A stretch of DNA of 64,000 nucleotides, taken from assembly GCA_945902745.1 (NCBI GenBank), contig CAMDNE010000006.1, positions 62,001-126,000 on the forward strand, written 5' to 3'. Under the pieces are notes generated by a model. The model saw only the letters and a program-made list of their open reading frames with translations. It was not told where the DNA came from and ran no database searches. Of the stretch, positions 1 through 64,000 are shown in pieces. This DNA comes from Chitinophaga pinensis. GTDB taxonomy: Bacteria; Bacteroidota; Bacteroidia; Flavobacteriales_D; Crocinitomicaceae. A program made the position numbers and the translations under genes. Within the stretch, counting starts at the first letter, position 1. Every line of letters begins with the position of its first letter.

Positions 1-664
1 CTTTTGGTTTTGAAATCCAAAAATCACCGGCAATGAGTTTCATTCTATCATTATAAATTTGAATGAAAACTTGGTCAAACTCTTGCAATTTATTCGTGTT
101 TCCATCTGGTTGAATTGGTAAATTATCATCAGACACAGAAGCAATCATTTTTAAATTTGGTGCAATATCACCCGAAAGTTCGAGGTTTAATGTTGAATTA
201 ACGCCTAAATCTTGATTATTTCCAAAAGAAACACCTCGAGAAATACTTCCAGATTTAGAAATTGAAGAACCACCAAAAACATCCGAAACATCGTATTGAT
301 TAGTGATTAAATATTTATCTCTATCTCCTTTGTCTTGATTATAAATGATACTCGTATCTCGAGAACCATATACCTTCGCTAAATTCATTGGTAAAACGCG
401 ATATACAATTCGAATCGAATCACCGCAAGGAATTGTTAATGCGAAACGCGCCTTAGCGTAATCCATATAATAGGAATTAAAGGATACCAATTCAGCGCCA
501 CAAAAAACTTGAACAGAATTGGGTGAGATCGATAACGTGTCTAAATTCAGAGTATCTACTGTAGCCCTAAATGTTCGTGTACGCAAACTCGTTGTCTGTG
601 AAAAACCATTCACAGCACTAATCAAAAAGACAATTAACAAGCTTATGTGTCGTAAATTTGACAT
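1..664 (-). CDS. Outer-membrane protein, N-terminal part (runs off window)
   Basis: An open frame reads leftward from an ATG at 664 to the window edge, giving 221 codons without a stop. It starts with a clear signal peptide (SLLIVFLISAVNGFSQ). The body is beta-rich and contains a stretch (SISRGVSFGNNQDLGVNS, then SDDNLPIQPDGNTNKLQEFD) that I recognise from a family of long, uncharacterised Bacteroidota outer-membrane proteins, usually around 1000 residues. The family has no firm function; a beta-barrel or barrel-associated role is inference. The C-terminal majority lies outside the window. The flanking TA pair is on the same strand but 90 bases upstream, so it is probably not in the same operon. 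Confidence 0.7.
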   Translation of the reverse strand, partial: MSNLRHISLLIVFLISAVNGFSQTTSLRTRTFRATVDTLNLDTLSISPNSVQVFCGAELVSFNSYYMDYAKARFALTIPCGDSIRIVYRVLPMNLAKVYGSRDTSIIYNQDKGDRDKYLITNQYDVSDVFGGSSISKSGSISRGVSFGNNQDLGVNSTLNLELSGDIAPNLKMIASVSDDNLPIQPDGNTNKLQEFDQVFIQIYNDRMKLIAGDFWISKPK

Positions 665-754
665 TCGTACGAATGTACAACGTTGAAAGCAGAAAAATCG
701 TGTTTGAGTTGGAAAAAAGTATGAAAATCAACTATTAAAACTAAAGCTAATATC

Positions 755-1099
755 TTATTTACCTTCTTTAATAAGTATATTATCAACTTGTGTTTTTAGT
801 AAAGGCAAATCTTTGTCAATTATGCCCCAAATTATTACATTGTCCACATTATCATAAGAATGAATGACCCAATTTCTAAGACTTACAATTCTCCTTGCAT
901 TTGAAATGTCAATAGTTGGATTAATTTTTATTATTCTATTGGTCGCTTCCCCAATAATTTCCAATTCTCTTTCAACAGCTCGTCTAATTAATTTGTTGGT
1001 GTCGTACAATTTAAAATTCCTTTCATTACCCAAATATTCAAAAATTGAATCAATAGAATTTGAAATGTCGAGCAAGTACATTTTGATATCACGCGGCAT
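755..1099 (-). CDS. hepT: HepT-like HEPN ribonuclease toxin (DUF86)
   Basis: A 114-residue helical protein carrying the HEPN motif Rx4HxY as RNWVIHSY near residues 74-81. HepT toxins are RNases that cleave RNA such as tRNA; the Tyr of the motif is the residue that MntA antitoxins poly-AMPylate to silence the toxin (established for the family). The start codon lies inside the end of the MntA gene (11-bp overlap), so the two are translationally coupled with the antitoxin first. Length and motif are intact, so the toxin is likely functional. An alternative is a plain HEPN/MNT pair of unknown target. Confidence 0.85.
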   Translation of the reverse strand: MPRDIKMYLLDISNSIDSIFEYLGNERNFKLYDTNKLIRRAVERELEIIGEATNRIIKINPTIDISNARRIVSLRNWVIHSYDNVDNVIIWGIIDKDLPLLKTQVDNILIKEGK

Positions 1100-1415
1100 A
1101 CACTAATTGCTTGGTTTTCTCAATACTCTGAATAAAGTAAGGATTAGAAAGTGACTTTTCAGTTAACAAATCAATCTTTCGATTAAACAGTTTTTCAAGC
1201 ATTTCGTGAAGTTCAAAATAATTGTCTGTATATTTTTCGAATGGAATTTCCTTAAATGAAATTAGAATATCGATATCACTTGAATCATTAAATTTTTCAG
1301 TTGTTGCTGAGCCAAATAGGTACATAGACTTTACATCATACTTTTCGCAAAGTAGTTGCAATTCGTCTATTTTATTCTTCATCAAACTTAACATCACTTT
1401 TTTTCTTAATTTCAA
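1089..1415 (-). CDS. mntA: MntA-like nucleotidyltransferase antitoxin
   Basis: A 108-residue minimal nucleotidyltransferase. The signature GSx10DxD is present as GSATTEKFNDSSDID, followed by a third acidic position in KIDLL, so the metal-binding triad appears complete. MntA proteins transfer AMP to the conserved tyrosine of the cognate HepT toxin. The annotated start (MKLRKKV) may be too early: the family usually begins about 12 residues before the helix KNKIDELQ, so Met12 (MKNKIDEL, start at 1382) is a good alternative. It is the first gene of a two-gene operon with hepT. Confidence 0.85.
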   Translation of the reverse strand: MKLRKKVMLSLMKNKIDELQLLCEKYDVKSMYLFGSATTEKFNDSSDIDILISFKEIPFEKYTDNYFELHEMLEKLFNRKIDLLTEKSLSNPYFIQSIEKTKQLVYAA

Positions 1416-1565
1416 ATATACGAATTTAAAATTTGAATTAGAAATTACAAAACCGAGGTGAAAATGACTTCCTTAAAAATTGTAACATCCTAGCTTTGCT
1501 GTTAAAAAAAGTTAAGCTAAAGTCAAAGCTACCAATGGAAGATTAATTTCGTTAAAAAATTAATC

Positions 1566-3188
1566 GTGCGGAAAATACGTGTCAATTTCATTGTTGCTCT
1601 TGTCGTTATAGCTTTACTCGCTTTATTGGTGATTCAAGCGTTCCAAACAGTGCAATTATATGACCGTAAATCGACACAATTTGAAACAAATCTTTCTACT
1701 TCTTTAGAACGAATAGCTGTTCGTCATGAAAAAGCGGAAGATATTCGGCGCTATATGCACATTGTGAACCGTGATTTTAGCGGTCAATACAAGGATGTTT
1801 TAAAAGAAGAATTTAAACTTTTAGTTTCTGCACAGGAATCCATTTCAATTGAGGACACTGCAGTTTTTGAAAACGGTGAACTACAAAATTACCTTGTTAT
1901 TAAAGGAAAAGCATACGATTCTTTGACTGGATTAACTACAGAACAAAAAGTTTTAGCACGTGATGTTAGACAATTAAGGGACCTATTTGACAAACAAAAA
2001 AAGCATTTACCACATAATGATTCTGTCAAATTAGCGATTCAATTAGATCAACGTGTTTTGCAGCAAATTTTCAAAAAGGCCAAATTTGTGAACGACATGA
2101 TGATCGAAGCGTTTAAAAACAATGTTTACGAAGATCCATCAACTCGTATTGATCCAGTTTTTTTAGATTCAATTATTCGAACGGAAATCGGGAACGATGA
2201 TTTGCCGCATACCTATCAATTCATGATCACTAATGAATATGGCATTCCAATTAAATTTGCCAATTCACCTCTTAATTATAATGAAAAACTAGACACCCTA
2301 TTAACTGGTAAAACGGCTTTGTTTCCAAGTAATATTTTAGATGAAGACTTGTATATCCATATCTATTTTCCTAAAAAAGGAGTTTATCTCTTTCATGAAA
2401 TGTGGGGTTCATTGACCATAAGTTTAACCTTGATGATTTTAATCATTGTAGCCTTGATGTTTATGTTTAAAACCATTTTGGCTCAAAACAAATTGTCGGA
2501 AATTAAAAATGATTTCATTTCCAATATGACACATGAATTCAAAACTCCAATTTCGACTATTTCATTGGCCTGTGAAGCATTGAATGACCCAGATATGGTG
2601 CAGCAAAATACAACAGATATTGCTCCATTTGTCAAAATGATTAATGATGAAAATAAGCGATTAGGATTGTTGGTTGAGCGCATTCTTCAGAGTGCCGTAA
2701 TGGACAAAGGGAAAATAAAATTAAAAGAAGAACGTGTTATTTTAAATGAGTTAGTTCAAAATGTGGCTCAAAACGCACAATTTAGAATCCAAAATTCTGG
2801 GGGACATATTCACTTAAATCTACCAAAAGAACCAATTGAAATTACTTCTGACAAAATGCATTTGACGAATATTATTTCCAATTTGGTTGACAATGCAATA
2901 AAATATAGCACATCAGCACCTGAGATAGAAATTAATTTGAAGCGAGAAAATAAGAAACTACTTTTAAGCGTTAAAGATCATGGCGTAGGAATAAAAAAAG
3001 AGCACATGAACAAAATTTTTGATAAATTGTATCGCATTCCAACAGGAAACCTACATGATGTTAAAGGATTTGGACTTGGCTTAAGCTATGTTAAAGCAAT
3101 AGCAGACTCTCACGGTTGGAACATCCTTGTTCGAAGCAAATTTGGAGAAGGATCAGAATTTATACTTGTAATGAAAGAAAAAATATGA
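1566..3188 (+). CDS. Sensor histidine kinase, PhoR/BaeS type
   Basis: A 540-residue membrane kinase with a GTG start. TM1 is at about residues 8-28, TM2 at about 281-303, and the 250 residues between form an extracytoplasmic sensor domain without a recognised motif. There is no obvious HAMP domain. The H-box is SNMTHEFKTP with the phospho-acceptor His323. The N-box (NLVDNAIKYS), G1 (DHGVGI), F-box and G2 (GFGLGLSYVK) of the ATPase domain are all present, so the kinase looks intact. It overlaps the following response regulator by 4 bp (ATGA), so the two form a coupled two-component system. The stimulus cannot be read from the sequence. Confidence 0.92.
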   Translation: MRKIRVNFIVALVVIALLALLVIQAFQTVQLYDRKSTQFETNLSTSLERIAVRHEKAEDIRRYMHIVNRDFSGQYKDVLKEEFKLLVSAQESISIEDTAVFENGELQNYLVIKGKAYDSLTGLTTEQKVLARDVRQLRDLFDKQKKHLPHNDSVKLAIQLDQRVLQQIFKKAKFVNDMMIEAFKNNVYEDPSTRIDPVFLDSIIRTEIGNDDLPHTYQFMITNEYGIPIKFANSPLNYNEKLDTLLTGKTALFPSNILDEDLYIHIYFPKKGVYLFHEMWGSLTISLTLMILIIVALMFMFKTILAQNKLSEIKNDFISNMTHEFKTPISTISLACEALNDPDMVQQNTTDIAPFVKMINDENKRLGLLVERILQSAVMDKGKIKLKEERVILNELVQNVAQNAQFRIQNSGGHIHLNLPKEPIEITSDKMHLTNIISNLVDNAIKYSTSAPEIEINLKRENKKLLLSVKDHGVGIKKEHMNKIFDKLYRIPTGNLHDVKGFGLGLSYVKAIADSHGWNILVRSKFGEGSEFILVMKEKI

Positions 3189-3874
3189 GCAAAAAATTGA
3201 ACATTCTACTTGCCGAAGATGATGAAAACTTAGGCCATTTATTGCACACTTTTATTAAAACTAAAGGATTTGATGCAGACCTTGCTCGCAATGGGAAAAG
3301 CGCATTTGAAAAATTTACTGGAGGGAATTACGACTTCTGTATCTTCGATGTGATGATGCCCGAAATGGATGGATTTACGTTAGCGAAGGAAATTCGAGAA
3401 ATAGACAAAAAAGTGCCTATTCTTTTCTTGACTGCAAAATCGATGAAAGAAGATAAGTTGGAAGGATTCGCAATTGGTGCAGATGATTATTTGACAAAAC
3501 CTTTTTCAATGGAAGAACTCCTTGCTCGAATCAATGCAATTCTAAGACGTGTGGAAAGTGGTCATGCAAATGAAGATGCTGTATTGATGGTTGGCAAAAT
3601 TAAATACGAGCCTGAATTAAGATTATTGCATTTAGCTGAAGGAGTGAAAAAATTGACAACCAAAGAAAATCAATTATTGAAATTATTGGTTAAAAACGAA
3701 AATGAAATATTAGATCGTCAAGCTACATTGCGTGCAATATGGGGTGATGACAATTATTTCAATGGTCGAAGTATGGATGTTTATATTGCCAAGTTGCGCA
3801 AACTTTTAAAAGAAGATGAAGCAATCGAAATAATGAATGTTCACGGAAAAGGATTTAAGTTTTTGGTGAAGTAA
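3185..3874 (+). CDS. OmpR/PhoB-family response regulator
   Basis: The start is taken at the ATG overlapping the kinase stop codon (ATGA), giving 229 residues; a longer in-frame start upstream would read into the kinase gene and is rejected. The receiver domain (residues 5-120) has the acidic pair D12/D13, phospho-acceptor D55, switch T83 and K105. The C-terminal half is a winged-helix DNA-binding domain (about 130-229) ending in the typical YIAKLRKLL...IMNVHGKGFKFL pattern. It is the partner of the preceding kinase. The target genes are unknown; the adjacent polysaccharide cluster is a candidate by position only. Confidence 0.93.
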   Translation: MSKKLNILLAEDDENLGHLLHTFIKTKGFDADLARNGKSAFEKFTGGNYDFCIFDVMMPEMDGFTLAKEIREIDKKVPILFLTAKSMKEDKLEGFAIGADDYLTKPFSMEELLARINAILRRVESGHANEDAVLMVGKIKYEPELRLLHLAEGVKKLTTKENQLLKLLVKNENEILDRQATLRAIWGDDNYFNGRSMDVYIAKLRKLLKEDEAIEIMNVHGKGFKFLVK

Positions 3875-3902
3875 CCAATGGATTCGGGATTTGGCACTTC
3901 GA

Positions 3903-3921
3903 CCCTTCGATAAACTCAGGG
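3903..3921. repeat. Dispersed 19-bp repeat, copy 1
   Basis: CCCTTCGATAAACTCAGGG, with CCCT/AGGG ends that can pair. A second copy differing at two positions lies at 22338-22356. This copy sits in the gap between the response regulator and the FkbM gene. Short dispersed palindromic elements with this core are familiar from Bacteroidota intergenic regions; their role is unknown. Confidence 0.55.
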
Positions 3922-4023
3922 GAGTCCAGCTCAGTGACCAAATTAATTCGTAATTCAGAACTAATAACGCGCAACGCTTAAAAAGTCGCCAACTTTATCT
4001 AACTTAGCGACGTTTTAGAAGAG

Positions 4024-4752
4024 GTGAAGAATTCAGTGAAATACATATTGCAAAAATTAATGGGTTTTCGGACTTATCTGTATGTTTTTGCGCTCTTTAA
4101 AATCAAGACTTTACGTTCCGATTCCAAAGAAAAAGACTTCTTTCATTTCTTGACATTATTGGAGGATGGAAAGGGCTCCGTATTAGATGTCGGAGCAAAC
4201 ATTGGTATTATGACTGTTCATTTGGCTCAAAAACTTCCAAATTCAACTATTCATGCGTTTGAACCTATTCCAGATAATTTATCTGTATTAAAAAGAATTA
4301 TCGCAAAATTTCATTTAAAAAAGATAAAAATCCATGAAACGGCTGTTGGAGAAACAGAAGGAAATGTTCAAATGATTTTGCCGCATCAAGGAAAAACCAA
4401 GATGCAAGGATTGAGTCATGTGAAACATGAAACCATCACTGAATGGAACGAAGGAGATGAATACAATGTTCCATTGAATACATTGGATAATCTCTTGAAT
4501 GGTGAACCAATACAAGGAATCAAAATTGACATTGAGAATTTTGAATATTATGCATTAAAAGGTGGGAAACGGATTTTAGAAACCAACCACCCTATTATTT
4601 ATGCAGAATTATGGAACAATGAAAATCGCACAAATTGCATTGAATTATTGTCGAATTTAAATTACAAAGCGCTTGTTGTTGTTAACGATCAACTTGTTTC
4701 ATTTGACGATCAAAAGCACGACAATCAAAATTTTATTTTTGTTTCAAATTAA
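4024..4752 (+). CDS. FkbM-family SAM-dependent methyltransferase
   Basis: A 242-residue protein with a GTG start (MKNSVKYIL). The SAM-binding motif I is VLDVGANIG (about residues 57-65), followed by the acidic HAFEPIP motif. The FkbM C-terminal signature is present as IKIDIENFEYYALKGG. FkbM enzymes O-methylate sugars or other small substrates, often on surface polysaccharides or secondary metabolites. Here it opens a polysaccharide assembly cluster (flippase, chain-length protein, ligase follow on the same strand), which supports methylation of a surface glycan. Only 27 bases separate it from the flippase gene. Confidence 0.85.
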   Translation: MKNSVKYILQKLMGFRTYLYVFALFKIKTLRSDSKEKDFFHFLTLLEDGKGSVLDVGANIGIMTVHLAQKLPNSTIHAFEPIPDNLSVLKRIIAKFHLKKIKIHETAVGETEGNVQMILPHQGKTKMQGLSHVKHETITEWNEGDEYNVPLNTLDNLLNGEPIQGIKIDIENFEYYALKGGKRILETNHPIIYAELWNNENRTNCIELLSNLNYKALVVVNDQLVSFDDQKHDNQNFIFVSN

Positions 4753-4779
4753 TCACTACTTTTTGCGTTAATTCCTCAG

Positions 4780-6213
4780 ATGCAGAAAAAATTCATTTCA
4801 AATCTAGTTCTAATTGTTGTTTTAAACCTTTTGGTAAAACCATTGGCTATTTTTGGCATTGATGCTACAGTCCAAAACCGCGTTGGAGCGGAAGAATATG
4901 GCATGTATTTTTCGATCTTAAATTTTACTTATTTATTCAATATTCTAGCAGATCTTGGGATTAATAATTTTACCACAAAAAACATTGCTCAATATCCTCA
5001 TATTGCATCGCGCTATATTGGAAAAATATTCAGTTTTCGTCTAATTTTATTTGCCTTCTACGCCATTGTTACCTTAACAATTGGTGTTGGAATTGGATAC
5101 CGTGGGAATCAACTTACCATTTTGTATGTATTAATTTTTAACCAATTACTCATCACATTCATTGCGTATTTCAGAAGTCATTTTGGAGGTTTACATTTAT
5201 TCAAAACAGATGCACTACTTTCAGTTTTAGATAAACTATTACTCATTATAATTTGTGGCAGTGTTTTAGTTGCTACGACTTCTGGTCACACTTTTAAAAT
5301 TGAATGGTTTATTTGGATTCAAACGATTTGTTATGGAATAACATTTATTGTCGCGTTTTTTTTATTAGTTCGAAAAATCGGTATTCCAAATTTTAAATTC
5401 AACTGGGTTTTTTCAATGGCTATAATGCGTCAAAGCTATCCGTATGCTTTAATGATTCTACTGATGATGATTTATACACGCACAGATTCAGTAATGCTCG
5501 AACGAATTCATCCAAATGGTAAATTTGAAGCAGGAATTTATGCCCAAGGATTTCGGTTATTTGATGCTTTCTTTATGTTCGGAATGATCTTCACAAATCT
5601 GTTGTTTCCAGTTTTTTCTAGGTTATTGAAGACAAAACGTGAAAGTGTTTTTATCATCGTAAATACTTCTCGCAATCTTTTGATTGGAGGGGCAATTCTA
5701 CTTGCATTTATAAGCTTTCAAAATGCAGCGTTTATTTTAGATTACATCTATAAAAACAATGTTTCGGAATCCGTTCTTCCATTTCAATGGTTGATGTGGA
5801 GTTTTATTGGAGTCTGTTTGAGTTTTATTTATGGTACCCTTTTAACTGCAAATGGAAATATGAAATTCATGAATCAACTTTCACTTGTGGGAATTGTTTT
5901 GAATATCATTTTGAATGCCCTGCTCATTCCAAAATATGGCGCAGCAGGTTCTGCGTTTGCTACATTGATAACTCAATCATTTACCGCATTGATTCAACTG
6001 ATTTATTGCCATCAACTTTTTTCCATAAAAATAACCTTATCACAAATTATAAATTATGGAAGTTTCATCTTATTAATGTTTCTCATTCCGTTGATTTCAT
6101 CAAATCATTCCGTTTCATTCTCCTTACAAATTATATTCGGAGTAATCGGTTTATTACTTTTCAAATTCATCGATCTTAAAGCATTGAAAATTGCCTTTAA
6201 AGAAAACAACTAG
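4780..6213 (+). CDS. Polysaccharide flippase (Wzx/MVF-type)
   Basis: A 477-residue integral membrane protein with about 12-14 hydrophobic segments and no soluble domain. The N-terminus (LVLIVVLNLLVKPLAIFGID..QNRVGAEEYG) and the pattern GAAGSAFATLITQ near residue 390 are typical of Wzx-type exporters that flip undecaprenyl-linked repeat units across the inner membrane. It is followed by a Wzz-like and a ligase-like gene, making a Wzy-dependent assembly line. A second flippase-like gene lies at 14.4-15.8 kb but belongs to a different operon and shares only the fold. Confidence 0.85.
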   Translation: MQKKFISNLVLIVVLNLLVKPLAIFGIDATVQNRVGAEEYGMYFSILNFTYLFNILADLGINNFTTKNIAQYPHIASRYIGKIFSFRLILFAFYAIVTLTIGVGIGYRGNQLTILYVLIFNQLLITFIAYFRSHFGGLHLFKTDALLSVLDKLLLIIICGSVLVATTSGHTFKIEWFIWIQTICYGITFIVAFFLLVRKIGIPNFKFNWVFSMAIMRQSYPYALMILLMMIYTRTDSVMLERIHPNGKFEAGIYAQGFRLFDAFFMFGMIFTNLLFPVFSRLLKTKRESVFIIVNTSRNLLIGGAILLAFISFQNAAFILDYIYKNNVSESVLPFQWLMWSFIGVCLSFIYGTLLTANGNMKFMNQLSLVGIVLNIILNALLIPKYGAAGSAFATLITQSFTALIQLIYCHQLFSIKITLSQIINYGSFILLMFLIPLISSNHSVSFSLQIIFGVIGLLLFKFIDLKALKIAFKENN

Positions 6214-6365
6214 TATATTTTATCTTTTTAAAATAATTTCGTTAAAATAGAGTTATTACTCTGTCAAAAACAAATTAATACCGATACGTTTGATTCTAAT
6301 TAATTCGAGTAAAATCAGCAGTCTATCAGTATAAACACTAAATTCGCACATCAAAAACAAACTGA

Positions 6366-7361
6366 ATGACAGATCAAATGAAAGAAATGGAGAAGGAAAG
6401 ACAGAATCTTTTACTCTTTATCTGGCGAAAAAGAAAAATACTTATACTAATTACAGGAATTGCAGGAGTAGTTTCAACTGTAGTTTCATTAATGATGACG
6501 CCACTCTACTTATCAACTGCAATTGTTTTCCCAGCAGCCACAAGTACCGTTTCATTCTCTGAACAAAGAAATGCAAAAGCAGCAGCAATGGACTTTGGTG
6601 AAGAAGAACAGGCAGAACAATTAGTTCAAATTCTTCAATCATCACGTATTCGGAACAAAATTGTTGACCAATTTGATTTAATGAAGCATTATGACATTGA
6701 TACAAACGATGCCAACAAACATTATAAATTGATGAAAGAATATGAAGGTCATTTTGCTTTTATACGAACACGATACGGTTCAATTCAGATTGATGTGTTG
6801 GATCCAAATCCACAATTAGCAGCTGATATGGCCAATAAAATTGTTGATTTAATAGATACGGTTAAAAACAACATGGTGGCTGAAAGAACGTGGCCAGCGT
6901 TTGAAATTAATACCCGAAAGAAAAATCTATTGGATCAAGATTTAAAACTTGTTTTGGTGAAAATGGACAGTTTAGCCGATTTAGGAGTTGTTTCCATTGA
7001 AGGTCGAACGAATTTATTTCAAGCTTTCGTGGATGCAAAAAATCAAGAGGATAGAACTTTTTTACGTAAACAAATTGACGTAAACTTGAAATACGGTGCA
7101 AAATTCGACGCGTTAGAACAAATTCGTGATGAGAAAATTGTAAAACTAGAGAAATTCCTCGATTCATACGAACAAGCTGAATCAGATGCAAACTCTGTTT
7201 TTAATCACAAGTTTGTTGTTGAACAAGCGGTAGTTGCAGATAAAAAAGACCAACCGAAGCGTTTAATTATTGTGTTACTTTCTATGATTGGAACATTTGT
7301 CTTCATGGTTTTTGCACTACTGATTGCTGACCGAATCAAAGAGTTAAAGAAATTAGCTTAA
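6366..7361 (+). CDS. Wzz-like chain-length determinant protein
   Basis: A 331-residue protein with the classic Wzz layout: a short cytoplasmic N-terminus, TM1 at about residues 28-48, a long helical periplasmic domain of about 240 residues, and TM2 at about 300-322 preceded by the QPKR proline-containing segment. There is no C-terminal tyrosine-kinase domain. Members set the modal length of O-antigen or exopolysaccharide. The gap of about 150 bases before it suggests its own promoter; it is followed after 4 bases by the ligase/polymerase gene. Confidence 0.85.
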   Translation: MTDQMKEMEKERQNLLLFIWRKRKILILITGIAGVVSTVVSLMMTPLYLSTAIVFPAATSTVSFSEQRNAKAAAMDFGEEEQAEQLVQILQSSRIRNKIVDQFDLMKHYDIDTNDANKHYKLMKEYEGHFAFIRTRYGSIQIDVLDPNPQLAADMANKIVDLIDTVKNNMVAERTWPAFEINTRKKNLLDQDLKLVLVKMDSLADLGVVSIEGRTNLFQAFVDAKNQEDRTFLRKQIDVNLKYGAKFDALEQIRDEKIVKLEKFLDSYEQAESDANSVFNHKFVVEQAVVADKKDQPKRLIIVLLSMIGTFVFMVFALLIADRIKELKKLA

Positions 7362-7365
7362 TTCC

Positions 7366-8808
7366 GTGCAATTCATCCAACGAAATAGTCTTTTCCTTTT
7401 CCTTGGAATAGCATTTATCCTGTTGTCTGTATATTTTATACAACAAGATATTTCCTATTTATCACTTTTCCCTTTTGGATTAATGGCAATTTATTTTGCG
7501 ATTTTTCAAACGGAATGGACGTTCCTTAGTCTGGCATTTTTAACACCACTTTCTGTCAACATTGAAGAATATACCCAAAGTTTTGGTTTGTTTGTTCCAA
7601 CAGAACCGATTCTCTTCACATTGATGTTGCTGTTCATCTTACTTCAAATTCAAAAACCGTTTATTGATAAAGAATTATGGAAAAACCCGATTGTTTGGGC
7701 TTTGGGATTTTATTTGTTTTGGATATTTATCACTTCCATCACAAGTACTGATCCGGTTGCTTCTTTAAAATATTTACTTTCCCGATTATGGTTTATCGTT
7801 CCAATAGTAATCTTTGGTCCAACATTTTTTGCTAATTCACAAAATATCAAACGCTTCATTTGGTTGTTTTTAATCGGAATGATGATTGCCATAACGTACA
7901 CTTTAATTGTTCACGCTTCTTATCAATTTGGTGAAAAAGAAGGACATTGGGTGATGTGGCCATTTTTTAAAGATCATACAATCTATGGTGCGATTGTCGC
8001 TTTAAGTGTTCCCCTCGTTTTTGGTTTATACTTTTCCAAAAAACACCATCCTTTGGTTCAAGCAACCATCATTGGATTCATTTCAATTACGCTTTTAGGA
8101 CTATTTTTCTCATACACGCGAGCAGCATGGTTAAGTGTTTTCGCGGCCGTTGGGGTTTGGGGGCTTATTCGCTTTAAAATCAAATTTCGTTTAGTTACTG
8201 GAGTAACAGTTTTCATTGGGGCATTGCTCTTTTTCTCTTGGGATGCTATTCAAATGAACATGGCCAAAAATAAATCTGAGCATACAACCGAAGATTTTGG
8301 CAAGAAACTAGAATCGGCAACGAATGTTACAACAGATGCTTCCAATTTGGAAAGAATTAATCGTTGGACGTGTGCGATTGACATGTATCAAGAGCGCCCT
8401 TTCTTTGGTTTTGGACCTGGCACTTTTGCTTTTGAATATGCGCGCTTTCAACATGCCGAAAACATTACCATTATTTCAACCAATTTTGGCAATTTAGGCA
8501 ATGCGCATAGCGAATATCTCGGCCCTTTAGCGGAAATGGGAACAATAGGATTTATTTCCATGGTCTTAATTGTAATCGCTATTTTCTACAAAGGAATCAC
8601 ACTTTACATTCGCTGGCCAAAAGAAGACAAAGAAATGCGCATTTTGATTTTGTCTATGATTCTTTCCTTGACGACGTACTTTGTTCACGGGGTTCTAAAT
8701 AATTTCTTAGACACAGACAAAGCTGCTGTTCCAGTTTGGGGAATGTGCGCGATTTTTATTGCGTTGGAGATTTCTTTGAAGAAGAAGGTATTAATTAGCA
8801 AGAAATAA
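7366..8808 (+). CDS. O-antigen ligase/polymerase family membrane protein
   Basis: A 480-residue multi-spanning protein with a GTG start 4 bases after the Wzz-like gene. It has about 12 membrane segments and one large extracytoplasmic loop (about residues 295-385) containing the WaaL/Wzy_C-type motif FFGFGPGTFAFEYARF and the later conserved His in NAHSEYLGPLAEMGTIG. These are hallmarks of the WaaL/Wzy superfamily that joins lipid-linked glycans to an acceptor or polymerises repeat units. Ligase versus polymerase cannot be decided from sequence alone. It closes the polysaccharide cluster. Confidence 0.85.
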   Translation: MQFIQRNSLFLFLGIAFILLSVYFIQQDISYLSLFPFGLMAIYFAIFQTEWTFLSLAFLTPLSVNIEEYTQSFGLFVPTEPILFTLMLLFILLQIQKPFIDKELWKNPIVWALGFYLFWIFITSITSTDPVASLKYLLSRLWFIVPIVIFGPTFFANSQNIKRFIWLFLIGMMIAITYTLIVHASYQFGEKEGHWVMWPFFKDHTIYGAIVALSVPLVFGLYFSKKHHPLVQATIIGFISITLLGLFFSYTRAAWLSVFAAVGVWGLIRFKIKFRLVTGVTVFIGALLFFSWDAIQMNMAKNKSEHTTEDFGKKLESATNVTTDASNLERINRWTCAIDMYQERPFFGFGPGTFAFEYARFQHAENITIISTNFGNLGNAHSEYLGPLAEMGTIGFISMVLIVIAIFYKGITLYIRWPKEDKEMRILILSMILSLTTYFVHGVLNNFLDTDKAAVPVWGMCAIFIALEISLKKKVLISKK

Positions 8809-8904
8809 AGAATAAAAGCTAATTCAATTTCTTTACATCCTCACGAAAAATCATGTAAGAAAATAGAATAAGAATAAGCTGCTCGAATTAGATTAGCCTA
8901 CTAT

Positions 8905-10221
8905 TTAATGACTCACCCACAAAGAAGGATTCAAGCATTGCACAAGTGTTCCAACAACTTGATGTATTTCAAAATGTGCAACAGAAACAGACGAGCCATC
9001 GCTAACTAGTAACGATCCGATTGCTTGTTTTGTTGAGACTTTTGATCCAGTTTTCACATAGGTGTCTTGCAAGTTACTGTAAACCGTTCTATAATTTCCA
9101 TGTTTAATAATCACTACTTTCCCAGCACCTGGGATACTCAAAACGCTTGTCACTTCACCTTCAAATACCGCTCTTACTTGTGAATTTTTTGGTGAACTAA
9201 TATCAATTCCATTATTGTTTGTAAATACGTTATCCAATGTGGGATGCGCATTTTTTCCAAAACCTTCTGTCAATGATCCTTTATCTACTGGCCATGGTAA
9301 TTTACCTTTATTACCTTCAAAACTTTTACTTAATGCAGTCGTTTCTTTTGTTTCCACAGTCACATTAATGACTTTATCTGGTGCAGCTTCAGGTTTTGTT
9401 GTAGTAGCTGTTGAAGACGTAGATGCTGTTCCACTTGCACTTTTCTTTTTTGCAGCAGCAGCAGCATCCGCTTTTTTACGTTTTGCTTCGGCCGCAGCAA
9501 TTTCAGTTTGAATTGCATCGTTGATTTTTTGCTTTAAAATGGCTTTTTTCTTCTCGTCGGCTTTCAACTGACTAACCAAAGCGCCTTCCTCTTGCTTGAA
9601 CTTTTTGTAAACTACCTCTTGCTTTAGTTTATCTTTTTCAATTGAAGCTTTTTCAGATTTTTTCTCATTTAAAACAGCTAATTTGTATTGTTTCTCTTTT
9701 TCGATGGAAGAAATTTCCTTCTTAATCAATCCTTGATGTTGACGGATTATTAAAAACTGCTTGTTTTGAATATCAGCAATTCGTTCAAGGTAATTCCCAC
9801 GTTTTATGGCTTCATTATAATTCGTTGATGAAAATACAAACATCATCTTTCCAAATTTGTTACGGTGCTTGTAAGCGTATAAAAGTAAATCTTTGTACTG
9901 CGTTTTTAATTTAGCAAGTTTATTATGCAAATCTTTGATTTCCGTACCTTTCTCAACCACTTTTATCTCCGCGCCACGCACTTGATTATCAAAATTCGAC
10001 ACCAATTCCTCTCTAAATTTTATTTGATTATCAATTAAGCGTAATTCATTCAAAGAAGCTTCAGTATTGCTTTTTGACTTATCCAACAGTGATTTTGTAT
10101 TGGAAATTTTCTTTTCCAAACGTGACTGTTCCGTTTTTAACTTCTCACTTGTAGTTTGAGCAAACAAGGAAGTTGCACAAAAAAAGAATAAGACTATTGA
10201 TATTTTATTCGCACTTTTCAT
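8905..10221 (-). CDS. envC: EnvC-like murein hydrolase activator (M23/LytM domain)
   Basis: A 438-residue secreted protein: signal peptide (residues 1-21), a long coiled coil (about 24-250), an Ala/Ser/Thr/Lys linker (about 245-285) and a C-terminal LytM domain (about 310-438). The domain keeps the fold motifs (VVIIKHGNYRTVYSNL, VAHFEIH) but the first zinc-ligand position, normally His in HxGIDI, is Asn (NNNGIDIS), and the first His of the HxH pair is Ala. That is the pattern of EnvC, which does not hydrolyse murein but activates division amidases. It is the last gene of the dut-NTase-TPR-DUF4292 operon and overlaps the previous gene by 17 bp. Confidence 0.85.
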   Translation of the reverse strand: MKSANKISIVLFFFCATSLFAQTTSEKLKTEQSRLEKKISNTKSLLDKSKSNTEASLNELRLIDNQIKFREELVSNFDNQVRGAEIKVVEKGTEIKDLHNKLAKLKTQYKDLLLYAYKHRNKFGKMMFVFSSTNYNEAIKRGNYLERIADIQNKQFLIIRQHQGLIKKEISSIEKEKQYKLAVLNEKKSEKASIEKDKLKQEVVYKKFKQEEGALVSQLKADEKKKAILKQKINDAIQTEIAAAEAKRKKADAAAAAKKKSASGTASTSSTATTTKPEAAPDKVINVTVETKETTALSKSFEGNKGKLPWPVDKGSLTEGFGKNAHPTLDNVFTNNNGIDISSPKNSQVRAVFEGEVTSVLSIPGAGKVVIIKHGNYRTVYSNLQDTYVKTGSKVSTKQAIGSLLVSDGSSVSVAHFEIHQVVGTLVQCLNPSLWVSH

Positions 10222-11026
10222 AACCTTCAGGTATTACAAAAAACAATGGTTGAGGCTGATCTATTTCAGCTTTATCGTAATTTAAGTTGATTTGAATCTG
10301 ATTTCGTGGTGAAGTAATTTTTATAAATACCTCTTTTGGTAGATTATATCCTTGTACCAATTCCCTCGTCAAATAATCAACTTGAATCGTTGTTGAATCA
10401 GACGGACTTTCAATAAACATGGCCTTCAAATTTGTTGCATCATCCGTTAGGAAATATTTAACCAAAATATCATTTCGTTCAATTTGCCTGCCATTTCTAT
10501 CCAATCGTTTCATCTCTCTTTTTTTGTGGGAAGAAATAATATAATTATACGGATCGTGAATTTGAAAGTACTTTTGTGTTGTGTCATAATCCAACGGCAT
10601 TCCCAAAATCAATTCTTCTAAGTTTCTATAATTAAAATCTATCCCAAAGTTTTCTTTGATATAACTCAAACTTTGAATGATGTAACATTTATCTCTTTTA
10701 TTGACAACTTTTACGGTATCAGCTGTAATAATTGAATTGATAATTGGGATTTTAGCGTAAGTAATTGTTGTATTTATGGCACTATCCTTTACCATTCGAA
10801 TAGAAGTTTTGAAACTTATATTGCGATTAGTATCCGAAAAATCAGTTGCAATTTTAGTGTAAAAAAATGTTGGTTTAATGTGGGATAAACTGTCCATCGT
10901 TGTAAGTAAATCCTGTGTTTTTTTACGTGGCAATTTTTCTTGTTGCAAATCAGTCATTTGTTTTGCACACGAAAACAAAAGAACCATTGTTCCAATAAAA
11001 GTGAAATATTTAATACAACGGTTCAT
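10205..11026 (-). CDS. DUF4292 lipoprotein
   Basis: The start is set at the ATG giving MNRCIKYFTFIGTMVLLF followed by SC, which places a lipobox Cys about 20 residues in; a start 10 codons upstream would lose the signal peptide. The protein (273 residues) matches the DUF4292 family, common in Bacteroidota next to TPR and EnvC genes. The mature part is beta-rich and resembles LolA/LolB-like lipoprotein-carrier folds, but that function is inference. It overlaps the upstream TPR gene by 17 bp and the downstream envC start by 17 bp, so translation is coupled. Confidence 0.8.
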   Translation of the reverse strand: MNRCIKYFTFIGTMVLLFSCAKQMTDLQQEKLPRKKTQDLLTTMDSLSHIKPTFFYTKIATDFSDTNRNISFKTSIRMVKDSAINTTITYAKIPIINSIITADTVKVVNKRDKCYIIQSLSYIKENFGIDFNYRNLEELILGMPLDYDTTQKYFQIHDPYNYIISSHKKREMKRLDRNGRQIERNDILVKYFLTDDATNLKAMFIESPSDSTTIQVDYLTRELVQGYNLPKEVFIKITSPRNQIQINLNYDKAEIDQPQPLFFVIPEGYEKCE

Positions 11027-12722
11027 AATATTCTTTTCGTTCAATTTTCTTATCAAGATTTTTATTGGTTGAACCTAATACTTTGGCTTTAATCCAATAT
11101 TCAACAGCTTTATCTTTATTATCTGTTTTAAAATAACCGTCTCCCATGTGTTCAACGATAATTTTATCAGAAGGTTGTAATTTATAGGCTTTTTCAAAAT
11201 AACGCATTGCGTCGACATATTTTTGCGCTTGAAAATGGACAAAACCTTTCGTATCAATAAAATGAGCAACTTCACAATTTTCTGGTGCAATTTCAAAAGC
11301 TAAAATCATTGCACGTGGTAAATCAATTTTCGCCAAAGCTAATCGGTAAGCGTAATTATTTTTTATCAATAAACTTTTTGGATCTAACACAATTGCTTTT
11401 TCATAATATTCAATACCTGATTTGAAATCTGCCTTTCCAAAATAAGCTTCACCCAATTGGCTATATAGTTCCGATTCCATTGCTTTATCGTTTGCAACAA
11501 GGTCTTTTCCTGTTTCTAAGGTAGTGATTGCTTCATCGAATTTTTTCAATTGAACAGCACTTAAACCGTTTAAAAGATAAACTGCAGCAATCGTTGGAAA
11601 ATATTCTAAACATACTTTACTATCATCGTATAAATCCTCAAATTTTGATTTTTGGTATTCCATAATCATCACTTGATTCCATATTGGATATTGCGATTTA
11701 TCATATTTCAATGCTTCTTTGTAGGATTTAAGCGCTTCATCTTCTTTCTCCGCACGCAGCATGTAATCTCCTTTGATCGAATGAACTTTTGCATCAATTG
11801 GATATTGCGTTACCAAAATTTCTACTAATTCATACACTTCAGGATCTATCTTCTGGCTGGCTTCGTGAATATTAATTAGGATTTTCATTTTCGTGTCGAT
11901 ATCAACATCGTCACATTGAAATGCTTTTTTCAATTCTACATAAGCGATTGCTTGTTTTCCTTGTTGACGGTAAATATCCGCTAATGCCAAATGAGCTCTC
12001 CCATTATTTGGAGTTGCTTTAACCAATTCTTCTAAAAAAGAAAGTGCTTTTTCAGCCTGATTTGTTTGAAAATAATAATCAACCAAAGTAGCCAACAATT
12101 GCGGATCTTCAGGATACAATTTGCGTGCTTTTTCTAATTCGAGAATTCCTTTTTCAGGCTGCTTTATCTCAACGTACATTTTGAATTTTTGGATAGAAAG
12201 TTCAGGGTTAACACCTATTTGATCTTCCATTTTATCAAACATTTTTATCGCTTCAGTAGTTTTTCCAAGCTTAACCAAACATTCTGCATAGCCATATAAC
12301 CATTCCACATTTTGTGGTGTATGTTTAACCAATTTCTGGAAATTCTTTACTGCTTCAGAAAAATTACTTTGTTCAAATTGCATATAAGCCAATTCTTGGG
12401 TATACCAAATGTTATTTGGATCCAGATTAGAAGCTTTTAATATGTATTCTGCTGATTTTGCTTGATTATCTTTCATCAAATTTAATTCCGACAAAGCATA
12501 ATAAACAGCATCATCTGTTTGTTTGATAAGAAGACATTGCTCAAACATAGCAATTGATTCATCGATTTGACCCCGTGCTTTTAAGCGAACACCCTCATGG
12601 AATTTTTCAATGTACGGATATTCCGCAGCTGAGAATCCGGGAACTTCCTTTGATTTCTTCATTGATCCGCAGGAAGAAAGAAGTAATGTCAATAAAATTG
12701 TTAAATAGCTATAAAACCTCAT
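11010..12722 (-). CDS. TPR-repeat lipoprotein
   Basis: A 570-residue protein with a lipoprotein signal (LLTLLLSSCGS; Cys at residue 18). The rest is an almost continuous tetratricopeptide solenoid of well over ten repeats (for example EQCLLIKQTDDAVYYALSEL, YEKAIVLDPKSLLIKNNYAY, FEKAYKLQPSDKIIVEHMGD). TPR lipoproteins act as periplasmic scaffolds. Its place between a sugar nucleotidyltransferase, a DUF4292 lipoprotein and EnvC suggests a role in envelope assembly. It overlaps the nucleotidyltransferase gene by 4 bp. Confidence 0.85.
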   Translation of the reverse strand: MRFYSYLTILLTLLLSSCGSMKKSKEVPGFSAAEYPYIEKFHEGVRLKARGQIDESIAMFEQCLLIKQTDDAVYYALSELNLMKDNQAKSAEYILKASNLDPNNIWYTQELAYMQFEQSNFSEAVKNFQKLVKHTPQNVEWLYGYAECLVKLGKTTEAIKMFDKMEDQIGVNPELSIQKFKMYVEIKQPEKGILELEKARKLYPEDPQLLATLVDYYFQTNQAEKALSFLEELVKATPNNGRAHLALADIYRQQGKQAIAYVELKKAFQCDDVDIDTKMKILINIHEASQKIDPEVYELVEILVTQYPIDAKVHSIKGDYMLRAEKEDEALKSYKEALKYDKSQYPIWNQVMIMEYQKSKFEDLYDDSKVCLEYFPTIAAVYLLNGLSAVQLKKFDEAITTLETGKDLVANDKAMESELYSQLGEAYFGKADFKSGIEYYEKAIVLDPKSLLIKNNYAYRLALAKIDLPRAMILAFEIAPENCEVAHFIDTKGFVHFQAQKYVDAMRYFEKAYKLQPSDKIIVEHMGDGYFKTDNKDKAVEYWIKAKVLGSTNKNLDKKIERKEYYEPLY

Positions 12723-13732
12723 TCGTTCACAGTTGAGAAATCGCCAAGGCTCAAATCACGTGCCGAACCGACATAATTTGCATTAGACCCTATCATTGAA
12801 TCTTTTAAAATAGCATTTGTAACTTCAGAATTTTGCTGAATATTGGAATTTGTTATAATAGAATTGATTATTCGTGTGCCTTTTCCTAAAGAAACGTGAG
12901 GTCCAACAACCGAATTTTCAATCACAACTCCATCACCGATAAAACAAGGAGGAATGATGACTGAATCAATAATATCTGCTGATTCAGCAACCATCATTTT
13001 GTTTTTTTCAAAATCATATTCCAACACGCGCTGATTGGTGTGCACAGTTACTTCTTTGTTTCCACAATCTAACCATTCAATAACTTCTCCTGGTTTAAAT
13101 TTATATCCCGCCTCAGTTAATCTTCTTAAAGCATCAGGCAATTGATATTCCCCGCCTTTAATAATGTTGTTATCAATTAAATATTCCAATTCAGTGCGCA
13201 AGCGTTCTCCATCTTTGAAATAATAAATTCCAATCATTGCCAAATCAGAAACGAATTCTTTTGGTTTTTCAACGAAATCAATAATTTCACCTTTGTCGTT
13301 CATTTTAATCACCCCAAAAGCACTAGGATCTTCAATTTGCTTTACCCATAAAATTCCGTCATCGTTTGGATCAATTTTGAAATTCGCTTTAAACAGAGTG
13401 TCCGCGAAGGCAACAACTACTGGTCCAGTCAATTTTTCTTTTGCACACAAAACAGCGTGTGCCGTTCCGAGTGGTTTCTCTTGGTAATGAATTGACCCTT
13501 TTGCTCCTAAACTTGCTGCAACAGCGATTAATTCTTTTTCCACATCATCCCCAAAATCAACACCAATCACGAATGCAATTTCATCTATTTTTTCTGTACA
13601 AACTGCTGCGATATCCTCCACTAATCTGTGAACAATCGGTTTGCCACCCACTGGAACTAGTGGTTTTGGAACTGTTAATGTATGTGGACGAAGACGACTT
13701 CCGCGTCCCGCCATTGGAACAATAATATTCAT
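12719..13732 (-). CDS. Sugar-phosphate nucleotidyltransferase with left-handed beta-helix
   Basis: A 337-residue enzyme. The N-terminal NTP-transferase domain begins MNIIVPMAGRGSRLRPHT, contains PKPLVPVGGKPI for sugar-phosphate binding, and has the D of FADTLF. The C-terminal part (about residues 250-330) shows hexapeptide repeats (SVIIPPCFIGDGVVIENSVV) forming a left-handed beta-helix. Members make NDP-sugars (glucose-1-phosphate thymidylyl- or uridylyltransferase types); the nucleotide cannot be assigned. It overlaps the TPR gene by 4 bp and lies in an operon with dut upstream. Confidence 0.88.
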   Translation of the reverse strand: MNIIVPMAGRGSRLRPHTLTVPKPLVPVGGKPIVHRLVEDIAAVCTEKIDEIAFVIGVDFGDDVEKELIAVAASLGAKGSIHYQEKPLGTAHAVLCAKEKLTGPVVVAFADTLFKANFKIDPNDDGILWVKQIEDPSAFGVIKMNDKGEIIDFVEKPKEFVSDLAMIGIYYFKDGERLRTELEYLIDNNIIKGGEYQLPDALRRLTEAGYKFKPGEVIEWLDCGNKEVTVHTNQRVLEYDFEKNKMMVAESADIIDSVIIPPCFIGDGVVIENSVVGPHVSLGKGTRIINSIITNSNIQQNSEVTNAILKDSMIGSNANYVGSARDLSLGDFSTVNE

Positions 13733-13810
13733 GCTCTTACACTTATTTATTTGGGATTTGCAATTCAGAATTTATCCTAAACTCTTATTCCCTAGATTAT
13801 TTTTTCAAAA

Positions 13811-13838
13811 ATTCCGAATTCTCAATTCCGAATTCTCA
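13811..13838. repeat. Two tandem 14-bp units (AATTCCGAATTCTC)
   Basis: Two exact copies of a 14-bp AT-rich unit lie in the gap of about 107 bases between dut and the nucleotidyltransferase gene, ending just before the dut stop codon. A similar 7-bp tandem (AATTCCA) occurs before lysS near 17281. These are simple intergenic tandem repeats with no known role. Confidence 0.6.
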
Positions 13839-13839
13839 A

Positions 13840-14280
13840 TTACTTAACTCCTGTGCTACCAAATCCACCAGCTCCTCTTTCGGTTTCTGATAATTCGATT
13901 GAAGCTTTCCATTCAGCTTGTTCAACTTTTGCAAAAACCAATTGAGCTATTCGCTCTCCGTCTTCAATCACAAATGTCTCATTAGAAAGGTTGATTAATA
14001 TCACCCCAACTTCACCACGATAATCTGCATCAATCGTGCCCGGGGAATTTAAAACAGTAATCCCGTTTTTGAAAGCCAAACCACTTCGTGGTCGCACTTG
14101 ACATTCATATCCTGTTGGAATTTCCATAAAAAGACCGGTTTTAACCAAAGCTCTATTCATCGGTTTTAATTCAATCGGTTCAGACAAATTTGCTCTAACG
14201 TCTAAGCCTGCAGATGAAGAAGTTTCATACGCTGGCAAACTGTGTTTTGACTGATTAATTATTTTAACTAGCATGTGCAT
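13840..14280 (-). CDS. dut: dUTP diphosphatase
   Basis: A 146-residue protein with all five trimeric dUTPase motifs: SAGLDVRA (motif 1), [12 protein letters not shown] (2), [13 protein letters not shown] (3, catalytic Asp), GERIAQLVF (4) and the flexible C-terminal [11 protein letters not shown] (5). It hydrolyses dUTP to dUMP and pyrophosphate, keeping uracil out of DNA and feeding thymidylate synthesis. The start could be Met1 or Met3. It sits upstream of the nucleotidyltransferase-TPR-DUF4292-EnvC genes on the same strand. Confidence 0.95.
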
Positions 14281-14365
14281 TTAATAGATTTCAAAAATAC
14301 AAAAAAGAAAGGGGATGAAATGCGCTAGATTACTTAGAAATCAACAACAGTTTATTCAAAAGAAT

Positions 14366-15820
14366 CTATGCTTTTTTAAAGGATGATTTTTCGAAAGAAT
14401 AAACCATTGCTATATAAAGTAAAATGAGTGCATTGTGGACAAATAGTTTTCCCATTGAACCTTGAATATCAAGCATTCGCGCAATAAAATAGAAGAACAA
14501 TGCTACTCCCAAATACAAACCAAATTTTCGCAAATTATATTTGATTGGATAATATTTTTGTCCCAATAAGTAGGATGCAACCATTTGGAAAGCATATACG
14601 ATTAACGTTGCCCACGCGCATGCCATGAATCCATAAATTGGGATAAAAATCATATTTATTATAAGCGTTAATCCAGCTCCAGCAATTGCAATAAAAGCTC
14701 CAAATTTTGTTTGTCCACTTAACTTATACCATATACTTTGGTTGTAATAAATCCCTAAAAAGACGTTTGCCAGCAGCAAAATTGGCACTACTCCAAGTCC
14801 AACATAATACGCTTCATTGCGAATAAATAATTTGAAAATATCAATATTCAAAGAAACGACAAGAAATACCAAACAGACCATTGCGACGAAGAAATTCATC
14901 ACTTTCGCATAGACTTTGTTTTTTTCCTCATTTTTCATTTGCGCGAAGAAAAATGGTTCCGCTGCATAACGATATGCTTGCAATAAAATCGTTACTAACA
15001 TGGCTAATTTGTAACAAGCGCTGTAAATTCCAACTTGCCCTTCAGCATAAGTGAGCGATTCAACGGTTGAACCATCATATAACATGTGTTTCAATAAAAT
15101 TCTATCAATTGTTTCGTTGACAATTCCAGCAAATCCAGCAATTACAAGTGGTATAGCATAAATTCCCATTTCTTTGGCTAATGCGAAATCGAAATTTAAA
15201 CGCAGGTTCAAGAAATGTTTATAGAGTAAAATTGGTTTAACAAGAGAAGCAAATAAATTGGCAAAAAGAATGAACAAAACTCCTTCTTCAGGTCTTGCTG
15301 GATCAAAAGCGCCTAGCATTAAAAATAAATTCAATCCTATGTTAACTCCTATTGATGCAAATTGAATGGACGCAAATTGTTTTGCCTTGTTTTCCGCTCT
15401 TAGTTTTGCTAATGGCAATGCAGTTATTGCATCAATACAAACAATAGCTCCAAGTAAAATAATGTACTCCGGATGATCTGAATAGAGCATTACATCGGCA
15501 ATATCCTGATTAAAAAATAAGAGTACAACGAAGAAAATGACATTCACTCCGATTACGGTTAAAAAACCGTTTAAGAATACTTTGTCTTTATCTTCTTTAT
15601 CTTGCAGAAAGCGAAAGAAAGCCGTTTCCATTCCAAACGTTAGAAAAACGACCAAAAAAGCCACCCAAGCATACAATTCGGATACAACTCCATAATCTGA
15701 TGGGTTTGCAAAAACAGAAGTATAAAGTGGAACTAATAAATAATTCAATAGCCTGCCTACGATACTTGAAAGTCCGTAAACAGCAGTTTGACCCAATAAT
15801 TTTTTTATTGGGTTCGACAT
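14366..15820 (-). CDS. Polysaccharide biosynthesis flippase (MOP superfamily)
   Basis: A 484-residue membrane protein with about 14 hydrophobic segments. The N-terminus (KLLGQTAVYGLSSIVGRLLN followed by YLLVPLYT) is the usual start of a large Bacteroidota branch of Wzx/MurJ-type exporters. A lipid-linked oligosaccharide is the likely substrate. Its ATG overlaps the stop of the enoyl-CoA hydratase gene by one base, and 85 bases separate it from dut, so it may belong to the long minus-strand transcription unit running to envC. It is distinct from the flippase of the 4-9 kb cluster. Confidence 0.85.
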   Translation of the reverse strand: MSNPIKKLLGQTAVYGLSSIVGRLLNYLLVPLYTSVFANPSDYGVVSELYAWVAFLVVFLTFGMETAFFRFLQDKEDKDKVFLNGFLTVIGVNVIFFVVLLFFNQDIADVMLYSDHPEYIILLGAIVCIDAITALPLAKLRAENKAKQFASIQFASIGVNIGLNLFLMLGAFDPARPEEGVLFILFANLFASLVKPILLYKHFLNLRLNFDFALAKEMGIYAIPLVIAGFAGIVNETIDRILLKHMLYDGSTVESLTYAEGQVGIYSACYKLAMLVTILLQAYRYAAEPFFFAQMKNEEKNKVYAKVMNFFVAMVCLVFLVVSLNIDIFKLFIRNEAYYVGLGVVPILLLANVFLGIYYNQSIWYKLSGQTKFGAFIAIAGAGLTLIINMIFIPIYGFMACAWATLIVYAFQMVASYLLGQKYYPIKYNLRKFGLYLGVALFFYFIARMLDIQGSMGKLFVHNALILLYIAMVYSFEKSSFKKA

Positions 15821-16596
15821 TAATTTCTAAAGTTTGGTTTACGTTTTTCTAAAAATGCGGTTGTTCCTTCTTTAAAATCTTCCGTCCCAAAGCATTTTCC
15901 GAATTCTTCAATTTCAACATTAAATCCGTTCACTCCATCTTCGAAATTGGCATTGATGGCACGAATTGCAGATGCAATAGCTGTAGGCGAATTATTCAAA
16001 ATTTTATTGGCAATTTCTTCTGCTTTTGCCAATAATTCTTCTGGTTCAACAACATGATTAACCAATCCCCAGACAAGCGCTTCATCTGCTTTTATCATTC
16101 CAGCAGTGAAAACCATTTCGTTGGCTTTGCCTTTTCCAACCAATTGTGTTAAACGTTGTGTTCCACCATATCCAGGAATAACTCCTAATGAAACTTCAGG
16201 CAAACCCATTCGTGCATTGGTTGATGCAATTCTAATGTGCGAAGCCATCGCTAATTCTAAACCTCCACCTAGAGCAAAACCATTAACTGCAGCAATAACA
16301 GGAGTTGAAAGATTTTCTAAGAAATTAAATAAGATTTTTTGACCTTCAAATGCTAATTCTCCTCCTTGTGAAATGGAGAAATCTGCAAATTCTTTAATAT
16401 CTGCTCCAGCAACAAAAGCCTTTTCACCAGAACCAGTCAAAATGATTACACCTGTATTCGAATCTTCATCACCACTTGCTAAAGCTCGGTGCAATTCTTC
16501 GATTGTTTCTTTGTTTAACGCATTTAATTGTGCGGGACGATTAATCGTGATAATTAAAATTTGTCCTTTTTGTTCAGTGAGAAGATTGTTGTACAT
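15820..16596 (-). CDS. Enoyl-CoA hydratase/isomerase (crotonase family)
   Basis: A 258-residue crotonase, the usual length for the family. The oxyanion-hole region is VAGADIKEF, and both catalytic glutamates of true hydratases are present, one in GGGLELAMA and one in LPEVSLGVIPGYGGTQRL. It therefore probably hydrates 2-enoyl-CoA in fatty-acid or amino-acid breakdown; exact chain-length preference is unknown. It is joined to the flippase gene by a one-base TAATG overlap, a coupling with no clear metabolic logic. Confidence 0.9.
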   Translation of the reverse strand: MYNNLLTEQKGQILIITINRPAQLNALNKETIEELHRALASGDEDSNTGVIILTGSGEKAFVAGADIKEFADFSISQGGELAFEGQKILFNFLENLSTPVIAAVNGFALGGGLELAMASHIRIASTNARMGLPEVSLGVIPGYGGTQRLTQLVGKGKANEMVFTAGMIKADEALVWGLVNHVVEPEELLAKAEEIANKILNNSPTAIASAIRAINANFEDGVNGFNVEIEEFGKCFGTEDFKEGTTAFLEKRKPNFRN

Positions 16597-16660
16597 GGTA
16601 AACTATTAATTATGTTTTGTAAATATAATCGCGTTGAATTGCAATTCAACGCTACCATAT

Positions 16661-17200
16661 TTATTTTTTTGTTTTTTTATAAATTTTAATCCCAATCATT
16701 AATCCTATTGCAACTGCAAAGAAACCGACTGTTCCTTTAATCCAATTTAACGAACCTTGCATTTCCACTAAAAAAACGATTGCAACGAGTGCTAATGTTG
16801 CTACTTCATTCCAAATTCTTAATCCATTCGATTTCCATTTAAAAATTCCTTTTTTTAAATCAAAAAGTATCTTCTGACAAACAAAATGATAGACTAATAA
16901 CAAAACAACAAAAGCCAATTTAATGTGCATCCATGGCATTTTCAAAAATCCGGGATTCGCGATGAGCATCCATGTTCCAAATACAACCGTTAGAATCATT
17001 GCCGGTGTAGTGATAATCCACCACAATTTTTTTTCCATTTCAATGAATTGTGTAGACAGAATAGCTCGTTCCATTTCCGGTTTTTTCTGCGCTTCTGTAT
17101 GGTAGATATACAACCGTACGATGTAGAATAAACCTGCAAACCAACTCACCATAAAGATAATGTGTAGCGATTTTATTGTTTGATATGTTTCGAATTCCAT
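16661..17200 (-). CDS. hemJ: Protoporphyrinogen IX oxidase HemJ
   Basis: A 179-residue membrane protein with four to five helices. The N-terminal KSLHIIFMVSWFAGLFYIVR holds the conserved His, followed by RLYIYH, a second His in WMHIKLAFVVLLLVYHF, and RIWNEVATL near residue 130, all typical of the HemJ (UPF0093) family. HemJ converts protoporphyrinogen IX to protoporphyrin IX in organisms lacking HemG/HemY. The gene is monocistronic or weakly linked to the hydratase gene, and diverges from lysS. Confidence 0.88.
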   Translation of the reverse strand: MEFETYQTIKSLHIIFMVSWFAGLFYIVRLYIYHTEAQKKPEMERAILSTQFIEMEKKLWWIITTPAMILTVVFGTWMLIANPGFLKMPWMHIKLAFVVLLLVYHFVCQKILFDLKKGIFKWKSNGLRIWNEVATLALVAIVFLVEMQGSLNWIKGTVGFFAVAIGLMIGIKIYKKTKK

Positions 17201-17311
17201 TCTTCAAATGTAAGCATGAATTATGAGTTTGGAAACATCTACCGAATCTAATTCCAACCCAAATGTGATAGGGAGTCAACAATTCCAAATTCCAAATTCC
17301 AAATTGTTAAG

Positions 17312-17319
17312 TATCTTTG
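17312..17319 (+). promoter_or_regulatory. Putative -7 promoter box of lysS
   Basis: TATCTTTG matches the Bacteroidota -7 consensus TAnnTTTG exactly and lies 10 bases before the lysS ATG. No TTTG at -33 is seen, because that region is taken up by three AATTCCA units. Support is by pattern only. Confidence 0.45.
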
Positions 17320-17329
17320 TGCCCATAAA

Positions 17330-19045
17330 ATGAATAACATGAGTGCTTTCGAACTTTCTGAACAAGAAATCCAACGTAGAGAATCGTTGAATAAATTGCG
17401 TGAAATGGGAATTAATCCCTATCCTGCAGATTTATATCCAGTAACTGACTATGCGACAGTTATAAAGGATAAGTTCGAAGAAGGTAAACAGGTTTGTTTG
17501 GCAGGTCGAATGATGAGTCAACGTGATATGGGAAAAGCGTCTTTTGCTGAATTACAAGATTCTTCGGGACGTATACAACTGTATTTCAACCGGGATGAAA
17601 TTTGTCCAGGTGAAGACAAAACCATGTACAATCAAGTTTTTAAGAAGTTATTAGATTTAGGAGATTTCATTGGAGTAAAAGGATACATGTTTACAACGAA
17701 AGTTGGAGAAACATCTGTTCATGTGCAAGAATTTACGCTGTTAAGTAAATCATTGAAACCATTACCGTTGCCAAAAACAGATGCTGAAGGCAGAATTCAC
17801 GATGCTTTTACGGATCCTGAAATGCGCTATCGTCAGCGATATGCTGATTTGGTCGTTAATCCACATGTGAAAGAAATATTCATCAAACGAACAAAATTGT
17901 TCACTGCCATGCGTCAATTTTTCAATGATGCTGGATATATGGAAGTTGAAACGCCTGTTTTGCAATCAATTCCTGGTGGCGCAGCTGCTCGACCTTTCAT
18001 GACGCATCACAATGCATTGGATATTCCTTTGTACATGCGTATTGCCAATGAATTGTATCTGAAAAGATTGATTGTTGGTGGTTTTGATGGTGTGTATGAG
18101 TTTTCCAAAAACTTCAGAAATGAGGGAATGGACAGAACGCATAATCCTGAATTTACAGCAATGGAAATCTATATTTCATACAAAGATTACAATTGGATGA
18201 TGGAATTTACGGAACGCCTTTTAGAACATTGCGCGGTGGAAGTAAACGGTTCACCTGAGTCAACATTTGGTGAACACACAATCAATTTCAAGGCACCTTA
18301 TAAAAGAGTTACGATGCGCCAATCGATCATTGACTTTACAGGATTTGATATTGGTGGGAAATCAGAAGAGGAATTATTCAATGCTGCAAAAGGAATGGGT
18401 ATCGCTGTGGATAATACCATGGGGAAAGGAAAATTGATAGATGAGATTTTCGGTGAAAAATGTGAAGGGAATTACATTCAACCGACATTTATCACAGATT
18501 ACCCAAAAGAAATGTCGCCTTTGTGTAAAGAACACCGAGATAATCCAGAATTGACAGAACGTTTTGAATTGATGGTTTGTGGAAAGGAAGTTGCGAATGC
18601 TTATTCGGAATTAAATGACCCAATTGATCAAAGAGAACGTTTTGAAGAACAAGTTCGTTTGGCAGAGAAAGGTGATGATGAAGCAGGACAGTTTATTGAT
18701 TACGATTTCTTACGCTCTTTAGAATATGGCATGCCGCCAACCTCTGGTTTAGGAATTGGAATGGACCGTTTGATTATGTATTTGACAAATAATCCATCGA
18801 TTCAAGAAGTGTTATTTTTTCCTCAAATGCGACCTGAGGTTCATACTGTGAAAATCGAATTAAGCGATAATGAAAAAGTTATTTTTGACATTATTCAAAA
18901 GGAAAAATCGATGGATTTGAATGCGTTAAAAATGCAAGCTGGTTTGAGCGGAAAGCAATGGGATGTGAGTATTAAAGGTCTTACAAAACAAAATTTGGTG
19001 AAAGTTGCGAAAATCAACGAGGAATTGATTGTTGACTTGGTTTAA
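17330..19045 (+). CDS. lysS: Lysyl-tRNA synthetase, class II, with C-terminal extension
   Basis: A 571-residue enzyme: OB-fold anticodon-binding domain (about 50-160), then the class II core with motif 2 (FRNEGMDRTHNPEFTAMEIY) and motif 3 (GLGIGMDRLIMYLTNN). It charges tRNA-Lys. The core ends near FFPQMRPE at residue 503; the last 68 residues form an extra domain (NEKVIFDIIQ...KGLTKQNLVKV...VDLV) that E. coli LysS lacks and that I believe is usual in this phylum. A diverged free-standing copy of the last 40 residues of this domain occurs at 35725-35853. The first Met or Met4 (NNMSAF) could be the start. Confidence 0.97.
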   Translation: MNNMSAFELSEQEIQRRESLNKLREMGINPYPADLYPVTDYATVIKDKFEEGKQVCLAGRMMSQRDMGKASFAELQDSSGRIQLYFNRDEICPGEDKTMYNQVFKKLLDLGDFIGVKGYMFTTKVGETSVHVQEFTLLSKSLKPLPLPKTDAEGRIHDAFTDPEMRYRQRYADLVVNPHVKEIFIKRTKLFTAMRQFFNDAGYMEVETPVLQSIPGGAAARPFMTHHNALDIPLYMRIANELYLKRLIVGGFDGVYEFSKNFRNEGMDRTHNPEFTAMEIYISYKDYNWMMEFTERLLEHCAVEVNGSPESTFGEHTINFKAPYKRVTMRQSIIDFTGFDIGGKSEEELFNAAKGMGIAVDNTMGKGKLIDEIFGEKCEGNYIQPTFITDYPKEMSPLCKEHRDNPELTERFELMVCGKEVANAYSELNDPIDQRERFEEQVRLAEKGDDEAGQFIDYDFLRSLEYGMPPTSGLGIGMDRLIMYLTNNPSIQEVLFFPQMRPEVHTVKIELSDNEKVIFDIIQKEKSMDLNALKMQAGLSGKQWDVSIKGLTKQNLVKVAKINEELIVDLV

Positions 19046-19071
19046 ATTCAACTTGACTAAAGGAAATAAAG

Positions 19072-19104
19072 AAGGGACATCAAATTGATGTCCCTTTCTC
19101 TTTT
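19072..19104. terminator. Bidirectional terminator after lysS
   Basis: GGGACATCAA and TTGATGTCCC form a perfect stem followed by TTTCTCTTTT; on the other strand the stem is preceded by a T-rich run. It lies between the convergent lysS and delta-60 genes and can serve both. Confidence 0.8.
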
Positions 19105-19144
19105 CTGTGAATTGTGGTAGTGTAAAAAGTTTACTTACAATAGT

Positions 19145-20683
19145 TTATTCTTTAATAAACTTCACTGTTTGTCCTCCGGATGTTATAACGAAATAAACAC
19201 CTGAAGCAAAATTTGTTAAATCAATTAATTGTTCTTTGTCAACTTTTGTATTCAAAATTTCAATCCCGTTAATTGTACAAATACTAATTTCGGTTGATTC
19301 TGTCGTTGAAATTGTCAAATTATAAGTTACAGGATTTGGGTAAAGCATTATGTCTGTGTTCTCAGTATTTATAGAGGTTAATCCTACACCGTCACCATTG
19401 TATCTCACAACAGCGAAATCATTATAAGATCCGTTTAAACTAGAACCAGCTACTAAAATCTGTCCATCGTTTTGAATAGTTACTGCATATCCTGTTTCAG
19501 TGGATAAACCAACTTGAGTGGCAACTATCCCGTTAGAATTAAAACTATTGTCTAAGTTGCCATCAGTATTGTAGCGTAATATGGTAAAAGCATCAGAGCT
19601 GCCATTGAAGCTATAACCTGCAGTAACTATTCTTCCATCTGTTTGAATAGCAATAGAATATGCCATTCCAGAACTTCCACCAATAGATGTTATAACAATT
19701 CCATCTGAATCAAAGCTATTGTCTAAGCTACCATTGGGATTGTATCGTATTAATGCATAAGAATAATTGGTGCCAGCTAGAGTAGATCCTGCTACTACAA
19801 TTTTTCCATCACTTTGTATAGCGACAGCATACCCTTTATCTTCTTCACTACCCCCAGTTATTGGTGTAACAACTTTCCCATCTGCGTCAAAACTAGTATC
19901 TAAACTTCCATCGGAATTATAACGTACAACAGCAAAATTATAATCGGAGCCACTAGTTAAACTGTTTCCTGCAACTACAATTTTACCATCACTTTGCAAG
20001 GCAATTGAATATCCCATGTCAACTGAAGAACCAATTTGGGTTGTTACCATTCCATCAGTATCAAAACTAGTGTCCAAACTGCCATCTGTGTTATAACGTA
20101 CAACAGCAAAATCATTAGCACCGCCATTAAAACTATATCCCGCTGCAATAATTTTTCCATCTGGTTGTATCGCTATTGAATAGGCAATATCAATACTGCC
20201 CCAGATATCTGTCATTACTAATCCATCAGTATCAAAACTATTGTCTAAGGTGCCATCTGAATTATATCGGACCAAAGCAAAATTATAATCGGAGCCACCT
20301 ACAAAAGTAAATCCAGCTACTACAATTTTTCCATCACTTTGGATTGCAACCGAATATGCCTCATCATTCTTGTCTCCATTAATATCAGTAATTAATTTAC
20401 CATCGGTGTCAAAACTATTATCCAAGCTGCCATCTGTGTTATAACGTACTACAGCAAAATCAGTTTGCGCACCATCGGAACTGTGTCCCACAACAATAAT
20501 TTTCCCGTCACTTTGCAAGGCAACAGACCTAGCTTCATCATTAAACGCTTCAACAGATGTAATATTAATTCCACTTGTACCAAATGTAAGATCCAAAGAT
20601 CCAGCTTGACCAAAAGAAGTCGTTGATGTTAAAAAACAGACAGTGGATAAAAGAGTTGTTCCTAAAAGAGTAATTTTTTTCAT
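19145..20683 (-). CDS. Secreted delta-60 repeat protein with T9SS sorting domain
   Basis: A 512-residue protein with a signal peptide (residues 1-26) and seven consecutive delta-60 repeats of about 57 residues (pattern SLDxSFDxDGxVxT..AYSIAIQSDGKIVVAG..FAVVRYNxDG), which probably fold as a beta-propeller. The last 70 residues are a type A T9SS C-terminal domain (LYPNPV ... GVYFVITSGGQTVKFIKE). The product should cross the outer membrane by T9SS and be attached or released. A LytTR-like direct repeat lies upstream at 20745-20776 and a -7-like box (CATCTTTG on the minus strand) at 20707-20714. It is the last of four similar transcription units. Confidence 0.88.
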   Translation of the reverse strand: MKKITLLGTTLLSTVCFLTSTTSFGQAGSLDLTFGTSGINITSVEAFNDEARSVALQSDGKIIVVGHSSDGAQTDFAVVRYNTDGSLDNSFDTDGKLITDINGDKNDEAYSVAIQSDGKIVVAGFTFVGGSDYNFALVRYNSDGTLDNSFDTDGLVMTDIWGSIDIAYSIAIQPDGKIIAAGYSFNGGANDFAVVRYNTDGSLDTSFDTDGMVTTQIGSSVDMGYSIALQSDGKIVVAGNSLTSGSDYNFAVVRYNSDGSLDTSFDADGKVVTPITGGSEEDKGYAVAIQSDGKIVVAGSTLAGTNYSYALIRYNPNGSLDNSFDSDGIVITSIGGSSGMAYSIAIQTDGRIVTAGYSFNGSSDAFTILRYNTDGNLDNSFNSNGIVATQVGLSTETGYAVTIQNDGQILVAGSSLNGSYNDFAVVRYNGDGVGLTSINTENTDIMLYPNPVTYNLTISTTESTEISICTINGIEILNTKVDKEQLIDLTNFASGVYFVITSGGQTVKFIKE

Positions 20684-20744
20684 GTGAATTTGTTTTAAAT
20701 TTTTTACAAAGATGAAACAATAACATTATTATCAAGCGTGACAC

Positions 20745-20776
20745 TTTGTGAACAGCCTACTTGAATTTGTAAACAA
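20745..20776 (-). promoter_or_regulatory. LytTR-like operator, site A (delta-60 gene)
   Basis: Two direct repeats read on the plus strand as TTTGTGAACAG (20745-20755) and TTTGTAAACAA (20766-20776), with starts exactly 21 bp apart. The pair ends 30 bp before a -7-like box at 20707-20714 (CATCTTTG on the minus strand). LytTR regulators bind two direct repeats about two helical turns apart just upstream of the core promoter. The LytTR gene is at 31.9 kb. Assignment is inference. Confidence 0.6.
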
Positions 20777-20780
20777 CAAA

Positions 20781-20813
20781 AAAGCCTGCTTCTTTGAATA
20801 AGAACAGGCTTTT
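20781..20813 (-). terminator. Terminator of the 464-residue secreted protein gene
   Basis: On the minus strand, AAAGCCTG pairs with CAGGCTTT (inner TTCTT/AAGAA pairing extends the stem), followed by TTTTTTG. The T-run abuts LytTR-like site A. Confidence 0.8.
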
Positions 20814-20830
20814 ATTATGTAAAAAAGGAA

Positions 20831-22225
20831 TTATAGTTTGTATTTCATGGCAGCATTGCAGTCTACAGGGACAATTACAGAAGTATTCCCATAGGAGTGC
20901 GATTTACCATATTCAGCACCGTCGTAATCTTGTTTTATCGACACTTCTTCCCATTGACATTTTCCAGTTGTAGTTTTCAAAACAGCCACCGCTCTGATTG
21001 ATCTACCAGTAATAAGTCCTGTAAAACTATTTCGGATTGTATACCATTCAGTCCCTGTAATATAAACGTAAACAACTTCTTGCGCCCATTTACCTGCTGC
21101 ATATTCTTTTATCGCAGCTGTTGCTTCTGCGTTGAGTTTTGCATCTTTTAGACCAGGACTAGGCATAGGTTTTAGTGCTGCTTCTAACGCATTATCCAAT
21201 TCACAATTATTTATTACAGCTGTTTGGAGCATACCTACCGTTTTTTCTGTATTCTTTACCAATTCATTCGCTTTTTCTTGAGTCTTACTCATAATCATAT
21301 ATTTGATTATTGGTTTTCCTGATTGATCCGATGGCGATTGAAATTTAAATCCTGAGCAATCAAGTTTTATGTAATAACTAGAACTTGTTGACAAAAACCA
21401 TGATCCATCCTCAAGAAAAGTCATAGTTCTATCGTCAAAACACGTTAGTTTATTCATGTTGTTTCCACTAAAAACCATCACTTTGTTTACCGATCCATCT
21501 TCAATTCCTTTCGCTATTCGCGGACTGTTGATATATGCAACATCAAATTTCCCTTCCGCATAATGAATTTTCAATGTCTTTTCAGACACAATAAATTCCA
21601 ACTGAACAGCTTGAGCGTATTTAGTCTCTCCAGTGTAAGATGAGTTTTCCAATATTTCAACAGGTTCAGATAAATAATATAAACCTGATATCCCATATTT
21701 ATCTGAATAATTACCTGCTGGAACTGGTAATGTATTTGCTTTCATTTTTTCCAAATTACCTTTTTTCTTTGCGTCGGCAAGGATAGATTCAATTTTCTCA
21801 AAAGCGCTTGCATAGTTAGCTTGATCACTATCTGAATTTAATGTTTTAGCCAATTTTTTATCGATGTGACCAATTACAGTAACTTTGTAGGCGTTATCTA
21901 CATTGTCAAACAAGACAATTTTCTCACCTTTTTCAATAATGAATCCTTTTTTCTCTTTTTCATCAAAATACATGGTACCTTGAGTACTTTCATTGACAAC
22001 ACCTAGGCTGATTCCAACGATTTCTTTTTTACAATTTAAACTTGCAGTAGTTAAAGTTCCTATTTGCCCATCAATCTTTACATCTACTTTTTTTGTCATG
22101 TCTGTAAGTGGGTTGGCATTGTAGCAGCCAACAGTAAGAGCTTTGTTTAGGCCAAATTCGTAGGTTTGTGAAAGAAGGCTAGTTGCAGAAAAAATTGTAA
22201 GGCCTAATGTGAAAAGTTTATTCAT
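20831..22225 (-). CDS. Secreted protein of unknown function (464 residues)
   Basis: The start is set at the ATG giving MNKLFTLGLTIFSATSLLSQ, a good signal peptide; a longer frame begins only with TTG and would overlap the promoter box at 22253-22260. I recognise no domain. The mature protein is mixed alpha/beta with a central helical part rich in Lys/Glu and ends in VDCNAAMKYKL. It lacks the T9SS C-terminal domain of its neighbours, so it is probably periplasmic or an outer-membrane-associated partner. Its promoter region carries the same LytTR-like direct repeat (22291-22322) as the three T9SS cargo genes around it, suggesting co-regulation. Confidence 0.75.
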   Translation of the reverse strand: MNKLFTLGLTIFSATSLLSQTYEFGLNKALTVGCYNANPLTDMTKKVDVKIDGQIGTLTTASLNCKKEIVGISLGVVNESTQGTMYFDEKEKKGFIIEKGEKIVLFDNVDNAYKVTVIGHIDKKLAKTLNSDSDQANYASAFEKIESILADAKKKGNLEKMKANTLPVPAGNYSDKYGISGLYYLSEPVEILENSSYTGETKYAQAVQLEFIVSEKTLKIHYAEGKFDVAYINSPRIAKGIEDGSVNKVMVFSGNNMNKLTCFDDRTMTFLEDGSWFLSTSSSYYIKLDCSGFKFQSPSDQSGKPIIKYMIMSKTQEKANELVKNTEKTVGMLQTAVINNCELDNALEAALKPMPSPGLKDAKLNAEATAAIKEYAAGKWAQEVVYVYITGTEWYTIRNSFTGLITGRSIRAVAVLKTTTGKCQWEEVSIKQDYDGAEYGKSHSYGNTSVIVPVDCNAAMKYKL

Positions 22226-22290
22226 AAAATGTGTGTTTTGGTTATTTTTCTTCAAATGAACGAATATTATCTATAGATGAGCAGGGCTAG

Positions 22291-22322
22291 TTTGTAAACA
22301 GCGTATCTGACTTTGTAAACAA
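22291..22322 (-). promoter_or_regulatory. LytTR-like operator, site B (464-residue secreted protein gene)
   Basis: Direct repeats TTTGTAAACAG (22291-22301) and TTTGTAAACAA (22312-22322), period 21 bp. The pair ends 30 bp before TTCATTTG (minus strand, 22253-22260), which fits the -7 box with one mismatch. This is the cleanest of the four sites. Confidence 0.62.
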
Positions 22323-22326
22323 CAAA

Positions 22327-22369
22327 AAAGCCACTTTCCCTTCGACAAGCTCAGGGACCGTGGCTTTTT
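22327..22369 (-). terminator. Terminator of the BspA-like gene with repeat in its loop
   Basis: GCCAC and GTGGC form the stem, with a TTTTTTG run on the minus strand abutting LytTR-like site B. The loop contains copy 2 of the dispersed 19-bp repeat, itself able to pair at its ends. Confidence 0.75.
22338..22356. repeat. Dispersed 19-bp repeat, copy 2
   Basis: CCCTTCGACAAGCTCAGGG; copy 1 is at 3903-3921 with two mismatches. It is nested in the loop of the terminator of the BspA-like gene. Confidence 0.6.
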
Positions 22370-22392
22370 GATAAATAAAAATAAATGTGCTT

Positions 22393-23970
22393 TTATTCTT
22401 TAATAAACTTTACCGTTTCACCTTCAGAAGTATGGATGAAGTACATACCTTGAGCGAAAGTCGAAACATCTATATTCTGTTTACCATTCACGCTATTTTT
22501 GAACAACTCTCTCCCATTGTTATCTAAAATAACGAATGATATTTCGATTTCAGATTGAATAAAAATGTTTTGAGTTGCAGGATTTGGTGATACAGTTAAA
22601 AGAGAGATATTTTCTCCTTCATTTACACTTAAGCTACAATCAGTTCCGCTTGCTGCATCGCCGTCAATTGTCCAGTTTTTAGTGTTGATGAGGTTATCTC
22701 TGGCAGAAACTGCATTAGTGCCATAGAACATCCCGTTGTTAATGGAAAAATCTATGTTGTCTGGTGTTGTTACTAGACCATTCCAACCAATCAATGTGTT
22801 CGAGTAGTTTTCACAACTCATTCCAGAGCCAGCAAACATTCCTGGTGCAATTGTTAAATCGGTCAAATCCCACGAACCTAAATTCTGATTAAATGCAGTT
22901 GCGTTTTCAAACATACCAATCATTGTAATCACGCTAGATGTATTCCAATTATTAATATCTTGATTAAATACCGTTGCACCAGAAAAAACATATTGCATTG
23001 AAGTTACAAAAGATGTATTCCAGTTGCCAATATTTCCATTAAAGTTAGTTGCACCATCGAACATGCTATACATAATAACCACATTTGAAGTATTCCAATT
23101 ACCTATATTTTGATTAAAAGAAGTTGCTATATTAAACATATACCCCATATCTGTGGCATTTACAGTATTCCAAATTCCAATTGGTTGATTAAAGGCGCTC
23201 GCATTTTGAAACATATATCCAAAATCAAATGCATTTGAGGTGTTCCAAGAACTAATATCCTGATTGAAACTTGTAGCAGATGCAAACATAGCTCTAAAAC
23301 TATTGACTGAAGAAGTATTCCAAATTCCAATTGGCTGGTTAAATAGACTTGCGCTCGTAAACATATTTGACATGCTTGTTACATTGGAAACATCCCAAGA
23401 ACTAATATTTTGATTGTATTGAGTTGCTCCTTGAAACATTCCAAGCATATCGTTTATTGATGAAACATCCCAATTTTCTACATTTGTAATATTACTAATC
23501 GAAGAGCAATCTTTAAACATTTTTTGAGCCGTCATACAATTGGATAAATTGGGTGAGGCAGTTGATGTTATTTGAAGATTAGAACAGCCATAAAAGGCTT
23601 CATCCATAGATGTCCATTGAGCCACTCCCCATGATGCAACTTGTTCAAGGAGTAATCTATCTGGGCCATTCGAAATATAAAAATGATTAAGATTGGATGG
23701 ACCTAAACCAAGTTGGACATGTCCACCTGCCGGTACACCAGAAACTGTAACAGATCCACTTGTAGATGCAGCAAAAGTTCCATTTCCACTAGTTGCAGAA
23801 ATATCGTCATACCACCAATAATATAGATCCCCACCGGATGCAACTTCAACATTGAAAGTGATGCTTGTTTGTGCAGCTGGCAATTGCCACCAAGTTAAGA
23901 ATTCACCTCCACCGGCAAACAATGATGATGAAAATAGAATTGATAAATAAAGAAGTAAGTGTTTTTTCAT
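22393..23970 (-). CDS. BspA-like (DUF285) repeat surface protein with T9SS sorting domain
   Basis: A 525-residue secreted protein: signal peptide (1-19), a short N-terminal region, then about ten 25-26-residue DUF285 repeats (residues about 130-420; pattern MFxxATSFNQxIxxWNTSNVTxM). Such repeats occur in surface proteins of Mycoplasma, Listeria and BspA-type adhesins. The last 75 residues are a type A T9SS domain (VSPNPATQ ... GMYFIHTSEGETVKFIKE). Export to the surface by T9SS is expected; an adhesive role is inference. Upstream is LytTR-like site C (24035-24066). Confidence 0.88.
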   Translation of the reverse strand: MKKHLLLYLSILFSSSLFAGGGEFLTWWQLPAAQTSITFNVEVASGGDLYYWWYDDISATSGNGTFAASTSGSVTVSGVPAGGHVQLGLGPSNLNHFYISNGPDRLLLEQVASWGVAQWTSMDEAFYGCSNLQITSTASPNLSNCMTAQKMFKDCSSISNITNVENWDVSSINDMLGMFQGATQYNQNISSWDVSNVTSMSNMFTSASLFNQPIGIWNTSSVNSFRAMFASATSFNQDISSWNTSNAFDFGYMFQNASAFNQPIGIWNTVNATDMGYMFNIATSFNQNIGNWNTSNVVIMYSMFDGATNFNGNIGNWNTSFVTSMQYVFSGATVFNQDINNWNTSSVITMIGMFENATAFNQNLGSWDLTDLTIAPGMFAGSGMSCENYSNTLIGWNGLVTTPDNIDFSINNGMFYGTNAVSARDNLINTKNWTIDGDAASGTDCSLSVNEGENISLLTVSPNPATQNIFIQSEIEISFVILDNNGRELFKNSVNGKQNIDVSTFAQGMYFIHTSEGETVKFIKE

Positions 23971-24034
23971 AAAATGTTCTATTAGTTAGTTTGGATCGAA
24001 TAAACAAACTTTTCGTTAGAAGCACTATGAAGAC

Positions 24035-24066
24035 TTTGTTAACAGCTCATTTGACTTTGTAAGCAA
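24035..24066 (-). promoter_or_regulatory. LytTR-like operator, site C (BspA-like gene)
   Basis: Direct repeats TTTGTTAACAG (24035-24045) and TTTGTAAGCAA (24056-24066), period 21 bp, each with one change from the common sequence. The expected -7 position (23997-24004) reads TTTATTCG on the minus strand, a weak match. It is the most diverged site of the set. Confidence 0.55.
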
Positions 24067-24070
24067 CAAA

Positions 24071-24102
24071 AAAGCCACTCTCAGTTTCCCGAAAGTGGCT
24101 TT
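24071..24102 (-). terminator. Terminator of the giant Ig-repeat gene
   Basis: AAAGCCACT pairs with AGTGGCTTT, with a TTTTTTG run on the minus strand directly abutting LytTR-like site C. Confidence 0.8.
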
Positions 24103-24124
24103 CAACCTATGAAAAAATTAACTG

Positions 24125-27100
24125 TTACTCTTTAATAAACTTCACTGTTTGTCCTTCGGAAGTGCGGATATAATACACACCTGTTGCGAATGAACTGACA
24201 TCGATCGTCTTCACTCCTTCAAGTGCTAGCGTCTTCACAACTGTTCCGTTCGATGCTGTGATCACAGCTGAAGTTGGATATGAAACAGAGATATTCAAAA
24301 CTCCGAATGTAGGATTTGGCTGGACCCCAAGAACAAGTGTCTTATCCTCTTCCAAACCGACAGAACTAATCTGAACACAAGAGCTAATTACAGTGCAACC
24401 ATTCAATTCGATTTCAACCGCATAACTTCCATTCGCTGTCGGCGTAAATGATTGTCCGTTTGCACCTGCGATCGGTTGGTTACCGTTGTTGCAATCTACC
24501 CATGTGTAGTTCGCTCCTGTTTGAGTAGCCGTTAAGGTAATTCCTGTTTGCGTTACGTTGGCATTCAGAATAGTTACCGTTACAGCAACCGCCAGTCGGT
24601 TCGCGCTTTCACATCCATTGATCGTCTGGGAAGCATAATATGTTCCGTTCGACAATGCTGCAGTTCCTGCCAACGGTGTTCCTCCTGTTGCGTTTGAATA
24701 CCAAGCAATTGATGTTCCTGTTGCAGAAAGATCATCCACAACTGCAGCTGAACAGAATGACTGAGTAGTGTTTCCTGTCGGAGTTGCCGGCGCATTGATG
24801 GTTACAGCTACCTCCAAGCGATCTGTGCTTTCACATCCGTTCACCGTCTGTGTTGCAAAATAAGAAGCACCATCACTCAATGCTGTCGCAGGTGTCAATG
24901 GGCTTGAACTTCCTGCACTTGCGTACCACGTCACAGTTGTACCTGTTACTGCCAGATCTGCGATCGTTGCACTGTTGCAGAATTCCTGAGTAGCTGTTCC
25001 TGTTGGAGCAGACGGTATCGCATTGATCGAAACGGTCACAGCCAACTGGTTCAAACTTGTACAACCGTTGATCGTTTGCGTAGCGTAATACGTTGAACCA
25101 TCTACAAGCGAAGTAGTCGGAGTCAAAACGTTTCCTGCACTTGCAGCGTCATACCAGGTAATGTTTGATCCACTGACAGGGATGTCTGAAACAAGTCCTG
25201 ATCCACAGAAATTCTGGTTCGCAGTAGCTGCAGGTGCCGCAGGAATGTTCATTGTCACGGCTACGGCAAAGCGGCTTGCACTTTCACATCCGCTCACCGT
25301 TTGTGAAGCATAGTACGTTCCATTTACCAACGGAGTAGTTGAATTCAAAGCAGATCCACCTGTCGCTGCTGTATACCACTGGATACCCGATCCAGTTGCT
25401 GCAAAATCAGCTACCGTCGCTGCATTACAGAATTCCTGAGCTGCAGTTCCGGTTGGAGCTGCCGGTGCATTGATCGTTACTGATACTGCTAGCCTGCTAG
25501 TACTTTCGCAACCTCCCGATGTTTGGGATGCATAGTATGTTGTCCCATTAACTAGTGCTGTTCCTATTGAAAGTGGAGACCCACCAGTCGCAGCAGTGTA
25601 CCACTGAATGTTGGAACCTGTAGTAGCAAGGTTTGCTACAGTACCACTATTACAGATAGTCTGGGAAGCAGATCCGGTCGGAGCCGATGGAATTCCAAAG
25701 GCTACCGTTACACCAAGTCTTGTTGCACTTTCGCAACTACTAATAGTTTGAGATGCATAGTAGGTTACTCCATTGACCAAAGCTGTTGATGTCAAAAGCG
25801 GTGAGCCTCCTGATGCGGTTGAATACCATTGAATATTGGTTCCCGAAACAGACAAATCACCAACGATCGCTCCACTACAAACAGTTTGTGTCGTTGAACC
25901 TGTTGGGCTCGATGTAACATTCACAGTTACTGCCACTGCTAAGCGAGTTGCACTTTGACATCCGCTAATTGTTTGGGACGCATAATACGTAGTTCCTGTT
26001 GCTAATACTGTTCCTGTTGTAAGTGCTGTTCCTCCCGTTGATGCTGCATACCACTGGATTCCTGTTCCAGTTGCAGTTAAGTTGGCAACTGTTCCTAAGT
26101 TACAGAATGTTTGAGATGCTGTTCCTGTTGGAGCCGCTGGTGTGTTGATTGTTGCTGTTACTGCAAAACGGTTTACACTTTCGCATCCTGTGATTGTTTG
26201 TGAAGCATAATAAGTCGTACCGTTTACCAATGCAGTTCCTATTGCTAATGCTGAACCTCCAGTTGAAGCAGCGTACCATTGAATTCCTGTTCCTGTTGCC
26301 ACTAAATTGGCAACTGTTCCTGAGTTACAGAATGTTTGTGCCACTATTCCTGTTGGGGCTGCTGGCGAGTTGATTGTTGCTGTTACTGCAAAGCGAGTTG
26401 CACTTTCGCATCCGCTGATGGTTTGTGAAGCGTAATAAGTCGTACCGTTTACCAATGTTGTTCCTGTCGCCAATGCTGATCCTCCAGTTGATGCTGCGTA
26501 CCATTGAATTCCTGTTCCTGTTGCTGTTAAATTGGCAACTGTTCCTGAGTTACAGAATGTTTGTGCCGCTGTTCCTGTTGGGGCTGCTGGCGCGTTGATT
26601 GTTGCAGTTACTGCAAAACGGTTTACACTTTGACAACTGCTGATCGTTTGTGAAGCGTAATAGGTTGTTCCGTTTGTCAAAGCAGTTCCGGTGCTAAGAG
26701 CTGTTCCGCCTGTTGAGGCTGCATACCATTGAATACCTGTTCCTGTTGCCGTTAGATTCGCTACAGTTGCGGAATTACAGAAGGTCTGAGCGGCTGCACC
26801 TGTTGGTGTTGCCGGAGCATTGATTGTTACTGTCACTGCAAAACGATTGGCACTTTCACATCCACTGATCGTTTGAGAAGCGTAGTATGCTGTTCCAGAT
26901 GTAAGAGTTGTTCCAGATGTAAGAGCTGTTCCTCCTGTTGATGCTGCATACCATTGAATTCCTGTTCCTGTAGCAACAAGGTTTGCAACTGTTCCTGAGT
27001 TACAGAATGTTTGAGATCCTGTTCCTGTTGGAGTCGCTGGTGCGTTTATCGTTACAGTTACAGCTAATCTGTTGGTGCTTTCGCATCCTCCTGATGTTTG

Positions 27101-30100
27101 GGATGCGTAATATGTCGTTCCATTAACTAGCGCTGTTCCTGCTGAAAGTGGAGTTCCGCCTGTTGGGGCAGCGTACCATTGAATATTTGAACCAACAGCT
27201 GTTAGATTCGCAACAGTTCCTGAATTACAGACTGTCTGCGCAGCAGATCCGGTTGGAGCAGATGGAATTCCAAATACCGCTGTCACCGCAAATCTTCCAG
27301 TACTTTCACATCCGTTCACAGTTTGTGATGCATAATAGATAATGCCATTTGATAGGAGCGTTGAAGGTGATAAAGGTGATCCACCCGATGCTGCTGCATA
27401 CCATTGAATATTCGTACCGGTAGCACTCAATGAACCAATATTAGCACCACTGCAAAAAGTCTGAGTTGCAATTCCTGACGGAACACTTGGTGTATTGATC
27501 GTTACAACCACCGCCAAACGGTTTGCACTTTGACAACCACTTACGGTTTGGGATGCATAATACGTCGTTCCGTTTGTTAACGACGTCCCTGAAGTAAGAG
27601 ACGTTCCACCGGTTGAAGTTGTATACCACTGAATCGCCGTTCCTGTTGCGGTCAAGTTAGCTACTGTTGCGGAGTTACAGAATGTTTGAGCAGCAGAGCC
27701 GGTTGGGGTTGAAGTTGAGTTGAGAGAAACTGTTACGCCAAATGATCCAGCATAAACACACTGATTCGTTGATCCTAAACTTTGTCCCGCATAATAAATC
27801 GTACCATTTGTAAGTACGGTGTTAGTTGGTAAAGGTGTTCCAAAAGACCATCCCATTGAAGATGTGTACCAATTCAATTGTGCTCCAGGAGTAATGTTTG
27901 CAACTAAATCAGCAATTGTAGCTCCAGTACAGAATGACTGTGGATTCGGTGCAGTGACATTCGTTGTGAAATTATGGAGAATTACCGTCACCGCAAGACG
28001 ATTTATACTTTCACACCCATTAATTGTTTGAGATGCATAATAGGTCGATCCATTCGTAACCGGAGTATTTGAAGCGAGGAATGTTCCTCCCGATGGATTT
28101 GCGTACCATTTAATATTTGAACCTGTCGCTGAAAGACTGTTAACGGTGATTGTATTACCGCCTGTGCAAATCTCTTGTGTTGCATTTCCTGTAGGTGCTG
28201 CAGGAGAGGTGATCGTTACTGTCACTGCTAGACGGCTGACACTTTGACAACCACTCACTGTTTGAGATGCATAATAGGTTGTTCCATTTACAAGTGCCGT
28301 TCCTACAGAAAGAGCTGTTCCCCCTGTTGGTGTTGTGTACCATAAGATCCCTATACCTGTTGCAGTTAGATTTGACACCATAGCAGAATTACAGAATGAT
28401 TGCGATGCTGACCCTATTGGAGCTGATGTTGAATTTACGGTTACTGTTACAGCAAGACGGCCAGGGCTTTCGCAACTTGTTGTCTGAGTCGCATAATAAG
28501 TTGAACCCGTAACGAGTGCTGTTCCTATTGAAAGTGGAGACCCACCAGTCGCAGCAGTGTACCATTGGATATTTGTACCATTAGCAACCAAATTACTTAC
28601 CGTTGCACTATTGCAAAAAGTTTGTGAAGTTGGGCCAGTTGGAGTATTGCATAAATTGGGCGTACAAGAATATCCGTTTACCCAATTGGAGGTGGTGCCG
28701 TTCAATCCAAAACCGGTCAAGGTACCGCTGTCAGCAGCACCTGCTGCATCGGTCAGGGTTGTAACTCCGGCATTATTTTGTGCGGGAAATCCCTGATTAA
28801 AATTGTAGTTAGCAATGAGATTGGTTGATGTTACATTAATACAGTTGTAACTATCATTCAGTTCTTGCGCGCTTAGCGCACGTCCCCAAATTTTGACCCG
28901 ATCCATGAGTCCTCCGTAATACTGAGTATTAGTATTGGCTCCAAGAGCAAAATTTGCAGGCACATAAGAAATGAAATGTGTGAACGGAGCGCCGACCGCT
29001 TGTCCGTCCAAATACAATTGGGATCCGTTGGGCATACTTTCTTGGAAAGTCAATGCCACATGGTGCCATTGGTTGTCATTCAGGGTGGCAACCGTATAGG
29101 TAGTAGCACCCACCGAACCGTTGACTGTCCAGTTGTAGGACATCAGTTGGTTGCCATTCAAAAACAAACCATAATAATTGGGTCTCACAATCAGGGCCCT
29201 GAATCCAGAACCTGCATTGGTGGTTTTGATCCATGCCTCGAAGGTGCCGGCAGAAGTGATCGAACTGTTGATGGTCGAAGCAAGGCCTACTTGGTCATTG
29301 AGACCATCAAAATTCAATCCGTTCTCACAACTGAATATATTGGCGGTTACAGCAAGTCTTGTAGTACTTTCACAACCATTAGCACCTGTTTGAGATGCAT
29401 AATAAGTTGTTCCACTGATAATCGATGTAGTTCCAGATATAGGTGTACCGCCTATTGAAGCTGTGTACCATTGAATGGTTGTTCCCGTAACGACTAGATT
29501 CGAAATTGTTGCGCTTCCACAGAAATTTTGAGTCGCTGAACCTGTAGGAGCAGCAGTAGTTGAAAGTGTGACTAAAACTTGTTTTCTCGTACTTTCACAT
29601 CCAGCAACAGTTTGTGTAGCGTAATAAAATGTATTGTGAACTAATGCGGTTAATAAAGGTAATGGAATTCCTCCCGAGGCTGCAGCATACCACTGAATAT
29701 TCGTTCCTGTCACAACGATATCTGAAAGGTTGTCACCATAACAAAGTGCTTGTGAGGCTGAACCCCCAGGAGCAGGTGATGAAATCACGGTAACAACAAC
29801 TGCTAATCTAACTGAACTTGGGCAGCCGTTTAACGTCTGAGAAGCATAATAAGTATTTCCATTTACAAGTGCGGTTGTACCTACCAATGATGTTCCACCT
29901 GTAGCAACGGAATACCATTGAACACTTGTTCCGGTTGCTACAAGATTCGCAACAGTTCCGCTATTGCAGAAGGATTGTGTTGTCGAACCTGTGGGCGGTG
30001 CTGTTTCATTCACAACTAAAGTTGCGGCATTTGATGTTATCGTTACTGAATTGCAAAGATTACCAATCACTACCGTATAGTTTGCAATATTCACACTCGT

Positions 30101-31771
30101 AACATTAGCAAGAGTTAAAATATATGAATTGGCTCCTACAATGTCAACACCATCTTTTTTCCATTGATAAGTCGTCGCTGTTCCACTTGCTGCAACGCTA
30201 TAAGTTGCTGAATTACCAACACACACTGTCTGTGTTGATGGTTGGGTGATAATTACTTGGTCAACTCCACATTCGTAGAATTTAGTTAACAAAGCATCCT
30301 GAGCTCCTATTAAAGAAACTCCCACAACCCCAGTTTGAGGATCCAGATCAGTTATGTTATCGTCAAACATTGACCCAACAATAATTTCCTTACTACTGTT
30401 TACATGCACGGCGCGTGGATATTCAACACCGGTTGTTAGGGCCCCGCCGAATGTATGCACATTTTGATAAGCGAGATTATTGTTCAACTTCAACAGGTAT
30501 TGATCATAACCTGCAGATACCACATTCTGAACACCTGCACCCGGGTCAAAATCAATTGTCCCTATCCAGTTACCAACAACAAAAATATCGTTGCCATTGA
30601 TCGAAATATCAAAGGCATTACTCTTTTCGCCTGCAGTTATTGAGGCACATGGGGTATTATTTTGAACTTTTATGGCATTTAAATAATTTAAGTTTCCATC
30701 CAATTTCCATACAAAAGCTGCTGTGGTTGAATTGAAACAGGCATTTAGTGTTGCGGTTCCAGTACCTGGGTCAAAATCCATACTCCCAACCATTGTTCCC
30801 ACTCCATAGATGTTTCCATTGACATCTGTCGCTATATTTTCTATATTGAAACTAGACAATAAGGTATTTGTAGATGCAGCAATATTCTCATAAACACCAG
30901 CACTATTCCATTTAAGAATAATCATTTCCTTGCCGCTATAAATATTTCCACTATACCAAGGCATATTGACTGAAACAAAATAATTTCCGGTATTGTCAAT
31001 CTCGAAATCAGATACAATAGCATCCTCAGAATAATTTGTTGGCAATCCTTTTATAAGTGGTGTCAATTGGGGCGGTGTGGTAGTTGGCCACATATAGCTT
31101 TGATAAGCTCCTGCTGCCGAGTATTTAAGTAAGATAACTCCATATCTAACACCAGTATTCGAAACGCTAAGCCCAACATTTGCTGCACCATAGTCCAAAT
31201 CGATCGTTCCAGAATTATTAAAGAAACTACATGCAAAAACAGGGTCACCATTGGATTGAACCTCAACTCGTGGAATAAATGGAATATTCTGTAAACTACC
31301 TCCCCATAAGAAATTTCCATCCTTGTCAAGACACCCAAGAATTCCCCAACCTCCGTAAACATTAGTTACTCCCGGGCCCGGATCAATATCACCATTTCCT
31401 GTTGCTTGTCTTCCACTGAAAAAAACTCTACCATCATTTCCTATTGCCAAACCAGATATTTGCATATCTGCATTGCTTGCAGTATTGACCGGGAAATTTT
31501 TTGTCCATATTACATTTCCAACCGGATCGAATTTTGCAATAAAAGCGTTTAATCCACCAATTTGGCTTGCATAATCGATATTAACATCGTTTGATACAGC
31601 TGCTCCATGTTTTCCACATACATAGACATTACCGGCATTATCGCTAACAACATTATAAATTAGTTCATTTGAGCTTACTGCTCCAATTCTTTTATGCCAC
31701 TGATAATTCAATTGAGCATTCGTCACCAAAGAAAGGACGAGGAAGGTTAAAAAGGCGGTTATCTTTTTCAT
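24125..31771 (-). CDS. Giant T9SS-secreted Ig-repeat protein (2548 residues)
   Basis: One open frame with a signal peptide (1-19). Residues about 20-500 form a propeller-like region with repeated DFDPG motifs (SBBP-like). An Ig-like domain follows (about 505-590). Then come three Ig_7/CHU_C-associated repeats, a LamG/concanavalin-like domain (about 812-1040), and 18 more repeats. Each repeat is about 75 residues: T(G)xAxQTFCNSGTVANL..TGxxIQWY..GGxxL..GTTYYASQT..GCES..RLAVTVTI, with two Cys per unit. The C-terminal 75 residues are a type A T9SS domain (VQPNPTFG ... VYYIRTSEGQTVKFIKE). A surface adhesin or filament is likely. The LytTR regulator gene lies directly upstream, with LytTR-like site D between. 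Confidence 0.9.
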   Translation of the reverse strand: MKKITAFLTFLVLSLVTNAQLNYQWHKRIGAVSSNELIYNVVSDNAGNVYVCGKHGAAVSNDVNIDYASQIGGLNAFIAKFDPVGNVIWTKNFPVNTASNADMQISGLAIGNDGRVFFSGRQATGNGDIDPGPGVTNVYGGWGILGCLDKDGNFLWGGSLQNIPFIPRVEVQSNGDPVFACSFFNNSGTIDLDYGAANVGLSVSNTGVRYGVILLKYSAAGAYQSYMWPTTTPPQLTPLIKGLPTNYSEDAIVSDFEIDNTGNYFVSVNMPWYSGNIYSGKEMIILKWNSAGVYENIAASTNTLLSSFNIENIATDVNGNIYGVGTMVGSMDFDPGTGTATLNACFNSTTAAFVWKLDGNLNYLNAIKVQNNTPCASITAGEKSNAFDISINGNDIFVVGNWIGTIDFDPGAGVQNVVSAGYDQYLLKLNNNLAYQNVHTFGGALTTGVEYPRAVHVNSSKEIIVGSMFDDNITDLDPQTGVVGVSLIGAQDALLTKFYECGVDQVIITQPSTQTVCVGNSATYSVAASGTATTYQWKKDGVDIVGANSYILTLANVTSVNIANYTVVIGNLCNSVTITSNAATLVVNETAPPTGSTTQSFCNSGTVANLVATGTSVQWYSVATGGTSLVGTTALVNGNTYYASQTLNGCPSSVRLAVVVTVISSPAPGGSASQALCYGDNLSDIVVTGTNIQWYAAASGGIPLPLLTALVHNTFYYATQTVAGCESTRKQVLVTLSTTAAPTGSATQNFCGSATISNLVVTGTTIQWYTASIGGTPISGTTSIISGTTYYASQTGANGCESTTRLAVTANIFSCENGLNFDGLNDQVGLASTINSSITSAGTFEAWIKTTNAGSGFRALIVRPNYYGLFLNGNQLMSYNWTVNGSVGATTYTVATLNDNQWHHVALTFQESMPNGSQLYLDGQAVGAPFTHFISYVPANFALGANTNTQYYGGLMDRVKIWGRALSAQELNDSYNCINVTSTNLIANYNFNQGFPAQNNAGVTTLTDAAGAADSGTLTGFGLNGTTSNWVNGYSCTPNLCNTPTGPTSQTFCNSATVSNLVANGTNIQWYTAATGGSPLSIGTALVTGSTYYATQTTSCESPGRLAVTVTVNSTSAPIGSASQSFCNSAMVSNLTATGIGILWYTTPTGGTALSVGTALVNGTTYYASQTVSGCQSVSRLAVTVTITSPAAPTGNATQEICTGGNTITVNSLSATGSNIKWYANPSGGTFLASNTPVTNGSTYYASQTINGCESINRLAVTVILHNFTTNVTAPNPQSFCTGATIADLVANITPGAQLNWYTSSMGWSFGTPLPTNTVLTNGTIYYAGQSLGSTNQCVYAGSFGVTVSLNSTSTPTGSAAQTFCNSATVANLTATGTAIQWYTTSTGGTSLTSGTSLTNGTTYYASQTVSGCQSANRLAVVVTINTPSVPSGIATQTFCSGANIGSLSATGTNIQWYAAASGGSPLSPSTLLSNGIIYYASQTVNGCESTGRFAVTAVFGIPSAPTGSAAQTVCNSGTVANLTAVGSNIQWYAAPTGGTPLSAGTALVNGTTYYASQTSGGCESTNRLAVTVTINAPATPTGTGSQTFCNSGTVANLVATGTGIQWYAASTGGTALTSGTTLTSGTAYYASQTISGCESANRFAVTVTINAPATPTGAAAQTFCNSATVANLTATGTGIQWYAASTGGTALSTGTALTNGTTYYASQTISSCQSVNRFAVTATINAPAAPTGTAAQTFCNSGTVANLTATGTGIQWYAASTGGSALATGTTLVNGTTYYASQTISGCESATRFAVTATINSPAAPTGIVAQTFCNSGTVANLVATGTGIQWYAASTGGSALAIGTALVNGTTYYASQTITGCESVNRFAVTATINTPAAPTGTASQTFCNLGTVANLTATGTGIQWYAASTGGTALTTGTVLATGTTYYASQTISGCQSATRLAVAVTVNVTSSPTGSTTQTVCSGAIVGDLSVSGTNIQWYSTASGGSPLLTSTALVNGVTYYASQTISSCESATRLGVTVAFGIPSAPTGSASQTICNSGTVANLATTGSNIQWYTAATGGSPLSIGTALVNGTTYYASQTSGGCESTSRLAVSVTINAPAAPTGTAAQEFCNAATVADFAATGSGIQWYTAATGGSALNSTTPLVNGTYYASQTVSGCESASRFAVAVTMNIPAAPAATANQNFCGSGLVSDIPVSGSNITWYDAASAGNVLTPTTSLVDGSTYYATQTINGCTSLNQLAVTVSINAIPSAPTGTATQEFCNSATIADLAVTGTTVTWYASAGSSSPLTPATALSDGASYFATQTVNGCESTDRLEVAVTINAPATPTGNTTQSFCSAAVVDDLSATGTSIAWYSNATGGTPLAGTAALSNGTYYASQTINGCESANRLAVAVTVTILNANVTQTGITLTATQTGANYTWVDCNNGNQPIAGANGQSFTPTANGSYAVEIELNGCTVISSCVQISSVGLEEDKTLVLGVQPNPTFGVLNISVSYPTSAVITASNGTVVKTLALEGVKTIDVSSFATGVYYIRTSEGQTVKFIKE
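24560..28640 (-). repeat. Tandem array of 18 coding repeats (about 225 bp each)
   Basis: The Ig-like units after the LamG domain of the giant protein. Central units (about 25.9-27.0 kb) are nearly identical at both protein and DNA level, whereas outer units are diverged, which suggests expansion from the middle by unequal recombination. Three more units lie at about 29335-30000. Confidence 0.9.
28650..29335 (-). other. LamG-coding segment of higher GC inside the Ig array
   Basis: This stretch codes the LamG/concanavalin-like domain (GLNFDGLNDQVGL ... GLMDRVKIWGRALSAQEL) inserted between Ig repeats 3 and 4. By eye it is richer in G and C (many CCG, GGT, GCC codons) than the flanking repeats and the rest of the window. 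The related LamG domain at 39.3 kb is AT-rich like its surroundings. Confidence 0.6.
29335..30000 (-). repeat. Three Ig-like coding repeats before the LamG domain
   Basis: Units 1-3 of the 21-unit family in the giant protein, separated from the other 18 by the LamG segment. They are more diverged from the consensus than the central units. Confidence 0.85.
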
Positions 31772-31826
31772 AGATTTTTAAATATTGTGTAAATATATTT
31801 AACTAATTACCTTTTAAAAAAACCAA

Positions 31827-31858
31827 TTTGTAAACAACACGTTTGACTTTGTAAACAG
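31827..31858 (-). promoter_or_regulatory. LytTR-like operator, site D (giant gene)
   Basis: Direct repeats TTTGTAAACAA (31827-31837) and TTTGTAAACAG (31848-31858), period 21 bp. The pair ends 29 bp before TATATTTA (minus strand, 31790-31797), close to the TAnnTTTG -7 box. The site lies directly downstream of the LytTR gene itself. Confidence 0.62.
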
Positions 31859-31865
31859 CAAAAAA

Positions 31866-31891
31866 GCCGTTCTCAACGAGCTGAAAACGGC
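31866..31891 (-). terminator. Terminator of the LytTR two-component operon
   Basis: GCCGTT and AACGGC form the stem on the minus strand, followed by a TTTTTTG run that abuts LytTR-like site D. It separates the regulator operon from the giant gene. Confidence 0.8.
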
Positions 31892-31914
31892 AAAAGAAAA
31901 AACCAATTTTCTGT

Positions 31915-32676
31915 TTAACTCAAATAATTCTGAACATCTTGTTTGCGTTCACGGGAAACCGGAATTACTTGTCCTGATTTAAGTTGTAGATTTCCACCTT
32001 CAGATTTAAAATAGGATGTGACATGGTCCATATTGACAAGGAATGAGCGATGTGATCTGAGAAATTTTGGAGTAGATTCGAGAGCGTTCTCAAAGTATTT
32101 CAGATTTTTTGAAACGATTTTGGGTTTTTGGTTAGTACTTACAATACGAACATATGATCCTTCAGCCTCAAAGTATTCGATATCATCCAATGAAAGGTAT
32201 TCATATCCTCCTTGAAATGGAATACACAAAACATCCTTTCTATCTTCCTGTAAATTTTCGGAAAGTGCTTTTAGCCTTACTTCATTATCGCGATTCTTTT
32301 TATCTTCTTTCAATTTTTCAACAGCTTCTACCAACTGCTCTTCTTGAATTGGTTTGAGGATATAATCAATGGCTGATAATCGAAATGCTTTTAATGCATG
32401 GGCATTATAGGCTGTTGTAAATACAACTTTTCCTTTGATGTTTTTACCTATGAGCGATTCTGCAAGTTGCAGACCAGATTTTCCCGGCATTTCAATATCC
32501 AAAAAAATAGCATCTGGCTGATGTTTTTCAATTATTCGAAGTCCATCTTCGGCATTTTCAGCTTCACTTACGACCTGTACCTCTGGTGCAAGTTCCAACA
32601 ACATGAGTCGTAATAATTTTCTTGCTTGTGCAGAATCATCAATTACAACGGCTTTTATTTTATTTGATTCAGACAT
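31915..32676 (-). CDS. LytTR-family response regulator
   Basis: The start is set at the ATG giving MSESNKIKAVVIDD, overlapping the kinase stop by 8 bp; a longer frame reads into the kinase gene. The 253-residue protein has a receiver domain (acidic D13/D14, phospho-acceptor D60, Thr and Lys of TTAY and LKPI) and a C-terminal LytTR DNA-binding domain (about 150-253; DDIEYFEAEGSYVRI, FLRSHRSFLVN, IPVSRERK). LytTR domains bind pairs of short direct repeats about two helical turns apart. Four such repeats with a 21-bp period occur in the four promoters downstream, which makes these genes the predicted regulon. Confidence 0.93.
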   Translation of the reverse strand: MSESNKIKAVVIDDSAQARKLLRLMLLELAPEVQVVSEAENAEDGLRIIEKHQPDAIFLDIEMPGKSGLQLAESLIGKNIKGKVVFTTAYNAHALKAFRLSAIDYILKPIQEEQLVEAVEKLKEDKKNRDNEVRLKALSENLQEDRKDVLCIPFQGGYEYLSLDDIEYFEAEGSYVRIVSTNQKPKIVSKNLKYFENALESTPKFLRSHRSFLVNMDHVTSYFKSEGGNLQLKSGQVIPVSRERKQDVQNYLS

Positions 32677-35569
32677 GAATGCGAATGTAAACAATAGTGC
32701 CTTCTGGTTCACCATTTAGGTTAAAATTATCAACTATTTCAACACCTACAATTCCTTCTTTTTCATGATTAAGTAAATCTAGTCGCCTTTCCATCGCATG
32801 TGAAGCGAAAGATTGATGCTCTGCTTGTGTTTTCTTGTTTATTTCGTCTGCAGCTTTTCTGCCAATTCCATTGTCTGTTATTGTGATTAATAATAATTCT
32901 TCAGACTCCAAATAGTTTATTGAAATGTTCAATTTCTTTTCACCCGATTTGTGTCTCAATCCATGTTTGAATGCATTTTCAACATAAGGTTGAATGAGTA
33001 GTGCAGGAATATTAATTGCCGATTCATCAACATTTTCATCTATTACAATCTCATAACTAAAATCCATTTGGAGCAACATAGCTTCTAAATCAATGTAAAG
33101 TTTTAATGTTTCCAATTCTTTCTCCAAAGTTACGACTGGCAGCGAACTCATTTCTAGTATTTTTCGCACAAGACTGGAGAAATCACTCAAATATTTTGCT
33201 GCATTTTTCTTGTCATTTTCATAGATAAAACCTTTTATTGAATTCAAAACATTGAACAAAAAATGTGGATTCATTTGAGCTTTCAGTGCATTTTGTTGGG
33301 TTAAACGAAGTTCATTTTCAAGCCGTAGATTTTTAAGTTCAGCCTGTTGTTTCTTTTGAAGGATTGATTCACGCCGTTTGAAGATTGCATATGCACTAAG
33401 TCCGACAGAAACTGCAAGTAAAAGATAGAACCACCAGCGCTGCCAAAAAGGAGGCAAAACCCTCAATTCGAATTTTAAACTATTAATGGAGGACATTCCA
33501 TTGTGATCGATCATTTTTAATTCTATCGTAATATTTCCTGTTGGCAACTGAGGAATAATAATTTTCCCTGCCGAACCCGGAACTTTGATCCAATTTTCGT
33601 TATAACCGATTATACGGTAGGCAAAGTCAAAATTTCCATTTGAGAAAAACGAAATTCCATCCGCGACGATCGTTAATTCATCATCATAACGCATTTCTTT
33701 TATGGCTTTGAAACCTTTTGGATTATTATTCAATCTGAATTCACGAAAAATAATTTTAGCACTTCCTTTTTTCGTTCTAAACAAATTGAGGGGAATGCGC
33801 TGTATTCCTTTTCCTGTGGCTGCCCAACAATATTTATCAGTAAATGTTAACGCTCTGACATTGTTTGAACTCAAGCCTTCATAAAATCCAAGTTGAAATG
33901 AACTGCCATTATCAATGTCTAACCCCATAATTCCTTTATTGGTTGCCAAATAGATTTTACCTTTGTGAAAATCCAACTCTACGGCCTTAATAGAGCTATC
34001 AAGTTTTTTAAACTCTGTAATTTTTCGGTTTTTATCGATGGAATAAATTAAACCTTCAAAGCTTAAAATATAGACGATTTGCTTTTTCTGATCAACCGTA
34101 ATTGATATTATTTGTTGATTCTTAAGAAGAATACTTTTGTTCTTCCATTTGCCGTTTTCAAATTGAAGTTCATAAAGACCTCCGTTTGCTGCGACGAATT
34201 TACTCCCAGAAAATGGTGAACTTTCAATATCTCGGCACCAATCCTCCACTATTAAGTTGGTTCCATCAAGTGGATCGGTTATCGAGTTTACACAAAATAA
34301 TCCCTGCGAAGACAATAGGAAATAGTCATTTTTTATGTGCAACATAGATTTAATTGATCGAGCTTGGCTATTCACCTCATCAATACGTCCATCCTTCAAT
34401 CGGAAAATTTGATTCATTTTATTGAAGTAGATACATTGATCTAGCGCGTCAAAATAAAACATACCAAGATCAGAATTTGGCTTGTGCTCGTAATTCTTTA
34501 ATCGATCTCCTGCAGCGCTCAATTCACGAATAATTCCAGTAGTTCCCGCAAAGTAAATAAATTCACCATCCGTCGCGATATGACTAAAAGGATCGTATGT
34601 GAATGCGCCAGATTCAACATTCCACACCCGAACATCAAATTGAGGAATACGAAATATCCCATTGTGTAAGGTGCTAAACCAATAATTTCCTTCAGCATCT
34701 TTCAAGCAATCTGAAAATGCAATGTCGGAATACAACAATTCAACCTTTCCATTGAATTTATTGAAGTGCACTAATCCTGAATAGGTATTGATCCAAATAT
34801 TCCCTTGATTAGTTTCAACGACTGATGTGAGCTTTCTCCCTTTTAAGATTTCAATTAATTTAGGGTTTTTGTATTCTGACCAGCCATTTTTAGTTTTTTG
34901 AAAAACTGCAGCACCAAGAATGTCAAACAACCATGGATTTGAAACCGAACGAGAGATGATCAGAGGAGTTTCCTTATACTTCTTATCAATAAAATGTGAA
35001 TTCACATTCCCATCCTTCCATTCAATTATCTTTTCATAATTGTGGTAGTAAATTCTCCCTTCAGAATCAGAGCGAATATTGTTTGTGAAAACCTTTGATC
35101 CATTGGAAGAATGAAGAGACGAATTGACTAATTTCCATTTCAATGATTTTTCATTCAGTTCAAATACTCCTTCGCTGCTAGAAATCCAAATGGTTCCATT
35201 TCCGACACTCGCAATACCGTTTACAGGAAAATTCCAATTATCGATAGTTCGCAGGATACCACCTTCAATGTAAAATATTTGCTTGTTAAAATTATACCCA
35301 TAAATTCTTCCCCCAGGAGATTGACAGAGTCCTGTGGCAGACTGAGAATTAAGTTCGGAAGAAGAAAAATGTTCGTATGTCACTCCATTAAAGCGATAAA
35401 CACCTACATCACAGCCAATCCAGATATATCCTTGTTTGTCTTGAAGAATGCAATATATTTCATTGGAAGGGGCACCATTTTCAATGCTATATGAAAAATA
35501 AGCAGGATCTTGTGCAACAATTCTATTGCAAAAAAATATTAAAAATATTAAAAGTAAAAAGTTCTTCAC
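32669..35569 (-). CDS. LytS-type histidine kinase with Reg_prop beta-propeller sensor
   Basis: A 966-residue kinase: signal peptide (1-19), a large periplasmic region of two-component-regulator propeller repeats (for example ILQDKQGYIWIGCDVGVYRF, and later WAATGKGIQRIPLN), a Y_Y_Y domain (about 640-705), one TM (about 712-732), a coiled coil, then a His_kinase domain with NPHFLFN at residues 767-773 (His769) and a HATPase with PYVENAFKHGL and ITDNGIGR. This layout resembles the sensor half of hybrid two-component systems of gut Bacteroides that sense glycans, but without a fused regulator. It is coupled to the LytTR gene by an 8-bp overlap. The ligand is unknown. Confidence 0.92.
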   Translation of the reverse strand: MKNFLLLIFLIFFCNRIVAQDPAYFSYSIENGAPSNEIYCILQDKQGYIWIGCDVGVYRFNGVTYEHFSSSELNSQSATGLCQSPGGRIYGYNFNKQIFYIEGGILRTIDNWNFPVNGIASVGNGTIWISSSEGVFELNEKSLKWKLVNSSLHSSNGSKVFTNNIRSDSEGRIYYHNYEKIIEWKDGNVNSHFIDKKYKETPLIISRSVSNPWLFDILGAAVFQKTKNGWSEYKNPKLIEILKGRKLTSVVETNQGNIWINTYSGLVHFNKFNGKVELLYSDIAFSDCLKDAEGNYWFSTLHNGIFRIPQFDVRVWNVESGAFTYDPFSHIATDGEFIYFAGTTGIIRELSAAGDRLKNYEHKPNSDLGMFYFDALDQCIYFNKMNQIFRLKDGRIDEVNSQARSIKSMLHIKNDYFLLSSQGLFCVNSITDPLDGTNLIVEDWCRDIESSPFSGSKFVAANGGLYELQFENGKWKNKSILLKNQQIISITVDQKKQIVYILSFEGLIYSIDKNRKITEFKKLDSSIKAVELDFHKGKIYLATNKGIMGLDIDNGSSFQLGFYEGLSSNNVRALTFTDKYCWAATGKGIQRIPLNLFRTKKGSAKIIFREFRLNNNPKGFKAIKEMRYDDELTIVADGISFFSNGNFDFAYRIIGYNENWIKVPGSAGKIIIPQLPTGNITIELKMIDHNGMSSINSLKFELRVLPPFWQRWWFYLLLAVSVGLSAYAIFKRRESILQKKQQAELKNLRLENELRLTQQNALKAQMNPHFLFNVLNSIKGFIYENDKKNAAKYLSDFSSLVRKILEMSSLPVVTLEKELETLKLYIDLEAMLLQMDFSYEIVIDENVDESAINIPALLIQPYVENAFKHGLRHKSGEKKLNISINYLESEELLLITITDNGIGRKAADEINKKTQAEHQSFASHAMERRLDLLNHEKEGIVGVEIVDNFNLNGEPEGTIVYIRIHV

Positions 35570-35724
35570 TAGAATTCAAAAATAGCAATATTACATTTAA
35601 TCATACTACACGCTTCAACTAAAAGGAAGAATTCAAGTTAATAATTCAATTACTTCCTCCGCACTGAATTGAAAACTTTTTGACATATTTAAGATGGCAT
35701 AACATAAACAAGAAAGGAGTGTTT

Positions 35725-35853
35725 TTGACTGCATTAAAAACCAGTGCAGGTTTGGTTGGAAAGCAATGGGATTCGAGTTTTAAAGGTCTTACAAAGCAAA
35801 ACCTGGTTAAGGTGGTTAAAATAAATGATGAGATAATGGTGGATTTGGTTTAA
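35725..35853 (+). pseudogene. Orphan copy of the LysS C-terminal domain
   Basis: A short open frame ending in TAA encodes TALKTSAGLVGKQWDSS followed by FKGLTKQNLVKVVKIN and DEIMVDLV. It matches the last 40 residues of the LysS at 17.3-19.0 kb at about three in four positions and is also similar in DNA. No other part of lysS is present. A TTG (35725) spaced 5 bases after AGGAG, or the GTG at 35719, could start translation, so it may be a tiny gene of about 42 residues rather than a dead remnant. The frame is intact and changes are largely conservative. The rest of the gap (35570-35914) shows nothing else except the following terminator. Confidence 0.7.
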
Positions 35854-35868
35854 CACTTTTAAAAAACA

Positions 35869-35893
35869 AAAGGAGTGAAAAAATCACTCCTTT
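35869..35893. terminator. Bidirectional terminator
   Basis: AAAGGAGTGA and TCACTCCTTT form a perfect 10-bp stem with an AAAA loop. It lies between the LysS-domain fragment (plus) and the CsgG-like gene (minus) and may serve both. Confidence 0.75.
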
Positions 35894-35914
35894 ATTAAGC
35901 TTAAAATCTAGATT

Positions 35915-37123
35915 CTATTTTTTCGAGTTTATTGGTTTCTTACTTTTTAAAACGTTGAAACCAACACTTAATCCTACCATTCCTCCACCTTTTCTTGAAG
36001 AATAAAATACATTTACAGGAATATTTAACGATCCAGCTCTAAAGGTTCTTCCGATTGCCATTACGAACATTGTGCTTATTGCTAAACTCCCTCTTGTATC
36101 AGCATGTTTACTTTCTAAGTTATATTTTGAATTTATTTCTGTCAAAGTTTTCATAGTCCCATCCGCCTTAAAAAATGAAGGGTTTTGAGTTGGATCAGCA
36201 TTTTCTATTACTGCACGCGTGTCCCAATCACTAGAATTAAAATAAGTGTCCTTTTCCCCAAATGTACCATCCGTATCAAAAAATCCATTTGATACCTTTT
36301 TCAAACCAAAACCTGGTCCGAAACCAAATTCCCAGCCTGCCTTACCGAATCTAAAGCCATTCATAATTGTTGCAGTTGGAATAAATTGCCCTTGTTCTAA
36401 GCCTGAAACATTAAAAACACCTTCAACCAATGCAGAAAAATTCTCCGTTCCAACATATTGTCCTTCGATTTGATACCCAATCATACTGATTCCAGGGAAA
36501 ATATCTAAACCACCACGATCTGTTGAACGGGTTGCAAATTCTGCCATGCTTCCAACCATGTATGCGTATCCAACTCGAGGTCCAGAATTTTTTACTTTTC
36601 CAACATTATTGGAGGTAATTAATTCATTTTTAAATTTCAAGCGATCAACAAGTTCTTTTGAGGATTCAATTCCATGCATTTCATTCAATAATATTTCCGT
36701 CATGCGTTGAAGTTCTGGCTCTTGGTTATCGAATTCCTTCGTTCCCGTTTTAAAAATTGAATTGTTTTTAACATCAATTATTTTAATTGTTAAGACAATT
36801 TTATCTCCTAAAGCATCATAACTTCCAGAAACAGTATAATCAACATTCAATTCCTTGCCTAATTCTACTAAGCACGTTTTACTAACACAATTGTTTATGA
36901 ACTCAGGATTTTTTTTGAACGCATCGGCCATGTCAAATTCGTCATAGACATTATAAAGATTCAGTTTAATTAATTCTAAGCGAATCAATTTTGATGCAAT
37001 TGTTGGGGTTGCAAATAACCCATTAACACTTGGATTTGTTACTGCAATTGATGATTTTGTTTGTGCGAAAGTTGTGCTCACACAACCGATAATTAAGGCT
37101 AAATTGTAAATTACTTTTTTCAT
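35915..37123 (-). CDS. Secreted protein with CsgG/TolB-like N-terminus and barrel-like C-terminus
   Basis: A 402-residue protein with a signal peptide (1-20). Residues about 25-165 resemble the CsgG-like module seen in outer-membrane lipoproteins (YDEFDMADAF, then NNCVSKTCLVELGKELNVDY, then VSGSYDALGDKIVLTIKIID). The C-terminal part (about 180-400) is Gly/aromatic-rich and beta-stranded (GFRFGKAGWEFGFGPGFG, ending VGLSVGFNVLKSK), like a small outer-membrane barrel. I infer an outer-membrane protein with a periplasmic sensing or assembly domain. No pathway can be named. It lies 48 bases downstream of the next gene, probably in one operon with it. Confidence 0.65.
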   Translation of the reverse strand: MKKVIYNLALIIGCVSTTFAQTKSSIAVTNPSVNGLFATPTIASKLIRLELIKLNLYNVYDEFDMADAFKKNPEFINNCVSKTCLVELGKELNVDYTVSGSYDALGDKIVLTIKIIDVKNNSIFKTGTKEFDNQEPELQRMTEILLNEMHGIESSKELVDRLKFKNELITSNNVGKVKNSGPRVGYAYMVGSMAEFATRSTDRGGLDIFPGISMIGYQIEGQYVGTENFSALVEGVFNVSGLEQGQFIPTATIMNGFRFGKAGWEFGFGPGFGLKKVSNGFFDTDGTFGEKDTYFNSSDWDTRAVIENADPTQNPSFFKADGTMKTLTEINSKYNLESKHADTRGSLAISTMFVMAIGRTFRAGSLNIPVNVFYSSRKGGGMVGLSVGFNVLKSKKPINSKK

Positions 37124-37171
37124 GATTTTTGTTTTTTAGATTTTTAATGCTTTTATGATTTAACGTGATTT

Positions 37172-37843
37172 TTAAAAGTTGCTTAATGCTATTGCAATCC
37201 ATACAGTTATTCCAGCTCCCATTCCTGCCAATGAACCTCCTAAACTTTTTAAGGATCTTTTCTTTTGTATTCCCTTTTTTACAGCTTTGATTTCTGATTT
37301 GGAAGCTTTAGGGTGTTCAGTAATATAATTAGCAACATATGATTTCGACCCTGGGATTGGAAGAACGGAGAATATCATGTTCACAGGTAAAGCGAATATT
37401 AGAAAAACTGCTCCTGTTACAAATGACCCAACAAATGCTGCAGGAGCTTTATATTCTGTTTTAGCCAAATGTTGTACGACTCCTAAATAAAGTGGATTAC
37501 TTTTTTCTATTATTATTATTTCTGAATCTATCTTTTCAGTTTTTGTAACGATTACATTAGAGCTGGTGTCGGCTTCATTTACTACTTGATTGACGCTATT
37601 CAACGTCGAATCAACGTTTACTATTGGGATTTCAGAATTTAAAATAATCTCAGTTGAATCTATGCTCGATGTGATTGGTTTTGGTTGTTCTTTTTTAGTT
37701 GTTTCCCAAGGATTTTCTTTAGAATTCTTCTCCCATGGATTCGTTTGTGCGAAAACTTGAACGGTACAACTTGAACAAGAAATAACTAATAAAATAGCTT
37801 TGAATACTTTTTGAATCTGGAAATTAACACTTACATTTTTCAT
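37172..37843 (-). CDS. Membrane protein of unknown function with NPWE motifs
   Basis: A 223-residue protein with an N-terminal signal or anchor (residues about 12-33, with a possible lipobox at SSC), two copies of a short motif (NPWEKNSKE, NPWETTKKE), a low-complexity Ser/Thr/Ile region, and two C-terminal hydrophobic segments (about 137-160 and 201-221) separated by a Lys-rich stretch. I do not recognise the family. It is upstream of the CsgG-like gene on the same strand and may be its partner. Confidence 0.6.
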   Translation of the reverse strand: MKNVSVNFQIQKVFKAILLVISCSSCTVQVFAQTNPWEKNSKENPWETTKKEQPKPITSSIDSTEIILNSEIPIVNVDSTLNSVNQVVNEADTSSNVIVTKTEKIDSEIIIIEKSNPLYLGVVQHLAKTEYKAPAAFVGSFVTGAVFLIFALPVNMIFSVLPIPGSKSYVANYITEHPKASKSEIKAVKKGIQKKRSLKSLGGSLAGMGAGITVWIAIALSNF

Positions 37844-37974
37844 AACATTTGCTTTTCGTTAAGACAAATGTACATGCAGATGAAGGCAAGATGTTAACTG
37901 AATAGCGTAAGCAAAATTTTACTACTTGCGAAAAACGCAAATAATAAATACGGGAAGAATAAAGGGGGAATTAA

Positions 37975-38991
37975 CTATTCGCGTACTTCTAAATCGGCTT
38001 CAATTTTTTTCCTATAACCGTTAATCATACTTTTTACTTGTGCAAAGTAATTGTTTCTATCCTTCTCATTTACAGTGCTAATCATACTTGAATTGGCTAT
38101 TTGTTTCAAAAGAACACTTTCACTGTCTGTCACGTAAACCTCATCTGTTGTATGCAGTGTATTCATGATATTATGCGCAATAAAGAGTCCTGAATAGTCA
38201 TCAGTTTTGTAATGGATAGTGGTTGTTGCATTCAAGGTTTCATTGTGATACATTTCAAAATCATTTCCCGAAGCTGGTGCCTGCGTGGTGTATAAAAATT
38301 TTTTTCCTTGTGCAGCTTGATCTTTTAAATGGTCAACAAATTTATCTAAGTTATCTAAAAGGAATAATGCATATTCTGGCTCTTGAAAATGTTGCGCATT
38401 AAAGTAATAATAGATTTCTCGTGTAAAACCTCTTAACAATTCAGGATCATAAACCTCTTTTGACGGTATTGAATTATAAACGCGTAAAACTTCTTTTCCT
38501 ATTGCGAACGTTTGATCTGAAACCTTCTCATGCTGAAAAAGTTGATTTTTCAATTCTTCTAATTGCAAATGTGTTTTTGCCCAAAAGAACAATTTGAAGC
38601 GCACCAAGTGAGGGAAATTCAATAATTGCAGAAATGGCGTATTATTGATTGCTAGTGTAAGTTTTGGATTTTTCTGTTTTTTCAAATGAACTACACTGTC
38701 CAACATATTTTGTAAATAGGAGTCCATGCTGAAATCATATCCCGAAAAAGCTTGAAAGTCAAACACAATTTTGTTCTTATTCATTTCGAAAAGTGAATCA
38801 ATAGAAAAATCGAAATGCTTGGCCAATTTTTCAATTTCATAAATCGTTAATAACGTATCTCCTCGAAATCTTCGATAAACAGCATCTTGACTGATACTAA
38901 GAACCTCTCCAACAGCATTTCCTAAAGAATCATTTCCTTTAATTTTGCGTTTTATAATTTCAAATATTTCGGCTTGGTGGTCGATTCTCAT
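37975..38991 (-). CDS. HTH transcriptional regulator (XRE-like)
   Basis: A 338-residue protein. Residues 1-65 form a helix-turn-helix of the lambda-repressor type (VGEVLSISQDAVYRRFRGDT, then LLTIYEIEKLAKHFDFSIDS). The remaining 270 residues are helical without a recognised ligand motif and resemble long XRE-type regulators frequent in flavobacteria. Targets are unknown; the two genes downstream on the same strand (35.9-37.8 kb) and the divergent lectin gene (39.2 kb) are positional candidates. Confidence 0.7.
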   Translation of the reverse strand: MRIDHQAEIFEIIKRKIKGNDSLGNAVGEVLSISQDAVYRRFRGDTLLTIYEIEKLAKHFDFSIDSLFEMNKNKIVFDFQAFSGYDFSMDSYLQNMLDSVVHLKKQKNPKLTLAINNTPFLQLLNFPHLVRFKLFFWAKTHLQLEELKNQLFQHEKVSDQTFAIGKEVLRVYNSIPSKEVYDPELLRGFTREIYYYFNAQHFQEPEYALFLLDNLDKFVDHLKDQAAQGKKFLYTTQAPASGNDFEMYHNETLNATTTIHYKTDDYSGLFIAHNIMNTLHTTDEVYVTDSESVLLKQIANSSMISTVNEKDRNNYFAQVKSMINGYRKKIEADLEVRE

Positions 38992-39148
38992 GTAAATTCC
39001 TTTGACGATAATTTTAGAAAGATACAGAATTTTATAATTCTGGGGATTTAATTGTCGTTCATTTATGCTGCGTTAATTGTTAAAACAATAAATATAAGCA
39101 AATCCACTTAATCGTTTTAGTAGGATTCCAAGAGTAGAGATATTTTGA

Positions 39149-39181
39149 TTTGATAAACCGCTTTAGTTCAGCGTACATTTG
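39149..39181 (+). promoter_or_regulatory. Bacteroidota-type promoter of the LamG/lectin gene
   Basis: TTTG (39149-39152), a 21-bp spacer, then TACATTTG (39174-39181), matching the -33/-7 consensus of Bacteroidota sigma factor promoters. It lies 28 bases before the ATG. No LytTR-like repeat is present here, unlike the cargo genes at 19-32 kb. Confidence 0.65.
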
Positions 39182-39209
39182 CGGCGACCTAAACCTTTTT
39201 TAACGCTTT

Positions 39210-41363
39210 ATGAAAAAACTACTATTATTCCCTATTCTATTTTTAACTAGTATTTTCGGTTTGTTTTCACAAGAAAATTCTCTTCATTTAGATGGTACGA
39301 ATGATTATGTTAACTGTGGTAATAATGCATCATTAAATATTACAGGAACGAAAATAACTTTAGAAGCTTGGATTTATCCTACTAGTTTTCAAGCAAACGT
39401 TTGGCAAGGAAATGTTATAAACAAAAGTGGAGCTGGTGATAATGGTTATATGATAAGAGTTGGGAATAGTGGTCAAGTAAATTTCAATTTAGGGACTGGG
39501 TTCTGGAATGAAATAAATTCTGCCACAGGCGCTGTTACATTAAACAATTGGCATCATATTGCAGGAACCTATGATGGTGTAACAATGAGACTTTATGTCA
39601 ATGGTGTGCAAGTTGTTAGTAGTGCTTTAGGTACCAATATTGTCACTGCATCAAATAGTTTATTTTTGGGTGATGACCCAGGTAATATTGGTCGTTATTT
39701 TCCTGGAAGAATTGAAGAAGTTAAAATTTGGAACGTGGCAAGAACAGCGGCACAAGTGGTTAATGACATGAATACTAGTCCTTGCTCACCATATCCTACA
39801 GGCCTAAAAGCATATTATCGTTTCAACCAAGGCGTCGCAGGTGCTAACAATGTTGGAATCACATCTGTTATTGATCAAACTGGAGTAAATAATGGGACCC
39901 TTACAAATAGTGCTTTAAATGGGGCCACTTCAAATTGGGTTGGTGGTAAGCCAGCATTTCCAGCTTCTACAGCAACATTTACTTATCTGCCAACTTGTAC
40001 AGGAGCAACTGCAACAATAACAGGAAATTATGACGGAGTTTTTGGCTTTTCTCCAAATCCAGGTGGAGGAGTAATCTTGAACACTTCTACCGGTCAAATA
40101 ACAAATGGAACTGCTGGAGCTACCTACACAGTCCAATATACTATCTGTGGTGTATCAGCTACTGTTTCTGTAACACTCAATTCAACCAATTGCTGGGTAT
40201 TGAATGGAAACGCCTCATACATTCCAAATGGAGCTCAACAATGTATTCAATTAACACCAGAACTAAATAATCAAACGGGTTGCGCCTGGGATGATAATAT
40301 TATTGATTTCAACTCCAATTTTAGCCTTGCATTGAATTATTACTTTGGCAACAATATAAATGGGGCAGATGGAACAACCTTTACGTTTCAACCGAACCCA
40401 AACGCATGTGGAACTAATGGAGGACAGTTAGGTGCTGGAGGAATTGCCAATTCATTAATAATAGAATTTGACACCTACGATAATGATTATCCAACTCATG
40501 TTGTCGATATTGCTGAAGATCACATTGCTATAGAAATCGATGGAGATTTACAAAATGCTTCCCATTTGGCTGGACCTATTGCCGCACTGCCAAGTTCAGC
40601 CGCTATTGACGATGGCGCAATGCATGCCGTCAACATCCAATGGACATCAGCAACAAAAACGTTAAAAGTATATTTTGATGGTAACTTGAGATTAACAACT
40701 GTATACGATTTCGTGGCACTTGTATTTGGTGGAGATAATACGGTAAGATGGGGGGCGACAGCTGCTACTGGTGGATTGAACAACCAACAATATTTTTGTC
40801 CACAAACAATAGTAATATTACCAACTGAATTAAGTTCGTTTACAACCGAGTGTGATGGTGAAAGCGAAAAGATTGCTTGGACAACAGCTTCCGAAGACAG
40901 GGTTGATTATTTCGAAATAGAATATACGTATGACGGAACACTATTTTATTCTCTAGCTCAAGTTAAAGCATCCGGTACGTCCACCCAAACGCAATTTTAT
41001 TCGGTAGACAACACGTTGGATTATATAGGTAATATTTATTATAGAATTAATTCAGTTGATATTGATGGCCAATTTGAGACGTCTGATTTAATTTCAAGTA
41101 AAAAATGTTTTGAGTCAAATAGTGAACTTTTGGAGGGGTATATGTTCACAAAAAACAATTTAAATATACAATTGAATGAAGCAAATTTAGATTTAAAATT
41201 AATTACGACAACGGGCCAAGAACTTCTTTCAACAAAAACCTTTAACAACTCAAATATTGATTTTCAACAAATTAACGTTGCCCAAGGAATTTATTTACTT
41301 CAACTCACCAATCCTGTTTCAGGCAAATCCAAAACGTATAGAATATTTTGTTCAGAAAATTAA
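39210..41363 (+). CDS. T9SS cargo with LamG and L-type lectin domains
   Basis: A 717-residue secreted protein: signal peptide (1-20), LamG/concanavalin domain (about 22-190; LHLDGTNDYVNCG ... RIEEVKIWNVARTAAQV), a short Cys-containing domain (about 250-325), an L-type lectin domain (about 328-535; IIEFDTYDNDY, then HIAIEIDGD and VYFDGNLRLT), and a C-terminal T9SS domain (about 625-717, NLNIQLNEANLDLKLITTTG ... GIYLLQL). It is likely a glycan-binding surface protein. The end overlaps the convergent LacI gene by 4 bp. Confidence 0.85.
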   Translation: MKKLLLFPILFLTSIFGLFSQENSLHLDGTNDYVNCGNNASLNITGTKITLEAWIYPTSFQANVWQGNVINKSGAGDNGYMIRVGNSGQVNFNLGTGFWNEINSATGAVTLNNWHHIAGTYDGVTMRLYVNGVQVVSSALGTNIVTASNSLFLGDDPGNIGRYFPGRIEEVKIWNVARTAAQVVNDMNTSPCSPYPTGLKAYYRFNQGVAGANNVGITSVIDQTGVNNGTLTNSALNGATSNWVGGKPAFPASTATFTYLPTCTGATATITGNYDGVFGFSPNPGGGVILNTSTGQITNGTAGATYTVQYTICGVSATVSVTLNSTNCWVLNGNASYIPNGAQQCIQLTPELNNQTGCAWDDNIIDFNSNFSLALNYYFGNNINGADGTTFTFQPNPNACGTNGGQLGAGGIANSLIIEFDTYDNDYPTHVVDIAEDHIAIEIDGDLQNASHLAGPIAALPSSAAIDDGAMHAVNIQWTSATKTLKVYFDGNLRLTTVYDFVALVFGGDNTVRWGATAATGGLNNQQYFCPQTIVILPTELSSFTTECDGESEKIAWTTASEDRVDYFEIEYTYDGTLFYSLAQVKASGTSTQTQFYSVDNTLDYIGNIYYRINSVDIDGQFETSDLISSKKCFESNSELLEGYMFTKNNLNIQLNEANLDLKLITTTGQELLSTKTFNNSNIDFQQINVAQGIYLLQLTNPVSGKSKTYRIFCSEN

Positions 41364-42352
41364 TGAGATCCTCGAGCTATAAACTCGCAGGCAAGTAATA
41401 AATGTTTCCCAGGAACTTTAGTCTCTTTCAAACGATCTAAAATACGATCTACACTTTCTGTCCCGATGTGTTTTACCGGCTGTCTCAATGCAGAAATTGC
41501 GGGTTCCATATAAGCGAAAGCTTCATTGTCATCAAATGATATTAAACGAACTTCTTGTGGGATTTTTATATTGAATTTTTTTAAAGCAGCTAAGGTTTTA
41601 AATACGACTTGATTATTCAATGGAAGAAAAGAGTCTGCCCCATTATCTAATTCACGTTTGATCATTGCATCTATTTCATCTTGATTTTCCGGCAAATTAA
41701 TAACAACCAATTCAATTTTTTCTGCAGCACAAGCAATTCTCGTTCCTTCAATCCGTTTTTCAATTGTGGGTATTGATTCAGAATGTTGACTTAAAACAAC
41801 TAATTTCTTTGGTTTAATAGAGAACGCTTTAATTACTTTTTTTACTTCTTTTTTATTATCAATTCCAACAAAATCAGCCTCATCATCGCCAGGTCTATCT
41901 GCAAAAACGACTGGGATATGTGTTTCGTGTAAAATTGGAATAAGTTCCTGAATATCATTGCTAGGCGAAATAATCATTCCATCAATAGAACGTTGCAATA
42001 ATTCACGCATCAACGTCTTTTCCAATTCTTTGTCGTCATTTGTATTTACGATAAGTGCATTGTATCCGTTTTTATATAATCCTTCCTGAATTGTCTTACA
42101 TAACTCAGCATAAAAAGGATTTGAAATATCAGCCAATACTAATCCAATGGTTTTTGTTTTTCCTTGACGTAAGCTTTTCGCAAAATAATTAGGTACATAA
42201 AGTAGCTCCTTTGCCTTCTCTCTTATTAGTCGTTGCTTCTCTTTGCTGATATTAAATTCATCTCCTTTGTCATTCAAAACAAACGAAACAGTGGCTTTAG
42301 AAACACCTATACTTTGTGCAATATCCGCTAAAGAAGTCCTTTTTTCTTTCAT
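41360..42352 (-). CDS. LacI-family transcriptional regulator
   Basis: The start is set at the ATG giving MKEKRTSLADIAQSIGVSKA, the normal LacI N-terminus; the longer frame adds 14 residues from the upstream protease gene. The 330-residue protein has the HTH (residues 5-30), hinge helix (YVPNYFAKSLRQGKT) and a periplasmic-binding-like effector domain (TIGLVLADISNPFYAEL onwards). It usually represses a sugar-use operon, but none is adjacent, so the target is unknown. Confidence 0.9.
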   Translation of the reverse strand: MKEKRTSLADIAQSIGVSKATVSFVLNDKGDEFNISKEKQRLIREKAKELLYVPNYFAKSLRQGKTKTIGLVLADISNPFYAELCKTIQEGLYKNGYNALIVNTNDDKELEKTLMRELLQRSIDGMIISPSNDIQELIPILHETHIPVVFADRPGDDEADFVGIDNKKEVKKVIKAFSIKPKKLVVLSQHSESIPTIEKRIEGTRIACAAEKIELVVINLPENQDEIDAMIKRELDNGADSFLPLNNQVVFKTLAALKKFNIKIPQEVRLISFDDNEAFAYMEPAISALRQPVKHIGTESVDRILDRLKETKVPGKHLLLACEFIARGSH

Positions 42353-42374
42353 TTTATTTGATGAACCGTGAATA

Positions 42375-43178
42375 TTATTTTGGCAATTTCGCAACCATTG
42401 CTGCGTATTCTACCTCAAATTTTTTGTCGCCTTTACAACCCAATACAACTTTAGAATTATGGAAATGCTCAATTCTATTTCCGGGATCTGGGTGAGTACT
42501 TAAAAATTCTGGTTGACGCGCTCCGCCCAATGCTTGAATCTTTTCAAAAAATCCAGCGCCTCCATCGGCATTGTATTGCGTTGAACATAAATAAACAACA
42601 GATTTTTCATCGGCTTCTTCTTCGTGTTTACGTGAAAATTTCAACCCAATAAGAGCACCTGTAATTTGCTTTATAGCATCATGTTTTCCCAATAAAACAT
42701 CTTCTAATAATTGTATCCCAAACATTGTTGACATTTGCCTAGTAGAATGACGCATATCTGCATGTCCGATTTCATGACCTAAGACTCCAGCCAATTGATC
42801 TTCAGATTCTAAAAATTTCAAAATTCCAGTATAAACATAGATATAACCTCCTGGAGTACAAAACGCATTTAACGTACTATCGTCATGAATAATTCGCAAT
42901 CTCCAAGTGAATTCATCTTTTAAATCGACTTTCCCAGAGTTCAATATATTATCTCGGACTTTATACAAATACTGATAAACTTGTTTGTATTGAACTGAAT
43001 CTAAGAGTGGATACTGAGAAGTATTACTATCTATTTCATGCGCTACTTGTGCTCCAAGGTTTCTATCTTGGTCAATTGTGAAAAGGTTTATGCCTTTCCC
43101 TTTACTTGCTCCACCGCAAGAAGCTAAAATGATGACGAATGTAAAAATGAATGTGATTTTGAAAATAGGAGATTTCAT
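42375..43178 (-). CDS. M48-family metalloprotease lipoprotein
   Basis: A 267-residue protein with a lipoprotein signal (IILASCGG, Cys at about residue 21). The zinc site is complete: GHEIGHADMRHS (HExxH) near residue 138 and the third ligand in RKHEEEADEKS. It resembles the BepA/YfgC-like periplasmic proteases that help outer-membrane protein quality control. The gap to the PAP2-like gene is 17 bases, so it likely belongs to the rpoN - PAP2-like - protease operon. Confidence 0.88.
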   Translation of the reverse strand: MKSPIFKITFIFTFVIILASCGGASKGKGINLFTIDQDRNLGAQVAHEIDSNTSQYPLLDSVQYKQVYQYLYKVRDNILNSGKVDLKDEFTWRLRIIHDDSTLNAFCTPGGYIYVYTGILKFLESEDQLAGVLGHEIGHADMRHSTRQMSTMFGIQLLEDVLLGKHDAIKQITGALIGLKFSRKHEEEADEKSVVYLCSTQYNADGGAGFFEKIQALGGARQPEFLSTHPDPGNRIEHFHNSKVVLGCKGDKKFEVEYAAMVAKLPK

Positions 43179-43195
43179 TCTGATCTGATTTTGAA

Positions 43196-43849
43196 TTACC
43201 CCATAGGGTAAAAATAATTTACTAAAAATGTCATTATTACAGCCAATGACCAGCCCGTGTAAACTTCTAATTGTGTGTGCTTCTTAAGAAACAAACGTGC
43301 TGAAATCGTTAATCCGGAAGCTATAATTGCAAAAATTAAAATCCAAAATTGAAATTCTGCTTGTTCCACTGCATATGCAAATAGAAAACCACTCATTATT
43401 CCAACTCCACCACCATGAAGGCTTATTTTAATCCAACGATTAATAATTGTATAAATTACCGTCACACAAATTCCTGAAAATGGCAAGGCATAAACATATT
43501 TTGGCAGAACGTTTTCTTTAGAAATGTATAAAAAAACTGCGTATAAAATCAAACAATAAGCGAGCGTAATGAACATAGGAATACTTCTTTCCTTCTGATT
43601 CTCCATATCGATTGTTGTAATAATATTTTGCTTTCGAAGAATCACAAAAGAAATGGCCGGAGCAAGAATACTAAAAATTAAAAACATATAAAAAATCGCC
43701 ACTTTCGCTGTATCAGGCAATAAATAAAGTGATTCTTGGGCATCAACAGGAAAAGGTTGTGAAATCACGTACATTGCGATTAACAAACCATAAACAGGCG
43801 TTAATAATGGGAGGAATACCCAAGAAAGAATTTCTGCTAAAATTTTCAT
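43196..43849 (-). CDS. PAP2-like membrane protein
   Basis: A 217-residue protein with about six membrane segments. Near the C-terminus, SLHGGGVGIMSG and SARLFLKKHTQLEVYTGWSL resemble motifs 2 and 3 of the PAP2 lipid phosphatase family (catalytic His and the RxxxxxHxxxD box, here with Glu for Asp). Motif 1 is not clear. A lipid-phosphate phosphatase is plausible but may be inactive. It overlaps the end of rpoN by 4 bp. Confidence 0.55.
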   Translation of the reverse strand: MKILAEILSWVFLPLLTPVYGLLIAMYVISQPFPVDAQESLYLLPDTAKVAIFYMFLIFSILAPAISFVILRKQNIITTIDMENQKERSIPMFITLAYCLILYAVFLYISKENVLPKYVYALPFSGICVTVIYTIINRWIKISLHGGGVGIMSGFLFAYAVEQAEFQFWILIFAIIASGLTISARLFLKKHTQLEVYTGWSLAVIMTFLVNYFYPMG

Positions 43850-45306
43850 AACTCTTTTCTTAAACGGGCTACAGGAATATTCAATTGTTCTCGGTATTTT
43901 GCAACTGTACGGCGAGCAATATTATACCCTTTTTCTCTTAATAAATCAGCCAATTTTTCATCCGTAAGTGGCCGTTTCTTTTTCTCCCCTTCAATAGCTT
44001 CAGACAATATTTTCTTCACTTCGCGTGTAGAAACTTCTTCTCCGGAATCAGTAGATAACGACTCAGAAAAAAAGTATTTCAAAGAGAAAATTCCGTATCC
44101 TGTTTGAACATATTTACTGTTTGCAACACGAGAAATTGTAGAAATATCCAAACTAACGATTTCAGCAATGTCTTTCAAAATCATTGGTTTAAAATTCGTT
44201 TCATCGCCCGTTAAGAAATAATCTTTTTGATACTCCATTATGGCATTCATTGTCAATAACAGCGTGTTTTGACGTTGTTTAATTGCATCAATGAACCATT
44301 TTGCTCCATCCAATTTTTGTTTTACAAATTGCAAAGCATCTTTATCAGATCTGGAAGTTTTAGCTCCTTCAGCATAGGTTCTAAGCATTTGCTCGTAATC
44401 TCTGCTAACCTTTAATTCAGGAGCATTTCTTCCGTTTAATGTCAATTCTAATCGCCCTTCAAATTCAGTGATCATGAAATCAGGAATAATTTGCTGGTGA
44501 TTTTTAGAAGATTCCTTCATTGAACCGCCTGGTTTTGGATTCAATTTAAGAATTTCAGCAACTGCCTCCTTCAAATCTTGATCTTCAATTTCTAATTTTT
44601 TTGCAATCTTGTCATAATGTTTCTTTGTGAATTCATCAAAGAATTGCTCCAAAATTATTTTGGCTGTATATTTTGTAATATCCCCGTCTTGTTTGCGGTT
44701 TATTTGAATCAACAAGCATTCCTTCAAATCACGAGCTCCAACACCCGCAGGATCCAAATCTTGAATAATTATCAAAACCTCTTCAACCTCTTTCTCAGTG
44801 GTTGTAATATTTGCAGAAAAAGCCAAATCATCAACGATTGCTTCAATTTCACGGTTCAAATATCCTGATTCATCGATGTTTCCAATAATGGTATCTGCAA
44901 TCATGAATTGTATGTCATCCATGTCAAGCAAATGCAATTGCTCGGTCATTTTCTCTTGAAATGATTGTTCACCAGATAAAGGAATGACGCGTTCTTCATC
45001 ATCCTTACTTGTATTATTTGCCTTTGTCTTATAATCGGAACCGTCTTCGTCTATGTATGCTGAAATATCGAAATCGGCATCGTCATCTTTGTCGTTGTCC
45101 TCGTCTTTATCGTAATCATCTTCATTATCGAATTCATCCTCATCCTTTTCCTCAGCTCCTTCTTCCAATGCTGGATTTTCCTCAATTTCTTGTTTGATTC
45201 GTTGATCCAATTCCATGGTCGGAACCTGCAACAATTTCATTAATTGAATTTGTTGTGGAGAAAGTCGTTGTTCGAGTTTCTGAGCGAGATATTGTTTTAA
45301 GGCCAT
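43846..45306 (-). CDS. rpoN: RNA polymerase sigma-54 factor
   Basis: A 486-residue sigma-54: region I (about 1-50; LEQRLSPQQIQLMKLLQVPT), an acidic region II (about 50-85; long Asp/Glu stretch), the core-binding and HTH regions, and the C-terminal RpoN box ARRTVAKYRE. It directs transcription from -24/-12 promoters with enhancer-binding proteins. No enhancer-binding protein gene lies in the window. Confidence 0.95.
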   Translation of the reverse strand: MALKQYLAQKLEQRLSPQQIQLMKLLQVPTMELDQRIKQEIEENPALEEGAEEKDEDEFDNEDDYDKDEDNDKDDDADFDISAYIDEDGSDYKTKANNTSKDDEERVIPLSGEQSFQEKMTEQLHLLDMDDIQFMIADTIIGNIDESGYLNREIEAIVDDLAFSANITTTEKEVEEVLIIIQDLDPAGVGARDLKECLLIQINRKQDGDITKYTAKIILEQFFDEFTKKHYDKIAKKLEIEDQDLKEAVAEILKLNPKPGGSMKESSKNHQQIIPDFMITEFEGRLELTLNGRNAPELKVSRDYEQMLRTYAEGAKTSRSDKDALQFVKQKLDGAKWFIDAIKQRQNTLLLTMNAIMEYQKDYFLTGDETNFKPMILKDIAEIVSLDISTISRVANSKYVQTGYGIFSLKYFFSESLSTDSGEEVSTREVKKILSEAIEGEKKKRPLTDEKLADLLREKGYNIARRTVAKYREQLNIPVARLRKEL

Positions 45307-45349
45307 TCGTGTTTAAGCTATCAATCTTGACTAAATATACAAAAATCTT

Positions 45350-46789
45350 TTAAAATTCAGCATTTTGAGGTGTTCTTGGAAATGGTATTACATCTCTAAT
45401 ATTTGTCATCCCGGTAACAAACATGATCATTCTTTCGAAACCTAGACCAAATCCAGCATGTGGAACAGAACCAAACTTTCGCGTATCCATGTACCACCAT
45501 AATTCTTCTTCGTCGATATTAAAATCAGCACATTTCTTTTTTAGAATGTCCATTCTCTCTTCACGCTGCGAACCACCTACAATTTCACCTATCCCAGGAA
45601 ACAAAACATCCATCGCTGCAACAGTTTTTCCATCATCATTTTGACGCATGTAAAACGCTTTAATTTCAGCTGGATAATTCGTTAAAATCACTGGACACTT
45701 ATATTCTTTTTCTACTAAATAACGTTCGTGTTCACTTTGTAAATCAATTCCCCAAGAAACTTCATATTGAAATTTCTTCTTTTTATAGTGGTTCGAATTT
45801 CGAAGCACATCAATCGCTTCTGTGTAAGTCAATCGTTTGAATTCATTATTCACAACAAATTTCAAGCGTTCGATTAACGTTAATTCATTTCGCTCATTTT
45901 GTGGTTTTTGCGCTTGTTCTTGCACTTCTCGGTCATTCAAAAAGCTTAAATCATCCGCACAATTGTCCATCACATATTGACAAATATATTTCAAGAAATC
46001 TTCTGTCAAATTCATGTTATCCAACAAATCATTGAAAGCGACTTCTGGTTCTATCATCCAAAATTCAGCTAAATGACGCGAAGTATTTGAATTTTCAGCA
46101 CGGAATGTTGGTCCGAACGTATATACTTGTCCCAAAGCTAAGGCTGCTAATTCTGCTTCTAATTGTCCAGAAACAGTTAAATTAACTCCTTTTCCAAAGA
46201 AATCTTCTTTGTAATTTACTGTTCCATCTTCATTCAAAGGTGGGTTTTTAGGATCTAAATTCGTTACTCTAAACATTTCACCGGCACCTTCAGCATCTGA
46301 TCCTGTGATAATGGGTGTATGTAAATAGAAAAAACCTTTATCGTTGAAGTATTTATGGATTGAATAAGCTACTGCATGTCGAATTCTAAAAACTGCACCA
46401 AACGTATTTGTTCTAAACCTCAAATGTGCTTGTTCACGTAAAAATTCTAAGCTGTGTTTTTTTGGTTGCATTACAGTTCGTTGAACATCATCAGGATTTG
46501 CTTCACCGATAATTTCAATTTCTGTTACTTGTAATTCAACTGCTTGACCAGAACCTTGAGATTCAATTAATATTCCCTTCAATCCAACCGCTGCAGCAGT
46601 AGTGATTTTTTTTAAAATTGCTTCATCGAACTTCTCAAAATCAACAACGGCCTGCAAGGTGTTTATAGTTGAACCGTCATTAATTTGAATAAAACGGTTA
46701 CTTCTAAAAGCCCTTACCCATCCTTTAATAAGGATTTCTTGTCCAACTTGTGGTTGATTTAAAACGTCAACAATTTTTACTCTTTTCAT
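45350..46789 (-). CDS. asnS: Asparaginyl-tRNA synthetase
   Basis: A 479-residue class II enzyme: OB-fold anticodon domain (about 15-110), class II motif 2 ([19 protein letters not shown]) and motif 3 ([16 protein letters not shown]). The Asn-specific core and length (usual about 465-480) fit AsnS rather than AspS. It charges tRNA-Asn. It lies 43 bases upstream of rpoN on the same strand, so the two may be co-transcribed. Confidence 0.95.
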
Positions 46790-46913
46790 ACTAATTTGAA
46801 TTGAAGCACAAAAGTAGTTAAGAAACCTGAAGAATCAATAAGTTGAACCTTTAATCTTAAGAGAGGATGTCTAAACTTTCGAGAAAAAAACAGCTTTACT
46901 AATAGTGTTTTAA

Positions 46914-46950
46914 AAATTGGCTTAATATGGATTCAATATTAAGCCAATTT
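46914..46950 (-). terminator. Terminator of the OmpA/PorE-like gene
   Basis: AAATTGGCTTAATAT pairs with ATATTAAGCCAATTT around a short loop, immediately after the stop codon of the PorE-like gene. Confidence 0.75.
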
Positions 46951-46951
46951 C

Positions 46952-49240
46952 TTAATTCTTTTTAAATGAATCTGTGCTTGTGTTAGTCACTTTCACTTTA
47001 TCGTTTCCGGTAGAAATAACTTTAAATTCCGTTCTTCTATTTTTTTCATGCTCTTCTTCGGAACATGTCGATTTTACTGTGCCTTCGCATTCACAACCAT
47101 TTAATAAGATAGATTCGCCATAACCTTTGCCATAGATTCTTGCAGGGTTGGTGATTTTCAATTTAATATATGCAGCAGATGCTTTCGCTCTTTTATCTGA
47201 CAATTGCTCGTTGTATTTAATTGATGCTCTACAATCCGTATGTGAACCAAGTTCGACAACCATATTAGGATATTTATTCATCACTTCAACAATTTTATCT
47301 AGTTCTTTTTGAGCATCTGGACGAATATTAAACTTATTTAAATCGAAGTTAATTGGGTTAATTTGCACCAATTCAGACAAATCTTTTACTTCAGCATCAA
47401 GACCTAAATCTAAAGCATCATGAACATTATATTGACCAGGTTTTGTGAATTGTGTTTTGTAAAAAATCGTTTTAGAAAAATACCTATCTTTTTCTAAAAC
47501 AAAGGTATAACTCCCTTGATCATTTAATTTCTTATCTCCAAGGGGTCTTCTGTAATCCCCTGTTTCTAAAGTAGAATATGAAATTACATCACCCGAAATA
47601 TTATCAGTAACGGTCAACTTAACACCTTCTAAAGGTAAACCTGTTTTTCTATCAGTAACCAAAGCATATAAGGACAATCCTGGATCTTTTTCTAAGTCCA
47701 AGTTTTTATTAATCACTTCAATATTTGGATCCAAATCTTTTGTTGAAAAGGCACCTTGATTGTCAAAATATTCTTCTTTAGAAGCGCTTAACTTATAATC
47801 TAATTCTGGCTCCAAATCAAAAGAATACACTCCGTTGATATCTGCAATTGTAGTTTGAATAATAGCTCCATTAACATCTAAAAGATTGACTGTCGCACCA
47901 GATAAAATTAGTTTTGTTTTCAAATCAACAATAATCCCTTGAACACTTAATAACGTCTTAAATGGTTTCAAAAGGTTGTAAGAATAAATATCATCATCAC
48001 CCTTTCCTCCTTCACGATTTGAAGAGAAATAACCAGTTTTATTATCCAAATTCATTGTAAAAGCGAAATCATCATTTTGACCATTAACTGGTTTTCCAAC
48101 ATTCAACATTTTACCAAATTCATTGTTTTTTGTCGGCAACATTACAAAAACATCAAGTCCCCCAAGTCCTACATGACCATTAGAAGAAAAGAATAAGTTA
48201 CCATCAGAACTAATCCATGGAAACATTTCTTGACCTTCAGTATTTATTTCTTTACCCAAATTAACAGGTTTACCATAAGTCATATCAGTATTCAAGTCGA
48301 CTTTATAAATATCTGCCCCACCAAAACCTCCTGGCATATCAGATGCAAAATATAACGTTTTACCATCTGAACTCAACGAAGGATGTCCAACAGAATAATC
48401 TTTCGAGTTAAAATTCAACACTTCTTCATTGATCCATTTTCCTTTACTGTCGATGGTTGAACGGAATAATTTTAAGTTTTGAATTCCTTTTTGATCTTTT
48501 CGCTTTTTTCCTTTTGAGATGTTATTTCTTGTAAAGAAAACCGTTTTTCCGTCAGCCGTAAAACACAAAGGACCCTCATGAAAACGCGTGTTTACTTTTT
48601 TTGTTATCAGTTGAGCATTTTTCATTTGATTATCTGCTTCTACCGATGCTTGATATAAATCTAAAAAACGTTTACTGTTCCAAGACCATTCATTTTGTAC
48701 AGCAATTCTTTTTCTTCGTGATGAAACAAAATAAGATGATTTCCCATCTGATGATGGGTAACCTCCAAAATCTGCTGATGGGGTGTTAATATTCAAATTA
48801 TTAATCGTAAAACGAATTCCTTGTTTTTCAATCTGATCTACATAACTTGTATTCTCAATGTAAGAAATCCCTCTTAAATCTGCTTGTGAATTAGCATGAA
48901 ATTTTTGCATCCATATATCACTTTCAGTATAATTGCCATTTTGCTTTAAGGCTTGAGAATAATAAAAGTAATTTTCTTTACTCGCTTCGGTACTATTTAT
49001 CATTTGAGAAAAATACTTTTCAGCATTTTTCATGTCTCCCATATTATAATAGCTAGTAGCAAGTTTAGATTTCATTGATGGACTGTCTACCTCCGAACCA
49101 ATAAGCTCAAGATATAATCCTGCAGCGTAAGAATAGGATAGTTTTTCATAGTAATTATCTGCTTTTTTTAATTTACCTGATTGAGCAAAAATATTCAGTG
49201 TAAAAATTGTAATTCCTAATATTAATAATAGTGCTTTCAT
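46952..49240 (-). CDS. PorE-like OmpA-family protein (TPR, PD40, CarboxypepD_reg, OmpA)
   Basis: A 762-residue secreted protein with a signal peptide (1-19), TPR region (about 20-120), PD40/WD40-type propeller (about 145-410; GPLCFTADGKTVFFTRNN, HPSLSSDGKTLYFASDM), two carboxypeptidase regulatory-like domains (about 415-610) and a C-terminal OmpA peptidoglycan-binding domain (about 635-750; ELGSHTDCRASIKYNEQLSD and KNRRTEF). This is the layout of T9SS component PorE. Together with the SprF-like gene upstream and the type-B cargo, it forms a cargo-specific secretion module. Whether it is the core PorE or a paralogue cannot be told. Confidence 0.85.
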   Translation of the reverse strand: MKALLLILGITIFTLNIFAQSGKLKKADNYYEKLSYSYAAGLYLELIGSEVDSPSMKSKLATSYYNMGDMKNAEKYFSQMINSTEASKENYFYYSQALKQNGNYTESDIWMQKFHANSQADLRGISYIENTSYVDQIEKQGIRFTINNLNINTPSADFGGYPSSDGKSSYFVSSRRKRIAVQNEWSWNSKRFLDLYQASVEADNQMKNAQLITKKVNTRFHEGPLCFTADGKTVFFTRNNISKGKKRKDQKGIQNLKLFRSTIDSKGKWINEEVLNFNSKDYSVGHPSLSSDGKTLYFASDMPGGFGGADIYKVDLNTDMTYGKPVNLGKEINTEGQEMFPWISSDGNLFFSSNGHVGLGGLDVFVMLPTKNNEFGKMLNVGKPVNGQNDDFAFTMNLDNKTGYFSSNREGGKGDDDIYSYNLLKPFKTLLSVQGIIVDLKTKLILSGATVNLLDVNGAIIQTTIADINGVYSFDLEPELDYKLSASKEEYFDNQGAFSTKDLDPNIEVINKNLDLEKDPGLSLYALVTDRKTGLPLEGVKLTVTDNISGDVISYSTLETGDYRRPLGDKKLNDQGSYTFVLEKDRYFSKTIFYKTQFTKPGQYNVHDALDLGLDAEVKDLSELVQINPINFDLNKFNIRPDAQKELDKIVEVMNKYPNMVVELGSHTDCRASIKYNEQLSDKRAKASAAYIKLKITNPARIYGKGYGESILLNGCECEGTVKSTCSEEEHEKNRRTEFKVISTGNDKVKVTNTSTDSFKKN

Positions 49241-49260
49241 TTTAATTTGATTGTTTTATC

Positions 49261-50181
49261 TTAGAAATATCTTGGTGAACGAATACCTTGTTTTTTAAAT
49301 ATGAAATCATAAGAAGCCATCAATTCAAAGGTTCCTGAATTATAGTTTCGAATTGCTTGAGTTCCAAAATCTGTTGCAAGGCCAAGTTTAAATTGAGGTG
49401 TAATTTGATATTGTACAAAAGCCCCAAAAGCAGCATTCAAACGATACATTGTTCCAATCCAAAAGCGTTCTCTATAAATTGCAGCAATACTTGCGTCTAT
49501 ACTTAATGGTGCGCCTTGTGTAATTTTAATCTGAGCAGTTGGACGCAATTTCCAGTAATCATTTAAAGTAAATACACCTCCAACAATCCCGAAATAGTGT
49601 CTCTTCTCTATATTTGTTGAACTCACTCCATCATAACTGTTTTCCAATATTTTTGGTGTACTCACCCCAATAAAAAATTTTGGTGTATGGTAATAAACTC
49701 CTACACCAAAATTTGGGTTTATATGATTTCTAACATTTTGCAATAATTTTGGGTCACCAATTTCAGTGGTTTCAAGGGTTGAAGTTCCAACATTGATGAG
49801 ATTCATCCCTGCTTTTAATCCAAATGAAAGTTTTCTGTTTTTGTTTTTAAACTTCAATGTGTAAGAAAAATCACCATAAAACATCGTTTGCTTAACTGGT
49901 CCAGCTTCGTCATTTACCATTGTAAAACCAAGTCCAACTGACTCATAACTCAAAGGTGAATGAACACTTAAGGTAGTTGATCGAGGACGACCATCAAAAC
50001 CAACCCATTGTTCACGGTGAATTCCTGTTACATTCAATAAACCTTTGCTCCCTGCATATGCTGGATTCACAAAAAGAGTGTTGTCGAAATATTGTGTAAA
50101 GTGTGGGTCTTGTTGCCCAAACACTGTCATTGAGCTTATGCTCAAAAACATTAACGTTAGAATGTGAAATAAATTTTTCAT
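49261..50181 (-). CDS. PorP/SprF-family T9SS outer-membrane protein
   Basis: A 306-residue protein with signal peptide (1-22) and the family start QQDPHFTQYFDNTLFVNPAY, then GIHREQWVGFDGRP. It forms an outer-membrane barrel. In Flavobacterium, SprF is required for secretion of its neighbouring type-B cargo SprB. Here it lies between the 1818-residue type-B cargo and the PorE-like gene on the same strand, so it is the predicted partner for that cargo. Confidence 0.93.
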   Translation of the reverse strand: MKNLFHILTLMFLSISSMTVFGQQDPHFTQYFDNTLFVNPAYAGSKGLLNVTGIHREQWVGFDGRPRSTTLSVHSPLSYESVGLGFTMVNDEAGPVKQTMFYGDFSYTLKFKNKNRKLSFGLKAGMNLINVGTSTLETTEIGDPKLLQNVRNHINPNFGVGVYYHTPKFFIGVSTPKILENSYDGVSSTNIEKRHYFGIVGGVFTLNDYWKLRPTAQIKITQGAPLSIDASIAAIYRERFWIGTMYRLNAAFGAFVQYQITPQFKLGLATDFGTQAIRNYNSGTFELMASYDFIFKKQGIRSPRYF

Positions 50182-50195
50182 ATTTTTTTGTATTT

Positions 50196-50224
50196 ATTCC
50201 CCTTCTCTAAAAAAGAAGGGGAAT
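50196..50224 (-). terminator. Terminator/attenuator after the type-B cargo gene
   Basis: TTCCCCTTCT and AGAAGGGGAA form a 10-bp stem with a short loop; on the minus strand it is followed by an A/T-rich run. It may reduce read-through into the SprF-like gene rather than stop it fully. Confidence 0.65.
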
Positions 50225-50230
50225 TTATTT

Positions 50231-53200
50231 TTATCGTTGTATATATACGTAACCTTTAATTACTCCATATTTGTCTACACCTGTATCAAATACATAGTAA
50301 TAAGTTCCTGTTGGTAGGACATCTCCGTCAACTGTTAATGTAACATTTGTTGTACCATTCCAATCATTTTGATATTTACTAACTGAATAGACAACACTGC
50401 CCCATCTGTTGAAGATTATTATAGTATTATCTGGAATTAGTTCAATTCCTTCAATAACAAAGAATTCATTAATACCATCACCGTCCGGTGTAAATGCTTC
50501 TGGAACATTAATATCACAAAGATTTGGACTACAAGGATTGAAAGGATCACTTCCATTCATAACTTCCTCTCCATTTGGAATTCCATCTCCATCACAATCG
50601 GCTGCTAACCATGCTGCACTTGCATTAGCGAAAACTTGATCTGCTATATTCAAATCACATGGATCTGATGGATTCGTCCCATTTGGACCAGGAGAACCAT
50701 CGCCATCAGGATCAACTTCGTCTCCATTGTCAACTCCATCACCATCGCAATCTGCTGCTAACCATGCTGCACTTACATTTGCAAAGATTTGATCTATTGA
50801 ATTATAATCACAAGAATCAGCTGGGTTTGTTCCATTTGGACCAGGTGTCCCATCGCCGTCTGGATCAACTTCGTCTCCATTTGTAACTCCATCTCCATCA
50901 CAATCTGCTGCTAACCATGCTGCACTTGCATTTGCAAAGATTTGATCTATTGAATTATACTCACAAGAATCAGCTGGGTTTGTTCCATTTGGACCAGGTG
51001 TCCCATCGCCGTCTGGATCAACTTCATCTCCATTGTCAACACCATCACCATCGCAATCTGCTGCTAACCATGCTAGATTGGCATTAGCGAAAACTTGATC
51101 TGCTATATTCAAATCACAAGGATCTGATGGATTTGTCCCATTTGGACCTGGAGTGCCATCGCCATCAGGATCAACTTCGTCTCCATTTGTAACTCCATCT
51201 CCATCGCAGTCTGCTGTCAACCATGCTGGCGTTACATTTGCAAAAAATTGAGTTGTATAATCGCACGGATTTGTTGGGTTACTTCCATTTGGTCCAGGTG
51301 TACCATCACCATCAGGATCAACTTCATCTCCATTTTCCTCTCCATCTCCGTCACAATCTAACACCAACCAAGCAGCATTTACAATTGCAAAATTTTGATC
51401 CGTGATGTTTAAATCACAAGGATTTGAAGGGTCGGTACCATTAGGCCCTGGTGTGCCATCTCCATCTGGATCAACCTCATCTCCATTTGTAACTCCATCT
51501 CCATCACAATCTGCTAACAACCATGCTGCACTTACATTTGCAAAGTTTTGATCTAAACTATTAAAATCACACGAATCAGATGGATTTGTTCCATTTGGAC
51601 CTTCCAAGCCATCACCATCCGGATCTACTTCGTCACCATTGTTAACGCCATCACCATCACAATCTCCTACCAACCATACTGGTGATGCATTTACAAATAT
51701 TTGATTTGTATAATCACATGGATTGGTTGGATTACTGCCGTTTGGACCAGGGGTGCCATCACCATCAGGATCAACTTCATCTCCATTATCCTCGCCATCA
51801 CCATCGCAATCTGCTGTTAACCATGCTAATGTTACTGAAGCGAAAATTTGAGAAGCTGCATCATAATCACATGGGTCCACAGGATTTGTACCGTTAGGTC
51901 CAGGAGTTCCATCGCCGTCAGGATCAACTTCTTCTTCATTCGATACTCCATCACCATCGCAATCTGCTGCTAACCAAGCTGCGCTTGTACTTGCAAATAC
52001 TTGATCTGCTATGTTTAAATCACATGGATCGTTAGGATTTGTTCCATTTGGACCAGGAATACCGTCACCATCTGGATCAACTTCATCACCATTAGTAACA
52101 CCATCACCGTCACAGTCTGCTGTTAAAGTTAAAATACTACAAGGAAGAACATTAATAAACAATGTATCATTTACACAAATAACAGGTAAAGGAGTACCAT
52201 CATCACAAATTTGTATAATTATCGTATCTAAACCTGTAAATCCAGTGGTTGGTGTATACGTATAAGTTCCATTAGAATTGATTACAATAGTTCCATTACT
52301 TGGTCCTGAAATTGGAGCAGTAGTAACAACTAAATTGCCGTCAACATCAAAATCACCACTATCTGTTAAATCTCCTCCAACAGTTGGATTATCCTCCGTT
52401 GTTGTATTGACGTCATTGTCAACTACAGGAGAATCATTAACTGGGGTCACGGTTATAAATAAAGTATCATTTACACAAATTGCTGGTAAAGGAAGTCCTT
52501 GGTCGCAAACGGAAATAACAATTGTGTCTGTACCATTGAAATTTGAATTCGGCGTATAAACATACGTCCCATCTGTATTGATAACAATCGTTCCATTGTT
52601 TGGTCCGTCAACAGGTGTAGTAGTTACAACTAAAAGTGTTCCATCTGGATCGATATCTCCAACATCTGTTAAATCTCCTCCAACTGTTGGTGTATCTTCT
52701 GTTGTTGTATTAACATCATTGTCAACTAAAGGAGAATCATTAACTGGGGTTACCGTTATAAATAACGTATCGTTTACGCAAATCCCTGGCAATGGCAGAC
52801 CTTGATCACATACTGAAACAACAATAGTGTCAATTCCATTAAAGTTTGGATTAGGTGTATAAACATAAGTACCATCTGTATTGATTACTATAGTTCCATT
52901 GTTTGGTCCATCAACAGGTGTAGTAGTTACAACTAAAAGTGTTCCATCTGGATCGATATCTCCAACATCTGTTAAATCTCCTCCAACTGTTGGTGTATCT
53001 TCTGTTGTTGTATTAACATCATTGTCAACTATTGGTGAATCATTAATTGGTGCTACTGTAATTGTAAGATTTGCTTGATTGGAAGTTGCACCTGAATTAT
53101 CTTGAATAGTATAAGTGATTGTTGCTATTCCGTTATAATTAAGAATTGGATTAAAAGTCACATCACCAGTTGAAGTATTCACGGTCCATAAACCTTGGGC

Positions 53201-55687
53201 ATTAGTAAAACTTGTTTGCTGGCCAGCAGTAGAAGGGTCTAAATCTATGGTTCCAACAATTACAGTTCCATCTAAATCTAAATCATTTATTTGAATTGTT
53301 GGTAAAACAACAGTAACATCTTCATTTGTTGAAATTGAATTATCAATTGCAATTGGAGGATTGTTAACATCTAATATAGTTACAGTTGCGGTTTGTGTTC
53401 CAGACTCAGTAGCGCCATTTCCTCCTGTAACGGATGTAATATCTGCAATAACGGTTTCTGATCCTTCAAAAATAACATCATCTGTTGGGTCGATAGTTAC
53501 TGTGCCTGTAAGCGAACCAGCTGGAATAATGATTGTAACTGAACTTGCTACATAATCTCCTGCAGCTGTAGTTCCTGTATACGTTAATGTAACAGTTGTT
53601 GCAGTTGATGCTGCAACAGATAAAGTTGCAGTTAAGGTAGCAACACCAGCTGCATTTTCGGCAATTGAGGTTGTACCTGTTAAGGTAACAGTTGGAGCAA
53701 CTTCATTATCTGTAATAGTAACCGTTGCTGTTTGTGTTCCTGATTCTGTAACACCACTTGAGCTTGTTACAGAAGTGATATCAGCAATTACCGTTTCTGA
53801 ACCTTCAAAAATAATATCATCTGTTGGATCGATAGTTACTGTGCCTGTAAGCGAACCAGCTGGAATAATGATTGTAACTGAACTTGCAACATAATCTCCA
53901 CCTGTTGCTGTTCCGGTATATGTTAATGTAACCGTAGTTGCTGAAGGTGAAACAGCCGATAATGTTGCTGTTAAAGTAGTAGTTCCTACTGCATTTTCTG
54001 CAATTGTTGTTGTACCTGTTAATGTCACGGTTGGTAAAATACAATCTTCCGTAAGTAAAGTTGTTGTAGCTACTTTAGCAATTGGACAACCAGGAACTGT
54101 TATCGAATATTGAACAACAACAGTTGTATTACCAGTTCCATTAAATGTGATAACAGTACCAGCTAAAGTAGCAGGCCCAGACAATATGGATAAAGTTCCT
54201 CCCACAGGCGAAGGCAAAAGATCCGTTGATGTTCCATTACAATATAATCCACCTGGACTTAAAGTTGGCGTTCCAGAAACCTCAACAGTTGCTGTAGTTG
54301 CTCCACAGATATATACAATTGCTGTAGCAAAGGTATAAGTTGGTTCAAAAAAATCGGTTGTTGTTCCATCGCCCATACTTCCTCCAATTCTATGTCCTAC
54401 ATAACCGAAGAAATCTTCGCATTTTTTCGCTAGCATAGAAGTATGCCCTCCTGTTTCAACAGCCAAAACTTTATCAGTAATCAAGATTCCATTAGGTATT
54501 CCTGGATTAAAATTTCCTGTACCACCTCGTCCTAACATTTGTCCAGCAGCACTGCCCCAGTTATAATTAGTTGAATCAGTAGTTATTATATTTACAGAAG
54601 GTGTATTTCTATCATGCTCTTGGGGAGAAATCCAATGTATGTTATTCATGATAGGTCCAACTGTAGAAGTGAACCTTGGTTGCACCCAAACTCTTCTTTC
54701 AGTTGTTGTCCAATCGCCAAGTTGGTTTGAAGCATTATTACCTAAAGAATACATGTTACCATCTGCATTCAACACATAATAACTGGCAACATTTCCGGTA
54801 TTATTCCGTGTTGCCCCAATCATTTTAATAGGATTTACACTTGGCAATGTCATTTGTGTAGCACGGTTAAGGCTAGCTTGTGCTGTTCCGTTTGCAAGGT
54901 AAGTTTCAGTTCCCCAAGTCCATAAAGTTCCATCTGATTTCAACGCAAACAAGGTGTTTTTTTGACCTCTTAATTGAATAACATTAGATAAAACTGGATT
55001 TCCACCCGTACTTTCAGTTACTTGATACCATTGAACAGCTGCTGCAGCACTCAAAACCCCAGTTAAACCGGTACCAGTATTTTCACCTTGTTGAGTTATA
55101 ACCCAAACATTTCCTGTACATGTTACTATCCCTAATGTTTGATTTGTAGAAAACATCATTTTAACATCTGTAGGAGTTACTCCAGCAGGTAAACCTTGCG
55201 TATTTCCATTTATAGTTAACTTTTGAAATGCAGTTGATGCAGTAATATTTGCGTGTAACATCATTCCTTCAGTTGACCAAGCATACAAACCGTCAGTTGC
55301 TAAAACTATGCCTTGCGCTGTCGACCCAAGTGAACCTAAATGCGCTTTTAACACGTTTCCTGTTAGGGCAGGGAAATTTGTGCTATTTATAATCATAGGT
55401 GACAAAACATCGGCAAGACCATCATTCCCCATGTCTTGTCCCCATGTTTTATAATTTCCTGAAGACGTTCGAACCACAGTACAGTGATATGCAGATAGGA
55501 AATTATCATATTCCAAGGTAGTTGCATTTGTATTTGAACCCATACCAAAGTTCAGGTAATCAGTTGAAGAACAGGTTGGTAAAAACCCACATTGAGCATC
55601 CAAAGAATTGGAATAGAACAACGAACCAGTAAGAAATATCAGACATACTGATAACCCTTTTTTGAATGTTGATTTGTAAAATATCAT
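50231..55687 (-). CDS. T9SS type-B cargo with RCC1-like, Calx-beta, cadherin-like and DxDxDG repeats
   Basis: An 1818-residue surface protein: signal peptide (1-32), an RCC1-like propeller region (about 35-450), an Ig-like region (to about 555), two Calx-beta domains (about 555-760), one then three cadherin-like domains of about 102 residues (starting SPIVDNDVNTTTED), ten repeats of about 51 residues with thrombospondin-3-type Ca-binding pattern (DCDGDGVTNGDEVDPDGDG) and a half unit, and a type-B gliding-motility-associated C-terminal domain (PEAFTPDGDGINEFFVIEGI ... GYVYIQR). Calcium-dependent stiffening is inferred. The SprF-like and PorE-like genes follow on the same strand. Confidence 0.9.
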   Translation of the reverse strand: MIFYKSTFKKGLSVCLIFLTGSLFYSNSLDAQCGFLPTCSSTDYLNFGMGSNTNATTLEYDNFLSAYHCTVVRTSSGNYKTWGQDMGNDGLADVLSPMIINSTNFPALTGNVLKAHLGSLGSTAQGIVLATDGLYAWSTEGMMLHANITASTAFQKLTINGNTQGLPAGVTPTDVKMMFSTNQTLGIVTCTGNVWVITQQGENTGTGLTGVLSAAAAVQWYQVTESTGGNPVLSNVIQLRGQKNTLFALKSDGTLWTWGTETYLANGTAQASLNRATQMTLPSVNPIKMIGATRNNTGNVASYYVLNADGNMYSLGNNASNQLGDWTTTERRVWVQPRFTSTVGPIMNNIHWISPQEHDRNTPSVNIITTDSTNYNWGSAAGQMLGRGGTGNFNPGIPNGILITDKVLAVETGGHTSMLAKKCEDFFGYVGHRIGGSMGDGTTTDFFEPTYTFATAIVYICGATTATVEVSGTPTLSPGGLYCNGTSTDLLPSPVGGTLSILSGPATLAGTVITFNGTGNTTVVVQYSITVPGCPIAKVATTTLLTEDCILPTVTLTGTTTIAENAVGTTTLTATLSAVSPSATTVTLTYTGTATGGDYVASSVTIIIPAGSLTGTVTIDPTDDIIFEGSETVIADITSVTSSSGVTESGTQTATVTITDNEVAPTVTLTGTTSIAENAAGVATLTATLSVAASTATTVTLTYTGTTAAGDYVASSVTIIIPAGSLTGTVTIDPTDDVIFEGSETVIADITSVTGGNGATESGTQTATVTILDVNNPPIAIDNSISTNEDVTVVLPTIQINDLDLDGTVIVGTIDLDPSTAGQQTSFTNAQGLWTVNTSTGDVTFNPILNYNGIATITYTIQDNSGATSNQANLTITVAPINDSPIVDNDVNTTTEDTPTVGGDLTDVGDIDPDGTLLVVTTTPVDGPNNGTIVINTDGTYVYTPNPNFNGIDTIVVSVCDQGLPLPGICVNDTLFITVTPVNDSPLVDNDVNTTTEDTPTVGGDLTDVGDIDPDGTLLVVTTTPVDGPNNGTIVINTDGTYVYTPNSNFNGTDTIVISVCDQGLPLPAICVNDTLFITVTPVNDSPVVDNDVNTTTEDNPTVGGDLTDSGDFDVDGNLVVTTAPISGPSNGTIVINSNGTYTYTPTTGFTGLDTIIIQICDDGTPLPVICVNDTLFINVLPCSILTLTADCDGDGVTNGDEVDPDGDGIPGPNGTNPNDPCDLNIADQVFASTSAAWLAADCDGDGVSNEEEVDPDGDGTPGPNGTNPVDPCDYDAASQIFASVTLAWLTADCDGDGEDNGDEVDPDGDGTPGPNGSNPTNPCDYTNQIFVNASPVWLVGDCDGDGVNNGDEVDPDGDGLEGPNGTNPSDSCDFNSLDQNFANVSAAWLLADCDGDGVTNGDEVDPDGDGTPGPNGTDPSNPCDLNITDQNFAIVNAAWLVLDCDGDGEENGDEVDPDGDGTPGPNGSNPTNPCDYTTQFFANVTPAWLTADCDGDGVTNGDEVDPDGDGTPGPNGTNPSDPCDLNIADQVFANANLAWLAADCDGDGVDNGDEVDPDGDGTPGPNGTNPADSCEYNSIDQIFANASAAWLAADCDGDGVTNGDEVDPDGDGTPGPNGTNPADSCDYNSIDQIFANVSAAWLAADCDGDGVDNGDEVDPDGDGSPGPNGTNPSDPCDLNIADQVFANASAAWLAADCDGDGIPNGEEVMNGSDPFNPCSPNLCDINVPEAFTPDGDGINEFFVIEGIELIPDNTIIIFNRWGSVVYSVSKYQNDWNGTTNVTLTVDGDVLPTGTYYYVFDTGVDKYGVIKGYVYIQR
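50545..52120 (-). repeat. Tandem coding repeats (10 x about 153 bp plus a half unit)
   Basis: Units encode DCDGDGVxNGDEVDPDGDG followed by TPGPNGTNPxDPCD, then a linker of about 17 residues such as QIFANVSAAWLAA. They are the acidic Ca-binding repeats of the type-B cargo. Units 8 and 9 are almost identical, while units 2, 3 and 6 are more diverged. Confidence 0.9.
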
Positions 55688-55693
55688 TAGTAA

Positions 55694-56383
55694 TTATTTT
55701 ATTAGAGTAGGAAATGAATAACTTTGGATAGCACCTGTCAAATCATAAAAATCAAACATGATGTATGTATTCTTTGAGGCAGAACCTTTAAGGGAATATG
55801 TTAATTGGTTTAATCCTGGCGATAAAGTTGTTTTTTCATTCTTCAAAACACCTTGAATAGTTGTGTTAACTCCTGCACTCATCATTTTTAAAGATGGTAA
55901 TTCAATTGTATTACCCGAATAACTTGAATATTCAACTGGCACAACCAAAGTTGCTCCGGTCATATCCTTTCCGCCTACTATATCCGTTGAAAAAGAAAGT
56001 TTTTCAAAATCAAATACGATTCGGTGAGGTGAAACCACAAGTTTAATTGTTTCAGGAATACTTGGATGAAAACATTCACCAACATGACTTGAATGAATTG
56101 ACTCATCAAAGTGCATTGATAAATGATATTCGCCTGGAAAATCAAATTTTATACTGCTCAATGTATTTCCATTTACTGATTTAAATAGAATTGAATCAGC
56201 TGAATTTGTTATTGTCCAAATAGTTTGATTAATAAACTCTTTTTTCAATAGATTTTCAGGAAGTGTTTCTCCAAAACCTATTTGGTATAAAGTTTCAGAT
56301 GAGTTATTTTCTGACTCAATTGTTTGAGCTGAAAGCTGGGTGAATGATACTAGTAATAGTATCCCTAAATTTAAATACTTCAT
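55694..56383 (-). CDS. Secreted protein of unknown function upstream of the type-B cargo
   Basis: A 229-residue protein with a signal peptide (1-19; LLLVSFTQLSAQ), a beta-rich body and no recognised domain. It contains a motif like cargo-associated Ig folds (LSMHFDESIHSSHVGECFHP). It lies 6 bases upstream of the type-B cargo gene and must be co-transcribed with it, so it may be an accessory or chaperone of that cargo. No T9SS C-terminal domain is seen. Confidence 0.6.
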   Translation of the reverse strand: MKYLNLGILLLVSFTQLSAQTIESENNSSETLYQIGFGETLPENLLKKEFINQTIWTITNSADSILFKSVNGNTLSSIKFDFPGEYHLSMHFDESIHSSHVGECFHPSIPETIKLVVSPHRIVFDFEKLSFSTDIVGGKDMTGATLVVPVEYSSYSGNTIELPSLKMMSAGVNTTIQGVLKNEKTTLSPGLNQLTYSLKGSASKNTYIMFDFYDLTGAIQSYSFPTLIK

Positions 56384-56656
56384 ATAATTAAGTCGTTCTA
56401 AAACAAATTATATAGAGTTTAGGAGTAGTGCAATGAAAACAAGAATTGTAAATTAGATAGCATTTAGTTTTATGTGGATTTCAAACTAATTCTAATAAAA
56501 TTCGGGACAAAAGTACACATTTTAATGTGTATATAACAAATTTTTGTATAAATCAAAGATGAAATAAACCCATAAAAATTAATTAAGAGCCTAAAAAATA
56601 GATGTTTTACAAACAAATTCAATTCTCAGAAGGATTTCTGAATAACGACTAGAATT

Positions 56657-57220
56657 CTATTTATTATTCCAATTCGTCATCGTCATTCCCAAGCCAATTG
56701 TCGTAAACCCTTTGATAAATTCTGTCGCAATTTTTATGCGTTCAGTTAGTGTTTCTTTCTCTTCGGTTGACCATTCACCCAAAACATAATCCACTTGTTG
56801 ACCTTTGTTGAACTCGCTTCCTACACCAAAACGCAAGCGCGCATATTCTTGCGAATTTAATGTTGCTTGAATATCTTTCAAACCGTTGTGGCCACCATCA
56901 CTTCCCTTGCCTTTCATGCGCAATTTACCAAATGGCAAAGCCAAATCATCTGTTATAACCAAAATATTCTCTCTTGGAATTTTTTCAGCCTGCATCCAAT
57001 AATTAACCGCCTTTCCTGAAAGATTCATGAAGGTTGTCGGTTTAATCAAAATGATGGTTCTTCCTTTAAATTTCACCTCAGCAACTTCCGCTTGTTTATT
57101 TAAAGCAAATTGTCCTTCACGCTCTTTAGCAAAGGCTTCAACTACTTTGAATCCTATGTTGTGACGCGTTTCGGCATATTTTAAACCAGGATTCCCAAGA
57201 CCAATGATTAAGTACTTCAT
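56657..57220 (-). CDS. pth: Peptidyl-tRNA hydrolase
   Basis: The start is set at the ATG giving MKYLIIGLGNPGLKYAETRH, the normal Pth N-terminus; the longer frame (to 57277) adds 19 residues not seen in the family. The 187-residue enzyme has the catalytic His in YAETRHNIGF, the Asn in PTTFMNLSG, and DDLALPFGKLRMKGKGSDGG with the catalytic Asp. It frees tRNA from peptidyl-tRNA. No neighbouring ribosomal protein gene is present. Confidence 0.93.
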   Translation of the reverse strand: MKYLIIGLGNPGLKYAETRHNIGFKVVEAFAKEREGQFALNKQAEVAEVKFKGRTIILIKPTTFMNLSGKAVNYWMQAEKIPRENILVITDDLALPFGKLRMKGKGSDGGHNGLKDIQATLNSQEYARLRFGVGSEFNKGQQVDYVLGEWSTEEKETLTERIKIATEFIKGFTTIGLGMTMTNWNNK

Positions 57221-57267
57221 GATGCAAATATAATTAGAAGGTGGAATATGGAGCATAGAACATGGAA

Positions 57268-57480
57268 CATAGAGCATGGATTGTTTCTCTTGAACTTAAA
57301 ATAATCCCCGTTCTAAACATTAACCATTGTAAAAAACCTAAAAAATTGAATGGTTCTAAAAATCAAATCCATGTTCCATACTCTATCAGCGATAGCGGTC
57401 TATGTTCTTTAAAGATCATGGAATATTGAGCATAGAGCATGGATTGTTTCTCGAGAACTTAAAATGATCTCCATTCTGAA
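57268..57480. repeat. Non-coding stretch with two imperfect 50-bp direct repeats
   Basis: The gap from 57221 to 57570 (about 350 bases) holds no gene. Copies at 57268-57317 and 57431-57480 share a core (CATAGAGCATGGATTGTTTC) followed by GAACTTAAAAT. Between them is AT-rich DNA with an AGCGATAGCGG element. The left copy is preceded by near-palindromic ATAGAACATGG / ACATAGAGC runs. No ORF or known mobile element is seen. Confidence 0.6.
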
Positions 57481-57570
57481 CAATTACTTTATAAAAATCA
57501 AAGTAATAGATTGGTTCTAGGTAAACAGTCAATGATCTAGCCTCTATCATCTAACTCTAACCTCTAATTT

Positions 57571-58602
57571 CTAAACCATATCAAATGCAGTCACAAAAAC
57601 GGGCCCTTTAGAAATAGCTTTTGAAGTTGGATTTCTTCGTTCTACAACATCGACAGGATTTGCGCCTATGAGTTTATTAAAAAATCCCCAATGCATTTTG
57701 TCTTTTATAGATGTGTAAAATGGGTCCTGTTCATCTATCCACCAAAGCATCAAATTACATTTTTCTTGTGCTAAAATTGACGAAAATAGTTCTTCAAGAA
57801 GAATGGGGTTATTGTCTTTTGAGAACACAATTTCAGGAACTAAAAAAATATGATTTTTGGGTTTGATAAGCTTATTTAAGAATGGGATGAAAGGAATTAT
57901 ATTAGTTAATAATCCTCCGAATTTTCCAGGTAATCGGACGATTTCCCAATTCACTTTTGTTACCCGTGTAAAAGCTACTATTTCACCATTCCCGTCTTTT
58001 AAAATATAAAACGGCGCTTTTTCTGCATGTGTTGTAAAGAAATAGTTGTGCTCACCATATTGTTTTTCAACGATTTCTTTAAGTGCATCCCAATCTTTAG
58101 AAAGCTCAACACGAGATGAACGTTTTGGATAAAACCGGCTAAAACTTTGCGTGGCTAATTGACTAATAACGTTGAATCCGAAATTCTCACTCATCCATTT
58201 ACTTCGATCGTTTCTCGGATCAATATAGGCATACAATGATTCCACTGGTTCATCAGAATGTTTGCCTTCAAATACCTCATCAAAAAATTGATTCAATTCT
58301 CGTTTTAAAAATGAATTGCCTTTGTCAGCATTCTTCTTCTTGATCCCAGCTTGAGCAAAAGAATGAAAAGCAAAATAACGGATATACCAAAATTTATCGC
58401 GTTGACAAAAAGTAACATTTCCGATTACTTTATCAGTGCGCTCCATTGATAAAAAAAGAGGATTATCAGCTTCTAAAATTCGTTCAGTGGTATCCAAATG
58501 ACGGTATTTCGCGCCATTTGTTCCAAGCGTTGTATTGTTGAGCAATTCCAATAATGCTGGAGTTGCTTTTTTCCTAATTTTGAATATCGAACTTAAAGCC
58601 AT
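57571..58602 (-). CDS. GNAT-like protein of unknown function
   Basis: A 343-residue soluble protein with no signal peptide. The N-terminal half has a beta pattern (VIGNVTFCQRDKFWYIRYFA) and SKWMSENFGFNV, similar to the C-terminal N-S-x-GF motif of GNAT acetyltransferases, followed by a second similar half. I judge a double GNAT-like fold possible but not proven. The gene starts one base after (TAATG overlap) the alcohol dehydrogenase gene stop, so the two are co-translated. Confidence 0.5.
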   Translation of the reverse strand: MALSSIFKIRKKATPALLELLNNTTLGTNGAKYRHLDTTERILEADNPLFLSMERTDKVIGNVTFCQRDKFWYIRYFAFHSFAQAGIKKKNADKGNSFLKRELNQFFDEVFEGKHSDEPVESLYAYIDPRNDRSKWMSENFGFNVISQLATQSFSRFYPKRSSRVELSKDWDALKEIVEKQYGEHNYFFTTHAEKAPFYILKDGNGEIVAFTRVTKVNWEIVRLPGKFGGLLTNIIPFIPFLNKLIKPKNHIFLVPEIVFSKDNNPILLEELFSSILAQEKCNLMLWWIDEQDPFYTSIKDKMHWGFFNKLIGANPVDVVERRNPTSKAISKGPVFVTAFDMV

Positions 58603-59771
58603 TAAATAGCATTCAACACAATTGATTCAACATCTGTTGGAGTAATCGCTTGTCTTTCCCCCATTGCTAGCCATCCTCTATCAACAAATCTCGTTTTGAT
58701 GATTTCGGCAATGTGATCTGTATCAGCTGAATAATCTGAAATTTTAGTATGAATCCCCAAAGATTGAAAAAATGCTTCTGTTTTCACTATTGCTTGTTCG
58801 GCAATTTCTTCATTACTACCTTCTAAATTCCATACACGTTTACCATATTGAACCAATTTCTCTTTTTTGTTTTCAAACTGATTTTCGTACAAGCGAGGAG
58901 CAATAATTGCCAACGTGCGCGCATGATCTATCCCATAAATTGCAGTTAATTCATGTCCAATCATATGGGTCGTCCAATCTGTTGGAACGCCGCATCGTAA
59001 ATTTCCATTCAAGGCATGTGTAGCACATAACATTAAGTTGGAAGCTAATTTATAATTATTCGGATGTTCGATTACTTCGGATCCAATTTCAATCAAGGTT
59101 TGAAGAATTGCTTCAGCTTGTCGTTCTTGTAAAAGATTGGCAGTTGGGAACGTTAAATATTGCTCCAAGGTGTGCATGAATGCATCTGTAATACCGTTTG
59201 CAATTTGTTTTTTAGGCAATGAAGCAACAACAGTTGGATCACAAAACGAAAATTTTGGAAAGAATAAGGGTCCTCCCATTGTTAACTTTTCTTTTAATTC
59301 ATCACGACTTATCACAGCACCAGAGTTTGCCTCTGAACCAGTTGCTGGTAATGTCAAGTATGTTCCGAATGGTAAAGCTTGGGTAAATACTTTCCCTTCT
59401 TTGCGTTGCAAAACTTCGTACGTATCACCTTCATAATAAAAAGCACCTGTCATGAATTTTACTCCATCGATCACCGATCCACCGCCAACTGCAAGAATAA
59501 AATCAATGTCTTTTTCTCGCGCCAATTCAACTCCTTTCATCAAGGTTGTATACTGAGGATTCGCTTCAATTCCTCCAAATTCGATTACTTCAAAATCGGT
59601 CAAATGAGTCAGGATTTTATTTAGAATCCCAGTAGTTTTTATACTTCCGCCACCATAGGCTAAAAGGATTCTTTTCTTACTAGAAAATTCAGTAATTAAT
59701 TGTGGTAATCGTTCTAATTGGTCTTTTCCAAAAACGATTCTCGTCGGGTTGATAACTTCGAAATTTAACAT
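58602..59771 (-). CDS. Iron-containing alcohol dehydrogenase, YqhD/Bdh-like
   Basis: A 389-residue group III enzyme. The NADPH-binding region has AYGGGSIKTTG and LAVGGGSVIDGVKF; the metal site ligands are in NGITDAFMHTLEQYL (Asp, His) and in DWTTHMIGHELTAIYGIDHA (two His), the pattern of E. coli YqhD and clostridial butanol dehydrogenases. It probably reduces short-chain aldehydes with NADPH. Its ATG is the first gene of a two-gene operon with the GNAT-like gene. Confidence 0.9.
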   Translation of the reverse strand: MLNFEVINPTRIVFGKDQLERLPQLITEFSSKKRILLAYGGGSIKTTGILNKILTHLTDFEVIEFGGIEANPQYTTLMKGVELAREKDIDFILAVGGGSVIDGVKFMTGAFYYEGDTYEVLQRKEGKVFTQALPFGTYLTLPATGSEANSGAVISRDELKEKLTMGGPLFFPKFSFCDPTVVASLPKKQIANGITDAFMHTLEQYLTFPTANLLQERQAEAILQTLIEIGSEVIEHPNNYKLASNLMLCATHALNGNLRCGVPTDWTTHMIGHELTAIYGIDHARTLAIIAPRLYENQFENKKEKLVQYGKRVWNLEGSNEEIAEQAIVKTEAFFQSLGIHTKISDYSADTDHIAEIIKTRFVDRGWLAMGERQAITPTDVESIVLNAI

Positions 59772-59832
59772 ATTATGACTATTTGAATTTTCCTGCTAAT
59801 AAATCAGGTATAATGCCAATCTGGATTTGGTT

Positions 59833-59855
59833 ATACTGGATTTTTATTCCAGTAT
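59833..59855. other. Hairpin in the gap before the tRNA
   Basis: ATACTGGA pairs perfectly with TCCAGTAT around a TTTTTAT loop, in the gap between the alcohol dehydrogenase start and tRNA-Ser. It has no T-run on either side, so a terminator is not clear; it could be an operator or transcript structure. Confidence 0.35.
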
Positions 59856-59962
59856 TATCAAATACTAATCGGTATTACGAAGTTATTGAATTTTGCTTTG
59901 ATTGACGCTTATAAAGCCAAGTGAATGTTATTTATTTTTAGTATTTTCGCTTCCCTTAAAAA

Positions 59963-60047
59963 GGAGAGGTGGCAGAGTGGCTGAACGCGCACGCCTGGAA
60001 AGCGTGTTTACGGCAACGTAACGGGGGTTCGAATCCCCCTCTCTCCG
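59963..60047 (+). tRNA. tRNA-Ser(GGA)
   Basis: An 85-nt tRNA. Acceptor stem GGAGAGG pairs with the CTCTCC end (one G-U), the anticodon stem CACGC/GCGTG holds the loop CTGGAAA with anticodon GGA, a long variable arm is present as in Ser tRNAs, and the T-loop is TTCGAAT. The 3' CCA is not fully encoded (G-C-A), so it is added after transcription. It reads UCC/UCU codons. Confidence 0.95.
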
Positions 60048-60234
60048 CAATATAATTTGATGAATTAAGCTGAGCAAATAATAATAAAGAATAAGCTCGC
60101 TTAATTCTTTATTATTAAAAGCGAAGCAATTCTGAAGAATGAAGAATTGGATTCATCTAATTATTATTGTTCAAGGTTCCTCGTTTTGGGGTTCATGAAA
60201 TAATCCACCTCACTCCAAAATGAAATGAAGAAAA

Positions 60235-60702
60235 TTATTCTTCCCCACTTATTTCTTTACTCCCTTGAATGATAGATTCTCTCGTGATGTTATTATCTAT
60301 TAGAAGTCCATACCGTACCATTCCGTTTTCTTTAGTAGCAGTTGCGCAAAATTCGGTAAATCTGCATCTTTTTAATGCAGCATCATCAAAAGATAAGGTG
60401 TTTTTTAAGTAACGTTTATATTCAGTTACAAGTCGAACAGCTTCTTCTTTTTCCTCATTTGCGGTATTAACCATACCTCCTTTTCCAGCTGCATAGGATT
60501 CATGAAATTTTGCTTCTTCTTGAGATTTAGCCCTTGCCACAAAATTTAAAGTGGTGTCTAATGTCATGCCTGAAAATTGCACTGACATTTCTTTTATAAG
60601 CTCTTTTTCAAATTTCTCTACGCTGAAATTATTAGCTTTTTGAGCATGTGCTCCTATAATCGGTAATAAGATTAGACTGATGGTTAAAATAAAATCTTTC
60701 AT
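60235..60702 (-). CDS. Small secreted protein, possibly CAP-like
   Basis: A 155-residue protein with a signal peptide (1-20, LLPIIGAHAQ). The segment TTLNFVARAKSQEEAKFHES recalls the start of CAP/SCP domains, and the end (TEFCATATKENGMVRYGLLI) recalls their final strand, but key His/Glu residues are not clear. I do not assign a function. Its start overlaps the end of the upstream gene by 71 bases, so translation of the two is linked or one annotation end is wrong. Confidence 0.5.
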   Translation of the reverse strand: MKDFILTISLILLPIIGAHAQKANNFSVEKFEKELIKEMSVQFSGMTLDTTLNFVARAKSQEEAKFHESYAAGKGGMVNTANEEKEEAVRLVTEYKRYLKNTLSFDDAALKRCRFTEFCATATKENGMVRYGLLIDNNITRESIIQGSKEISGEE

Positions 60703-61183
60703 GATTTTTGCTTTTATTTAAAATTAAGCTAAAGAAAGAAATAATTAAATAATAGTTGTTTCCTATTTTTTTACTTGTAACCCAAAATTTAGTTGGATGA
60801 AACAATTCCATATGCTTTGCAAATTCAGATTCCTCTATAGTTTCAATAATTCCATTAGCAAAATATTCAGGGGATAATTGTAATATGTCCGTTTCAGTAG
60901 AATAAAGATCGTGTAAATAACCTTGACCCTCTACAGAATTATTTTCTTTTTTACTCAGGTAAGATTCCAAATAGTTGTAGCACCCTTTATCCATTCCCGG
61001 ATCTATCGTTAATTCGTATCCAAATTTTTCTTTCAGTGATTTAGAAACTGCATCTATAATAATGCTTAGACTATCTGATTTATTAGCAGCCGACACTGGC
61101 GTATCATTTCCTTTATTTTCAGAAGAACTTGCATTAACAAAGAAAGGAAATAAGATTAGAGATAATTTAATTAAATTCTTCAT
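60632..61183 (-). CDS. Secreted protein of unknown function (183 residues)
   Basis: The start is set at the ATG giving MKNLIKLSLILFPFFVNASS, a signal peptide; an upstream in-frame start adds 10 residues without value. The mature part is hydrophilic with no recognised domain. The last 32 residues (from SLILNKSKN) read through the start of the next gene; a stop in the +1 frame lies exactly at the point where the protein pattern ends (NYYLIISFF), so a lost stop or frameshift is possible. It may be a diverged sister of the next gene. Confidence 0.5.
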   Translation of the reverse strand: MKNLIKLSLILFPFFVNASSSENKGNDTPVSAANKSDSLSIIIDAVSKSLKEKFGYELTIDPGMDKGCYNYLESYLSKKENNSVEGQGYLHDLYSTETDILQLSPEYFANGIIETIEESEFAKHMELFHPTKFWVTSKKIGNNYYLIISFFSLILNKSKNHERFYFNHQSNLITDYRSTCSKS

Positions 61184-61220
61184 GCTTTTATCTATTTTTA
61201 AGTGGTGAATCACAACTGGT

Positions 61221-61886
61221 TTATATCTCTATAAAATTATCATCCCGGAAAAGGGTTGTGAATTCTACATCTTTGAATTTAGTAATTTTAAACCAAGCGA
61301 ATACTGGAATTAATTTAGTTGCAGTTAATGTTATTTTAGTAACATTTTCTAATATTAGAATCCTAAATGTTATTTCACGGGTTTCTTCAAAGGGAAATTC
61401 AGAGCTATACTTACTTGGCCAAACGGTATTCCGTATTATACCTTTAATGACAATCTTGAATACTAAATTTGAATTACTCGTATCAAAATTAACCAAGAGT
61501 TCATCTTTAGTTCCTAAAGCATTTAGCGTTGTATAATATATATTGTCAAAATATAATTCATATTTAAGATCAGACGGTCCAAAATTAATTTCCAATGTTG
61601 GCATTTGTATCAAAAGGTTCCCCCTTTTCTCAACTGAATTTATTTCATTTTGAATAACACCTTCTTGATTTTCTTCAACTAAAGTAGAAATATTAGCATT
61701 TTTATTCTCGGCAAGATTATCCAAAAAATCAATTAAATCGGGATGTTCTTTTGCCGCAACCCACTCAGGCAAACTTTCTTCTTTCCACACCATAGTTTCG
61801 GAAGTCGCCTCGTCTATTAATTTACCTATCGAAACTGGCCCGATAGATTTATCTGTTTTGGGGCTAACGTAATACCAATTTTCCAT
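61221..61886 (-). CDS. GYF_2-domain protein, paralogue 1
   Basis: A 221-residue protein whose N-terminus (about 1-55) is a GYF_2 domain (MENWYYVSPKTDKSIGPVSI then WKEESLPEWVAAKEHP). The remaining 160 residues are a beta-rich domain I do not recognise (LEINFGPSDLKYELYFDNI, then KIVIKGIIRN). It lacks the L7/L12-like middle domain of the two paralogues upstream. No signal peptide, so cytoplasmic, or anchored through a partner. It is one of three tandem copies. Confidence 0.65.
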   Translation of the reverse strand: MENWYYVSPKTDKSIGPVSIGKLIDEATSETMVWKEESLPEWVAAKEHPDLIDFLDNLAENKNANISTLVEENQEGVIQNEINSVEKRGNLLIQMPTLEINFGPSDLKYELYFDNIYYTTLNALGTKDELLVNFDTSNSNLVFKIVIKGIIRNTVWPSKYSSEFPFEETREITFRILILENVTKITLTATKLIPVFAWFKITKFKDVEFTTLFRDDNFIEI

Positions 61887-62000
61887 TTTTTCTATAATTA
61901 AAAATCCTATTTACTTTTATTTAAAACCATTTCTTAGCTTGTTAATGAGAATCTGTTCGGTGATTAAAAGAATGATATTCCTAAAAGGCGAACTTTCACA

Positions 62001-62840
62001 CTAAGGTTCCATTCGAATATCTCCTCTTGAAAAAACAGTTAACGGCATATTGAATTTGATTTTTATTACCTCGTTAGCATCTAAATTTATTGTCATGTCA
62101 TTTGCGCCACATTGACTATAAAACAAGTACTTACAATATACTTTTACATTATATTTCCCTGGTGGACGATCAAAAAAATTGTACCCCCATTTTGTTCTAT
62201 ATGGTTCCCCATCAATTTCTACGATTGGTGTGCACAAAGCAAATAGAAATGCCATTGGATTGTAATTTGTTGTAACAACAATACCAGTAACACTCTTTAA
62301 CGTTTCTGAAGCAGGTTGATTCTCAGGAGTAGCATGATTGGTAATATTCTCTGTATGTGTCGTATTATTTTTCTCACCATTCTCCACTTTTACAGTATGA
62401 GTAATAATTCCATTCGTCGCTAAACGCTTACTCAACGTTTCTGCATCCGATAAACTTAGGCCGCTTTTCACTAAGGCAGGAATCGTTTCAACTAATTGGG
62501 CTGCTTCTGTCAAACTGCAGGCTAATTCATCTTGTAATACTTTAACAGCCGCAAGTTTATCCGCAATCTCCGTATTGGTAATAATATTATATGTTGACGT
62601 GTCTTCTTCTTTTACAGGAACACTAGGCACAGATTTCGTTCCCGACAATTCTTGGCTATTATTTGCAAGCACTTCTTGGAAATCGGCTAAATCTGGGTGC
62701 GCTTTTGCTGCAACCCACTCAGGCAAACTTTCTTCTTTCCACACCATCGTTTCAGGAGTTGCTTCAGCTATTAATTTTCCTATTGAAACTGGCCCAACAG
62801 ACTCTTCTGTTTTAGGACTTACGTAATACCAATTTTCCAT
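62001..62840 (-). CDS. GYF_2 protein with L7/L12-like domain, paralogue 2
   Basis: A 279-residue protein: GYF_2 domain (1-55), Ser/Val-rich linker, a domain at about 84-154 resembling the ribosomal L7/L12 C-terminal domain (KLAAVKVLQDELACSLTEAA, then LVETIPALVKSGLSLSDAET), another linker, and a C-terminal beta region (about 190-279; PEGA-like: GEPYRTKWGYNFFDRPPGKY). No signal peptide. It shares its first 150 residues almost exactly with paralogue 3. A partner-binding role is inferred. Confidence 0.7.
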   Translation of the reverse strand: MENWYYVSPKTEESVGPVSIGKLIAEATPETMVWKEESLPEWVAAKAHPDLADFQEVLANNSQELSGTKSVPSVPVKEEDTSTYNIITNTEIADKLAAVKVLQDELACSLTEAAQLVETIPALVKSGLSLSDAETLSKRLATNGIITHTVKVENGEKNNTTHTENITNHATPENQPASETLKSVTGIVVTTNYNPMAFLFALCTPIVEIDGEPYRTKWGYNFFDRPPGKYNVKVYCKYLFYSQCGANDMTINLDANEVIKIKFNMPLTVFSRGDIRMEP

Positions 62841-62926
62841 TTTTTTAATAAATAATGTGCTTTTAATTTTTAGAAAACCAAATTTCTAAATGACAGAATC
62901 ACCCCCCAAATAATTCCTCGGTAATA

Positions 62927-63982
62927 TTAGTTTGTAAAGAATGAAATGAAAATTAAGAGGGTAAATAAAATAAGTGGTACTAATCCCACCCAGCTCCAAA
63001 TATACAATCCTTTTGGTTTTCCCATTATTGTGGGTGAAGATTCTGCGATCGCGCTGCTATTGTTTTGGTAATAAGCTAACAGATTTTTTGTTCGGATAAA
63101 TAAAATTAATGCAATTGTTGCCCCGAGAACCCCTAAAACCAAAAAAGCAATAAAAAGTGCAGGTTCATTGTCATAAGAATAGTTATTAAAAGCTAAATAG
63201 AAGAGAAAAGTAAGAACACTATACCCGATTATTTCAATCAGAAAAGCTTTTTTAGCCCAAGCAAGCAGTTCTGAATTCGATTTTTTGGGGTGAATAATCT
63301 CTTTCCTAACAGTTTCGTTTTGCGAATTATTTCTACTTTCTCTTTGGCCGCTCTCCGCAACAGGTTCCACCTTTTCTTTTTCTATCGATGCACTCGGTTT
63401 TTGTTCCTGTTGAACAATAGTTGCATTAACGACTTCAGGCGTTTTAATTCGGGGTGGTGGAACTGATTTTATTACACTCTCTTTTTCTAGTATTGGCGCC
63501 AAAGGAATTTCTTCCGCAGCATTCTCCACTTTTACAGTTTGAGTAATTATTCCATTCGTCGCTAAACGCTTACTCAACGTTTCTGCTTCCGATAAACTTT
63601 GGCCACTTTTCACTAATGCAGGAATAGTTTCAACTAATTGCGCAGCTTCTGTCAAACTGCAGGCCAACTCATCTTGCAATACTTTAACAGCCGCAAGTTT
63701 ATCCGCAATCTCCGTATTGATAATAATATTATACGTTGACGTATCTTCTTCTTTTACAGGAACACTAGGCACAGACTTCGTCCCCGACAATTCTTGGCTA
63801 TTATTTGCAAGCACTTCTTGGAAATCGGCTAAATCGGGATGTTCTTTTGCCGCAACCCACTCAGGCAAACTTTCTTCTTTCCACACCATTGTTTCAGGTG
63901 TCGCTTCAGCGACTAATTTCCCTATCGAAACTGGACCAACAGACTCTTCTGTTTTGGGACTTACGTAATACCAATTTTCCAT
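62927..63982 (-). CDS. GYF_2 protein with L7/L12-like domain and two TM segments, paralogue 3
   Basis: A 351-residue protein: GYF_2 (1-55), linker, L7/L12-like domain (about 84-154; DKLAAVKVLQDELACSLTEA, then LSEAETLSKRLATNG), a Lys/Glu/Pro-rich linker (about 155-240), and two to three C-terminal membrane helices (about 246-268, 275-295, 325-348). The soluble part is probably cytoplasmic, with the protein anchored in the inner membrane. The DNA of its 5' half is nearly identical to paralogue 2, so the duplication is recent. The upstream flank reaches the window edge. Confidence 0.7.
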   Translation of the reverse strand: MENWYYVSPKTEESVGPVSIGKLVAEATPETMVWKEESLPEWVAAKEHPDLADFQEVLANNSQELSGTKSVPSVPVKEEDTSTYNIIINTEIADKLAAVKVLQDELACSLTEAAQLVETIPALVKSGQSLSEAETLSKRLATNGIITQTVKVENAAEEIPLAPILEKESVIKSVPPPRIKTPEVVNATIVQQEQKPSASIEKEKVEPVAESGQRESRNNSQNETVRKEIIHPKKSNSELLAWAKKAFLIEIIGYSVLTFLFYLAFNNYSYDNEPALFIAFLVLGVLGATIALILFIRTKNLLAYYQNNSSAIAESSPTIMGKPKGLYIWSWVGLVPLILFTLLIFISFFTN

Positions 63983-64000
63983 TTTTTTATTTATAATTAA

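Follow-up and report, generated by a model that had tools for sequence, protein, structure and literature searches.

Paired direct repeats with LytTR-type promoter geometry as predicted regulator sites upstream of secreted-protein genes in Crocinitomicaceae

AgrA of Staphylococcus aureus belongs to a peptide quorum-sensing system, the YpdA/YpdB promoter is of the proteobacterial type, and in the HTCS of Bacteroidota a single polypeptide carries the propeller sensor and the kinase, receiver, and AraC domains. LytTR direct repeats are 9 to 11 bp long and lie 11 to 13 bp apart (PMC4847170). AgrA binds as a dimer to two direct repeats immediately preceding the promoter and contacts DNA through an FhRhHRS-type motif, FFRCHNS (PMC4227749). 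The LytS/LytTR kinase-regulator pair YpdA/YpdB of Escherichia coli responds to extracellular pyruvate; the promoter of yhjX, the one target of the pair, contains GGCATTTCAT as a direct repeat (PMC4847170). HdrR/BrsR and related LRS promoters have 9-bp direct repeats in pairs, spaced 12 bp, with the core ACCACTTAC; the repeat end lies about 33 bp ahead of the -10 element (10 + 6 + 17 bp in several operon promoters), and an LRS joins a LytTR regulator to a membrane inhibitor protein (PMC6193735). Within the phylum considered here, the LRS-like operons of Bacteroides thetaiotaomicron and Bacteroides ovatus carry 11-bp repeats at 11-bp spacing (period 22) 34 bp upstream of a TATCTTTG -7 box (11 + 4 + 19 bp in B. 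thetaiotaomicron); their LytTR proteins have membrane segments and an NfeD/DUF2154 partner, and autoregulation is presumed (PMC6193735).

The window (the whole 64,000-nucleotide stretch analysed, from a 3.46-Mb Crocinitomicaceae genome) contains a LytS/LytTR two-component system of the YpdA/YpdB kind, in which a receiver-LytTR regulator, with both domain matches above the Pfam cut-offs, adjoins a LytS-type kinase (His_kinase, PF06580, 6.7e-21) whose signal sequence and single membrane segment were read by eye from the translation (Table 1). The alignment of relatives suggests that the regulator probably starts at MSESNKIK, giving 253 aa (31915-32676). It shares the FhRhHRS motif with AgrA, and the motif is retained in ten aligned orthologues. 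The genome encodes at least three other LytTR regulators at E ≤ 1e-35 (among the best 13 of 32 candidates scored). The 966-aa kinase and the LytTR regulator are separate proteins with no AraC domain matched in Pfam, which sets them apart from the HTCS. Unlike an LRS, with its membrane inhibitor and no kinase, the locus has a receiver domain and a histidine kinase by Pfam, and the pair precedes genes for secreted surface proteins (PMC6193735). It also differs from YpdA/YpdB in having more than a single candidate target, and from AgrA, whose promoters have 18- and 20-nt spacers, in its unit sequence (PMC4847170, PMC4227749).

Table 1. Features of the kinase-regulator locus and its predicted targets (window positions)
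Feature	Position	Strand	Basis or remark
LytS-type histidine kinase, beta-propeller sensor	32669..35569	(-)	Pfam Reg_prop, Y_Y_Y, His_kinase
LytTR response regulator (receiver + LytTR domain)	31915..32715	(-)	Pfam Response_reg 2.9e-22, LytTR 6.7e-19
Terminator-like hairpin, kinase-regulator operon	31866..31891	(-)	Hairpin scan; directly upstream of site D
Site D, two units at period 21	31827..31857	(-)	Gap between LytTR gene and giant Ig-repeat gene; PWM pair score 44.7
Candidate -7 box of D	31790..31797	(-)	TAnnTTTG, 1 mismatch, 29 bp past pair
Target D, 2548-aa Ig_7-repeat protein, Laminin_G_3, T9SS tail	24125..31771	(-)	Pfam, TIGR04183
Terminator-like hairpin	24070..24103	(-)	Hairpin scan; directly upstream of site C
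Site C, two units at period 21	24035..24065	(-)	5' of DUF285 (BspA/PARCEL-like) gene; PWM pair score 41.7
Candidate -7 box of C	23997..24004	(-)	2 mismatches at 30 bp; better 1-mismatch match at 22 bp
Target C, DUF285/PARCEL-repeat surface protein, T9SS tail	22393..23970	(-)	Domain matches
Site B, two units at period 21	22291..22321	(-)	5' of 464-residue protein gene; PWM pair score 42.5
Candidate -7 box of B	22253..22260	(-)	TAnnTTTG, 1 mismatch, 30 bp past pair
Target B, 464-aa protein	20831..22225	(-)	N-terminal signal-like sequence by eye
Site A, two 10-bp units at period 21	20745..20775	(-)	5' of delta-60/DUF5122 gene; PWM pair score 44.6
Candidate -7 box of A	20707..20714	(-)	TAnnTTTG, 1 mismatch, 30 bp past pair
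Target A, delta-60-repeat (DUF5122) beta-propeller, T9SS tail	19145..20683	(-)	Pfam/NCBIfam matches

Each of the four gaps contains a pair of 10-bp units whose starts are exactly 21 bp apart, at the places given by the original prediction. The unit reads TTTGTAAACA exactly in 5 of the 8 copies, and the others are single-base variants (A1, TTTGTGAACA; C1, TTTGTTAACA; C2, TTTGTAAGCA). As the targets are encoded on the minus strand, the unit's functional reading is the reverse complement, TGTTTACAAAGTC, with the gene-strand consensus GYYGTTYACAAAnTCA; the pair originally written down is thus present, and its proper reading is that of the gene strand. At 0 mismatches, the pattern TTTGTNARCA-N11-TTTGTNARCA matched the window four times, at A to D only, and at up to 3 mismatches six times (shuffles, 1.06 ± 1.07). 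The original prediction would take a limitation of such pairs to secreted-protein promoters as support, and in the whole genome exact pairs occurred at these four promoters only, with one more place at 1 mismatch; at up to 3 mismatches, the 62 genome-wide matches were not above the 77 from a reversed control pattern. No other LytTR gene of the genome had a further pair in this search, and the window gave no sign of autoregulation, the region upstream of the kinase being without any pair.

The layout of these sites is that of LytTR promoters. A 9-bp repeat, 12-bp spacer, and 9-bp repeat fit the window unit, whose family core GYYGTTYAC is similar to that of HdrR/BrsR, and repeat length, spacing, and a fixed distance to the core promoter all correspond to LytTR direct repeats. 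The best TAnnTTTG match lay 28 to 30 bp after the pair at three of the four window sites; the box position originally claimed, 30, 30, 30, and 29 bp past the pair, holds, with a weak match at site C and likewise at its orthologue in genome G137. We recounted the box-to-ATG distances, given before as 24, 28, 27, and 19, as 23, 27, 26, and 18 nt for A to D, the difference of one being a counting convention. The hairpin scan returned 7 terminator-like sites overall, below the 11.3 of shuffles. Ahead of A and B, comparable inverted repeats were seen by eye, which the scan output does not list.

Apart from the T9SS tails in three of them, the window targets are mutually unrelated. The original prediction took all four for secreted proteins, which the tails of A, C, and D bear out (that of D scores 25.8 bits in Pfam, just under the cut-off, and is above the cut-off of TIGR04183); B has no recognized tail and no Pfam or NCBIfam match, only the signal-like N terminus. 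The protein B family occurs in 12 of 240 Crocinitomicaceae genomes, and an AlphaFold model from 11 sequences (mean pLDDT, 85.3; pTM, 0.61) had no PDB match at E ≤ 0.001. Across the family loci, intact target genes encode T9SS-tailed products in most cases, and tails were found in 6 of 10 and 9 of 10 proteins of two further sets of downstream products; among those without a tail are product B, L099:11842, L135:7123, and L096:878.

We surveyed these 240 Crocinitomicaceae genomes for regulator orthologues (identity ≥ 57%) and found them in 10, plus one split copy (G082) and one contig-end fragment (G103). With these two counted, 11 of the 12 carriers have paired sites; G082, with its split ORF, retains a site, and in G111 the 4.3-kb contig with the regulator has none. 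The 16 loci (252,109 bp) contain 30 sites at period 21, against a total of 3 over the remaining periods between 10 and 42. Among the 30, the best -7 box (ties counted) lay 28 to 30 bp downstream in 25 (shuffles, 3.3 ± 1.7; 2000 runs, maximum 10), and in 23 of 27 once near-copies were removed. The distance from 9-mer to -7 box was 31 to 33 bp, compared with the 33 bp of several published LytTR operon promoters and the 34 bp of B. thetaiotaomicron, and spacing, orientation, and box distance agree with published LytTR promoters. Units are conserved across genera; flanks are not.

The gene-strand pattern at up to 1 mismatch was matched in 9 of 11 orthologue genomes and in 3 of 229 others (Fisher test, P value = 1.9e-12, a value that flatters, the pattern being partly derived from the same genomes). 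Two of those three matches (G169, G151) lie inside reading frames. The third genome, G144, has the same locus on a cut contig that starts in a protein B relative (38% over 61 residues); its two sites were kept as real, and no regulator orthologue was seen in this genome. Apart from the own genome, 9 genomes have a full-length orthologue, and in 5 of them (G137, G123, G124, G059, and G032) the window-only pattern at 1 mismatch matched 18 bp to 4.1 kb from the regulator. Remote sites, 0.9 Mb away on the same contig in G059 and on a different contig in G124, are upstream of secreted-protein genes. At 1 mismatch the window-only pattern by itself matched 45 of 200 family genomes, and its reversed control matched many too; these matches are mostly chance. 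At up to 2 mismatches, the gene-strand pattern matched 32 of 240 genomes, its reversed control giving 10 matches; position and this longer pattern together separated signal from noise. Eight pairs in G047 (seven exact, one with 1 mismatch) were rejected as regulator sites: they belong to a near-identical block of about 90 bp repeated between small genes, and the two stretches with pairs have no regulator-like ORF. Between species the target genes turn over, and regulator and site are conserved.

Outside the 11 carriers, 19 genomes matched at 2 mismatches only, and in the 18 examined (all but G115) 12 matches were inside ORFs and 6 were intergenic. One of the six is the fragment carrier G103, two (G079, G001) do not look real, and those in G008, G184, and G178 are convincing, with a -7 box at 29 to 30 bp, in genomes with no orthologue at ≥ 57%. 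The G184 site is just downstream of another LytTR gene (34% identity). Several other Bacteroidota (named loci) have similar sites, some adjoining their own LytTR genes; among the matches listed, a search of the named-genome contigs for the regulator gave no locus above 50% identity. With similar sites in these three genomes and in other Bacteroidota, the box is to be assigned to a class of LytTR regulators and not to the orthologue of the window alone. The original prediction had counted the motif at many unrelated promoters or in genomes lacking the regulator against itself: in its own genome the motif kept to the four promoters, and three genomes without an orthologue do have sites. Despite the common box class, the adjacent regulator is still the one indicated by site position and by the search of the own genome.

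That a different regulator, a paralogous LytTR protein or another dimer, binds the pairs and that their place beside the operon is incidental seems to us very unlikely. Family genomes do carry many LytTR regulators (at least 13 at E ≤ 1e-35 in some), other LytTR genes have boxes of this class too (G184, the named loci), G144 has sites and no orthologue seen, and the remote G059 sites are near another kinase/LytTR pair (L135). However, with fragment and split copy counted, nearly every orthologue carrier has sites, only 3 of 228 other genomes match at up to 1 mismatch, two of them inside ORFs, and 3 matches look real in the 17 examined of 18 genomes with 2-mismatch matches only; sites lie 18 bp and 26 bp from the regulator match in G124 and G123, and the other LytTR genes of the own genome lack pairs. 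It is more improbable again, to the point of being hard to credit, that the four gaps go back to duplication of a single promoter-terminator cassette, resemble one another by descent only, and contain a pair with no binding role. The stretch GGCTTTTTTG, common to the four window gaps next to the first unit, would fit such copying, and target-gene exchange may well have involved the copying of a promoter cassette; yet the spacers vary while the 21-bp period is fixed in 30 of 30 sites, the targets downstream are unrelated but for the three tails, flanks are not conserved across genera as the units are, and boxes of the same kind adjoin LytTR genes of other Bacteroidota.

If the regulator does bind, the pairs could be operators for repression, which we consider unlikely. 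Geometry alone fits either sign of regulation, and in three genomes of genus g11 sites 5' of the kinase face away from it, have no -7 box at 28 to 30 bp, and could be repressive. The pair nevertheless precedes the promoter and does not overlap it, and its distance is that of HdrR, a tested activator, and of the Bacteroides operons, where this role is presumed (PMC6193735).

The reading we prefer is that the four pairs are, with high probability, binding sites through which the adjacent LytTR regulator controls the four targets; site position, geometry, and co-occurrence give this part of the original prediction good computational support. From the computed sites with their fixed geometry, from the joint occurrence of sites and regulator, and from the nature of the targets, we infer a course of phosphorelay, binding, and activation of separate transcription units. 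The periplasmic beta-propeller of the kinase would sense an extracellular signal, and the kinase would phosphorylate the regulator. Two LytTR domains would bind the two units on the same face of the DNA (GYYGTTYAC, 12-bp spacer, unit), and the bound dimer, just upstream of RNA polymerase at the TAnnTTTG promoter, would activate transcription. Each target gene would form its own unit, its product being a secreted, mostly T9SS-sorted surface protein. The switch mechanism is known, and the circuit itself appears to be new: among the open-licence PMC papers listed by our searches, titles and abstract openings yielded no description of the circuit or box in Bacteroidota.

To our knowledge, little has been mapped of how Bacteroidota regulate their surface and T9SS-secreted proteins, and targets are known for few of the numerous LytTR regulators of the phylum. 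The searchable signature, units 21 bp apart with a -7 box 28 to 30 bp on, makes the targets of many such regulators readable from sequence. The finding also gives a lead on a LytTR recognition code, and with two unit classes and a contact residue that differs between them, LytTR specificity can be tested directly. A further reading, which we hold less likely than not, is that kinase/LytTR pairs throughout the phylum Bacteroidota form a set of switches that control exchangeable surface proteins and share a rigid 21-bp/30-bp promoter geometry and a readable code in which R in F-x-R-x-H-R-S would go with TTYACAAA and K at that place with TTTCACTAACC units.

Each of sites A to D, the pairs of 10-bp units before four minus-strand genes of the window, was found to be as the original prediction described it, with the starts of its two units exactly 21 bp apart. 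A pattern search of the whole genome (3,461,279 bases), which had been proposed as a check, returned exact repeat pairs only at these four promoters. The locus is laid out in the table.

Genes and sites of the window locus and of loci compared with it
Feature	Position or locus	Strand	Remarks
Kinase gene (LytS-type, beta-propeller)	32669-35569	minus	First in minus-strand order
LytTR regulator gene	31915-32715	minus	Follows kinase, precedes four target genes
Site D, 2548-aa Ig_7-repeat protein		minus	Terminator-like hairpin and paired repeat ahead of gene
Site C, DUF285 protein	22393-23970 (protein)	minus	Terminator-like hairpin and paired repeat ahead of gene
Site B, 464-aa protein	20831-22225 (protein)	minus	Inverted repeat (by eye) and paired repeat ahead of gene
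Site A, delta-60-repeat protein		minus	Inverted repeat (by eye) and paired repeat ahead of gene
Inverted pairs upstream of kinase, genus g11	L095 15063; L099 7042; L093 4711		
Loci with TTTCACTAACC pairs	L143, L145, L150, L163, L215		Adjoin LytTR genes with HKS for HRS; L215 under looser rule only

An alignment of 20 sites gave, in gene direction, a first unit of G-Y-Y-G-T-T-Y-A-C-A-A-A-n-T-C-A and a second unit like it, followed by a less conserved spacer and by renewed conservation at columns 63, 66 and 67, the place of a -7 box (TAnnTTTG). The LytTR operons tabulated in PMC6193735 have 9-bp repeats, in most cases spaced by 12 bp and in most cases set 10 bp ahead of the -35 element; the GYYGTTYAC 9-mer with its 12-bp spacer has the same layout. 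The distance from repeat end to -10 element, 33 bp there for promoters with a 17-bp spacer, compares with 31 to 33 bp to the -7 box here and with 34 bp in Bacteroides thetaiotaomicron.

We scanned 16 loci (252,109 bases) with a 15-column weight matrix built from 38 units, taking all pair periods between 10 and 42. Period 21 gave 30 sites, and periods 14, 31 and 41 gave one each; many of the 30 had trained the matrix, but neither period nor -7 box is part of it. When the best TAnnTTTG match was sought over 70 positions, with ties included, it lay at 28 to 30 bp in 25 of the 30 sites (shuffled downstream DNA, 3.3 ± 1.7, maximum 10, 2000 runs) and in 23 of 27 after removal of near-copies. The five sites that departed from this were C, the orthologous site of G137 and three in genus g11 (G059, G080 and G124). 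The g11 sites are a conserved pair upstream of the kinase, inverted and pointing away from it; some 95 bp separate them from a candidate -7 box belonging to the kinase, and they are possibly autoregulatory. L093 also has a second propeller-kinase/LytTR pair, whose start is divergent from the inverted pair.

We also looked at how the sites and the regulator co-occurred across 240 genomes of the family Crocinitomicaceae. Regulator matches at E <= 1e-60 were obtained in 12; identity was 57-100% in ten of these and 42-43% in the other two. The orthologue of G082 is split into two ORFs (66 and 58% identity), and G103 keeps, at a contig end, a C-terminal part with one in-frame stop. With the ten orthologues and G082 counted as carriers, the 32-bp gene-strand pattern (<=1 mismatch) occurred in 9 of 11 carriers versus 3 of 229 other genomes (Fisher test, P value = 1.9e-12, which flatters the association because some genomes tested had also shaped the pattern). 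Among carriers, G080 has three weaker sites by weight matrix, and no site was found on the short contig of G111. Two of the non-carrier matches (G169 and G151) fall within a reading frame. The third genome, G144, has two intergenic sites near lysS, as in the window, before a DUF285 and a Laminin_G_3 gene, both T9SS-tailed, and its contig breaks off inside a relative of the 464-aa protein.

T9SS sorting tails (Pfam or NCBIfam) were recognised in three of the four window targets, in 6/10 proteins downstream of sites in a first further set and in 9/10 in a second (eight from the family, two from named loci). The four tail-less proteins of the first set comprised two contig-end cuts, one apparently broken ORF and one member of the 464-residue family. 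Such secreted-protein genes also lie away from the regulator: three paired sites precede them at a second locus of G059, on the same contig 0.9 Mb off (the gene behind the first has no T9SS tail), and two on another contig of G124. Between species, sites and regulator are kept while targets vary. G125 and G082 each keep a site next to lysS (L094 13168 and L100 10779) whose -7 box, 30 bp on, has 1 mismatch, and no gene could be recognised downstream of it; in G082 this goes together with the split regulator ORF. Decay following target loss is the likely cause.

The 464-residue family occurs in 12/240 genomes and, by coordinates, is also a neighbour of other LytTR genes, in G004 and in G026; its model (pLDDT 85) had no confident PDB match. 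For the DUF285 protein there were further matches to models of PARCEL-repeat surface proteins, TIGR02167 above cut-off and NF045896 below it. The gene at 39210-41363, 3.6 kb from the kinase, encodes a protein of 717 aa with an L-type lectin and a Laminin_G_3 domain and has no paired site before it.

The original prediction linked the motif to this regulator and to promoters of secreted-protein genes. In the window's own genome the box occurs only at the four promoters; across genomes it is not confined to carriers of this regulator. G008 (L117), G184 (L126) and G178 (L128) have sites with TAnnTTTG at 29-30 bp (0 or 1 mismatch) and no orthologue; the box is therefore a property of a class of LytTR regulators. 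The G184 site lies directly downstream of a different LytTR gene (34% identity), itself after a kinase-like ORF; the G008 and G178 loci, 3 kb each, held no regulator-like ORF. By eye, the gene behind the L128 site has a T9SS-like end. Nineteen genomes, G103 among them, matched at 2 mismatches only; of 18 inspected, 12 matches lay in ORFs and six, including those of G103, G008, G184 and G178, were intergenic. Separately, two stretches of G047 (L102 and L103, on C20 and C5) carry eight near-identical blocks of ~90 bp, each with paired TTTGTAAACA, between small genes near contig ends and with no regulator-like ORF; by eye they look like an integron-like gene-cassette array.

Outside the family, we took from the matches listed 80 named loci, each centred on a LytTR gene with 33-50% identity. 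The same matrix found eight intergenic pairs at period 21 in seven loci, against none for ten other periods between 16 and 26; in coding DNA period 21 had no pair, and five other periods had a single pair each. The best -7 box (ties counted) lay at 28-30 bp in 7/8. L140, titled a Chitinophaga pinensis MAG, repeats the gene order: where the kinase would stand there is a large ORF, and LytTR, site and a T9SS-tailed protein follow. When repeats were counted without the motif in gaps near these LytTR genes, the peak was likewise at 21 (34 pairs); 19 of these pairs belong to simple arrays (L157, L171 and L205), presumably the source of further peaks at 14 and 28. With arrays set aside by eye, 15 pairs in 14 loci remained at 21 versus <=3 at other periods.

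Among the same listed matches there is a second unit class, TTTCACTAACC; over periods 12 to 40 it gave five pairs, spread over four loci and without exception at period 21. We compared unit class with the residue after the histidine in F-x-R-x-H-?-S, which aligns with AgrA N201, a residue reported to contact DNA (PMC4227749). In the 78/80 listed loci with a LytTR ORF (none in L168 and L198), TTYACAAA pairs occurred in 5/18 arginine, 0/22 lysine and 2/38 other loci, and TTTCACTAACC pairs (looser rule) in 0/18, 5/22 and 0/38 (arginine versus lysine, ten box-bearing loci, Fisher test, P value = 0.008). This possible recognition code is a lead rather than a result, because TTTCACTAACC was taken from three of the five loci and each class may correspond to a clade.

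Taken together, the computed sites, period, -7 box and regulator co-occurrence indicate that the proposed regulatory signature is real and was correctly interpreted, and that the window set is a predicted LytTR regulon of an already known type, that with direct repeats, for which we infer activation, DNA binding and a signal. In searches of open-licence PMC papers we found no description of such a regulon in this lineage.
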